64,000 nt of DNA from Sipunculus nudus. Lineage: Eukaryota > Annelida > Sipuncula > Golfingiida > Sipunculidae. Shown one piece after another: positions 1 through 64,000 of this stretch. The DNA lies in assembly GCA_026874595.1 (NCBI GenBank), contig CM049307.1, positions 52,511,370 through 52,575,369 of the forward strand. Direction: 5' to 3'. The position numbers and the translations under genes are program-made. The notes below the pieces were generated by a model. It had not been told where the DNA came from and searched no databases. It saw only the letters and a program-made list of their open reading frames with translations. Within the stretch, counting starts at the first letter, position 1; each line of letters begins with the position of its first letter.

Positions 1-1932
1 AAAAAAACCCAGAAGTAGCTTTTTTCCTCAATTAATGCACATCAAATTATTAGCTTGAAAACCTTTGATAGACAGGGCAGGCTCTGAGCAGTTGTTTTCA
101 CTTAATGGAATATGCAAACTGTGAGCAGTTGTAAAAACCTGTTTTTATACGCTCAATAGAGGGGATGTATTATGGGACACCACCATCTGTCTGTCTGTCC
201 GTTAACTGTAAGTTTCGCCTTGATAACTTACCAGGACTTTGATTGATTTTCAGGAAACTCACCCTAACTACTTACCAATAGATTATCTTGCTTAAGTTTG
301 ATTATGAGCAAAATCTCTGCATATTTGATAAGGTCAGAAGTCACCAGGCTACATTGTGGTGTTGTGGCAATAACTTAAGAGGAATATGATGGATTTTGGT
401 AAAACTCAACAGAATTGTTAATCAATAAAATATCTAGCCGAATTGTATTTCCAGCAAAATCCATGCATATTTAATGAGGTCAGAGGTCACCGCACTTTGT
501 AGGCACCTTGGTGACTAACCAAAAAACCTATGGATTTTCATGAAAGTCGTACATATTGAACAATGAGTTTCTCACCTCAAATAATTTCTCAGCTAAAATT
601 CATGCATATTTAATGAGGTCAGAGACCACCACACTGTGGTGGCACCACCTAGTCTCACCAAAAATCAGATGGATTTTCAAATAACTTGTGTATTTTTAAC
701 CAATACAGTTTCTCACCTGAATTACCTTTAATCAGCAAATTCACACATATTTAATCACAAAATATGCAATATGCATATCATGCACCATTTTAGGTGCTCT
801 TTTTATCTGTTGGATCACATAAGAATTGATTCCATGATGATCATTATGTGAGAAAATTAATGCATCTGTGGTACAAAGTGGTTTTCATTGAGAAAGAGAA
901 AAGGGAAAGTAAACTATAAAATGTTTTAATCTGAAGTTATTTGCATTATAAAACCAAAAGTGATGTTAATAGGAATGGCAGTCATTACTTGCAGGCTTCA
1001 TTAATTCTTCATGAATTGCAGTCAGTCCAGATTTAACTGAAGGTGATTCTTTTTTGATCTTTGCAAATCTCCCAATTATATCTGAATGCAAAGGTTTCTT
1101 ATCTTTTATCAAACTGTTTTGCATTGCATCATATTTAATAGAATAGACTGATGATCAGTTACAATATAACTGCACCTACAATACTGTCAGTAGGTTCTCC
1201 TACATATAAAAAGACATCAGGTTTATGAAAATTGTCCACTTCATGCATTTAGATATTTATAATTACTTGTCACACATTGTGGCGTTAGTCTAACTACTAG
1301 CATAATCACAATTTATTGTTTAATTAAGCATGGTGTTTTCAGGCCTGAGAGGCATGTTCTAATAAAATAATTGGCTGTTCCTTTGTTATCAACCCCCTAC
1401 AGCACTTATTGAATGTCTTTCGCTGCACTAGTGTACACTAGCCAGATACTGAGCAATCAGCAAGGACACCTAGATTATGATTATTTATTTATTTTTTTCT
1501 TTTGATAATTTGGATATACTGCCCTCTTGCATGGCAAAAGTACATCATAAATCCATCACTCTCTTCAAATTATGTACATACATACATTTATTTATATATG
1601 ATCAGCATACTGTTGTAATGTTCACTTGTGCATTTAAAGGAGCTCTGTTCGATTTTCCCATATAAATTTTGTCACAAAGAAATATAGTAAATGAAAGGAT
1701 CGAATTACATTTCTGGGAACTAGGGTATGTATCTCACTGTTATATCAGGCAATTTACTGGAAGTAGTGCATGTTATAGTCACTGCACAAAAAGATGCATT
1801 TTGTTTGAATGAAGTACCCACAAAAATCAACACAACTTCATCTGAAGATTCATGTGGAATAGCTAAACTCCATGTTTAACTGTATGTACCTACCATTAGT
1901 CTCATGTTATAAATTTATAATTTTGCTTTTAG
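1..1932 (+). other. Myosin intron (5' end outside the window)
   Basis: This is the 3' part of an intron; I found no exon of the missing motor segment in it. A dispersed repeat at about 165-780 has a 139-147 bp internal period built on atttaatgaggtcagaggtcacc. The rest is AT-rich without recognisable content. Confidence 0.6.
165..780 (+). repeat. Dispersed repeat with ~140-bp internal period, copy 1
   Basis: It begins near a CTGTCTGTCCGTTAACT tract and repeats a gcatatttaatgaggtcaga block near 324, 471 and 610. A related copy lies at 18945-19450 in the same orientation. Confidence 0.6.
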
Positions 1933-2051
1933 CCTGCCAGAAGATCTGTAAACTGTTGGGTCTGCCAGTGACTGAATTGACCAAGGCTTTCTTGCGACCA
2001 AGACTCAAGGTTGGCCGTGACTTTGTATCAAAGGCTCAGACTAAAGAACAG
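1933..2051 (+). CDS. Myosin exon 1 of the window (upper 50K)
   Basis: Residues 1-39. The acceptor is gctttttag and the donor cag/gtgagt. The exon opens on the second base of a codon, so at least one more coding exon must precede it outside the window. It carries the conserved [15 protein letters not shown] stretch. Confidence 0.93.
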
Positions 2052-5000
2052 GTGAGTCATATTTTGTTTAGTCATATCTAGTCACAAGCAGAATAAGTAG
2101 TATGTGAGTACCAGCAGGCTAGAGCTTCCTTATACGCTAATGCTGTTAATCAGAGCTTCAAGAAACGAATAACAGAATGTATATAAAGCAGACTTAGTAT
2201 ACAAATCACTTTATACTCAAAGTATTTTGATACACAGAACAAAGCTCCTTAGCCAAAATTTTGTGTTACAAATCATTCGCAGAACATCAGATTTTAACTT
2301 TTACATTTGAGCTGTATGACAAGTTTAACAAGAGTTACAGCTTTGGGACATAGCTTTGAGCTTTAAAAAAGTCATCTTAGTTACAACCACAGTTTTGTTA
2401 CATTAATGAGAGCCTTAAGTTCATGGCTCTGTGGTAAAAGAAACTTACAGACTTAAAACAGCAGGAAGTATTATGACAAATGCTTCAATGGTATGTAGGT
2501 AACAGATCTTGGTTCTTATTTAGATACATGCTTATGAGTACATTTATCAGAACTTCTTCATTGCCACAGAATTGTGATAGACCCATCAAATTTAAAATTA
2601 AGATTTGACATCACATTAAGTAGAGTTTTATTAGGGCCCCGCTTGACAAGCAGTGCCCTATAGTGATCACCGTGTCAGTCCGTCCATCCGTCCTTCTGTC
2701 AGTGACATTTTCTTTCGCACTCGATAACTCAACAACAACATACTGCAGCTTTCCCAAATTCACAGGGATGATTGGTACCTATGAGGGCTCCAGACCTATC
2801 GAATTACAGACTTGTTGGAATTCAAATATGGCCGCTACAGCGTAATCGCTGATTTTCTTTCGCACGCGATAACTCGACAACAACATACTGCAGCTTTCCC
2901 AAATTCACAAGGATGATTGGTACCTATGACAGCTCAAGACCTTTCGAATTACAGACTTGTCAGAATTCAAATATGGCTGCCATAGCCCAATCGCTGATTT
3001 TCTTTCGCACGCGATAACTCAACAACAACATACTGCAGCTTTCCCAAATTCACAGGGATGATTTGTACCTATGGCAGCTCCAGACCTTTGGAATTACAGA
3101 CTTATTGGAATTCAAATATGGCCGCCACAGCCCAATTGCTGATTTTCTTTTGCACACAATAACTCAACAACAACACACTGCAGCTTTCCCAAATTCATTG
3201 GGATAATTGGTACTTATGACAGCTCCAGACCTATCAAATTACAGACTTGTCAGAATTCAAATATAGCCGCCAAAGCCCAATTGCTGATTTTCTTTTGCAC
3301 GCAATAACTCAACAACAACACACTGCAGCTTTCCCAAATTCACTGGGATAATTGATACATATGACGACTCAAGACCTATTGAATTACAGACTTGTGGGAA
3401 TTCAAATATGGCTGCCACAGCCCAATCACGGATTTTCTTTCGCACGCAATAACTCAACAACAACATACTGCAGCTTTCCCAAATTCACTGGGATGATTTA
3501 TACCTATGACGGCTCCAGACCTATCGAATTACAGACTTGTCAGAATTCAAATATGGCCGCCAAAGCCTAATTGCTGATTTTCTTTTGCACACAATAACTC
3601 AACAACAACACACTGCAGCTTTCCCAAATTCATTGGGATAATTGGTACCTATGACGGCTCCAGACCTATCAAATTACAGACTTGTGGGAATTCAAATATG
3701 GCCGCAAAAGCCCAATCGCTGATTTTCTTTTGCACGCAATAACTCAACAACAACACACTGCAGCTTTCCCAAGTTCACTGGGATAATTGGTACCTATGAC
3801 GGCTCCAGACCTATCAAATTACAGACTTGTGGGAATTCAAATATGGCTGCCAAAGCCCAATCACGGATTTTCTTTCACACGCAATAACTCAACAACAACA
3901 TACTGCAGCTTTCCTAAAGTCACTGGGATAATTGATCCCTATGACGGCTCCAGACCTATCGAATTACAGACTTGTCAGAATTCAAATATGGCCGCCAAAT
4001 CTCAATCGCTGATTTTCTTTAGCACGCAATAACACAACAACAACATACTGCAGCTTTCCCAAATTCACAGGGATGATTGGTACCTATGAGGGCTCCAAAC
4101 CTATTGAATTACAGACCTGTCCGAATTCCAATATGGCCGCCACAGCCCAATTGCTGATTTTCTTTCGTGTGCGATAACTCAACAACAACCTCCTGCAGAT
4201 TTCCCAAATTCACAGGGATTGCCCTATAGTGATCACAGTGTCAGTCCGTCCATCTGTCCTTCTGTCAGTGACACTTTCTTTCGCACGGGATAACTCAACA
4301 ACAACATACTGCAGCTTTCCCAAATTCACAGGGATGATTGGTACTTATGACAGCTCAAGACCTTTCGAATAACAGATGTCAGAATTCAAATATGGCCGCC
4401 ATAGCCCAATCGCTGATTTTCTTTCGTGCATGAAAACTAAACAGCAACATACTTCAGCTTCTCCAAATTTACAGGGATCATTGGTCCCTATGAGGGCTCC
4501 AGACCTATTGAATTACAGACTTGATCAAAATCAAATATGGCTAACAGACTACATTCGGTGATTTTCTATTGCACACATTATTTCAGACATATCTTCTTTA
4601 ATCCAGTATGATTTTTTCCCTCATGCATATTGATAAAAACCTGTTTCTGTTGGTGATATTTTTCAAATTTGACTTAATTTTCACCCATATGCAAACAAGT
4701 CCAGCACTAGCAGAAACGCGGGGCCCTCTGTGGACCATTGTCCGACCACATCTAGTTAACCATAAATTTATAGGATGAATAAATCAATTGATCCACTGTC
4801 TTGTTATCACTTTAATTTCCTGTAGGAATTTATATCTAAAAGTGTTTGGCCATATCTAAAATAAAGTAATTGTTATCTTTACCTTCCACAGGTGGAGTAT
4901 GCTGTTGAAGCCATCAGTAAAGCGTTGTATGAACGTATGTTCCGCTGGCTGGTGGGCCGCATCAACAAATCTCTGGACAGAACCAAGAGACAAGGAGCGT

Positions 5001-8000
5001 CTTTCATAGGAATTTTGGATATTGCAGGTTTTGAGATCTTCCAGGTTAGTTAACCTGAAAAATCTAGGATTTCCATGCTATAATAATGGTAGTGTTATTC
5101 CTGATATGGTGAACAAAGAGATTGATTTAATATCTTTGGTTTCCATACATTAGTATTTGTTATGAAATGAAGAACTGAGAGTTTTATTCCAATTAATAAT
5201 GTTAAAATTTCCAGTATAATGGGGGGGGGGAATTATTATTTTGAAGTTTGGTCATTGAAACAGTTCATTAATATTAATTCATTAAATAATAATTCATTAA
5301 TATACCTTAATTAAACATAAGAACACTATTTGCCTTTGAGATATATTAATTTTCCTAAATGAAATGTGCAGATGTACCCAGTTTAATGATATGATAAGAT
5401 AGTTGACAAAAATGTTGTGAATTCAGTCAGCTTGTATTGCTATAGCAAAATGTGCAGATCGTTGTGTTATACAATAGTACTGAACAGTGATTACACAAGA
5501 AAAAGTACAAAGTTTATAAAAAGATTAATTTTTCTTGTACATTTATTTTACTTAAATAAAAAGAACATATACGTACAGTTATGTCTAGAGAAATTACACA
5601 AATAGTATCCATAGGGTTTTATCTCAATATTATTATATGAAACATGGTTTTGATAGCTATATGCTCGAACAGTTTAAACTTTCTGAGAGAGATTACTGTT
5701 TAGCATTTGCTGAACTGATTTGTAGATTATATAAAATATGCACCCAGGTCATATTCAGCTGGACTGCATGGGCTTAGTGTCTCAATACAGATTCCATTAT
5801 GCAATGTGATTAATGAATGGCACCTATCTTTCTTTGTTACAGGTCAATTCGTTTGAGCAGCTGTGCATCAACTACACCAACGAGAAGTTACAGCAGCTCT
5901 TTAACCACACCATGTTCATCCTGGAACAAGAGGAATACAAACGAGAAGGCATCGACTGGACCTTCATCGACTTTGGGCTTGACCTTCAACCCACCATCGA
6001 TCTATTAGAAAAGGTGCAACCTCAAACCATCCCATCATATATATCATTAGTGTCTATCTTGTTGTTCTTATGAGCTAAATTGCAGTCACCTGTTTCTATA
6101 GTATGACTGTGATGAATTAAGCATGGAAATGTGATTAATGTTCATAGTTGGTCATCTATTGCTTCCATTTAAGGGGGGGGGATGATACTCCCAACACTCT
6201 ATGACAACATGGGGGGATGTTTTCCTATTGATTTACATGTGTAAATACTAAAATTAGTTTAGATATTTGATTTTGATATCATATGTCAAACACTGAAGTG
6301 TGTTATATTTTGAAATTTTATGTTGGATCTGTAAATAGCTTCAATGTAAACAGAGAATGTAGTTCATCCCTGACTTTTGCATCATAATAATAATAATTTT
6401 TTATCATTTCAGCCTCTGGGTGTTTTTGCCCTGATTGATGAGGAATGTTGGTTCCCCAAGGCCACAGACAAGACCTTGGTAGACAAACTTATTGCCCAGC
6501 ACAATGCTCACCCAAAGTTCCAGAGGCCAGACTTCAGAGACAAGGCCAGCTTCAGTATCATGCACTATGCAGGCAAGGTTGGTATTTATAATCAAATGTA
6601 AATTCTCCATATTTTAACTTTTGTCATTTTTAATGAACTTTATTAAATGAGAAATGACAGTTGTCTGTCCTCAGCTGCTGATAGCAGATCAGATTAATCT
6701 TCTGTGTTTATGAATTAGAACCACATACTTGTTGTGCCGTGTACCCTATTATTTGGCAAACTGTTTAAATATAATTTCCTTACCATATATTTTTGAGTGT
6801 ATCTAAGATACTTTGTTGCTCTTATTAAAGAAAAATGTTTTGATTATATGATCATATGTATGAACATTGCAGCTAACAAAGTGTGGTTATATAAAGAATA
6901 TGGATTTTAAAAAAAATGATCCTTCAGCAAGTAAGTTTGTAGCTATATGTCCTGAGAGATCAGTGAGTTTAGACCTTATTGACATAGTCTGGTTTCTTGT
7001 GTTATATCAGGTTGACTACAATGCCAGCCAGTGGTTGCTCAAGAACATGGATCCTCTGAATGAGAATATTGTCACCCTCTTTCAAAACTCTACAGAAGAT
7101 TTCCAGAAGATGATCTGGAAGGATGGTAAGGTTTTCATTGGCAGTAATATGTGCTTTAAAGTGTCTTGATAAATTGTGTGTGTGCATACTTATGTTGCTC
7201 AGATATTATTCAAAATATCACTTTATGATCTTTTATGGTATAGTCTAAAAAAATTTTATTTGAAAGTTATAACAAAACCTTTCTTTATTTTGTATCAACA
7301 AACTTCTCATACTCTGTGAGTATCAGTGATAGCTCTCATGCTTGCCTTGGTTGGGATTGGTTTTAGTGTATCTGTCTGATTAAATAATAATACAATAGGA
7401 TCTTACATAGTTGATATGATGAATCAGCTCATTTAGTGTCACTAATCACCAACAGGTGTCACTAGCAGGGGGGACAAATTCCTTGAATTTGCTTGTTTTT
7501 GCCATCCATTTCAATTAAGGAAATTTTATCAATATTGAAAAATTAAATCATGACAGATTTGAATTTGTTATCCATGCATTTTAACCCACCTTTATATTAG
7601 TTGAATTTTATTTTATTTTATTACAATTTCTTGTATATACCTTTCAGCTGAGATTGTTGGAATGAGTGCTGCCTCTGGGTCAGACTCTGCGTTTGGATCT
7701 CGCACGAGAAAGGGCATGTTCCGGACAGTTGGTCAGTTGTACAAAGAACAGCTGAGCAAGCTGATGCAAACATTGAACAACACAAACCCCAACTTTGTCC
7801 GCTGTATCATCCCTAATCACGAGAAGAAGGTAATTAATTTTTTTTTAGCTCAGCTGACTTTCAGTCATGCTGAGCTATAGCAATCACTCTTTGTCCGTCG
7901 TCCGTCTGTCCGTCCGTCTGTCCGTTAACCTGGCACAAATCGTAACCGCTGGACTTAGAATCTTGTAACTTTACATTCTGAGAGGTCAATGAAAAATCTC

Positions 8001-11000
8001 CTTGGAAACCAGAAATTAGGTCTCTGTTACCCATATCCTTTGAGCTATGAGGCCCCAAAGTACCCCCCCAGAAAAGTCCAAAATTTCATACAAAAACTTC
8101 AATATCTCATTAACTACTTGACTGATGGTCATGATTTTTGGCATACATATTGATCATGAGATATTTCATCAGTTCCTGAGGACTGGTGGCGCCACCTGTT
8201 TTTTTAGATTTTTTACGAATTTTTTTCTCTATTTTTGATACCTTTAAAAATGTGAACATCTGTTAACAAGGCACAAATCGTAACGACTAGACCTAGAATC
8301 TTCATTCTCGACACACTGAGAGACCTATGAAAAGTCTCCATGGAAACCAGAAATTAGGTCTCTGTTACCCATATCCTTCCAGCTATGGGGCCCCAAAGTA
8401 CCCCCCAGAAAAGTAAAAAATTTCATGCAAAAAATTCAATATCCCATTAAATACTTGACTGATGGTCATGATTTTTGGCATACATATTGGTCATGAGATG
8501 TTCCATCACTTCCTGCAGACTGGTGGCGCCACCTGTATCGTTCAATTTTTTACGAATTTTTTTTTCTATATTTGAGACCTTTCAAGATGTGAACATCTGT
8601 TAACAAGGCACAAATCGTAAAGACTGGACCTAAAATCTTAATTCTTGACACACTGAGAGGTCCATGAAAAATATCCTTGGAAACCAGAAATTAGGTCTCT
8701 GTTAACCATATCCTTCGAGCTATGGGGCCCCAAAGTACCCCCCAGAGTAGTAAAAAATTTCATACAAAAACTTCAATATCTCAATAACTACATCACTGAT
8801 GGTCATGATTTTTGGCATATATATTGATTATGAGATGTTCCATCAGTTCCTGCAGACTGGTGGCGCCACCTGTATTGTTCGATTTTTCACGATTTTTTCC
8901 TCTATTTTTGAGACCTTTAAGATGCTGTCATCTGTTTGCGTGGCACAAATCGTAACAACTGGACCTAGAATCTTCATTCTCGACACACTGAGAGACCTAT
9001 GGAAAGTCTCCTTGGAAACCAGAAATTAGGTCTCTGTTACCCATATTCTTTAAGCTATGGGGCCCCAAAGTACCCCCAAGAAAAGTAAAAAATTTCATAC
9101 AAAAACTTCAATATCTCAATAACTACATCACTGATGGTCATGATTTTCGGCATATATATTGATTATGAGATGTTCCATCAGTTCCTGCAGACTGGTGGCG
9201 CCACCTGTATTGTTAGATTTTTCACGATTTTTTCCTCTATTTTTGAGACCTTTAAGGATGCTGTCATCTGTTTGCGTGGCACAAATCGTAACAACTGGAC
9301 CTAGAATCTTCATTCTCGACACACTGAGAGACCTATGGAACGTCTCCTTGGAAACCAGAAATTAGGTCTCTGTTACCCATATTCTTTGAGCTATGGGGCC
9401 CCAAAGTACCCCCAAGAAAAGTAAAAAATTTCATACAAAAACTTAAATATCTCATTAACTACTTGACTGATGTTCATGATTTGTGGCATAACTATTGATC
9501 ATGAGATTTGTCATCACTTCTTGCAGACTGGTGGCGCCACCTGTATCGTTGGATTTTTTATGAATTTTTTTCTCTATTTTTGAGACCTTTCAAAATGTGA
9601 ACATCTGTTAACAAGGCACAAATCGTAACGACTGGACCTAGAATCTTCATTCTTGACACACTGAGAGGTCCGTGAAAAATCTACTTGGAAACCAGAAATA
9701 AGGTCTCTGTTACCCATATCCTTTGAGCTATGGGGCCCCAAAGTACCCCCCCAGAGTAGTCAAAAATTTCATACAAAAACTTCATTATCTCAATGACTAC
9801 ATCACTGATGGTCATGATTTTCGGCATACATATTGATCATGAGATGTATCATCAGTTCCTGCAGATTGGTGGCGCCACCTTTATTGTTTGATTTTTTCAC
9901 GATTTTTTCCTCTATTTTTGAGACCTTTAAGGATGCTGTCATCTGTTAGCATGGCACAAATCGTAACGACTGGACCTAGAATCTTCATTCTCGAAACACT
10001 GAGAGACCTATGAAAAGTCTCCATGGAAACCAGAAATTAGGTCTTTGTTACCCAACCCTAGAGCTATGGGGCCCCAAAGCACCCCCCAGAGTAGTAAAAA
10101 ATTTCATACAAAATTTTCAATATCTCAATAACTACAACACTGATGGTCATGATTTTCGGCATACATATGGATCATGAGCTGTTCCATCAGTTTCTGCAGA
10201 CTGGGTGCGCCACCTCTATTTTTTTCAAATTTTTACGAATTTTTTTCTCATTTTTTGAGACCTTTAAAGATGTGGTTATTTGTCAACAGGGTACAAATTG
10301 CAACAACTGGACCTAGAAACTTCATTCTTGTCATGCAAGGAGGCCCATGAAGAGTGCCTGTGGAAACTTGAAATTAGGTCTCTGTTACCCATATCCTTCA
10401 AGCTATAGAAGCCTCAGAATAATGGACAATTTGATATAAAAGCTGAAGTATCTGAACAACTAATGCGGAGATCACCATGATTCTTTGCATGGATATTGAC
10501 CATTAAGTGTTTTTATTAGTTTCTGCAGACTGGTGGAGCCACCTGTATTTTTGTATCCTCCAAAACGAAGTTTTGCAGATACTATGTTTTTGACCGGGTT
10601 CCTCCGCCCCGCAACGTTTGTTTCCAGAGAGCTCCACTGAGAAAAATGGACCGATTTTTCCGAAACTTACACTAATTATCTAGTCACATGTGAACTAGTG
10701 CCTAACCAATTTGTGTTGACCTCTGACCTTTCCCCTCTATCCAGCATCCATTTGTGCGTCTGATCCACACATAAACCCTCATATCTCGGGAACCGTTTGA
10801 CCAATCCGGAAGTAAAATTTATACAAATGTAGCCCTTTGATTGCTTTATAACATACACAAAAATGGTGGCGCCACTTGTAACCATGTTTGCACAGTGTCC
10901 ATCTGTTCATCTGCCTTGGGTTAAAATCACTCATATCTCGGCAGTGGTTTGACATATCTGCCTAAAATTTTGCAGTTTTATACATCCTGGTTAGCTTCTT

Positions 11001-14000
11001 GATTTTATGACAGGTGGCGCCACCTACATTCTAGTTTATGCTTCAGACATCCGAGCTCATATCTCGGGAACCGTTTGAACAATTGGGCCAAAATTTTGCA
11101 TGTGTATAGATCTCACATAGGTCTTTATCATACACAAAACTGGAGGGGCCACCTGCAACCATTTTTGCACAGCGTCTGTCTGTTTGTCTGCCGTCAGCTA
11201 AAATCACTCATATACATGTAGTGGTTTGACTTTTCTGCCTAAAATTTTGCATATGTATACAACTTGGACAGCTTTCTGGATTTGTGGTAGGTGGCACAAC
11301 CTACATACACATTTAGGCTGCAGACATCCATGCTAATATGCAACATACCTTACTCTATTTCCCCTTGCCACTCAATCCATGCCTCACTACAACCGTTCCA
11401 CTCTAATTTTGGCGGATACACGTAGTCACTTATCGGCTACCTGTATTCTAGTTTTTAAAGTTTACACATTTTTTCTCTATTTTTGAGATATATAAATACA
11501 GACTAAATCTTGGCCTGTTGGTTAATCTGTTTGATGCTTCAGTTGAATGGGTATATACTACCATTCTGATGATAAAATTTCCTTTAGCGAATCTCTTCCC
11601 AGTCAGCTGAGCGTCATGACCCATGGGTCACTTGTTTAATTATTTTAAATCACATTGATCAGCAAGAAAAGTTTAATTTTAAACTTTGATCAGGTCCTTT
11701 TCCAGAAGAAAGTGCAGTCACCAAGAGTTGAAATATTTGCAAGTGGATTAGGTTTATGCTGTTGAAGTTTATATTTTCATAATTTCAGGATTCTTTTTGC
11801 TCTTAGAAATACATATATCATAGTGTATTAGAATCTGGGAATATTTTGATTTCAAATGAAAGTCAGGGAAAACAATTTTGATCAGAAAAACTTCAAAACA
11901 AAATTTTTGCAATGGTTCATTTATTTCACCACTTCATTCCTTCAGAGGATTTTTTAAAAGTGCACAGCTCATACTTATATTTTCCCAGGAAAAGCATTTC
12001 ATATATAAAATGTCTTGGGGGAAAAAGTCCATTAAAATGCTGGAAATTTACCGAATCACAAGTGTAAAGCAATGATTGTTGAATGTCATCAATATATGCA
12101 ACTGCTGCATTTTTGTACGTTCTGCATAGAAGATCATTTGTCTTGTATGATTTTAGGCTGGCAAGATCGATTCCCCTCTGGTGTTGGACCAGCTGCAGTG
12201 TAACGGTGTGTTGGAAGGTATCAGAATCTGCCGTCAGGGCTTCCCCAACAGAATCCTGTTCCAGGAATTCAAACAACGCTACGAGCTGCTCACACCCAAT
12301 GTCATCCCAAGAGGCTTCATGGATGGCAAAAAAGCCTGTGCCAAAATGGTGAGCAGCTGTTTGTTGGTCTTAAGCCTTGCTTCTCTTTTCACTGTAAATT
12401 CCAATTAATTGATGCACTACCATGGGATGTTAGAAGTCCTGCTTTTGCAGCATATAATTATAGTAGAATATGTTTCATGGAAAGTTTCTTGCTTAAATTT
12501 AGTTTGAAACCCTTAAGCAATACATGTAATAATGAGTAACCCATGAAATACACAGAATAGGCAGAGAAATTATGATGTATGTTTCCAACTAGTATCTGAA
12601 TCCACAGGATATATAAAAGAAGAGATAGTTAAAGTCATCTGAAGTTTTTGTTTCTTGAAATGGTAATGTGTTTATGCATGGAAAAGTATTTAAAAGTGTT
12701 TCTGTGGGCAAAGAAAAAGTTAGTGGTTGTAAGAATAATTTACACAATGATTAATTCCACTGTTAAAGTGTAATTTTATGGTACACTCCACCAAAAATTA
12801 TTTTGCTCTGATAATTTTGCCACATTTAGCTAATGTGACTTTTTAATCTACACAGATTGAAGCATTGGACCTGGACCCAAATCTGTACCGTATTGGTCAG
12901 AGTAAGATCTTCTTCCGTGCTGGTGTGCTGGCTCATCTTGAAGAGGAACGTGACCTCAAACTGACATACATCATTGTGTGTTTCCAGGCCTATGCTAGAG
13001 GCTCTATAGCCAGAAAGTAAGGACAATCTTGTCGTTGAATAGGAACATATGTGTTTAAAAAAAATCTTATCTTTATTCCTAATTAATCTGGTGTGGTAAT
13101 GTTTTGTTTATAGCTCAGCTGACTGAAGTATAGGAATGGCACATTGCCCGTTGTCCATCTGGCAGGCCTTCTGGCCGTTAGCAAGGCATTAAAAATTAAT
13201 GCACTATAATTTGATGCTAACAGAAATCCTATAAGCAATCAAATGCTACTTCTATTTTATCTTGAATCTAGAAGATATTGTATGTCAAACAAAATGAGCT
13301 CAACGGTTGGTTGTTGGTTGCATTATTTAGCCATTGACTGAGGAGACTTGTGTCATGAAGGTGAACAGATATACTTGATAACTATAACTTTACCTTTTTC
13401 CCTCAGGATGTTCCAGAAGAGGCTACAGCAGCTGAATGCCATCCGTATCATCCAAAGAAACTGTGCTGCTTACCTCAAACTGCGCAACTGGTCATGGTGG
13501 AGACTCTTCACAAAGGTACTGACTCCTCTTACTTTTTGATAAGTTTCATGTTTAGAGCTCACATTTTATGTCTGTAAAGTACTGACCATGTCCAGTCCTA
13601 CTGGCTTGAAAGTTAAAACATCATTTAATAGTAAGGTATTATATTTTTTTTAAATTAATGACTCCTTAAGAGTTTAGATTAAATTAAATTTACAGAGAAA
13701 GAGGCAGTGTTCCATCAGTGTTTTTTGCCCATCATTTGCATAAAAGTTGCTTGGAATGTTTGAACTCGTTGACAAAATTACAATAGGTTAGATAAAACTT
13801 ATGATGAGGGATCACTTTGAAGAGATGGGTTGCTGTGCACCTCATTGTTAAATACTTAACCAAAGCAGATCTTTTGAAATCAGTTACATATTTATATAGG
13901 TAAAACCTCTGCTGCAAGTGACAAACAATGAGGAGAAGCTGAACGCCAAGGAAGAGGAGCTCAAGAAGCTGGCAGATCGCTCTGAAAAACAGAAGAAGGA

Positions 14001-17000
14001 CCTGGAGGAGCTTGAGAAGCAGCACGCCCAGCTGCTGGAGGAAAAGAGCATCTTGTCTGAGCAGCTCCAGGCAGAGACTGAGCTGTGTGCTGAAGCAGAG
14101 GAGGTGAGTGGGGAACATTGGAACAGATTTTATACTTTATTACATAGGTTGGAGCATTACCCTGTGATGCGATCATAACTCTTGTCAATACATTAAAATT
14201 TGTGAAATTGAGCAAAATAAAAAGTTATATTTCTGACATTTTAGAAATTTCTGAGTAAATTTCCCTCTTCATTATAAAATCAGATGACTAAATAATCTAA
14301 GTCCAGGGCTTACTTTATTAAGCACAAAAAAGTGAACTTCGTAAACAAGTATATATAAAAAAAATCCTGTATGGCAAGTAATAATTCTTGTGGGTAACTT
14401 GTCTGTCCATCTTTTCCTGCAAGTAACACCACTGTATATAAAATTGTACACCATATTTAAGAAAGAATCTTATTAGCCCCTAAATCGGTTTGTGCTCTGG
14501 TTGTAGTCTCGTGTGCGGTTGGCAGCCAAGAAGCAGGAACTGGAGGAGATTCTTCAAGACATGGAGGCTCGTATGGAGGAGGAGGAAGAACGAGCACAGA
14601 TCATGATCCAAGAACGTAAAAAACTCCAGGGAACCATCCAGGACCTTGAGGAACAGTATGTTATCATTATACAAATATAGTACAGCTTTAATTAAATGAA
14701 GTTCATGTATTGAGAATGTAAAAAAAAAATAAAGAACTCTAGGGAACCATCCAGGACCTTAAGGAACATTTTGTAATCATAATACAAATACAGTACAGCT
14801 TTAATTTAATTAAGTCTATGTATTGAGAATGTAAAAAAAAAAAAAAAACTCCAGGGAACCATCCAGGACCTTGAGGAACAGTGTGTCATCTAAATACAAT
14901 GTAGCAGTGCCTGAACTTAATTAAGGCCATGTACATCATTGAATAATGCACTTTTCAGTTCAAAATTTGCACAGTTTGGGAGAGCTCTGTACTAGTACCT
15001 ATGTTGGCATGAATTTGGGGATATATTTTTTATTCAAAGAAGACAGTATAAAAAGTTCTAGGCCAAAGTTGCAGGAACCATTCCTCTGACTACTGAGTGA
15101 AAATAATGTCTATTTCATTGAACTTTGTGACGTCACTTTTGTCTTGTAAACAGCTGTTGCAAGGAAAACCTTCTGTGTAGGAGAATTTTGTGGGCTCATT
15201 ATAATAATTAGGTCAAAAGGGTGGGGCATAAGTGCTCTGGTGGTGAGGTCAGTTGGTTGTAGAATTTGCCAGACCTACATGTTATTGCCAGCTGAAGACA
15301 GTGGTACATAATTATAACTTTTAACAGGTTGGAGGAGGAAGAACAAGCCAGACAGAAGCTGCAGCTTGAGAAAGTTGCTGCTGACTCAAAAATGAAGAAG
15401 CTGGAAGAGATGTTAGCTGTCCAGGAGGACTCCAATAGTAAGGTTAGAAGCTTTCTATATTTCATAAGTTAGATACCTATTTATCCCCAAATTATTTACT
15501 TTTAATTTTTTTGTATAAAGAACTTAATACCATAATCCAAGAATATTTTAATAATGTGGTCAAACAAAGGTCATAGAAACAGACTTGCATTTGTAAATTG
15601 AACTCTGAATAACAACAAGGACCTTCATTTAAACTTAGAATATAGTTTTGCCAGGTTTGTTAGGATGTCACACCATAACAGTTTACACTGTTGTGATCAA
15701 AGAGGTAAAACAGAAGTACGATTTATATGAGGGACACCAGTATTTAAAGGTAAATCAGGCACCATCGCATCTTTTCATTGAAGCTACATGTTGTGTCACC
15801 AGTATGACATGTGTTCTAATTTTACTTGACAGCTCGGTAAAGAAAAGAAGCACTATGAAGACCGTCTTGCCGAGATGTCAGCCAACTTGTCTGATGAGGA
15901 GGAGAAGGTCAAACAACTGAACAAACTCAAGAACAAATATGAAGCTATCATCGCAGATTTGGAGGAGAGGTTAAAGAGAGAACAACAGGTACACATTTTG
16001 CATGTTTGGATGGTGAAATAAAAAAACTATCAAGTAAAGGTTTAGGTCCTTTTAAAAATCATAATATATTAGGACAACTAATGAAGCTTCATATAAGACT
16101 AGTGGTATATAGAGTTCAGTAGGCCAATACAATTCTGTTAATCCTAGCCAAACTTCCCTTTTGTGTCAGTTAGGTATACATTTTCAAGACGATAATTTGT
16201 TCTCAAAAAAATTAATACTTTTGTCCATTAAATCCAGAGAGGCATTTATTGGCCTTTGTTCTTGCCTTGATTACTCATCTGGTCAGTTCCACAGTCATAG
16301 AGACAAATGGTTGTTGTGTTAAATTCCTCTGTTAAGCCTGTGATAATACTTTAAGCCTGAGATAATATTGTGATAAACCTGTAAAACAACATTGAAGTTT
16401 ACCCCCATCATTGCCACTTGACAGTACTGGGAGCAATATAAGTAAAAAAACTTATGGACAAATTTCTTTCATATTACTACACCTGAAGAAACCCTTGTGG
16501 CTTGCCAGGTGCCGGTATATGCTTCTGAAGATGGGGGCCTATTTAAAGGGGGGGGGGGATTAATTGTCTGGGGATACTGTGGCATCTGCAATGCCAAGAA
16601 ATGTCTAGTTTTATCTATTTTACGTGGTTTACGCTAGATACATATAGTCAATGAGGTGATCTTCACAAAAATGTATAAAATTATGTTGTATCAGTTGTTA
16701 CACATCCTACATCCTGTTTCAGCTGCGACAAGAGTTAGAGAAGATAAAGAGGAAGTTGGAAACTGAGCTTAATGATGTGAAAGAACAGCTAGCTGAGAAA
16801 TGTCAGCAGCTAGAAGACCTACAGGCGTCACTTGCTAAACGAGAAGAAGAAATACAACAGGCACTGAACAGGTATGGGAGTTTTACTAACTGACTCAATA
16901 GGTTCCATGCCTGGTAATATAAGGTATACTACTAAGTATATCATGTTGAATACAGCATATTGTGCGGTTTTCTTTTTTGGTATAGTAGAAAAGAAATTTT

Positions 17001-20000
17001 CTTTTAAAAGATTTTGCTTTGAATTCATTACAGTTTGGAATACAGACTTTCTTGTGTCAGCAAATGCAGATTTTTAAGATTATATAAGATGTCTTTCAGC
17101 AATTTACAAATAATTGATAGAGCAAAATAACAGAAAAAAAGACAATCAGGAATACAAGACAGTGAAAATAAAAATGTTTAATAAAAATTCCTTGTCACAA
17201 GAAAAACCTCCAGAGAACATTAACATGTGATTAACACAAATATTTGTCCTAGCATAATGGTGCTAGCTGTAATTAATAAATACACACCACTGGATAGATG
17301 ATCCCATCACAGTAGCTGTATTTCATTTTACAGTCATGCAGTAGTTATTTCTGTCAATGTATAACCACACAAGCTGTACTAAATTACTACATCCCACTGT
17401 TTAAATAACCTCATTTGCCATAGTTGTTTCCTTTCTCCTTCACAGGATTGAGCAGAATAGCATAATTATGCCCAGCCATAATTGATGTATATAGTAATCT
17501 CTTCATTAAATTTGTTCTGTCCAAGTTAATGGTGAGAGTATAACATTATAGGATTTCATAAAAACTATTTAACATTGTAACAATTTTTGTGGGGTTCTTT
17601 TTAGGGTGGAGGAAGAGGTGACCTCGAGGACATCTATAGTGAAACAGCTTCGTGAAGTTGAGAGTCAGCTACAGGAGGTCTCAGAGGACCTGGAGACTGA
17701 ACGAGATGCTCGTAACAAGGCAGAGAAACAGAAGAGAGACCTAGGAGAGGTTGGTTAACTAAAGTGCCTTTATATGGTTATAACAGAGTGATAGATCTTA
17801 TAGTGAGATCAGCACCATCTGGTGTGTAGTCAGTGTAACAAAGTAGCACAGAAAGTTAGATGTTCATACTGGAAAGTGAATAATTTCTTTATTTCATTAA
17901 AAGATAAAGCTGAATTACAAAATTTGTTGGAAGATTCATATTGCCACAAATAGCTATATAATACAAGGTTTAGTTTTATCTTAGCAGTGACATTCTGAAA
18001 CAAGTCATCTGAAGCATAAACACTGTTATTTGAAGCATAAACACTTGACAGTGCTGAGAATCAGTTTAGGTATATATCATGAATAATAATGACACTGTTC
18101 ATGGATGAGATTTTCCTTTTTTTCAGCGAAATACTGCATTTTCTAAGGGACTTGAACATTTCTGTGATTTGTCAAGATCAGCAGTAAAGTTTTTGGGGAT
18201 TCTGTGTGTGAATGACTAATGAATGTTTTGAAGTGACCTATCAATAACAGTGTGAGTGTATTTAAACAAGCTATTTTGATATCATGTACAATTGAATTAA
18301 CAACATCAGTAAGATCTCTTCATATGTGACTTTCTTTTTAGGAACTGGAAGCTCTGAGAAGTGAGCTTGAGGACTCGTTAGATACAACAGAGGCTGTCCA
18401 GGAGCTGCAACGTAAGCGCGAGAATGAGGTTGCACAGATGAAGAAATTAGTGGAAGAAGAAAATAGGAGCAAAGAAGTACACATCAATGAACTGAGGCAG
18501 AAACATTCACAACAAATAGAGAATCTAAATGATCAGCTTGACCAGATTAGAAGGGTTAGTCATTCTTACTTTCATATCTCCTATTTAAGTTCATATTTCA
18601 TAGAAAAATTCAACTTTGTGCAAGTCAATGTTATCTTGATAACATGACCATATTAAGACCCTACAAAATTCAGACAGCATACATTCATAATTCCATAGAA
18701 ACCACTGTGATAAAAGAGTTCTGTTTGTAAGGTGGTATGGTATTAATGAGAAATTGTATCTCTGTCAGAATTTTAATTTTTAAATGTTGATTGACACATT
18801 GTAGTTTACTAAATATATATAACAAAGAACTTATCAACTTGTGTTATACACAGACACAGGATTCACTTTGTGCACTTTACAGTTAGCCATTGTGTATTTT
18901 ACAGGAAGTATATGTCAGGAATAAGCCACAGGTTTTACATTTTATACACCCGTCAATGACTGGACATATTATGGTATACCCACCGCCCATCTGTCTGTTA
19001 ACTTTTAGTGTTGCCTCAGTAACATACCATAACTACTTAGTAATAGATTATTTCGCCAGAGTTCTATTATAGGCAAAATCCATGCATATTTAATGAGGTC
19101 ATATAAGTTACAAGGCTACTTTGTGGTTTTGCCAAGAAAACTGATCAGGAATATGATGGATTTTGATGAAACTCAACAGAAATATTAACCTATATAATAT
19201 CTTGCCTAAGTTCAATTCCTGGCAAAATCCATATATATTTAATGAGGTCAGAGGTCACCAAACATTGGTCTGGCCATAATGACTCACCAAAATTCTTTTG
19301 GATATTCACGAAACTCAGTATAAATATTAATCAATACAGTTTCTCACCTAAATTTAATTCTGTGCAAAATACAGGCATATTTAATGAGGTCAGAGGTCAC
19401 AAGACATAAGATGGGCATATTATACATGTTTGCGGTACTCTTGTTTCCTCAGTATTAAATCTGATTAATAATTCCCTGAAAGTTCTCTTCTTTTTCGTCA
19501 TAATAACCATAACATTCCTAAGATTTTGAATTATTTGTCATTTACAGGCTAAAGCATCACTAGAAAAGAATAAGGCTGCCCTGGAGGCAGAAAATGTAGA
19601 CATGGCCAATGAAATTAAACATGTGACCACAGCCAAGCAGGAATCAGAACGAAAACGCAAGCAAATGGAACAGCAAATGTCTGAGCTCAGCATACGGCTA
19701 GCCGAAATAGAGCGGGGACGCAGTGACCTGAATGAGAAAGTCAGCAAGTTACAGGTAAGTCTTCTCACCAGAGCAACACGTGTAATATATACCAGACAAG
19801 TGTGCATGGTTTCTGAGATGCCATCAGCTGGACACAATACTGCAGTACAAAGTAGAAAATGTAAATACAACCATCTTTGGCACCACTAATAAAATGCTTC
19901 AGATGGATGAAAAGTTATGATTCTGATAGCTTGTAGTTTGGACCAAACTAATAAAAAAAATGTTATATTCTGTTTGTAATTTTGTAGTACTGCAGTATAT

Positions 20001-23000
20001 ATTGTCTACATACAGTACATGAATTTACTATAGAACTGAACATGTCATTCTCTGAAGCCGATTGTGTAAAGCAGAGTTAAGAGTGTCAATACAGCTGTTT
20101 CTATATGTGCTTAAACCACCAAAGGTACCAACAAGGATGACTCTTGAGATTGAAATCAGGATATCTAATAAAAGAGAGATTTTCAAATAATGATATATAA
20201 AAACAGGGGTTAGTCAATTGTTTTACATGTTAATTATGATACCCTTGGTGTACATAATGTCATCAAACCAAGAAACTTGATGGGAGCAAAAAATTTATTT
20301 ATATGTCTGTTGATGTATTTTTAGGGAGAACTGGAGAATGTAAATGGATTATATGAAGAATCTGATACCAAAGCCAATACATTGGCAAAGACTGTGAATT
20401 CCCTACAAGCCCAGCTAGCAGACAGTCAGGACCTGATACAAGAAGAGACCCGTCAAAAACTTGCACTCCAGTCCAAACTGCGACAAGCTGAGGAGAAAGC
20501 CGAGAATGCTCTAGACCAGCTGGAGGAAGAGGAGGAAGCCAGACGTAGCCTAGAGACTAAAGTCACCACCCTAACTGCACAGGTAACTTGAGCAGTTCCC
20601 CTAACAAAGCATTAGAAAATATAAGAAATACAAATATGTGTAGTGGTTTTCTTTATATTGGCAAGGGTTTCAAATGTGCAATTTTCATGATAGGAAAAAG
20701 TTCTCTAAAACAAAACCTTAATGAATAAGATGCCTGATTACACAGGAAATGACATTTCAACTGGCAGCTTAAAATTAACACTTAAAGGCCATATATGAAT
20801 TTTCATCATCCTGTTTTAGAAGTAGGTGGATTATATTGCCTGGTTTACTTTACATATTTGTCATATTTCATTGAAAATACTGCCCAATATACCCACATCA
20901 ATGTAATTATCATTATCTAGTGTTTGATCCATAATTATATCATGCAGATCAGAAAATGAGACTATCACACACATGTACACATAAGCAATAATATTCTCTA
21001 TATTGTATCACAGATTACAGACCTGAAGAAGAAGTTGGATGAGGACACAGGTGCCCTGGAGACTGCTGAGGAGGGCAGAAAGAAGTTGTTGAGAGAGCTG
21101 GAAGCACTCCAGTCCAGCGAGGATGCCCTGCGTGCTGAGAATGAGAAACTCGTTAGAGCGAAGAAAAAGTATGAATCTGAGGTATGTGATATGTTCAAAG
21201 TACATATATTATTGTTTGTCATTTATATATATAAGTACTTGTAATTAAATAGTATATTTGGCCACTTCAGTCTCAAGGGGGGGAAAATGGTACCTGTTTT
21301 TATCAAGAAAAAATCTGTTTAAACTAATGTCAAAGAAGCAGTAATAGTTCAAGAAAGTAGTAATTTATGTACATAATAAATAAGAAAAGTCTATTATTTG
21401 GTTTTTAGTTTACCTCAAAATATGTAGATGTAGATTACCTCAAAGGATGCATTGTGCAGATATATCAAATAAAATAGAATGATAAAAAGTTTTCAGAGTT
21501 CTCTCATAGTCGTGGTCCATTGTCCGTCGTCCGTCCGTAGATGTGGCACGTTTTGAAACCGTAAGACCTAGGAATCCAAAATTCGACATAATGTTAGATG
21601 TCCCCAAGATCTACTACCAAGCCGAAAACTGAGTCTTTGCGACTTTGTTCCTTTGAGAAATTAAGGAAAAACCTCAATTTTTTATTAAAAAACCTATTTT
21701 CACACTTCAGGACTGCCTAATTTCAAAACCACTCATCTGTTTTTCCTCATATTTACCATAAATATTCCTCTATATAGTTCCTATATACATGCCAGAAATT
21801 AGCTGTGTGTTGTATAATTAAAAAAGTTGTAGGCTCAAACATAATGCATTTTGTAAAAATTCAGGAAAGATATTTGATCACTAAACACAAAACATGTTAA
21901 AGCTAAGGACTTTTTTTCCAGTAATATAACTTTATTTAATCAAAATTAAATTCTGTACCAAAAATTAGATCAAAATCTTTTAAATTTTTGAAAATATTAG
22001 CAAAAATAAAAAATTGGTACCTTAAATTTTGCCAAACTTTGACCATGGCACATTTTTTTCTTGTAAGTACAGTTGATTAAATTTTCACAGCCAGTTTACA
22101 TATGGATTTAATCTGATGAATTTTGAAATTTGATAGTATAAGCTTAAAAAATAGTCTAGCTATTGGAGTTTTTTAGAGGCCTTGATGTATTTGTATTTTC
22201 TAGCATCATGACCCCACTTTTGTTTACTACAACTTTGTCTGGTAATCCAAAAACTGGCATAATGTTAGATGTCTCTAAGATCTCCTTCCAAGCCAAAAAC
22301 TGGGTCTCTGTGACTTTTATTCTTTTAGAAATAAAGGAAAACCTCAAATTTTTATTAAAATCATTATTTACACTTCAGGAATGCCTAATATCAAAACCTA
22401 TGATCTGAATTTGATCATAGTAAATATGCATATTCTTCCATACATTTCCTATGTACATTCCAAAAATTAGGTCAGTATTGCGTAATTTGTTGAATTTATG
22501 GGCCCAAACATAAAGCAACTTGAAAAAAAAATACGGAAATATATTTACTCACTCAACATAATAATTCTTGAAGCTAGAGACTTTTTTTCAGGGATATAAC
22601 TTCATTTAATCAAGATTCAATTGTACACCAAAAATTAGATCTGAATTTTGCAATTTTTTTCAAGTTATTAGGATAAATATAAAATCAGTACCTTAAATTT
22701 GCCCAACTTTGGCCACTGCACATTTTTTTCCAGTTTGTACTGTGGATTTTATATTCACAGCATGTACACACAAGGATTAAATCTGTTAAAATCTTAAATT
22801 TTAAATAAAAGCTAAAAAATTAGGCTAGTTATTGATTTTTGTGGAGGCTCTTGTTTTATTTCCTTGCATTGTCAAGCAGCCCACTTAGGGGTCACTGTAG
22901 GTCATTCAGTATAGCTCTCTGTGCCCAGGGTGTTGTTATGTAATTCCATCACTCCTGCAAGCCCTCTCTCTTTGTTGAGCTAATTCAGGCTGTCTGCAGT

Positions 23001-26000
23001 TAATACCACAGGGAGTCTCTCTCTCTCCCCCCCCCCCCCCACCACACCCAATTCTGTTGACAGACCTGTTCTATAAACAAGATGAATAATTTCCCATTTT
23101 TTAGCAACCAGCAGTAACAACAGAGACTCCTCCCCCACCGACCCCTTCAAAACACAGGACTCATAAATGAGATGAATCTTATAATATTAATGTTAAATTA
23201 ATTCTTTTTGTTGAGACTTGGACAATTTTATTTTTTTTTAAGATAAAAATGTTTAGGAATTGAGTTCTTACATTAAAATGTGATAAAATATTATGATCTA
23301 ACTTAAGTGCTATTTGACTAGATTTAAGAAGATATAAATACTTTGTAGCATTTGTCTCTCTTAAAGTTGGCCGGGCCTAGGTGTGAATAATACTATTAAA
23401 CTAAGTTTTAATATCAGAAATATTGGTCAAACTTTGTGGGAATAATTTTTAGCTCAGCTGACTATAAGTCATCTGAGCTATAGTCGTGGTCCATTGTCCG
23501 TCGTCCGTCCGTCCGTCCGTCCGTAGATGTGGCACGTTTTGAAACCGTAAGACCTAGGAATCCAAAATTCGGCATAATGTTAGATGTCCCCAAGATCTCC
23601 TACCAAGCCGAAAACTGGGTCTTTGCAACTTCGTTCCTTTGAGAAATTAAGGAAAAACCTCAATTTTTAGCTCAAAACCTATTTTCACACTTCAGGACTG
23701 CCTTATATCAAAACCACTCATCTGTTTTCCTCATATTTACCATAAATATTCCTCTATATAGTTCCTATGTACATGCCAGAAATTATGTCTGTATTATTTA
23801 ATTTAAAAAAGTTATGGGCCAAAACATAATGCATTTTGTAAAAAATCAGGAAAGATATTTGATCACTTAACACAAAAAAGTTAAAGCTATGGACCTTTTT
23901 TCCAGTAATATAACTTTAATTAATCAAAATTAAATTGTATACCCAAAATTAGATGAAAATCTTTTAAATTTTTTAAAATATTAATAAAAATAAAAAATTG
24001 GTACCTTAAATTTTGCCCAACTTTGACCATGGCACGTTTTTTTCCTGTGAGTACTGTGGATTTAATTTTCACAGCATGTTTTTGTTAGCATTTCAACTGT
24101 TAACACCAAAAATTTGAAACCAGTTGATCAAAAACTGTAGATTTTAATCAAGTTTTCAAGCACCATGTAACATATTGTTTACATCAAGCTAGTGTTATGC
24201 AGTTTGCAAGAGCTCAGCTCCCCAGCTTCAGCTCTAAGTTCCTTAAATTCGGCATACAGTTAGATGTCTCCAAAATCCCCTACCATGCCAAGAATTTGGT
24301 CACTAGGACTTAATACCTTCGAGGTATTAATGAAAAACTTCATTTTTCCATTAAAAACCCATTGTTACACTTCAAGACTGCCTAATATCAAAACCACTGA
24401 TCTGACTTTAATCATAAATAATATACATATTTTTCATTCTCTATGCACATGCCAGAATGATGTCAGTATTGCGTAATTGTTTTAAGTTATGGGCCCAAAC
24501 ATAATGCACTTTGTAAAAAATCAAGAAATATATTTACTCCCTTAACAAGGGCATTGCTGAAGCTAGAGATTTTTTTGTCAGGGATGTAACATTATTTAAT
24601 CAAGATTCAATTGAATACCCAAAATTATTTCTGAATTTTTCAAATTTTATAAGTTATTAGTATAAATATAAAATTAGTACCTTAAAGTTTGCCCAACTGT
24701 GACCATGGCACGTTTGTTTCCTGTGAGCACTGTTGATATAATTTTCATATCATGCACACATAAGGATTTTAGCTTTTTAGTTTAGAAAGCTGAAAGAAAT
24801 TGGCCAAAAATTGTAGCTTTTAGTAATGTTTTTTATGAGACCCTGTCAGACTTTGGCTCTCTCCAGCCCCTCTTGAGTCACCTGTATGTTGACCTTGTTG
24901 ACCTTTCATCAAATTATGCACCCTTGAGGAGAGGCATACAGGAATCCAGGCAGCTTATGGCCAGCCACAGTTGATCCACGTGTCCAACCCAACTCATCTA
25001 GTAGTTTTAACCAACAACATAACAATAAACAATAAATTAATAAATTTTTATTGGTTTTTAATAACAAATTAATGAAAAATAGAAAAGGAATTTGTTAGTT
25101 TATAATAACAGGAAATTAACTTGCAGTTACTGATGATATAAGAATCTTGTATCGATGGGTAGAATGTCACATATTCCAAATAACACCATGCAGTCACCTA
25201 TGGCATTTTCCAGTTCAATTTTAATGATAAAGAAGTAAATCATATTATTCATTACTAATCATTAGGGATCATATGAAGGAAATTAATGATAGACAAAGAT
25301 GCAGTCGATAATATTAATCTAGATTCCTACTGTGTCTAGTGTGTACATTGATGTGAAATTAGTCCAAAATGAATTTTTTACAGTTATTTTTTAATATAAA
25401 TAAAAACCATAAAACCAGGTACTTATGATCGTTATTTAAATGTGTGAATTTTGTATATTCTGGATTCTCATCATCATTGTTTGGTGAAAACTGAATAAAT
25501 ACCAGACATGTTGCGAATACTTTGTAATTGTATTTAAATACGAATATATTTATGTACTCCATTATAAAATTTCTTGCATAAAGAATGGGAATTCAGGTAA
25601 AAATAAAAGTATATGAATACTCGTGCAAATACTTTCAAAATGTATTCATGAATGCATTCATGAATATATTCTTTAATATTATTTTAATAATCATATCAGT
25701 TATATTTCATTTTAAAAAAATCATATGATTCTCTTATTATTTTTAATAAAAATTATATTTTGGACAATATTTGTAATTTTTTTTTATAAATAGTTAAACT
25801 CTTATATTATATGTTCTGCTTATAAGTTATATGGCCAAGTCAAAATCTGTGTGACAATAGTACTCCATTTGTTAATAAAATAAATGAAATCAATCCTCTT
25901 CCCTGTCTCCAAAGGTACTATCAAAATCATACATAAGCTAAACAACAACAACTCATAATACAGCTTATACTTATTACCACACAAAACCAGCATGTGCCTC

Positions 26001-29000
26001 ATTTCTAAATAATATTTTTTTATCATATATAACAGCTGTGCGTCGTGACCCATAGGTCCCTTGTTAAATCATATGGCCATATATTTAAGTATTGAAAACT
26101 TAATTTCTTCACACATTCTTTGTTTATGAAATTTAACTTACTTTACTGTACTTTAACTCATATAACACTTACCGTTGGCCCATTTTTCCCTTGGTGCATT
26201 ATAAAATGGTTTCAGGCCACAAGTTTATTACACAGTGCATATGTTTTAGCTTATGTCCATTATTCTATAATCTACAGAGTTTAATTTTGGCAGCTCCATT
26301 TTCTCTTTGCTGTTAAAATCCTAATATACATAAACCAAAAGAAATAAGAATATTTTGTATTTGCTAATATTTTCCAAAATTCAGCCGAGCGATGTGACCC
26401 ATGGGTCCCTTGTTCTTCATATTTATTTGATATTTACAACCGTACATGGTGGCTTTATTTCTACATGATAAATTACTCTTTTTAAATGGTGTTCACAGAT
26501 TGGTGACCTTGGAATTGAGATTGACAACCAGAGATCACAATACTCCGCTTTAGAGAAGAAACATCGCAAGTTTGATCAAAACCTGGCTGAAGAGAAAGCC
26601 AATTCAGAAAGGTTTGTGTTTACATACAGGGCACAGCTCAGCACCATTTCAGAGTTTTAGCTCAGCTGACTATAAGTCATCTGAGCTATAGTCGTGGTCC
26701 TTTGTCTGTCGGCTGTCCGTCTGTCCATCCGTTAAACTGGCATGTTTTGAAACCGTAAGACCTAGGAATCCAAAATTCGGCATACTGTTAGATGTCCCCA
26801 AGATCTCCTATCAAGCTGAAAACTGGGTCTTTGCGACTTCGATCCTTTGAGAAATTTAGGAAAAACCTCAATTTTTTTATTTAAAACCTATCTTTACACT
26901 TCAGGACTGCCTAATATCAAAACCACTCATCTATTTTTCCTCATATTTACCATAAATATTCCTCTATATAGTTCCTATGTACATGCCACAATTTAGGTCT
27001 GTTTTATATAATTTAAAAAAGTTATGTGCCCAAACATAATGCATTTTGTAAAAAATCAGGAAAGATATTTGATCACTTAACACAAAACATGTTAAAGCTA
27101 AGGACTTTTTCCCAGTAATATAACTTTAATTAATAAAAATTAAATTGTATACCCAAAATTAGATCAAAATCTTTTAAATTTTTTAAAATATTAGCAAAAA
27201 TAAAAAATTGGTACCTTAAATTTTGCCCAACTTTGACCATGGCACATTTTTTTCCTGTAACAGCTGTGGATTTAATTTTCACAGCATGTTTTTGTTAGCA
27301 TTTCATCTGTTAACACCAAAAATTTGAAACCAGTTGATCAAAAATTGTAGATTTTATTCAAGTTTTCAAGCACCATGTCAAATATTATTTACATCAAGCT
27401 AGTGTTATGCAGTTTGCTAAAGCTCAGCTCCCCAGCTTCAGCTCTCAGTTCCTAAAATTTGGCATACAGTTAGATGTCTCAAAAATACCCTACCATGCCA
27501 AGAATTTGGTCACTAGGACTTAATTCCTTTTAGATATTAATAAAAAACTTCATTTTTCCATTAAAAACCCATTGTTACAATTTAAGACTGCCTAATATCA
27601 AAACCACTGATCAGACTTTGATCATATAAAATATACATATTTTTCTATACATTCGCTATGCACATGCCAGAAATGATGTCAGTATTGCGTAATTGTTTTA
27701 AGTTATGGGCCCAAACATAATGCACTTTGTAAAAAATCAAGAAATATATTTACTCCCTTAACAAGAGGATTGCTGAAGCTAGAGATTTTTTGTCAGGGAT
27801 GTTACATTATTTAATCAAGATTCAGTTGAATACCCAAAATTAGTTCTGAATTTTTCAAATTTTATAAGTTATTAGTATAAATATAAAATTAGTACCTCAA
27901 ATTTTGCCCCACTTTGACCATGGCACATTTGTTTCCTGTGAGCACTGTTGATATAATTTTCATATTATGCATACAAAAGGATTTCAGCTTTTTAGTTTAG
28001 AAAGCTGAAAGAAAATGGCCAAAAATTGTAGCTTTTATTAATGTTTTTATGAGACCATGTCAAAACCAGGCTGTCCCAAGCCCCTCTTCAGTCACCTGTA
28101 TGTTGACCTTTTTGTCCTTTCAGCAAATTATGCACGCTTGAGGAGAGGCATACAGGAATCCAGGCAGCTTATGGCCAGCCACAGTTGATCCAGATGTCCA
28201 ACTCAAATTATCTTGTAGTTGTTTTGACCAACAACATAACAAGAAACTATAAATTAATCAATTTTTATTGGTTTTTAATAACAAATTAAAGAAAAATTAA
28301 TAGAAAAGGAATTTGTTAGTTGATGAGTAACAGGAAATTAACTTGCAGTTATTGATGATGTAAGAATCTTGTATGGATGGATAGAATGTCAAGTATTCCA
28401 AATAACACCATGCAGTCACCTATGGTATTTTTCAGTTCAATTTTTTAATGATAACAAAAATAAATCATATTATTCATTACCAATCATTAGGGCTCATATG
28501 AAGGAAATTAATGATAGACAAAGATGCAGTTGATAATATTAATCTAGATTCCTACTGTGTCTAGTGTGTAGATTGATATGAAAGTAGTTCAAAATGAATA
28601 TATTACATTTATTTTTTTTTTATATATATAAAAGTCATAAAACCAGGTACTTATGATCATTATTTAAATGTGTGAATTTTGTACATTCTGGATTCTCAAC
28701 ATCATTGATTGGCTAAACCTGAATAGATATCAGACATGGTGCAAATACTTTGCAAATGTATTTGAATACGAATATGAATCATTATAAAATTTCTGGCATA
28801 AAGAATGGTAATTCAGGTAAAAATGAAAGTATTTGAATACCAGTGCAAATACTTTCAAAATGTATTCATGAATGCATTCATGAATATATTCTATAATATT
28901 ATTTTAATAATCATATCAGTTATATTTTATTTTTAATGATTCATGATTTTCTTATTATTTTTAATAAAAATTATATTTGGCACAATATTTGTTATTATAT

Positions 29001-32000
29001 TTTAATAAATAGTTAAACTCTTATATTATATTATAAATTATAAGGCCAAGTCAGAATCGGTGTGACAATAGCACTCCATTTGTCAATAAAATAAATGAAA
29101 TCAATCCTCTTCCCTGTCTCCAAAGATACTATCAAAATCATACATAAGCTAAACACCAGCAACTCATAATAAAGCTTTTATTTATTACCACACAAAACCA
29201 GCATGTGCCTAATTTCCAAATCATATTTTTTTATCATATATAACAGGTGAGCGCCATGACCCATGGGTCCCTTGTTTTAGCAGTGACAAATGAATAAATT
29301 ATTTTATCCATTGAATAACAAGAGAGGCACTTATTTACTGATGTGTCAACCATGTTTTGGTTTGATGATGCTTAGACCAAGAGAAATGAGACTTTCTTAA
29401 AAATCTCAAGTCAAATCTGGTTTTGAGTTCTAAAGGCCTAGCACCTGAGGAATTGGATAAATCGGACAAAATCTGGTATACATTGTTTGCTATGCAGGCA
29501 GCTGTTCTGTAGGATGTATTGAAGTAATAGTAATCACCCTGTTTGTCTGCATGTCTGTCTGTCCATCTGTCACTCTGTCTGTCCACAAATTCATTTCTGT
29601 ATGTTAACTCCAGTTTGAATTGCCATATGAATTTCAAACTTGACTTATGTATGGCCCACTGCTAAAGCAAGAACCCTCTGAGATATTGGGGGTCATGAGA
29701 TCAAAGGTCAAGTTCACAGTACCCACATCTTTAAATAGTTTGTGAATGCATTTTAAGCCTTACTTTTCATCCAACACCTTCCAACTTGCACATATAGCTG
29801 ACCTGTCAGTATTCTAGTTTATGTTTGAAAAATTTCATAAGTACAATATATAAGGACAGTGTATAGTTAATATAAAAGTTAATTGACTCCTGTCATGAAA
29901 AAAAAATTGTTATTTAGAAAAATTGTATGTGCCACCCACATCCAGAATATAAAATTAGTTATTATTGAGTGGTTCAAGTGGATAAAATTTAATGCATGTG
30001 ACTTTTAATTATAGACTTCAGCATGAGAAGGACACATTAGAAGCTGAAAGCAGGGAGAAAGAGACAAAGATCCTGAACCAGAACCGTGAACTCGAGGACC
30101 TGAGAAGCTACATCGAGGAGCTGGAGAGACTCAAGACTCAGCAACAAAGAGAGCTCGAAGACCTCATGTCGTCCAAGGATGATGTTGGCAAAAATGTAAG
30201 CTTATCAATACACACAGCCTACAATTTTAATTATACTGTACTGAGTTTGATGACAGGAAATCACAGGAGAAACAATCTAGAAGTCACAATATTCTTGGAG
30301 GTACTGATGCATCAGCAATATCTTAGTTGTACAGGGTGTAATGATTGTGCATAATAAGAATCTGTTCAGTGAACACATTTTGTAAATGTGCTTAACAATG
30401 TAGTGTTTGCCTTATTTTATCTTTTTGGACACATATCATTTTAAGTACACTACTTTTGAGAATGTTGATTTTACATTAAAACTTTTCATCTTAAACATTT
30501 TTTTTTACCAATTTCAGACTTCCATCATTAATACATGAGCTATTCATGTGGTTAGGCTTCAATATTATATTTTATACTTTCATTTTCAGAGTTGAAATAT
30601 CACTGAGTTTTACTATTATTCAATTGTTCAATTCACCAGGTTCATGAGCTGGAGAAAGCTAAGCGTGCTCTGGAAGCTCAGGTCCAGGAGCAGCGCTCTC
30701 AGATCGAGGAACTGGAAGATGAGCTGCAGGGTACTGAGGATGCTAAGCTGAGACTAGAGGTAAACATGGGGGCACTCAAGTCTCAGCTGGAGAGAGAGCT
30801 ACAGGCCAAGGAAGAGGAGGGAGAGGAGAGGAAACGATCACTTCTCAAACACGTATGTGTACAGTTTTATCTGGATCATGTGTCCCATGGTTTCCTTTTT
30901 GCATAAAGATACACAGGGTTCAGCCATTCAACAAGAATGTTGCTAAATTACAAATTATTCAAAGAAAAGGAATGAAACAATTTCTTTTGATAACAAAAGT
31001 TCTCTAAAAGTGCTGAAATGTTCCCTTTAGGTGTTTAAACTGTTAACAATATCTGTAGGTATTTTGAGTAAAGCATGTAGCACTAGCTTGATATCTGCAT
31101 ATTTAGTTCTGTCAACTTTTTAAAAGTATGAAGCATCAACATAAAAGCAACGTAAGAAATACAGAATGCAGCTGCAATGATAGAACTCAAGTAAAATATT
31201 AAACTTGACATTAATATAAAAAAAAAATAATGAAAAGTAGCATTAATTTTGACAAGGATGTCTAACTTGTGCATAGCAGAGCATAGTCTCTGACCAGCAG
31301 GACATTATATTGTTTGCCGTTTGTTTCCTAACATAAACATTGTCCTGATTATATACAGCTAAGGGAGCTTGAGGAGGAGTTGGAAGCAGAGCGTAGTCAG
31401 AGGGCGTCTGCTGTCAGTGCACGCAAGAAGTTGGAGGGAGACCTCAAGGACATGCAAGGTCAGGTGGAAACTGCCAATAAGATCAAGGATGATGCTGTCA
31501 AACAGCTCAGGAAGTACCAGGTGAGGACTCGAGATGTTAAGTAAATAGATATCCCATAATAGGTTAGCCTTCAAAGGTGCTTCCCAGTTACACAGTCTTC
31601 TTAACTACATAAAACATTTCATCTTTAACTTCTCTGTTTCCAGCCTGGAAATTTCCACCAGCCTTAAAAAATTTTTATTTTGTTAATGTAAACTATATTT
31701 TATACTTAAAAGTAAGTTGGAGATAAGTAGCTATGGGTTCTGAGAATTTTTTTTTAATTTGACAGGGTTAAATGTCATATATTTTTAGTAAATTACTTGT
31801 AAAATAGAAGGTACATTAGTAGTGACATGAATGAAACATAAATGTGGATTTATATTTCAGAATCAAATGAAGGAATACATGCATGAGGTGGAGGAAGCCA
31901 ACATGGCTCGTGAAGAAATGACAAACACGTTGAAGGACAACGAGCGAAAACTCAAGAACTTAGAAGCAGAGCTCACTCAACTGCAGGAAGACCTTGCATC

Positions 32001-35000
32001 TTCGGAACGTGGCCGTCGTGCTGTGGAGGCTGAGCGTAACGAGCTGCAGGATGAAATCAACAGCAGTGCTGCCAGCAAGAACTCGCTGATGGAGGATAAG
32101 AGACGGCTGGAGCAGAAGATCGCAGCGCTGGAAGAGGAGCTTGAAGACGAACAGAACAACTCTGAAATCCTCGCTGACCGCGTCAGGAAGAATGGCATGC
32201 AGGTATGCTAGGACCTGCTACAGGTCTAGGATAGATAAGTTTTCATCAACTGTTGCATAGTAAATGCTAACATATTTAATTACATGGATCCTTATCAAGA
32301 TATAATCATACAGATACACATTCAACTCAAGCAGCTGTAGAATAAATACACTCTGATCTGTAGTTCAGAGTCAGTACTTCCTGTAATGAATTTTGAAAAT
32401 ATAAAATTAATTGATCAGGTAGTATGATTGTAAAGCAGGAAGACCCTGAATCTGCAGTAGAGGGAGTTTCCAGGGTCCTGAACAGTTGAGGGGTTAAAGC
32501 CAAGAATGCTTGGCTCTCCCTCCTGGCGACCCGGGTTAGTTTCCTGATGTGGTCATGAGAGTGGGTTGTATTTGCCCATCTAAAGCTGGTTGTTTTCTCA
32601 GGGTTCTCCGGTTTCCACCACTTCTACAGACTATAGGAACACCATCATCTGAGCCATAAAGAGTGCTTTGATTAGGTCAGAAAATAGTAATGCTTAAAAT
32701 GTACGACATTATGTACAGTTAAATGTCATTAAACATGAATAATTTGTACATGGAACTGCTGTGATGTTATAACCCAACATTCCACCACACTATGAATAAA
32801 TCTTTTCACAAAGGACTTGGCACATCACTAAACTTAATTCAAATGATTAATTTGTTTTGCATGCTGCATGGAAGCTAGTGTTCTCATAAAGATTGAAAGA
32901 CAGATGGCAAAAGTCAGGAAGGTTGGGTCAACCAGGTCAACAGAAACTCCCATTCCTCTTAAGTATGTTCATTTTACAGTTGATAAGTGATATCTTTCTT
33001 TTCTGTTCAAGTGTTATCATTTCTCTCAATACAAAGGTTGAATCACTGACCAACGATTTGGCAGCTGAGCGCTCTCAGACCCAGAAGTTAGAAAATGGTC
33101 GCATGTTGCTGGAACGACAAAACAAGGAGCTTAACAGCAAGCTACAAGAGATGGAGCAGGCATTGAGGACTCGCTCCAAGGCCACCATTGCTGCTCTGGA
33201 GAGCAAGATCGCTAACCTTGAAGAACAACTGGAAATTGAGGCTAAGTGAGTGACTGTGTACACTAACTGGTCCAAATTTGATGTAACAGTATTAATAGCT
33301 GCCAGGTACAGAAAAAATTAAGGTAAAACCCTGACCAGCATAATAACTGCAGTGAAACCCTGCATGCATTACATATTTCAAAGCCAGTGTAAGTATTGTA
33401 TTACTAGGTTAGTCATGTTGAACATTAATGATATTTCCTTGAATTATCAGCTGGGACCCAAAAATAGTGGTCATGCTGGCTCAGGGTTTATATTAAACTG
33501 GTTGTCTTTAGTAATTTCCTGTATTTGTAGATATATACACAGGCAATCTTACCCTGTAGCGCCTTTATAGCAACATTATAGCAACATCAGGAAGATGGGG
33601 AAATTCTGACATGAACAGGCCCAGTGGATGCAGCATGTAAAGAATAATACTGATAATGTCTGTGATATCAGACTGAACATGCTCACTTTTTTGTTTTCTC
33701 AGGAGAAAGTAGTCAGCAGTTTCTTGACCCTAATTGATGTTGATTTCTTCAGAACAGTATATTTTTAAGAGAATCAGGATGTCAAATCCTCAATAAGTTG
33801 TACCTTATTTCAAGGGAGAGGCAAGTACTAGGCAAGAACAACCGTAAACTTGAGAAGAGACTTAAAGAATTCATCATCCAAGCAGAGGATGAGAAGAGAC
33901 ATGCTGACCAGTACAAGGAACAGGTATTAATCAGAATTCAGAATAAACCATCATGTATCTCCATTAAATACAGTGATACCTGGAACTGGTACAGAATTGC
34001 TGCTACCTAGTTACTTGGGATTGCTTTAAAATGTTATTGTGTTGTCCAGTTTGATACTCCGGTTAAAGACGTTTTTGTGGTAAACATTAATACCAGTGCT
34101 ACACCCAGATGTTCATATGTTGCACACAATGCATACAACTTTATTTCTCGTGTACATTTGTTATTTGATACAAAAAAATGTACCTGTTCATTTTGACAGA
34201 GTTGGTATACTATTAAAAATGTTTTCTCTTTTTTTTTTGGGGGGGGGGGGTTCAATTGATATTAAATTATCCCCTAATCACCTTAAGTTTGAAATAGGAC
34301 CTATCAATTTAAACAATATTGGAGGCTGCTTGAATTTTAAATCAATACTTGTTTGCTCTTCAGCAGTTCGAAGTAATTGTAATAAATCAGTCTTGCAGAA
34401 AGTTACTTCTTATTGAAACAAAGTAATGAAATGATACATGACTGAAGCTAAATAAAACCATGTATAATTTCAGGTTGAGAAGGTGAATTCTCGTGTCAAG
34501 GCTCTCAAGAGGCAACTTGATGAAGCTGAGGAAGAGTGTACTCGTATCAACGCTCAGAGACGTAAACTTCAACGCGACCTGGACGAAGCTGTCGAGCAGA
34601 GCGAGGCACTCCAGCGTGAAAACGATACACTGAAAAGTAGACTTAGGAGTGGGGATAAGTTGGGGTGAGTTACCCTTCGTATAAGTTTTAAAGTCTTGCA
34701 AGATCCACCTCCGAAGATCCCATATCACGCTAGGTTGTCGACCTCCAAACTTATCAAGTATAAAACCTCATACAGTGGACCCAGGCTTAGGGGACCTAAG
34801 GGAAGGCGACCACCTGCTGTTGCAATTGTTTTTCCCTGTCACTGACTGTTTTTCAGTTAAAATGTACTTGGTTAAGTGACCACCTGCCAAGCAGCTTTCA
34901 TTAAAGTCCATAATTTCACCTGCTTTATACGATGATGTTCTAAACACACTGACCACGCAAGTGAGCCATAATAACACTTGTTGGTTGTTATTGGTGTTTC

Positions 35001-38000
35001 TAGTTTTCTATAGATGGCACTGTTGGCACTCTCACCATTGAGATAAGTAGTCATGTTACATTGCCCCAATCTGCCTTGTGCTCCCCATATGCATTACATT
35101 GTCCCTCCCTTCATGGGAAGAAGCAATATAAAAACTACTGATATAAGATTTATTAATTCTACAATGGTTATTCAATAAAACAGTAGAAACAAGTGGAATC
35201 CTGATTAACCTGGACTTCATGACTTGTGTTTTACAATATGAAGAATTCACAATCCAGTGATATAAGAAACATATTTTGTTAATTAGTATATTCAAAAGTT
35301 TGTTGGATGGCAGCAATAATTCAACTTTCAAAGTGATTTGGTTACTCTAATACTGTGTTCTGAACTGGAATAAGGTTCTAGACAGTGGAATGGTAACAAG
35401 TTGTAATTTGTAACGAATATTCACGTCCCTTGATTAATTACCAGCTGCAATTCTGACCATTTTTTTTTTCGGCAGCAAGGGTGGTCGCTAAAATAGGGAC
35501 CACTGTAACTAACAAGTATGTTGGTTTGTTTACTTGATATTTGCTTAATACCCTAAATATCTTGCATTGTATCATTTAAGTTATCCCGCTTTATTTTTCT
35601 GTTGCACAGTACTGCACAGTTTTCTTTATTATTTTGATTTTTTGTAAAACGTCAAAATTTAACCCTTTGCACCTTGTGATGTTAATACATAAGCACTCGT
35701 TTCATTTCTTATTACCTGGCCCTGTAGCTTTTAAAGTATTTAATGCTTTGGCCTAATGTTTCTGTGACAGAAAGCGCCAGACTTCACCTGAGTAGACAGC
35801 GGAGGTATTGCAGGTACATGGAATGACCTCTTGTCAAAATGCTGCACACTCTATGCATGTCTGTCTGTCACACTCTCAGCAAGACACAAGGCATATGATG
35901 TATGATATTCATCATACAATTAGCTGAACTAAAACCTACTTAGAATATTCAGAAACAGTGATGAAAGCAATACCACATTAGCCAATACTGTATAATTTTA
36001 CTCGTTTTAAAAAGAAAATCTCAGAAAAGGAAGTTGGCTTTAATTATCTGGTTGGTCAAAATGTCAGTTTTAATATTGTGGTATCATATTCATATGTTAA
36101 GTACCTTAGATCCGCGTTTTGCTGCTGCACATCATCTAATGGTTGCACCCCATGTTTGTAAAATACCTGGAAGACTCCATCAAGGGAGTAAAAAATACCC
36201 ATAACCTTACTTAATGGCTGCACCACATTCTCACTACCATGACGTTCCATTGCCGGGTGGTGTATCGGATACAACGAAAAAAACTTCTTTCCTCAAAAGC
36301 TAGGCTGCAGCTAGGAACGCTGTGGTATGCTGATATGCTTTCAGGCGTAACAGTTTTGGGAAACTGAACAAATTGTAACTGTGTATGTTGCTTGGCTTTG
36401 TTATTAATTTAATTAATTGGTTAAACAGCCTGATCTACCCAATTAGACCAGATGACAATTTGTGCAGTTTATGACGACTCATCCAAGATGATCCTTGTAG
36501 GGCCACAAAATTAATTTGACACATCCTTGAATGCCGGAGAATCTTGCACCTTCAACTTGGCTAATTAAACATCAGTGTGACATCAAAGCATTGTATACAA
36601 CAATGGTACATGTATTTAGACTTATACATCATTGGTCATTTAACAACATAACCTTTAAATAAATGACATCCATGTCGGTAATCATACTGCCTGAACACCC
36701 CGGGTCCTGCTGATCAAAATTATGCAAAATGGTGTCCGAACCGTCTACCAGCAAAACATGCCATATAAAATGATAAAGGAACTAGGGGGCCTTTGGGAAT
36801 CTTGCGCCTTTGCCCTGGCTAATTAAATTTCAATGGGACATCAAAGCATTATATAAGCTAGCGTTACTCTATGTGATAAACTTTTATTTAGACTCTATAC
36901 AACGTCGGTCAATTAACAACCTTGACAAAACCTTTGAATAAACGAATCACGCTTCGATGTTCACACAGCTTGCACGCGTACTCCCAGGGTCCTGTTGATA
37001 AAAATATATGCACATTGGTGCTCAAACCATCTGCTGGCAAAATGTGCCATATTAAATGATTACGGAACTAGCTCGTGAGGTTATGACCTTTTGAGCGCCA
37101 TCTATTGACAGTGTGATGAACGAAGAAGTATCTGAACATGAACACAGGTTTAATTGCTGAAGAACAAATGGTCTTTGGTTATCTATTGTTTTACAGTTTA
37201 TTTTAAAGAAAGGATATGTTCCAGAAATATCTTAAATTAATGTTTTACCGGTATTGCAGCCATGCTCAATTTTAGGTACAACCGTTAGAGGGCATAATTT
37301 GGTGAGGGAATATATATCTTTTATCAGTCATGGCGTGAAAATGGACGTTGTTGACTTACTCAGAAAAGTTTGTTAATACATATAAGCCTGTTTAAAATAT
37401 TAATTTTACATTTTATAAAATTAACAGTGAATAAAATCAATACCCAAATATGCAGTATCATTATATATACATTCTTAGTATTAACTTCCTCCTTCCTCTA
37501 TCTGTTATAGCCCCTTGCGCCTCAGCGGGCCATCGAGTCTCTTGTACACATTTGGTTTTAGACTAACCTACGTTTTATAGCAGCATTCCTTGTCTAGTAA
37601 AATTAGTCAGGATTTTCAGCTGTAAGTCTTATTTTATGGCCGCGGCAGCAAAATGTGGATCCACGGTTTGAAAATACCAGATTTTAGCATCAGTGAAACA
37701 CAAGACGAATAGATTAATGATCAACGTAATAACTGATATTTCATGGCACTTGTAAAAGTTGGTAACAGTAAAACCTTATGCACAGAAGCATACTAATACT
37801 TAATTGCACATCACAGGATTTGTATACAGATTTGTTGATGCTGCATATATACATAAGAAGTACTTGTGCAATAAGTGCATCATTTCTGACCTGAGGCCAT
37901 GTGCAGAAAATAAATGTAAAACCACTAGCATCTTACCGACTTGGTGCCAAGATTTTGTGTTTATTTAGATGTACCTATAAATGCTGGTTTCCATGTGAGC

Positions 38001-41000
38001 AACTGGGCATGACCATATATATGTCATAGATTGCTTTTTTTTTGTATGTTACTGGGCCAATGATGTTTTGCTTTCCTTGTGAATGAACTTAATATGCATG
38101 AGATCCTCCACCATAGAGAGGCATGTTTCACAGATGTGTGCACAGATTGCAGTATCTTTATGTCAGGTATACCAATTGTGGTGGATTCCTTGGATTCCTC
38201 TAAGATTTCCTAGAATACTTAAATTGTTCCACTTTAAACTTTTGTTGCAAAAATTGGTACTCTGACCACAGGTGCTCCTTTGTACCAACCAAGTAGTATC
38301 ATTTACAGAAACTTGTAACCACATTTTCTGTATTCATCAGTTGTCATTTCTACTTGTATACATCAAAATATGTGTTGTCTCAGAAGTGGATATAATACAT
38401 CTGGATTTAAAAGTGAAACCTGTTTAAGTCCAACAAGCAGATAAAACACATTAAACACATCTTAGGTTTGACACAAACACATTTTGCTTTGTAATGATTA
38501 AGGTGAAGACTGTGACAAGTTGGGTATATACATTAATTATGATCCACACAGTGAGATTTTGATGATCACTCATATTCATGGAAGTACTGGGTGGGGGGGG
38601 GGGGCATCATGTAGAATGTGAATCATGGTTTATTCCTGTATTGCTTGTTCTATGTTCTATTCTGTGTGTGCTGTGTGCAAACAAAACTGTCCTTAACCTG
38701 CTGCTTGAAACAAGTGATCATTCAAAATGATCTGTCTGATATGGTGATCATATCAGTACTTCTAATGTATTTTTTGCCTGTATCAGACCACTGATTATTT
38801 ATTGGGAAATTAAAAGAAAACCTGACTGTGTAAAGTTTCATCTAAAAATTTAATACACTGACAAATGAACTGTCAATTAACCAGGTGCCACAAATATAAT
38901 TCATTGGCTTAAGAGTAATCTGTAGTTATAGTATATCAGGTGCCACCTGGTGGCAATTTTTCAGACTAGGATAATCAAGGCCCTCTTAGTTTTAAAATTT
39001 GATAGTCTATTTCTGTGATAAAATCAATTACTGAATCAGGTTATCTGATACAGATTATTGAACTAATATCTGACTAATGTGTGACTGCATGTTTATCAGC
39101 ATTATGGCCTCATACAGTGATCCTTAATTTTTTTTTTTTTTTTGCCAGTTTAAGACTTTCTTCTACTAACGTTTGATACCTGTAGACTGTCATGCATTTC
39201 TGCAGTTTCAGGTGACAGATTAGTAGTTATTAAATAACAGTCATCTTCAGTCCTGTTTTAATTAACCTGAAATTTGAATTAATTAACATTTGACTATAAT
39301 ACAAAGAAGTAGTTTTTGTTTTATTATCATTTTAATTATAGGATGCTATATTTAATCAAATTTAAACTTGCCTGTATTTTTTTATTTGTTCACACCAGGT
39401 CTTTTTCAGTGAATTTATCTATGAAAATATACTTAGCATCAAACTGAATACATGAAAATAAACTTGTCACAGGTCTTGAGTGGAAACCTTATTGAAAAGT
39501 TTACAATTTGACCCAAAAATAATTTGTTAATTTTACTCTGCACACCATGATTCTTGTGTGAAAATAATGGTCACCTGAGGTTGTACAAGTGGGTGTTTTT
39601 GTTATAAATTTACCTTTTCCAACCATCAAAAGATAATATATCACCTGTTTTACCTTATATACTAGATACCTATAATACTAGAACTCTTACTCACTGGCAG
39701 CATTCACACCTTTTGTTACATTATTTATACTATAACCTTCTCTTCAGTAAATACTTGTGTTTGAAAGTGTTGGACATTGTGTGACACTGGAGGATTTTGT
39801 ATTTGCTTCAGTAATTTTTACCATCTTTATATTTATGATGGAGCTGTTTTTAGCTCAGCTGACTATAAGTCATCTGAGCTATAGTCGTGGTCCATTGTCC
39901 GTCGTCCTTCCGTCTGTCTGTCTTTCCGTCTGTCCGGATGTCCGTCCGTAAGACTGGCATGTTTCGACACCATTGGACCTAGGAATCTGATATTCGGCAT
40001 ACAGTTAGATGTCCCCAAAATCTCCTACCATGCCGAAAATTGGGTCAATAGGACTTTGTTCCTTCGAGATATTAAGGAAAAACCTCAATTTTTATTAGAA
40101 ATCTATTTTTACTCTTCAGGACTGCCTAATATCAAAACCACTCATCTGGTTTTCTTCATATTTACCATAAATATTACTCTATATAGTTCCTATGAACATG
40201 CGAGAAATTAAGTTAGTATTATTTAATTTAAAAAAGTTATGGGCCCAAACATAATGGACTTTGTAAAAAATCAGGAAAGATATTTGGTCACTTAAGACCA
40301 AAAGTGTTAAAGATAGGGACTTTATTTCAGTAATACAACTTTAATTAATCAAAATTTAATTGTATACCAAAAAATAAATCAAAATCTGTTCAATTTTTTT
40401 AAATATTGGCAAAATTATAAAGTTGGTACCTTAAATTTTGCCCAACTGTGGCCACGGCACGTTTTTTTCCTGTAAGTACTGTGGATTTAATTTTCACAGC
40501 ATGTACACATAAGTATTTAATATGTTAAAATCTGAAATTTGAAAATAAAAGCTGCAAAATTAGGCTAGTTATTGAATTTTTTTTAGGCTGTTGTTGTATC
40601 CCCTTACATTGTCAAGCAGTCCACTTTGATGACTGTAGGTCATTCAGTGCACATCTCTATGCTCCCCAGGCTGTTGGCATAATGTTAGATGTCCCCAAAA
40701 TCTCCTACCATACCAAAGATTGGGTCATTAGGACTTCATTCCTTCGAGATATTAAGGAAAAACCTCCGTTTTCCATAAAAAAAAAAACTTGGTTACACTT
40801 CAAGGCTGCCTAATATCAAAACCACTGATCTGTTTTTGATCATATTTAGTATTCACATTCTTTCATACATTTTCTATGAACATACCAAAAATTAGGTCAG
40901 TATTGGGTATTATTTTGAAGTTATGGGCCCAAATATAATGCAATTTTTAAAAAATCAGGAAATATATTTACTCACCTAACATGAGAATTGCTGAACCTAG

Positions 41001-43589
41001 AGACTTTTTTTCAAGAATATAACTTTATTTAATCAAGATTCAATTGTTTACCAAAAATTAGATCTGAATTTTGCAAATTTTTCAAGTTATTAGCATAAAT
41101 AAAAAATCAATACCTTAAATTTTGTCCAACTTTGGCAATGGCATTTTTTTTCCCTGTAAGCACTGTTGATTTAATGTTCACTGCATATATACATAAGGAA
41201 TTAATCTTTTAAAATCTGAAATTTCAAAGAAATTGATTGGAAAGAATAGCTTTTATTCACATTTTCATACACCATGTCAAGTGTTGTTTACATCTAGCCC
41301 ACCTAGTAGTACAGCCTTCACTTGCATTATGTAACTCACCCCAGGCAGCTTGCCTTGGCTCAGCTTGGCCACTACCAGCAGGCTTCCCCTCTGCCCTGCA
41401 CTCCCCCCCCCCCTCCCCCCCCCCCCCCCCCCCGATGGTGCATAAACTAGATGAATGTTATTATTTTCTGTATTTGATTCATTCTTATTCTAGGCTATGC
41501 TACATTTTAGATTTTGTATTGTACCACCAGGGTTACAATGATTAAAGTGTCCATTTAATTGTGTCCACAAAGTGGTGTATTGCTATGAAAGTGTGGATGT
41601 TCATCAGATAAGTAATTTCTTACTTCAGAAGAGTAAAAACTTCACCAGGTGTGAAATTGACTATTAATTCCAGTAATAAATTAAAACTGGGATAGTAATT
41701 AGCACAATGATATTGTTTGTCCCTCATTCAACCAACAGTGTGTATACTTTATTTGAAAAGATGTTTTTATTTTATCAAATTTACTGAATCTTTTATTTTA
41801 TTTTGGTGAATAAAATTAAGCATGTACTGAAAACTCCAATGTGCAAAACTGTTTAATAGTGATTCAAGGAATATTCTTGTAGATGCCATGTGTGGCATTA
41901 TTTTCTTTTAAATTCAGTTTAAACATTTATGATTTAAAAACAATAAAATATATACATGTGTATGCATATTATGACCCAATATGAGCTACACTCTGGATAT
42001 ATAATGATTGCAACTTTTGCAACAATTCTAATATTTTAACTTCTAGTTTCACTTTTTTTACTCTGTATATATAATGATTGCAACTTTTGCAACAATTCTA
42101 ATATTTTAACTTATATTTTCAGTTTTTTTTTTATTAAAAATTTATAAAACCTGTAAATAAAAAAAATGATTCAGATAAAAACTTCTTAATGGAAAAAGTG
42201 GATATGCTAAAAAAATAGGCTTATATATAAACTTAAATGCATTATTCCCTTGAAAGTGAAATAAAGGTATTAGTCCATTCTGTCCACTTGCCTGTCCATC
42301 TGTAAATTTTCATATGCATCACAGTATCTCAAAACTTTTACTGTTTTTCTTCATGACAGTCTTGTCATAGTCTTAGTTTGCAATCATATATTTAGATCTT
42401 TACTATAACCAAATAGGAGGGCCCCTTTCCTCTTAGCTTTTCATATTCTTATATAAATGAAAAACATTACAATAGAATATTTCTACATCCACCTTCGTGC
42501 TGCCCTCACTTTTCCCTTCTCCGAACCCCATCCCAAAGTCAGCCTGAGTAAGCAAGAAGAAGATGAATCAGATATATTCATACTTTAATATTTTGTATAA
42601 CTATTCGTCCATAGGTACCTATGTACATGCCAGAAATTTTGTCAATATTGTGTAATATGTAGACATAGTGGGCATCACAATAATGTATCTTGTCAAGACT
42701 AAAGAGATATTGTGTCATACAGTCACAAATTCATAAATCACTTCATCAGCATAGTTAATCATAACATCATATCTGTCAAATTGAAAGCTTGCAGACTACC
42801 ATACACTTTAGATCCTTCAACAAATAGCCTTATCATCATTCTACTACTGCTTATACTGCTGTCATTGCATTCATATTTGCTCAAATATATCACAATTTTC
42901 AACCCCTCCTAAATAAATAAAAAATAAACCACTATATTTTACTCTATTTATCCATCAGTCAGGTAATTTCATTTATCATTTACTCACATATTACATTACA
43001 ACATGTCCATGATATTCATAAGCTTTATCCACTCGATATAGTATCACAGTGGATGTAGTATCACATTTTTAGTCCAGTCACGATCAGCTGAGAGCCGTGA
43101 CCCATGGGTCCCTTGTCTTGGTTTCGGTGCAGTTTTAACATATTTCAGGTGTACTGAAAGCAGCATTCTTTTGATTGGATAAAAAATCCTGCAGTCTATA
43201 TCGCTCCATTTTATACTTAACCAATCCTTAGATGCTTTGCATTTTGTATTTCAGAGATATGTGAAACTGCACCTCAACTGTTTTGTGTATAATTATGTAT
43301 ATAATTAAATCTTTACACCATGTTAGACTTGCTGGTATTGAACTGTCATCAAATATCATTTTCCCCACATTTAGTGGGGCTATGTGCAATAACAACCACA
43401 TTCCTACCAGGAATCCTAGGTATCTTATGTTGTCTTATCATAACTGATTAAATAATCTTATCTGTCCACAGTCGCACACGTTTGGGCCGCTCTAGTTATC
43501 TCAGCGGAAGGTCCAGTATGGTTCCAACAACAGTGCCTAGTGATGAAGGATCAGGGGAAGAACAAGCTGCTGAGAATGAGAAAGAATGA
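1933..43589 (+). CDS. MYH9/10-like: Non-muscle myosin II heavy chain, 5'-partial gene model of 28 exons
   Basis: This gene encodes the heavy chain of conventional non-muscle myosin II, the actin-activated ATPase that forms bipolar filaments for cytokinesis, cortical tension and cell movement. Twenty-eight exons with GT-AG borders and matching phases join into 1588 residues. In order they carry the upper and lower 50K parts with switch II DIAGFE (about 82-87), loop 2 (about 246-263), the SH2 and SH1 cysteines (316, 326), two IQ motifs for essential and regulatory light chains (about 400-450), an unbroken heptad rod (about 460-1545) and a 40-residue tailpiece. Full-length family members are about 1960 residues, so roughly 370 N-terminal residues lie upstream. 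Phrases such as [20 protein letters not shown] and [18 protein letters not shown] match the non-muscle/smooth class rather than striated myosin. I found no frameshift or stop. The exons are listed one by one below. Confidence 0.97.
2633..4727 (+). mobile_element. Non-autonomous element with 145-bp satellite core
   Basis: The ends AGGGCCCCGC (2633-2642) and GCGGGGCCCT (4718-4727) are perfect 10-bp inverted repeats. Inside, after a GTCCGTCCATCCGTCC tract, run about 13 copies of a 145-bp unit (gattttctttcgcac ... cagctttcccaaattcac). A partial second head occurs at about 4211-4275. No transposase and no clear target-site duplication are visible. The layout resembles pearl-type bivalve elements. 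It fills most of the intron between exons 1 and 2. Confidence 0.65.
2706..4570 (+). repeat. 145-bp tandem array
   Basis: Successive gatttt(c)ttt anchors fall at 2851, 2996, 3141, 3286, 3431, 3576, 3721, 3866, 4011 and 4156, each exactly 145 bp apart. Copies differ by substitutions but not by length in this stretch. Confidence 0.9.
4892..5044 (+). CDS. Myosin exon 2 (switch II)
   Basis: Residues 40-90, phase 0 on both sides. It holds [15 protein letters not shown] and ends in switch [11 protein letters not shown]. Switch II senses the gamma-phosphate and couples ATP hydrolysis to lever movement. Confidence 0.96.
5843..6013 (+). CDS. Myosin exon 3 (relay helix)
   Basis: Residues 91-147. It carries [19 protein letters not shown], the relay helix signature that follows switch II in all myosins. 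It ends at LLEK before a gtgcaa donor. Confidence 0.96.
6413..6577 (+). CDS. Myosin exon 4 (lower 50K)
   Basis: Residues 148-202. It contains [14 protein letters not shown] and ends HYAGK. Family members have the same block between the relay helix and loop 2. Confidence 0.96.
7011..7125 (+). CDS. Myosin exon 5 (lower 50K)
   Basis: Residues 203-240 plus the first base of codon 241. It contains the conserved [14 protein letters not shown] and ends before a gtaagg donor. Confidence 0.95.
7648..7829 (+). CDS. Myosin exon 6 (loop 2 and actin-binding face)
   Basis: Residues 241-301. Loop 2 is short and mildly basic ([17 protein letters not shown]). After it come [14 protein letters not shown] and [13 protein letters not shown]. 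The ending NHEKK is typical of non-muscle and smooth-muscle heavy chains. A large repeat element begins only 17 bp after this exon. Confidence 0.96.
8133..10560 (+). repeat. ~336-bp tandem array centred on GGTGGCGCCACC
   Basis: The marker falls near 8185, 8522, 8859, 9194, 9530, 9868, 10203 and 10532. The 12-bp palindrome GGTGGCGCCACC is intact in the first six units and degraded in the last two. Confidence 0.88.
10700..11460 (+). repeat. ~140/280-bp tandem array
   Basis: Units with catatctcgg and a ggtggcgccac marker occur at about 10865, 11005, 11144 and 11289. Alternate units resemble each other most, giving a 280-bp dimer. Confidence 0.6.
12157..12348 (+). CDS. Myosin exon 7 (SH1/SH2 helix, converter)
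   Basis: Residues 302-365. The two reactive cysteines of [12 protein letters not shown] fall at residues 316 and 326, the standard ten-residue spacing of SH2 and SH1. The converter begins with GFPNR. Confidence 0.96.
12856..13016 (+). CDS. Myosin exon 8 (converter end, IQ1)
   Basis: Residues 366-418 plus two bases of codon 419. It has [20 protein letters not shown], then the first light-chain site [12 protein letters not shown], a variant IQ motif for the essential light chain. Confidence 0.95.
13111..13200 (+). mobile_element. Head fragment of the Helentron/pearl-like family
   Basis: tagctcagctgactgaagta and a ccgttgtccatctggc tract resemble the heads of the larger copies. No matching tail follows before exon 9. 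Confidence 0.45.
13407..13515 (+). CDS. Myosin exon 9 (IQ2)
   Basis: Residues 419-455. The second IQ motif reads [18 protein letters not shown]. It binds the regulatory light chain, through which MLCK and ROCK act in this class. It ends LFTK, just before the head-rod junction. Confidence 0.95.
13900..14103 (+). CDS. Myosin exon 10 (head-rod junction, S2)
   Basis: Residues 456-523. VKPLLQV carries the junction and heptads start directly after it. It ends [11 protein letters not shown], strongly conserved in non-muscle heavy chains. Confidence 0.95.
14507..14655 (+). CDS. Myosin exon 11 (S2 coiled coil)
   Basis: Residues 524-572 plus two bases of codon 573. It is a coiled coil with [11 protein letters not shown] and an acidic EEEEE patch. 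Its last 37 bases and the first part of the following intron are repeated twice more downstream (see the repeat at 14619-14935). Confidence 0.94.
14619..14935 (+). repeat. Triplicated exon-intron border of exon 11
   Basis: The exon's last bases (ctccagggaaccatccagga) and about 75 bp of intron recur at 14737 and 14849, giving a ~112-bp unit with three copies. Copy 2 has lost the donor (gaacattttg) and copy 3 keeps a GT (gaacagtgtg). Both copies lie downstream of the true donor at 14656. Confidence 0.85.
15328..15442 (+). CDS. Myosin exon 12 (S2 coiled coil)
   Basis: Residues 573-611, including [20 protein letters not shown]. It keeps the heptad register of the previous exon. Confidence 0.94.
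15833..15988 (+). CDS. Myosin exon 13 (rod)
   Basis: Residues 612-663. It has [14 protein letters not shown] and [16 protein letters not shown]. Phase 0 at both ends. Confidence 0.94.
16723..16871 (+). CDS. Myosin exon 14 (rod)
   Basis: Residues 664-712 plus two bases of codon 713. It is highly charged coiled coil with [15 protein letters not shown] and SLAKREEEI. Confidence 0.94.
17605..17749 (+). CDS. Myosin exon 15 (rod)
   Basis: Residues 713-761, ending [12 protein letters not shown], a recognisable block of non-muscle myosin rods. The acceptor is ttttttag. Confidence 0.94.
18342..18554 (+). CDS. Myosin exon 16 (rod)
   Basis: Residues 762-832, from [14 protein letters not shown] to [20 protein letters not shown]. 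It is an exact multiple of three (71 codons). Confidence 0.94.
18945..19450 (+). repeat. Dispersed repeat with ~140-bp internal period, copy 2
   Basis: It is homologous to the repeat at 165-780, with the same CTGTCTGTTAACT head and blocks at about 19090, 19239 and 19381. It lies in the intron between exons 16 and 17. Confidence 0.6.
19548..19754 (+). CDS. Myosin exon 17 (rod)
   Basis: Residues 833-901 (69 codons), ending LNEKVSKLQ before a consensus gtaagt donor. Confidence 0.94.
19755..21013 (+). other. Introns between exons 17 and 19
   Basis: The introns at 19755-20324 and 20583-21013 are plain AT-rich introns. I see nothing further in them. Confidence 0.55.
20325..20582 (+). CDS. Myosin exon 18 (rod)
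   Basis: Residues 902-987 (86 codons). It has [17 protein letters not shown] and [13 protein letters not shown], both standard for the central rod. Confidence 0.95.
21014..21181 (+). CDS. Myosin exon 19 (rod)
   Basis: Residues 988-1043 (56 codons), with [20 protein letters not shown]. The intron after it is 5.3 kb and full of repeat elements. Confidence 0.95.
21503..23010 (+). mobile_element. Helentron/pearl-like element, copy 2 (head-truncated)
   Basis: It starts abruptly at catagtcgtggtccattgtcc without the TAGCTCAG head and holds two units about 670 bp apart (ataatgttagatgtc near 21590 and 22260). It ends in a region shared with 40570-40680. A family-type tail at 26380-26415 may be its displaced end. 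Confidence 0.55.
23450..26065 (+). mobile_element. Helentron/pearl-like element, copy 3
   Basis: The full head tagctcagctgactataag with a small hairpin (agctcag ... ctgagct) is followed by a GTCC tract. The tail is cgtcgtgacccataggtccc then ttgtt. It is 2.6 kb, highly similar to copy 4 along its length, and lacks coding capacity. Confidence 0.7.
26380..26415 (+). mobile_element. Isolated tail of the Helentron/pearl-like family
   Basis: cagccgagcgatgtgaccca and tgggtcccttgtt match the family tail, but no own head lies directly upstream. It may be the far end of copy 2, split by insertion of copy 3. Confidence 0.45.
26499..26611 (+). CDS. Myosin exon 20 (rod), between two large direct repeats
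   Basis: Residues 1044-1080 plus two bases of codon 1081. It has [20 protein letters not shown] and [10 protein letters not shown]. At 113 nt it is not a multiple of three, so skipping or deleting it would shift the frame. A large element ends 434 bp before it and a closely similar one starts 46 bp after it. Confidence 0.95.
26658..29276 (+). mobile_element. Helentron/pearl-like element, copy 4
   Basis: It has a head like copy 3 and a tail of gtgagcgccatgacccatgg then gtcccttgtt. It is 2.6 kb and starts 46 bp after exon 20. An open frame seen antisense in copy 3 is broken here. Confidence 0.7.
29340..29830. repeat. Possible degraded interspersed repeat
   Basis: A ctgtctgtccatctgtcact tract lies within sequence like other repeat heads in the window (gaggtca-type and atcaaaggtca words). 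Borders are not visible. Confidence 0.3.
30015..30195 (+). CDS. Myosin exon 21 (rod)
   Basis: Residues 1081-1141. [19 protein letters not shown] and [11 protein letters not shown] identify the segment clearly. The acceptor is aattatag. Confidence 0.95.
30640..30852 (+). CDS. Myosin exon 22 (rod)
   Basis: Residues 1142-1212 (71 codons), starting [15 protein letters not shown] and continuing through [19 protein letters not shown]. Confidence 0.95.
31359..31520 (+). CDS. Myosin exon 23 (rod)
   Basis: Residues 1213-1266 (54 codons), ending [11 protein letters not shown] before a gtgagg donor. Confidence 0.94.
31861..32202 (+). CDS. Myosin exon 24 (rod, longest exon)
   Basis: Residues 1267-1380 (114 codons), the longest exon in the window. 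It covers [34 protein letters not shown] and [20 protein letters not shown]. The light-meromyosin part of the rod drives filament assembly. Confidence 0.95.
32460..32680 (+). repeat. SINE-like unit
   Basis: ggcgacccgggttagtttcc resembles a tRNA-type B box. It is followed by gggttctccggtttccacca, a phrase common in invertebrate SINEs. No clear A box or flanking duplication is seen. It lies between exons 24 and 25 on the sense strand. Confidence 0.45.
33037..33245 (+). CDS. Myosin exon 25 (rod)
   Basis: Residues 1381-1449 plus two bases of codon 1450. The acceptor is aatacaaag, weaker than most in this gene. [17 protein letters not shown] matches the family. Confidence 0.93.
33246..34473 (+). 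other. Introns between exons 25 and 27
   Basis: The introns at 33246-33814 and 33924-34473 hold a G run at 34241-34250. I see nothing else I can support. Confidence 0.5.
33815..33923 (+). CDS. Myosin exon 26 (rod)
   Basis: Residues 1450-1486, with [20 protein letters not shown] and HADQYKEQ. It lies in the assembly-competence part of the tail. Confidence 0.94.
34474..34664 (+). CDS. Myosin exon 27 (rod end)
   Basis: Residues 1487-1549 plus two bases (GG) of glycine codon 1550. It has [19 protein letters not shown] and ends the coiled coil at [12 protein letters not shown]. Its gtgagt donor faces an 8.8-kb intron and can pair with the final exon or with the candidate cassette at 35771. Confidence 0.94.
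34773..35505. mobile_element. Tc1/mariner-type MITE
   Basis: The ends CAGTGGACCC and GGGACCACTG form inverted repeats with one mismatch and are flanked by TA on both sides, the target duplication of the Tc1/mariner/pogo superfamily. It is about 733 bp with no transposase frame. It lies in the last myosin intron, 266 bp before the candidate cassette exon. Confidence 0.6.
35771..35813 (+). CDS. Candidate alternative C-terminal cassette exon (not part of the main model)
   Basis: This is a 43-nt segment bounded by tttctgtgacag and cag/gtacat, with a branch-site-like cctaat about 16 nt before the acceptor. Joined to exon 27 it completes the same glycine codon (GGA instead of GGT), adds KRQTSPE and stops at TAG (35793-35795). 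The result would be a 1557-residue isoform without the normal tailpiece. RQTSP holds a basophilic and a proline-directed serine. That it is used is inference; no transcript is available here. Confidence 0.45.
36539..37060. repeat. Two diverged copies of a ~258-bp unit
   Basis: gaatcttgc(a/g)cctt ... ggctaattaaa ... gacatcaaagcatt recurs 258 bp apart. The pair is more GC-rich than its surroundings. Confidence 0.6.
37061..39849 (+). other. Last myosin intron, middle part
   Basis: AT-rich DNA with a G run near 38592-38603 and a T run at 39129-39144. A CTCF-like motif lies at 38943-38954. No gene seen on either strand. Confidence 0.5.
38943..38954 (-). promoter_or_regulatory. CTCF-like core motif
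   Basis: On the minus strand it reads CCACCAGGTGGC, which fits the CTCF core CCASYAGRKGGC at every position. Whether it is bound is unknown. Confidence 0.3.
41402..41433. repeat. C-rich homopolymer tract
   Basis: Cytosine runs broken by a single T, with clear potential for G-quadruplex formation on the minus strand. Confidence 0.85.
41990..42125. repeat. 70-bp direct duplication
   Basis: ataatgattgcaacttttgc begins at 42001 and again at 42071. The two units are almost identical, so the duplication is recent. Confidence 0.85.
43472..43589 (+). CDS. Myosin exon 28 (non-helical tailpiece and stop)
   Basis: Residues 1550-1588 and TGA at 43587-43589. A basic serine-rich half ([15 protein letters not shown]) is followed by an acidic half ([17 protein letters not shown]) with an SGEE casein-kinase-2 type site at serine 1577. 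Tailpieces of this class are phosphorylated to control filament disassembly. Confidence 0.95.
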
Positions 43590-44034
43590 ATGGAATACAA
43601 GCTTCATTAATCAGATCTGATTGGCTGAGAGGGCCGTGTGGTGGCCTACTGAACAATACATTCCTTAATTGCGATATACTACGGTCCGGGTGGGCGCACT
43701 CTTGAATGGTGCACGGAGTGCACACTGTGTGTGTCAAAATGTGCTTATTTGCAATCCTTCCCCTGAGTGACTTGTGCTGTCGAAGCGAACTTATGTTATA
43801 CTTAAGCCTAGTAATAATGATGGAGCACTTAGTGATTAAAAAAGATGCATAATTGGCTTAGTTGCACATAGATATAGTTAAACCCCCATGTGTTATATAG
43901 GTAGAAGGGTTCAATGATATTATTGGGGGAAAATATGCCTTCAGATGCTATTAACTATAATAGTCTATTTTTGGAAAATGTTTGCTTATTATTATGGATT
44001 TTTTGTTGCATATTACCCATGCATTTATTTTTAC

Positions 44035-44039
<5 letters not shown>

Positions 44040-44069
<30 letters not shown>
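44040..44069. repeat. AT dinucleotide microsatellite
   Basis: About 15 AT units in the myosin 3' UTR. Length is likely polymorphic. Confidence 0.9.
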
Positions 44070-44072
<3 letters not shown>

Positions 44073-44208
44073 TTTCCTGTGTTGAATATTTTCTACCAAA
44101 ACTTTCTCCTACTGGAGCTTTCTCACAATCTACATTATGAAGGAGATTAGCGATAATTTTCGCCAGACCACGGCACCATGGGTCTTTTTTTCCCACCTCT
44201 GTATGCAA

Positions 44209-44228
44209 GACCACTGATGTCAGTGGTC
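44209..44228 (+). other. Hairpin in the myosin 3' UTR
   Basis: GACCACTG and CAGTGGTC form a perfect 8-bp stem around an ATGT loop. It lies 620 bases after the stop codon. Function unknown. Confidence 0.4.
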
Positions 44229-46184
44229 GGGGTCTTCTCACGGGGGTAGGCATGTTGACATTGTTTTGTAGGTTGCATCCACCGAATATTGACTTAACTA
44301 AAGAAAATACAAATACAATGCAGTTCATTACTTTTCTTGTTATTGGTTTCCTCTCAGTCAGCGGACCATTATTAACTGAATGTCACTGTAGTATATACAT
44401 TAACAACTTATCTCAACACAATGTGCCACATCTTTTAACAGTATGAAGCACAAGTGATTTAGATTGATTTAGTAAGATCATTGTAATAATATATCATTTC
44501 TGCAATCATTTTGATATATATACAAGGCTTAACAAGCCAAGGAATATGTCGGATATTACATTGCTATAATTTACAAAATTTAGCTTCAAACATGTATTGA
44601 ATTATCTGGGAAATAAACCAGATCACATCTCTAAAGTAATGGAAGACCACTGTAACATGACACATATTTCTCATGGAAAGATGATGTATTTATCAGCCAA
44701 TATAATTCACAGGTCTGTTGGTTTAATTGGAGCCAGCAGTGGTTTTTAAGTGAAATTCAGTGAACTATATTTTTTATTATGTGTAATATTGGGAAAGAAT
44801 ATCCCCTTGTGCACTATGCATATATACTTACACTGGTTTGGTAGGAACCACTTGTATATGGGCTTACTTATATATCTGTAACACTGTTCTGGTATAATCT
44901 GGTCCTTAAATGCAACAAACATGCACCTGACATCAACAATCAGTTAATTCTCACTCATATACTTAATACTACAGTACACACGCACCTTTTGAAGGTAATG
45001 GTAGAGATGCCCTTTAATTAAAACCTGCTCAGGGGGTTTGGTCTTTTTACTTACATGGGTGCATAGTGGGGGTAACTGTCTTGAGTATGTCAACCTCTGT
45101 GGCAACTAAGTAATCTGCACCAGCTGGCAGATCATTTATCATTTATACAGGGATCATTTTGGGTAGACCATTTAATATTTGAGACAGTAATATATTAATT
45201 TTTTATATTTATTTACTTTGGGCTACGGTTACTTTCAACGCTGTTTATGCACACGATGGTTAGGTAAGCACAGTCGTCAGAAGCCTTCACATGACATTTC
45301 ATAGTTATGGAGGTGCTAATCATTAACCAATTAAGTATTGACCCTTAAAAGTAAAAAAAAAAAAATTTAAATATTAACAATGGTATAAATCTACATATAT
45401 GTTATTTACAACATATGCTTGTGTGATGATGTATATCTTGAAGCTAGTATCATCCAGACTGGAGATAAGATTCGCACAAGACGTAATGGATCTGATGAGT
45501 TATAATTGGTGACAAAAAATTTAAGTTATACAGACGAGGTTGAGGACATGCATTGTGGGAGTTGTATTGTTAGTAACCCTGGGTGCGGGTGTTGCTGAGC
45601 AATATGTAGGGACCAGGGGCTGTTAGCGTTATTCAATGGGATTGGGACAGGGTTCTGACAGGTCCTGATATAATAATCAAAGGCAACTGTTGCCGCACTT
45701 CATCCGTGATATGGAAGCATCCATCAGCCAAGTTTTCATGTGAGAGGAGCTTTCAGAACTATACATTACTGCAGTCATTTTGTATCTAGTTCTAATTTTC
45801 CAATACTAAACTGTGAAATAAAACCTACAGTAAATGCTTACTTGCTTTTGCTTTTATTATAAATTGGTGTGTCAGCATGCAGAGTGTATGGTGTGGTATG
45901 AAGGAACTATTTTAGGCTTTCAGGGCAGAGTAATTCTATAAAGCTTTAATTGGTTTTCTTGGACAGAATTAAACATTTGTCTGCTATCAAGAGCTTTATA
46001 ACTTGAACTGGCCCCTACACATTGAATTTATCCATATTTAACTCTGCTAGATAGTCGTGTAGCTTTCCATATGACACATTAAAGAAAGAAGTTAAGCATG
46101 TCCAGTTGCCCCATGCGAGTAAACCTGTTCTTAGTTCATTAAACTATATAGGAATACAAGTGGGTGATCTTCTACAAGTATAAT

Positions 46185-49100
46185 GTCCCCAGGTGTCCTG
46201 GTAGGAACACCAGTCTGAAATCCATTAAATTTCAAGCAAGTGTCCTAATGGGTACACCTGTATAAAGCTTATAAAAATGTCTCACAAGTAACTTAGTAGG
46301 TTAACCTGTCTCGGGTCCATTAAATGTCCCACAAGTATCCTGGTGGTACACCTGTTAAAGGTCCATTAATTTTAAAATGTCCAACAAAACTCTTGGTGGC
46401 ATACCTGTCTCAGGTCCATTAAGATATCACATATTCCAGTGGGTACACCTGGACAAGGTCCATAAAAATATTCTGGTGGATGCACCTGTCCAAGGTCCAT
46501 TAAAATATCTCATAAGAACACTAAACAGTCATGGTACACCTGTCCAAGATCCATTAAAATATCATCCATTAAAGTTAAAGTATCCTGGTCAAGTACACTG
46601 TCTCCTAGAATGTCCTAAAGTGTCCTGGTCTACCAGAATGTCTTCAAGTGCACCTGTGTAAGGTTCATCAAAGTATCTTTGTCAAACACCCCTGTACAGG
46701 GTCTAATAGAACTTCCTCAAGTATCCTGGTCAGGTACAACTGTCCAAGGACCACAAGAATGTCCTCAAGTATCCTTGTCAAGTACATCTGTCAAAGGTCC
46801 ACTAGAATGTCAAGTATCCTGGTCAAGTATGCCTGTCCAAGAATGCCAAGTGCACCTGTGTATGATGTCCTCTATCCTGAAATAACATCTGTCCAAGGAC
46901 CAAAAGAATATCCTTAAGTGTCCAAGAATGTAAAGTGCACCTGTGTAATGTTCATTATGATGTCCTCTAGTTTTCCTGGTCAATTACATCTGTCCAAGGA
47001 CCACAAGAATGTCCAAGTATCCTAGTCAAGTACACCTGTCCAAGTGGCACAAGTGTGTCAAGTATCCATCTGTCCAAGGTCCACTCTGATGTCCTCAAGT
47101 ATCCTGGCTAAGTACACCTGTCCAAGACCACAAATGTGTCCTTATCAATCTGTCAAAAGTCCACTAGAATGTCAAGTATCCTGGTCAAGTACACCTGTCC
47201 AAGAATGTCAAGTGCACCTGTGTATGATGTTTTCTTCAGAAATAACATCTGTCCAAGGACCACAAGAATATCCTCAAGTGTCCTGGTCAAGTGCACCTGA
47301 CCAAGGTTCACAAGAATGTCCTCAAGTATCCTGGTCAAGTTCATCTATGAAAGGTCCACTAGAATGTCAAGCATTCTGGCCAAGTACACCTGTCCAAGTG
47401 CACCTTTGTAAGGTTCATCATGATGTCCTCTAGTATCCTAGTCAAAAACATATGTCCAAGGACCACAAGAATGTCTTCAAATATCCTGGTCAAGAACACC
47501 TGACAAAGATCTAGAATGTCAATTGCACCTGTGTAAGGTTCATTACGATGCCCTCTAGTTTTCCCAGTCTAGTACACCTATCCAAGGTTTACTAGAATGT
47601 TGAGTGCACCTGTGGAAGGTTCATTATGATGTCCTCAAGTATCTTGATCAAGCACACCTGTCCAAATTCTCCTTGTATGTCAAGTATCCTGGTCAAGTAC
47701 ATCCGTCCAAAGTCTCCTAGTATGTCAAGTATCCTGATCAAGCACACCTGCCAAAGGTCTACTTGTATGTCAAGTATCCTGGCAAAGTACACCTGTCCAA
47801 GGTCTCCTAGTATGTAAAGTATCCTGGTCAAGTACGTATGCCAAAGTCTCCAAGAATGTCATGTATCCTGGTCAAGTACATCTGTCAATGGTCTCCTAGT
47901 ATGTCAAGTATCCTGGTCAAGTACATCTGTCCATGGTCCAAAAGAATTACCTCAAGTATCCAGGTCATGCACACCTGTCCAAGGTCTCCTTGAATGTCAA
48001 GTATCCTGGCCAAGTACACCTGTCAAAGGTCTCCTGGTATGTCAAGTATCCTGGTCAAGAACGTCTGCCCCAGGTCAACAAGAATTTCTTCACCCTGGCT
48101 AGGTACACCTGTTGAAGAGCCAAAAGTGTGTCAAGTATCCATCTGTCCAAGGTCTGCTAGAATGTCTTCAAGTATCCTGGTCAAGTACATCTGTCAATGG
48201 TCTCCTAGTATGTCAAGTATCCTGGTCAAGTACATCTGTCCATGGTCCACAAGAATTTCCTCAAGTATCCTGGTCAAGCACACCTGTCCAAGGTCTCCTT
48301 GTATGTCAAGTATCCTGGTCAAGAACATCTGTCCAAGGTCTCCTAGTATGTCAAGTATCCTGATCAAGCACACCTGCCCAAGGTCTACTTGTATGTCAAG
48401 TATCCTGGTCAAGAACATCTGTCCCAGTCCACAAGAATTTCCTCACCCTGGCTAGGTACACCTGTTGAAGAGCCACAAGTGTGTCAAGTATCATTCTGTC
48501 AAAGGTCCACTAGAATGTCTTTAAGTATCCTGGTTAAGTACACCTGTCCATGAGCCACAAGTGTGTCAGTATCCATCTGTCAAAAGTCCACTAGAATGCC
48601 AAGCATTCTGGTCAAGTACACCTGTCCAAGTGCACCTTTGTAAGGTTAATCATGATGTCCTCTAGTATCCTAGTCAAAAACATATGTCCAAGCACCACAA
48701 GAATGTCTTCAAATATCCTGGTCAAGTACACCTATCCAAGGTCTACTAAAATGTCAGTGGCACCTGTGTAAGGTTCATTATGATGTCCTCAAGTATCTTG
48801 GTCAAGTACACCTGTCCAATGTCTCCTTTGTATGTCAAGTATCCTGGTCAAGTACATCTGTCCAAGGTCTCCTAGTATGTCAAGTATCCTGGTCAAGTAC
48901 ATATGCCAAAGTCTCCAAGAATGTCAAGTATCCTGGTGGTGCACCTGTTCAAGGTCCATTAATTCTAAAATGTCCAACAAAACTCTTGGTAGCATACCTG
49001 TCTCAGGTCCATTAAGATTAAAATATCTCATAAGAACACTAATCAGTAATGGTACACCTGTCCAAGGTCCATTAAAATATCCATTAAAGTTAAAGTATTC

Positions 49101-51555
49101 TGGTTAAGTACACCTGCCCAAGGTCTACTAGAATGTCTTCAAGTGCACCTGTGTAAGGTTCATCAGAATGTCCTCAAGTATCTTTGTCAAACAACCCTGT
49201 ACAGGGTCTAATAGAACGTCCTCAAGTATCCTGGTCAGGTACACCTGTCCAAGGACCACAAGAATGTCAAGTATCCTAGTCAGGTAGATCTGTCCTAGGT
49301 CAACAAGAATGTCCTCCAGTATCCTGGTCAAGTACATCTGTATAAGGTCTGCTAGAATGTCAAGTATCCTGGTAAAGTTCACCTGTCCAAGAATGTCAAG
49401 TGCACCTGTGTATGATGTCCTCTATGATGTCCATCTGTCCAAGGTCCACAAGAATTTCCTCAAGTTTCCTGGCAAAGTATACCTGTCCAAGGTCTAGTAT
49501 GTCAGGATTCCTGGTCAAGTACATCTGTCCAAGGTCTCCCAAGATGTCAAGTATACTGGCCAAGTACATCTGTCCAAGGTCCACTAGAATGTCCTCAAGT
49601 ATCCTGGTCAAGAATACCTGTGCAAGGTCTCCTTGTATGTCAAATATCTTGGCCAGGTACACCTGTCCTAGGTCTCCTAGTATGTCAAGTATCCTGGTCA
49701 AGTACATCTGTCCAAGGTCCACTGGAATGTCCTCAAGTATCCTGACTAAGTACATCTGTCCAAGAGCCACAAGTATGTCAAGTATCCATCTGTCCAAGGT
49801 CCACCAGAATGTCCTCAAGTATCCTGGTCAAGCACACCTGTGCAAGGTCTCCTTGTATGTCAAATATCTTGGCCAAGTACACCTGTCCTAGGTCTCCTAG
49901 TATGTCAAGTATCCTGGTCAAGTACATCTGTCCAAGGTCCACTAGCATTTCCTCAAGTATCCTGGCTAGGTACACCTGTCCATGAGCCACAGTGTGTCAA
50001 GTATCCATCTGTCCAAGGTCCACTAGAATGTCCTCAAGTATCCTAAGTACACCTGTCCAAGAGCCAGAAGTGTGTCAAGTATCCATCTGTCCAAGGTCCA
50101 CCAGAATGTCCTCAAGTATCCTGGTCAAGCACACCTGTGCAAGGTCTCCTTGTATGTCAAGTATCTTGGCCAAGTACACCTGTCCTAGGTCTCCTAGAAT
50201 GTCAAGTATCCTGGTCAAGTACATCTGTCCAAGGTCCACTAGTATTTCCTCAAGTATCCTGGCTAGGTACACCTGTCCATGAGCCACAAGTGTGTCAAGT
50301 ATCCATCTGTCCAAGGTCCACTACAATGTCTTCAAGTATCCTGGTCAACCACACCTGTCTAAGGTCTCCTGATATGTCAAGTATCCTGACCAAGTACACC
50401 GGTCTAAGGTCTCCTAGTATGTCAAGTATCCTGGTCAAGTACATCTGTCCAAGGTCCACTAGAATTTCCTCAAGTTTCCTGGCTAGGTACACCTGTCCAA
50501 GAGCCACAAGTGTTTCAAGTATCCATCTGTCAAAGGTCCACTAGAATGTCCTCAAGTATCATGGTCAAGCACACCTGTCAAAAGTCTCCTAGTATGTCAA
50601 GTATCCTGGTCGAGTACATCTGTCCAAGGTCTCCTAGTATGTCAAGTATCCTGGTCAAGCACACCTTTCCAAGGTCTACTAGAGTGTTGTCGAGTATCCT
50701 GGCCAAGTACATCTATTCAAGGTCCATTAGAATGTCCTCAAGTATCCTGGTCAACACACCTGTCCAAAGTTTCCTAGTATGTCAAGTATCCTGGTCAACT
50801 ACATCTGTCCAAGGTCTCCTAGTACGTCAAATATCTTTGCCAAGTACACCTGTCCTAGGTCTCCTAGTATGTCAAGTATCCTGGTCAAGTACATCTGTCC
50901 AAGGTCCACTAGAATGTCCTCAAGTATCCTGGTCAACACACCTGCCCAAGGTCCACAAGAATTTCTCCAAGTGCCCTATTCAAGTACACCTGCCCAAGTT
51001 CTAAAAAATATCAAGTATCCTGATCAAGTATCCATCTGTCCAAGGTCCACTAGAATTTCCTTAAGTATTCTGACTAGGTACACTTGTCCTAGAGCCACAA
51101 GTGTGTCAAGTATCCATCTGTCAAAGGTCCACTAGCATGTCTTCAAGTATCCTGGTCAAGCACACCTGTCCAAGGTCTCCTTGTATGTCAAGTATCCTGG
51201 CCAAGTACATCTGTCCAAGGTCCACTAGTATTTCCTCAAGTATCCTGGTTAGGTACACCTGTCCAAGGTCTCCTAGTATGTCAAGTATCCTGGTCAAGTA
51301 CATCTGTCCAAGGTCCACTAGAATGTTCTCAATTATCCTAAGTACACCTGCCCAAGTTCAACTAGAATATCAAGTATCCTGGTCAAGCACACCTGTCCAA
51401 AGTCTCCTTGTTTGTCAAGTATCCTGGTCAAGTACGGCTGTCCAAGGTCCACTAGAATTTCTCTAAGTGCCCTAATCAAGTACACCTGCCCAAGTTCAAC
51501 TAGAACATCAAGTATCCTGGTCAAGTATACCTGTCCAAGGTCCATTAAAATACCC
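46185..51555. repeat. 5.4-kb minisatellite of 45- and 48-bp units
   Basis: The unit is gtc(ctc)aagtatcctggtcaagtacacctgtccaaggtc plus a variable end; the optional ctc makes 48 instead of 45 bp. There are roughly 115 units. Because both lengths are multiples of three, long open frames of 15/16-residue repeats occur in several frames on both strands, up to 164 residues. None has a convincing start, signal or uniform frame. Units are more degenerate at the edges (46185-46700) than in the middle. It lies between two convergent genes. Confidence 0.92.
49780..50540. repeat. ~220-bp higher-order repeat inside the minisatellite
   Basis: The landmark agtatccatctgtccaaggt falls at 49781, 50000, 50078, 50298 and 50518, showing a repeated block of about 220 bp made of four to five basic units plus one shortened block of 78 bp. 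Confidence 0.7.
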
Positions 51556-54500
51556 CCCCACCCAGGTTGAGAGTTGAGAGAACATTTGGACATTTTATGA
51601 CAGTGGAAAAATATCCAGTGTCCAGATGAATAAGGGTATATATGCTATAATAATAATTAGTAGGACTCCCAGTGCTAACACACACATGTTGAGCACACAT
51701 CTCAAAATCCAATCCTTGTACCTCTCTCCAAGCCCAGCCACTCTGAATCCTACTCCTTTTCCTGTTACTTTCCAGTATTTTCTCTATAATTACCAGTCAA
51801 ACAGAAGATAAAAATAAATTGCCAAAAGTTATTTTTATTCAGAAGAAATGCATATATCCTAAATATACAAGAGTCTGTAGATACATAACAAGTGCATCAC
51901 AAATTGTAGTTTATAAACATGAACTTACAGTATATTGTATTGTGAAAGGTAAAAATAATATATCCCTTCAGACACAAGTGATCATGTGAAATTTCAACAT
52001 CACATCAAAACCACCCCTGTACCACACATACCTGGATTCTATCCAATAAATATCAAAGCTGGGGAATTTGTTATTCATGGCTTTTATAAATAATGTAAAA
52101 TTAATTAAAGTATTTAAATTAAACACCCATAACTTAAGTACTGTGACTTAACTCACCATCACTGAACAAGAGACACCAATTAAAAAATAAAACGAGGTCA
52201 AATGGAATGTTTCAAGTACTTGGCAATATCCAACTGAAATCTGCACATTTTTGGTTAGAAAGCATAATCATTAACATATTTTTGAGCACAGACTCATACA
52301 TGAAGTTTTTCATATTTTGCTATAAAATCAAGAACTGTAAAGTTAAATTGAATGATTTTTCGTTTGTACTCTTTTAAGTAGAATAAATTTAAAAATAAAA
52401 ACACAATGAAGAAAAATAGAAAATTACATTTCCGATAAACTATATATATATAAAAAGAAATATTTACAAAGAGATTTTAATGAATATCAGAGAATAAAGT
52501 AATGAGACACTTCTATTAGCAAATTCAAATGCATTTTCATTAAAAATTGTGCAACCTCAATTCAGACACTGCATTCTGGTCAGTCTGACCAAATAATTAA
52601 AAAAGACCAAGATAGCAGTGAACTTATTAACCAAGCACTGAAATTAGGATTTAGTGTAATACTAAAATAAATAAATTGTGTGTATATATAAGTGTGTGCT
52701 ATCCATATATCCATAATATATACAGTGATACATCATATAAACAGAACATTATACAAAGATTACTTTGTATCGATGAATGCAACACAAAAAGCCTGCAGGT
52801 CAAGGATAAGAGACACCAACTTTATACCCAACATACAAAAAACAGTCAGAAGTGCACACATTCATACACGCACACACCCATATATATCTGCATAATATGT
52901 TTATGCCTCTCACTTTGGAGTACTCATCAACCTAGGTTCTCTTAATGATATGTAGAGTCAGTTACAGATGTCAATTACAGACTTTGTTCACTATAAAATC
53001 TTGACTTGTAATAGCATTGATATATTAGGCCAAACAAAAAAATAAAAGGTATGGTTCTCAGGCACCCCGCACATCAATTTTAATCCCCTGCATCAAATTT
53101 TTTATTTTGATTTTCAATAGAAACTTATCAAATATGAGCTCCAGCTGCTTTGACATTTCTTTCATAAAGATAAAATAATATAATTTTGATAATCCCTCCT
53201 TTGTTATGTAATGTGATTACCTGTTTAGCAAAAAACATTATCATGCTTTTCCCTGACTATATGACATTTTATCGAAACATACAAAAAATATAAAAAATGA
53301 AATCACCCGCTGCACTGATTTCTGAAATAAAGTGCTTGAGAACCAATTTTTTTTGTTGGCCTTAATTACTATGACAATCTACCCTGAATGTGTCTACTGT
53401 GTTACATGATACTCATGTATGTTAGCAATTATAGTACATTTGTGTGTGCTTTCTGCACTTAAATTTTATAGCTATTCACTACACTAATATAAAGGAGAAT
53501 ACTTTTCCTGAAAAAAAGTCTTTGTCAACAGTGTACGTGTGTATATGTGCAATATCGTCTCATTTGTACATGTATATACATATACATACAAGGTCAGTTT
53601 CATCATTGGGCGTCCCTTTGTTTTAGATGATCATTATGGAATGCTCATATATATGACAATGATAGCAAAATATAAGTATTCCAGCATGAGAGAAGGAAAA
53701 ATTTTATTGAAATTTATTTTAACCTTCATCACTGGTCCTCTCCTCAAGAAGTGGCATCTTTCAGCCAGTGATTTACTTTGAAATATTAAGATGTTCTTTG
53801 ACCTGTCACTTAATTTAACATGTCTTGATGAAATGGATTGTTTTAAGGTTTTTAATGCATTGCTTTTGTCAAATTCTTTACTTTAATACATAAGGTGGTC
53901 TATCACTGCTTTATTCAAATACTTCACAAGGTATGGTGCTTAAATGATTTATTCAGTGACTGGTGATAATTTTCAAAATAACAACTTATTCGGTGCTAAA
54001 ATATCTCTTAAAAACCAATCGGTACCCCTTGGTGGGACAAAAACAAAAAAGGCAGAAAACACCCCAATCAGTCAACATATCTGAAATATTTAAGCTGTTT
54101 GCCACCTGGCGTCTACAACTGAATTTCGCAAATAATGAACTGAGGCTCAGTATATCATTATCTGGTGATTCTGGTCCTACACAAAACAGGACTCTGTACA
54201 TAAAAAATTAGCATAAATTAGCATATCATTAATATTAATAGTCTGAAATCAGCATATCATTAATATTAATAGTCTCTCTACTTTAGATGTTGCCATTTTC
54301 ACTTTACTCTTGTCATAAGGATATGTTTTCGACAGAACATCCCTCAACCTATATGTTCAAGGCACATAAGCCTACTTGCTAGTAAAGTGTTACATTCCCA
54401 GCATGCAAAGGTATTATTAATTTAATTTTAAAATGTTCATTAACGTACAAATTAACAGTCACTTCTCTGTGCAACACAACATTGTTACTTCTCATGTATA

Positions 54501-55375
54501 TTGTGGTTCTAGAACCAGTCTAAATATATAACAAATTTATGGAGAAAGTACCAGTCCACATCAATAACAAATACATGGTTTTGTTTAGAGCCAGTAATGA
54601 TTGTCGGCTTTTGATTATCATACATTTATCACTGCAGGTTTTGAGCAAAATGGTTTATGTTCAGTATCACTTTGCAGGTGCTGGCTCAAAATTAATACAA
54701 CTTTTTGGATCATATATACACAGGGATCATACTTCAAATTTATTCCTCAGGTTACACAAAAATGACATAATCACAACACATGGCACTCTGATAACACTCT
54801 GGTCCCTACATATATTATTAACCTGTTCTGCAGATATTCCACCCAACAGCTCTCCTATACATGTATAAAATATCTTACACACCCTGTACAGAAATATTCA
54901 GGAATAGCATTGAGCTGTTTAAAATCTATATTTGGTATATTAAAAACATGAATCAAGCAGTCATGAACACTGCTGCAAAACACTCAACCTGTAACTTCTT
55001 ACCAACAATATGGTATTTAAATATTTTCCATTCAAACACCCTTGGGCTCATCCATAGAATATACTGGAATGTCAAAACTTTGATTCTGGAAATTTCTGGT
55101 TTATGGTGTAAAACAATCACACTGAATAATCATATTGTCTTGATATACTTAGAAAAGGTGCTATATTTATATCTTAAATATAAGATCACTGTATTATATT
55201 TTAGATTTGTTTGTACCATTTGTTATCATTATGGAAATTTGTGGGAATAATGCACGCTCATGCAAGATTTGTGTCAGATGGACACTTAATTAGTGTACTG
55301 ATTAGCGATTGTTTTTATTTGAGTTTTAATGAGAACAAAATGAAGACCCAAAGTATTTAGCAAAGTTCTACTGAT
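51556..55375. other. Intergenic AT-rich DNA
   Basis: No gene is recognised on either strand. A 24-bp word gcatatcattaatattaata(gtct) is repeated at about 54220 and 54250. CA/TA-rich stretches occur near 52440, 52680 and 53560. Confidence 0.5.
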
Positions 55376-55396
55376 GGGGGGGGGGGGGGGGGGGGG
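55376..55396. repeat. Run of 21 guanines
   Basis: An uninterrupted G21 tract. Length is likely variable and hard to sequence, and the tract can form a quadruplex. Confidence 0.9.
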
Positions 55397-55419
55397 TAAT
55401 CGGTAACATTAGGCTACAG

Positions 55420-55740
55420 TATCTGAAAATATCATACTCCCTGGTGGAGTTATACTACAGTACAATTTTCTCCATGCTACTGCATCTAAGTATTCAATGT
55501 GACCATTTTCCTCAGTGTTACGGTGTCATAACATTCCAGTATATTCAATATGACCAATGTTCTAAGTACTACATTCCCATATTCAGTAAATGGCCATTTT
55601 TCTGGGTGTGATCATGTCATGCCATTCCAGTACTGTTTATGTTCTCAACACAGCTATATCATCTCATTCAAGTATTTATGAAAACCATTTTAATGCAACT
55701 ATGTCATGGCATTCCAGTATTATGTATGACCATGTTTCTC
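55420..55740. repeat. Degenerate short tandem repeat
   Basis: cattccagta-type words recur near 55532, 55623 and 55702 with gaccat words between. Period is irregular. Confidence 0.35.
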
Positions 55741-55941
55741 TGTAGTACTGGGTCATTGTTATTTGTCCATTCTGCATCATCAGTCCACCTGGTGCTGGGT
55801 AAGGAATGGAAGCAGCGGTGTAATGCAGTAAACAGCAGCTTAAGTTATCAAAGGCACTACAAGTAGGCAGAATTGAAAGTTTACATGCATTATCCTGTCT
55901 TTCCTGACATTGTAACAGTTTCCTGACATTGTAACAGCAAG

Positions 55942-56149
55942 TCATGTGAAGACAAACCTGTGGTCATATTGGTCACATGACCTGTAGTTTGCCTGCCTAT
56001 TGGCCAAGCCTACCAACACCTCATTCTAGTCATGTGATTATATATGTGTAGTCACATGATGTGTTTTTTTGCCAATTTATTGGCTAACCAAATCATGTGA
56101 CCATAAATCTTTTGTTACATGACCTTCTCCTTCCTTTTCCATTGGCCAA
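55942..56149. promoter_or_regulatory. Cluster of M-box E-boxes and CCAAT boxes
   Basis: TCATGTGA or its complement TCACATGA occurs at 55942, 55973, 56030, 56052 and 56093, with a one-mismatch copy at 56115. CCAAT or ATTGG occurs at 55999, 56072, 56079, 56141 and 56145. TCATGTGA is the MITF/TFE-type bHLH-zip site, and CCAAT binds NF-Y. The cluster lies just past the KIF19-like stop. Whether it is an enhancer or a promoter is open. Confidence 0.4.
56076..56081 (-). terminator. Poly(A) signal of the KIF19-like gene
   Basis: AATAAA on the minus strand, 111 bases after the stop codon. It is the nearest canonical signal, and choosing it is inference. Confidence 0.4.
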
Positions 56150-56191
56150 TGGCAGCTACTTGAGATCTACCAGGTATAAGTATTTCCCTGA

Positions 56192-56328
56192 CTACCTCTG
56201 CAGACTGAAGCCAGCCACAGTCAGATCACCTCTGCGGTAGTTTGGTATGGTTGCCGCTTGTTTCTTGCTGGCTCTAGAACCATTGCCCTGTGGGGTACTA
56301 CTGGATGAGGAGTCTGAAAACCCTGGCA
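56192..56328 (-). CDS. KIF19-like exon 6 and stop
   Basis: Residues 492-536 and TAG at 56192-56194. It has FSDSSSSSTPQGNGSRASKK and ends LTVAGFSLQR. With the alternative exon-5 donor the other frame is also open, ending TTAEVI. Confidence 0.7.
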
Positions 56329-59300
56329 CTGTAAATAAAATCCATCAAATCAAAGTTTCTACACAAACTTGAGTATCTGTAGGGCTGAAATTAAGTGTGA
56401 GATGGTAGGGTACATTAAAGATACCAACAGAAATTAAAACAAATTATTGACAAACATGTTATGCTGACTATATATACTAAACATCTGACAGAAGTGTTGA
56501 ATTTTTATTTAGTGAAAATTTACCCCAACCTGCTTCTTTCATTTTTTATTTATACCATATAAAAAAAATCAATAAGCAAAACAACAACAACAAATAATGG
56601 TTAAATATACAAGGCACACATCTGAACATTTTATATTAATCTTATACTTCTATGTGGTAGGAAGAATTAGAAATGGGGTAAATCATTAGAATCTTCCTTG
56701 GTAATATAAGAATTTCTATTCTTCTCATGAAACTCTCAGAGCTTTACAAATTTTCATTCTTCCTACAGCATAAACATTTGTGCATTTCACCAAAGATCAA
56801 ATGAATGGTAAATTTTCTCAGCTTTACAGACTGATTACTGAAACATTTATAGTATAAACAATGATAAATGACACCCACTGACCTCTGACCTTGCGCTGAA
56901 CACTAAGGCCCCGCCCCCTGTCTGCTCCGCTTTGGTACACAGTGGTGGGAGGGGTCTGAGCGGTCTCAAACTCACGGATATCATCTGAAATTCAAATAAA
57001 ACATCTAAAATTAAGGAACATGGAAATTTTTTAAAATAAGATGAAGGTGGGGCTGACTGATGAATAACAATGGGAATAAAAGACTACTTTATCAACAATA
57101 CTGGAAAATCATAATATTTAGTATAGGCTTATTTGTTACCATTTGAAGAAGGAATATTTAGTATAAGCCAAAGTTTGAACAAAATCAGCAAACACCTTTT
57201 CAAAACTGTGACTAACAGGTGTGCTTGTTCAGTTTTGTGACTTATACCAGCTGAGCATCATGACCCCTGGGTCATTTATTATTAAATTATACTATGATTT
57301 CAAACATAAAATGGTTCATATAGTACATAATTTGTGACCTTATGATTATATGGACTGAAATTAACTGTAAATAAAGTGAAACCTGCATTATGGGACCACC
57401 CATGGGACTCGCCAAAAGTAGTCTTAATTCACAGGTGGTCTTATTAGAGAGGTCAGATATACTCAATGTGAATGCTTTCACTTCACCCAAGAGTGATCTT
57501 TATAGACAGGTGGTCTTATATGACAGGTGGTCTTATATGACAGGTGGTCTTATATGACAGGTGGTCTTATATGACAGGTGGTCTTTCAGACAGTTCCCCT
57601 GTAGAGGCAATGACTGAACAAGAAAAGGATATATACATACCATCATATGTACTGAGATCTACGCCTGCTGGAACAAGAGCACGAGACTGCTTGTCTTGTT
57701 GGATGGGACCTGGTAGGCGGCTCCTCCTGGTGGTGCGACCTGTAATCCCTCCGTTCTGACTGCCCCTGGCTCCAACTTTCTTCACAGGCTTTCTTCGCGG
57801 ACTAGACTTTGCAAGCTGAATGATAATTAAAGAAACTAAATTAGTCTTGTGCAAAGAATATCCTTAATAAAATAGAATATGAAGCACTCACTCTTACTAA
57901 TTTGCTTATTCTAAATCTACTTTGCAGGCAGATAGTGTTAGCATTTCATTCTAATGATTTATACAAAAAGACAATCATCATATTTTTAAACATTTTTTTG
58001 ACAAAATGTTTATAGAATGTTCATACAATCACAAAAGTATGTCCTTAATCTGGATAAGAAGAAATAATATATGTATATATGTAAAGGAAGTCTGACCAAT
58101 AATGACATGCTTATGGCAAACCATATAAAGCATTGTAGGTAAATTCAGATGTTTCTTCAACAGATAAATGTAAAAATGATTACTTTATTCTGTTAACTAG
58201 TAACAGTAGAAAGCTGACAGCAGACAAATCTTATACATAAAAACAGAATAGTCATGTATGTGATTCTACAATCAAACAAAATTAAGATATACCACAAATA
58301 ACAAAGAATGCATTAATTACCCAAGTATTTCTTACAAAATTTTGAAGCTTTCTAACTGTTGACGGTTAGACAATAAATCAATAAAATTAAATAAAGTGTC
58401 TCACTGGCTCTAAAATTTAAATAATAAAATATGATGGCAAAAATGCAACTGGATGATAAATCATTACATCCCGCACTTAATATAAGCTGTGAAAGGACTG
58501 GCTGCTGAAGACATAACGTTATAGACTGCACCTGCGTGGGAATAGATTAACTATAAAAAAAATTGTAAATTATCTTAGAGGGGGTAAAAAAATTAAAATT
58601 TGAGTGGTCAATAGGCAGTTTTCTGTATATGATAAAAGGAGAATGAAAGAATAGTTTATGATAAAATAAAAGTAGAAAATTATTTTGTTATAAGTAAAAA
58701 ATATTCTAAATGTTAGCTGTTTCACATTGTAAAATGAAGAATTCACAAGTCAACCTATACAGAATTAGTTTATTATTAAATAAAGTTCATGGAAGTATGC
58801 CCATAACGAAAATTATATCTTTTATTCATAGAGTTCATGACAAGTAAAATAAAAACGTTAGACTTCCTAAATTGATTCACAGGATGCAAAATGTAAAAAG
58901 CCACCTGGTGGCACACATTGTACCATACAAGAAAGGAGTTGTGAAATCAAACAGCAAACTAAACTTCATAACACCATTTTTTTATTAATGTAAGCCCATC
59001 AGTATTCAAGCAAAATGTAATTACTAATAAACTGGTACATCCTTTTCTTCATGCTCTGCAGAAACCAAATCATGTGTTTGTGTAATCACCACTAGGTGGT
59101 GCAAGTGTTTAAAAACCTGGTCTTTTGGTCATTGAGGGACCTTCAGGAACTATATCAATATCTATGCTGCTAAAAGAGAAAACCCAGATTAATTTTCACT
59201 GACATCCAGAGTTTTCATGGTTCGACCCTCTGCCAATACCAAATCTTGAATAAATAATGAGTTACCCAGGCACAGAGGATTATCCATTATGTTTTGCTTA

Positions 59301-62300
59301 TCATGAGTAAGGGGAGTAGATTTTTTCAAAACTGTAAATTCTGTTGAATTAAATATCTACAGAATGCAACTGCTTAATGCTGTTTAAAACATACAGTACA
59401 ACAGAGGAATATTTCACAAATGAGATCACTGAAAAGCAGATAGACAAGGAATATTCAACAAAGATCATCAAATAAAATCATTAAATCATCAAAAATTATC
59501 AAATAAAAATAAGCATTTTTTCACATTTGCTACATATAATCAACAAAAGAATCAACAAAATCAAAAAGAAGAAAATAATAAAATTATTATGTATAAATAT
59601 CAAGCTGTCAATCAATCGTAGTGAAATCATGTAAGGTTGTATAGCTGGTGCAGACTTAGCAAGGCATAATGCATTACAATTATGACAGCACACACAGGTT
59701 TATTATATTTTTAAGTGCAGGGCACACACACGGTACATGCAGATGTTAAGACAATGTTATACGGGGTTATACAAAGTGATATACCTGTCTAAAAAATGCT
59801 TCTGGCGTCATCTAGTGAAAAAACAAAAGTCAGTGCATCACAGGTGTTACCTAGGTGATCTATATTATATGTGTAACCATGGTGATCTGCATCACATAGT
59901 TGCCTGGGTGATTACATAGGTAACCAAGGTGAGCTGCATCAATTGTGTTACGAAGGTGATGTGTATGGAGTAACCGAGATGACTTGCAATAAACAGATAA
60001 GGAAGGTGGGTAACCAAATGTAACCAAGGTGACCTGCATTATGTGTATCTAGGGAGACCTGCTTCACCTGTTACCATGGTGATCCATATTATGTGTAACC
60101 AAAAAGACTTGCATTATGTGGGTAACTAATTTTATCTTTATTATGTGAGTAACCATGGTGATTTAATTAATACAGTGAGCTGACAGAACAACTCCATATT
60201 ATAAATATAGATAAGTTGGTGTATGTAGATACTGGGAGACTATATTGTGTTTTCATATCTGTTTTCTCAATCTCACTCAGTCCTGGTTCAAACTGTAAGC
60301 ATCTGTAATTTCAGTTTTATGAACTGTTCTCCTATTTACTCTTGCAAGTTGCTACATAATAGTTCATAAGCCAGGCTGTTCTATTAACTGAGTAAATATT
60401 GAACCTTCAGACTGTCTTTTTTTTGTATACATTAACTTTACAGTGTACTTTGTGTCTATGTGTTATCTGGTGGATAACAGGTCCTCGAAGGTTAACTTTG
60501 TGACTTAATGCAAACAAAAAAATTTCATACTAAATAATATTCACTCAAGCTATTCAATGCTAATTAACATTGCCAAATTATGATTAAAACTGACCAATTA
60601 TATTCCTTTGATGTAAAAAGAACTACACTCAAAATTGATTAACTATGGTGCAAACTTGCAAAAGCATGATATCTGATAATGATGCAAGCTAGTGTGATAT
60701 GGCAATCAGAATTTTACATTTCACATATTTGTTAAAGCCAATATTACTGCTGCTTAGTACGTTATCTCATCCCAAATACACACGTGAATGTGAGATGTCA
60801 GCGCATGCTAAACTATGTGCCATTACGTGATAAGCAACTCTTAAAACACACAATCTTGTGACGTAATTCTGTTACATTGTTATGAAAATGTGTTATATAA
60901 AATGGTTATAACTATCAATGTTAGAAATGGAACTTACCTGATTGTAATTCGCATAGTTATGTGACTTGGTCCGTTTCTTGGTTGCTTCGTTTTTCGTATT
61001 TTTTTGCGACCTGGTCAGACCTGGTCTAACTGGCTGCCGATCATGCAGGATATCACTGTGAGGGTCTCCAGTACCCACGGAGATCGCATCATCATGCTTC
61101 AGCAGGACAGACGAGCGGTCGTATATCTTGTCATGAATAGCAAGTCGGCTCGGGGTGAGGTAACTATCTTTATCTCTCCTCCTATCACTGCGATCTGTTC
61201 TGTCTATCTGTTCAGAGTGGGTGTTCAGTGATGTGTAGGTTCTGTTAAAAGCAGCGTCATTGTTGAAAGCGTCTAATGTAGCCTTGGTGCGTTTTCGAGC
61301 AGCAAGAGCTGCAATGTTTCTCGTACTAGTCATAATCATTGCTCGATCTTCCTTGGAACTGGCTCCGGCTTGATTCAAGTCCTTATCAGAGGCTACACGC
61401 GTCTTAATGACTGGAGGGGAAGGGGACCTATTCGTACTACTTCTGCTGCTATTCAGTGTTACCACACTTGATTGTCGTTTGGCTACTGTCAGTGGTGCCA
61501 TCTGTGCAGGGGATCCCCTGCCACCCAGAGATGCAGCAACTTCTTTTCGCTGGGCTGCTCTGATCTCTTTTGCCTTTGGAGACTGTGAGAACAATGCCTC
61601 CTTTGGCCTAATAGAATGTAAACATTATTGTTAACAAGAGGAAGAATTATTTCTGAAAATGTTATTCAAAAGCAGCACTAAATACAAAATATATAATATT
61701 ATATTTACATATATTTCAGGTTTTATTATTGTGAAAGTTATTCACGTGACATATTGCCTTTATTGGCTTAAATATTTGCAGATGTAGTGATTAGTTTAAA
61801 GGTATGCTACGCCAAATGTAACAGTAAATATTGAATAATAAACCAGTAAAAATGGATGACCGAATATTTGGAACTTTTTATACTTATCATCTGTAATATT
61901 ATGTTTTTAAGTCAAAGAGTCTATCAACTGAACTCATGACCATTAAAAATCTCAAGTATATCTATCTAACATAAAATTGGCACAGGTACTTACGTTTCTT
62001 CATATTTGGGGAGCATGTTGATGTTATTGGCTGAGCGTTTCTTGAGCTGCTTACGTGCCACACTATTCGCCCCTCCACTCCGGAATGTTGGTGCATCACT
62101 AAACTTGTCTTGTTCAGACAAACTCTCCGCCTCCAAGAATTTTTTATTAATGCTGGTCACCGATGGAAACTGAAATTAAAACAAAATAAAATTTTAAATT
62201 GTTTGTTTTTGACAGGATTATGCAAAACCTATTTCCATAAAATATTGTGAAGGGGCAGGCAATAAGCTCAAGAATGAAGAGGGGATGTGGTACAATTTTT

Positions 62301-63221
62301 CCCAGTCAAGGTATGCATCCTATGTTTTGCCACTCTAGTTTTCATGTTCCTCATCTCCAGTAAACGTCTACCGTGCAACTTGTCATCTAGGCATTTCTTA
62401 TTCATTAGAAGTTTTCAAGAAGAATTCTGCCTTACATTTGAAATTATTTAAACCTTAATAATTATGGAGCACCTAATTAATGTTAAAAGATATTTAGTAC
62501 TTATGGGGAAATATATGATATTTACCAATAGGCCTTTTTTATGCGGACATCATATGCGGACATCTTTTATAATGAAGAATGATGAATTTCCACAATGTCT
62601 CCTGGATTTCAGGGTTGTCCAAATAATCCAAAACATTATACATACAGGTAGAATTTTCAAATTTTCAAGTTGAAAGTTTGATCTCTTCACAGAACAGGTT
62701 TGGCACATTTGAATTAGTTTTTATTTAGTCTTAAACATAATAGATTTACATGTTTTACATATGTTGACAGAAGGTTCAATTTCAAATACATCACTTAATC
62801 ACATATACATAAATATATAACATACAAAATGTGAGTGACCTTGACCTTGATTTGACCTTTCTTTACTGACCTTGTGAGGGGCCATTCCTGCTCTATCATT
62901 ATCATGTTCTGTATCAAGTGCTGGCACGTTTTCCTCCATGTCACGGGTCTCCTGCATGTACATGTCATACAAGTCTTCCAGCTCTTGTGGGCAGTTCAAC
63001 TTGCGCTCATCCAACAGCACCCTCTGTTGCTGAATAATCTCATCACATAAGCTGCGGTGCTGCTCGTATTTGGCGATGATCATACCCTGCTTGCGGATCT
63101 CGAAGTTTCTAAGCAAACACGACGACTGCATCTCCAGATTCTCAATCTCCAGTTCATGAACCTTACACAGCAGACGCCAAATCTCTAACTGTTCCGCACT
63201 TTTAATTTTTGTAGGTATTAC
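56192..63221 (-). CDS. KIF19: KIF19-like kinesin, C-terminal half (gene model of 6 exons)
   Basis: In vertebrates KIF19 is a plus-end kinesin-8 family motor that depolymerises microtubules at cilium tips and so limits cilium length. Six minus-strand exons join in frame to 536 residues and a stop; the motor domain lies beyond 64000. The first exon carries the region I recognise: VHELEIENLEMQSSCLLRN, YEQHRSLCDEIIQQQR and CPQELEDLYDMYMQE, a short coiled coil that matches the post-motor segment of KIF19. The remainder is a basic, serine-rich, probably disordered tail, as in the family. Human KIF19 is about 1000 residues, so roughly half is present. Identification rests on remembered family sequence, with no alignment run. 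Confidence 0.75.
56883..56984 (-). CDS. KIF19-like exon 5
   Basis: Residues 458-491 plus one base of codon 492. It has DDIREFETAQTPPTTVYQSG. Two donors lie seven bases apart: gag/gtcagt (used here) and aag/gtcaga ending at 56890. The chosen donor gives a tailpiece of low-complexity type. Confidence 0.7.
57248..57285 (+). mobile_element. Tail remnant of the Helentron/pearl-like family
   Basis: cagctgagcatcatgacccc then tgggtcattt matches the family tail with mismatches. It is on the plus strand, antisense to its host gene. No head is found. Confidence 0.45.
57366..57590. repeat. pogo-like MITE remnant with 17-bp tandem repeat
   Basis: It opens with agtgaaacctgcattatggg then accaccc, a pogo/mariner-like end. 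At 57504-57588 the 17-bp unit gacaggtggtcttatat is repeated about five times almost perfectly. Confidence 0.6.
57641..57815 (-). CDS. KIF19-like exon 4
   Basis: Residues 400-457 plus one base of codon 458. It is very basic (SSPRRKPVKKVGARG, GRTTRRSRLPG), compatible with microtubule contact. It follows a 3.1-kb intron. Confidence 0.8.
58901..58912 (-). promoter_or_regulatory. CTCF-like core motif
   Basis: The minus strand reads CCACCAGGTGGC, identical to the word at 38943-38954. A weaker CCACTAGGTGGT lies 190 bp away at 59095. Confidence 0.3.
59845..60175. repeat. Degenerate minisatellite of GTAACCAAGGTGA-type units
   Basis: About nine copies of gtaaccatggtgatctgcat-like units, spaced about 30-40 bp, with strong divergence between copies. 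Confidence 0.7.
60938..61607 (-). CDS. KIF19-like exon 3
   Basis: Residues 176-399, the largest exon (670 nt). It is Ser/Thr/Arg-rich with SSTNRSPSPPVIKTR and RTDRSDRRRDKDSYLTP. It ends NYANYNQ before a gtaagt donor. Probably disordered. Confidence 0.85.
61608..61993 (-). other. KIF19-like intron
   Basis: AT-rich intron of 386 bp with nothing recognisable. Confidence 0.6.
61994..62169 (-). CDS. KIF19-like exon 2
   Basis: Residues 118-175 plus two bases of codon 176. The acceptor is aatttcag and the donor gtaagt. It has VARKQLKKRSANNINMLPKY, a basic segment. Confidence 0.85.
62170..62870 (-). other. KIF19-like intron
   Basis: AT-rich intron of 701 bp; nothing recognisable apart from ordinary splice sites. 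Confidence 0.6.
62871..63221 (-). CDS. KIF19-like exon 1 of the window
   Basis: Residues 1-117, phase 0 at both ends. The acceptor is cattgcag and the donor aag/gtcagt. It carries the coiled coil and the EQHRSLCDEII block. An ATG lies six bases before the acceptor-defined start, but it belongs to the intron. Confidence 0.85.
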
Positions 63222-63426
63222 CTGCAATGACGGTAAATCACAACTATATTGTTCTGAATTTTGCTAAAGAGAAATTGGTGGTAGGCAAGTGAAATTAAAG
63301 TGTTAATTGGGAGACTATTTTATTATATAAATTTGGTCCACAGATCATTTGTACAAGTAGAAATTTAGTCAGGTAAAAGCCCTATGATAAAAATATTTTC
63401 TGTAATATTAATCCCTGCAGTTTAAA

Positions 63427-64000
63427 CAAGGGACCTATGGGTCACGGCGCTCAGCTGTTATATATGATAAAAAATATGATTTAGAAATGAGGCACATGCT
63501 GGTTTTGTGTGGTTATAAATATAAGCTGTATTATAAGTTGTTGTTGTTTAGCTTATGTATGGTTTTGATAGTACCTTTGGAGACAGGGAAGAGGATAGAT
63601 ATCATTTATTTTATTAACAAATGGAGTACTATTGTCACACAGATTTTGACTTGGCCATATAACTTATAAGCAGAACATATAAGAGTTTAACTTTTTATTA
63701 AAAAAAATTACAAATATTGTCCCAATATAATTTTTATTAAAAATAACAAGAGAATCGTAAATTTTTTAAAATGAAATAGAACTGAAATGATTATTAAAAT
63801 AAGATTAAAGAATATATTCATGAATGCATTCATGAATACATTTTGAAAGTATTTGCACTGCTATTCATATACTTTCATTTTTACCTGTATTCCCATTCTT
63901 CATGCAAGAAATTTTATAATGGAGTACATATTCATATTTAAATACAATTGCAAAGTATTCGCACCATGTCTGGTATTTATTCAGTTTTCACCGAACAATG
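63427..64000 (-). mobile_element. Helentron/pearl-like element, copy 6 (runs off the window)
   Basis: aacaagggacctatgggtca then cggcgctcagctg is the family tail in reverse. The following 570 bp are the reverse complement of the end part of copies 3 and 4. Its head lies beyond 64000. It sits in the intron before the first visible KIF19-like exon, sense to that gene. Confidence 0.7.

Follow-up and report, generated by a model that had tools for sequence, protein, structure and literature searches.

Introduction

Two myosin tail forms are described in vertebrates, the long tail of SM1 and the short tail of SM2, and the relevant parts of the same source hold the vertebrate tail to be important in filament assembly (PMC13102872). 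Phosphorylation of NM-2A by CK2 at S1943 is described in the sections cited of PMC3535348. Alternative exons of the same myosin class include the loop-1/loop-2 cassettes of MYH10 and MYH14, as set out in parts of two reviews (PMC3535348; PMC11335295). These cassettes add residues to the motor domain and leave the tail untouched, whereas the exon considered here would alter the tail. Molluscan myorod derives from a muscle myosin gene. It is described, in the part of PMC4410989 that concerns it, as an alternatively spliced product of a myosin heavy-chain gene, and it carries a unique N-terminal domain on a rod, whereas the exon considered here would swap the tail.

A first-pass annotation of the window, the whole 64,000-nt stretch of Sipunculus nudus DNA analysed here, proposed that a 43-nt segment in the last intron of a myosin gene is a hidden cassette exon that would end the chain in KRQTSPE. 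The likeness to MYH11 is one of arrangement and class: in both genes, which belong to the same smooth/non-muscle myosin class, a short exon ahead of the tail exon would yield a shorter non-helical tail. The SM2 exon of vertebrate MYH11 measures 39 nt, against the 43 nt of the candidate, and KRQTSPE presumably shares little with the SM2 tail. The suggestion that the segment is an ancient equivalent of SM2 found no support. A literature search found no paper containing the peptide KRQTSPE, a strict search for a 39-nt SM2 exon found no paper, and nothing on point was found about invertebrate myosin tail isoforms in the literature searched. Relatives sought in viral and prokaryote genome collections gave 36, 184 and 177 pattern matches, of which 0 were confirmed.

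Gene structure and the last intron

Much of a heavy chain gene for a smooth/non-muscle myosin II lies on the plus strand of the window. The gene model comprises 27 coding segments and 26 introns spanning 4.9-43.6 kb, and an additional motor exon lies around 1.93-2.05 kb. The model acceptors at 7648 and 33037 were preferred, for their better protein fit, to the slightly higher-scoring 7684 and 32980. The closest solved relatives were Myosin-10 (E = 3.4e-16), Myosin-11 (E = 2.7e-15) and Myosin-9 (E = 1e-12), ahead of the striated chains, the top full-length one of which among the solved relatives had E = 7.9e-4. These matches place the gene in the smooth/non-muscle class.

The last rod exon ends with ...DKL-GG in phase 2 and is followed by the donor GTGAGT. 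The last intron, at 8,807 nt, is the longest of the 26. The canonical tail that follows it, RTRLGRSS...ENEKE, has a basic serine-rich first half with a net charge of +4 and an acidic second half with a net charge of -6, in agreement with the earlier description of the tail. Reading through the donor at 34664 meets an instant stop (TTG GGG TGA), and the chain would then end in ...GDKLG-stop. This stop, together with 29 AATAAA/ATTAAA hexamers in the last intron, would suit a second chain end made by intron retention or intronic polyadenylation, but AT-rich DNA would contain such hexamers in any case. A search for other terminal exons with long open frames found no outlier among the 12 best of 135 acceptors. 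The coordinates of the features are collected in Table 1.

Table 1. Features at the 3' end of the myosin gene (positions are those of the window).
Feature	Position	Strand	Remarks
Last coiled-coil rod exon	34474..34664	+	Pfam Myosin_tail_1 match to profile end, E 3.7e-20
Rival pseudo-exon, 40 nt, GKGGR*	35476..35515	+	acceptor 5.7, donor 7.8, both above the candidate's
Branch-like CTAAT	35753..35757	+	A at 35756, a short 14 nt to the AG
Proposed 43-nt cassette exon, G-KRQTSPE-stop	35771..35813	+	AG at 35769-35770; most likely a pseudo-exon
In-frame stop TAG, 18 nt upstream of donor	35793..35795	+	sequence
Competing AG within proposed exon	35798..35799	+	score 4.3 vs 0.1 for proposed acceptor
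Proposed donor CAG/GTACAT	35811..35819	+	score 7.3
CAC triplets at 35845, 35847, 35869, 35871, 35885 (RBPMS-type; one CACN1-12CAC pair)	35845..35887	+	+32 to +74
TGCATG (RBFOX-type)	35854-35859	+	+41 from exon end
Rival pseudo-exon, 25 nt, immediate stop	36300..36324	+	top composite score in intron
Canonical last exon, coding part	43472..43589	+	38-residue non-helical tail + stop

The window holds two large tandem arrays, one at 2707-4541 with about 10 copies of a 145-nt unit, and one at 7924-10406 with about 7 copies of a 337-nt unit, the latter inside the motor-domain intron of 4.3 kb. At 14617-14899 the 3' end of the rod exon 14507-14655 is repeated in the next intron as a 113-nt tandem unit in 2.5 copies, so that exon-like ends recur at about 14738-14772 and 14848-14884. 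The last intron holds a repeated element at 39996-41092, with two copies about 680 nt apart that are 76-87% alike. A minisatellite 4.5 kb long, built of units of about 45 nt (46987-51544), lies downstream of the myosin gene; several of its frames are open, and its repetitive ORFs reach 198 codons. On the minus strand, open stretches at 60893-61624 and 62799-63263 (243 and 154 codons) resemble exons of a second gene; neither matches Pfam at E 0.01, and for 62799-63263 a solved relative is absent at E 1.

The proposed cassette exon

The candidate lies, as annotated, in the intron that precedes the tail exon (34664 to 43472), and the letters of 35771-35813 are those claimed, with the donor CAG/GTACAT and a stop right after KRQTSPE. 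Three further arguments were put forward for the exon. An AG with a branch-like site is present, but the branch A lies only 14 nt from the AG and the acceptor is weak; a further branch-like TTAAT has its A 27 nt from the same AG. The claimed phase match to the rod exon means that the segment reads into an in-frame stop and no more than that, because an exon bearing a stop needs no downstream phase. Glycine is indeed encoded at the split codon in both alternatives, but the argument is empty, because GG followed by any base encodes glycine. Since neither the glycine nor the phase is informative, what is left for explanation is an AG, a GT and one in-frame stop.

Splice matrices were built from the gene's own 26 introns, as given by the gene model, and ranks were computed leave-one-out. 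The candidate donor is average, with 12 of the 26 real donors scoring lower. The acceptor, at 0.1 bits, is among the weakest, with a single one of the 26 real acceptors below it, and the sum of acceptor and donor exceeds that of 2 of the 25 real internal exons. Weak splice sites are common in real alternative exons, so that a real exon would be compatible with a background score.

Under the 50-nt rule, a stop no more than 50 nt from the last junction is not expected to trigger nonsense-mediated decay. Because the TAG of the candidate lies 18 nt before the donor, decay of a transcript including it is not expected. This, with the in-phase reading to the stop and the average donor, would favour a real regulated cassette exon, in which KRQTSPE would replace the 38-residue tail by analogy with vertebrate SM2; the weak acceptor and the stronger AG inside the segment speak against such an exon.

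Two other properties of the segment were considered and set aside. A repeat origin was rejected, as 34665-36300 matches itself alone within the window. A GC island was rejected as evidence of an exon: the candidate has 53% GC, a value reached by 4.8% of the 43-nt windows of the intron, and the raised GC extends past the candidate into the flank, to about 35886.

Pseudo-exons and chance expectation

Pseudo-exons were counted in the last intron under two criteria. The strict criterion took segments of 15-200 nt in which both splice sites score at least as high as those of the candidate and the stop lies no more than 50 nt from the donor. It gave 5 pseudo-exons, candidate included. A set of 40 first-order simulations yielded 8.5 +/- 3.8, and the opposite strand of the intron 11; the three other introns longer than 2 kb gave 0, 1 and 0. 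The loose criterion took stop-bearing segments of 20-150 nt by their summed splice score, with a floor for each site. Here 54 pseudo-exons, the candidate counted, stood at or above the candidate level, where 200 order-2 simulations averaged 53.8. Control counts under the loose criterion were 85 on the opposite strand of the last intron, 257 in the other introns (50,482 bases, both strands) and 269 in downstream DNA (39,000 bases, both strands). The claim of a hidden exon beyond chance fails on these numbers, the splice signals being ordinary.

Should the gene have a second chain end at all, it might equally be sought elsewhere in the intron, at 35476-35515, at 36300-36324 or behind the AG before 35800. 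The segment 35476-35515 and three more pseudo-exons beat the candidate at both splice sites, and 36300-36324 leads the composite score described below, but all such pseudo-exons are likewise at background. An alternative end of this kind, intron retention and intronic polyadenylation included, is very improbable.

Exon-like composition

Exon-likeness was scored by a 4-mer measure trained on coding exons, which in part reflects coding composition. The candidate exon proper scored 0.64 and ranked second among the 54 pseudo-exons, a result on the side of a real cassette exon; about 40% of the 43-mers from real exons score no higher than this. The top exon-like 43-mer of the intron (0.91) is 35764-35806, which overlaps the candidate and begins 7 nt upstream of it. 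The remaining three long introns, each scored with itself left out of the training set, had peaks of 0.81, 0.82 and 0.98, the peak of 0.81 falling inside a tandem array. Exon-likeness was therefore rejected as decisive evidence, as other long introns reach similar peaks.

When splice and composition scores were combined, two segments of the last intron stood at or above the candidate level, candidate included. The candidate ranked 2 of 340, behind 36300-36324. The controls gave 72 such segments in 98,289 bases, equal to 6.5 per 8,807 nt. Of these, the opposite strand of the last intron supplied 6 and the remaining introns 28; the stretch 44.5-64 kb contributed 4 from one strand and 34 from the other. 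This control is uneven, with 34 of the 72 on one strand of 44.5-64 kb, a stretch that includes the minisatellite and perhaps exons of a further gene; the leanest control, 4 in 19,500 bases on one strand of the same region, corresponds to 1.8 per 8,807 nt. The composite count of 2 fits within the control range. In both splice and composition scores the candidate is at background level, which weighs against a real cassette exon.

Motifs downstream of the proposed donor

A TGCATG and five CAC triplets lie within 100 nt downstream of the candidate, a lead that speaks for an exon. Were the segment a real cassette exon, its inclusion might be tissue-specific, in smooth muscle by analogy, through RBFOX- and RBPMS-family proteins acting on this stretch. 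Among the 54 pseudo-exons, TGCATG occurs within 100 nt downstream in 4 and tandem CAC in 6, and both occur in the candidate alone. Both motifs were found at 2 of the 611 control pseudo-exons (85+257+269), and both together with loose exon-likeness at 0 of the 611 controls and in 0 of 200 simulations, by criteria set after the candidate had been seen. The two motifs occur together in 0.9% of 100-nt windows of intron sequence, the pair having been picked after the candidate was seen, and also at 1 of the 26 constitutive donors. These low frequencies overstate the case for the candidate, because the motifs were noticed after it had been inspected.

In mammals, RBPMS activates exons via CAC pairs downstream of them, as described in the sections cited of PMC6613909. 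Flnb H1 and Myocd exon 2a, smooth-muscle exons that RBPMS switches on in rat and human cells, have CAC motifs in the downstream intron as the candidate does, according to the same sections. Those two exons were tested in minigene and overexpression assays, whereas the candidate offers motif matches only; in Flnb, 12 CACs in large clusters were mutated, whereas the candidate has one tandem CAC pair (PMC6613909, sections cited). Myh11 has 0 occurrences in the main text of PMC6613909, and MYH11 SM2 was not found as a target of RBPMS or RBFOX in the portions of the literature searched. In the part of PMC9343278 concerned with motif enrichment, RBFOX motifs are enriched downstream of myocardin-activated exons, while RBPMS motifs are linked to skipped exons only, a point against a regulated cassette exon here. 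Taken with the evidence on both sides given above, a regulated cassette exon at 35771-35813 is unlikely.

Discussion

The segment 35771-35813 is probably a chance pseudo-exon, made of ordinary intron sequence. An AG and a GT would by chance flank a short in-frame stop within the 8.8-kb intron, and the transcript would join 34664 straight to 43472, so that the heavy chains would bear the 38-residue canonical tail. The candidate is presumably not spliced in.

If instead the segment were a cassette exon, the short tail would lack both halves of the canonical one, the basic half rich in serine and the acidic half with its CK2-type site, and filament assembly could be altered, as argued from the vertebrate forms. 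It is doubtful that this invertebrate has two smooth/non-muscle myosin II tails, one long and phosphorylatable and the other an SM2-like end of 7 residues produced via an RBFOX/RBPMS-type smooth-muscle splicing code. Were it so, splicing of one protostome gene would do the job that in vertebrates falls to duplicated genes together with SM1/SM2. Tail switching in smooth/non-muscle myosin II would then either predate the vertebrates or have evolved twice, and it would be tied to a shared smooth-muscle splicing code. The pseudo-exon reading, which we prefer, has a meaning of its own: a long intron readily yields plausible stop-bearing mini-exons, and the last intron of this gene holds 54 of them at the level of the candidate, itself included.
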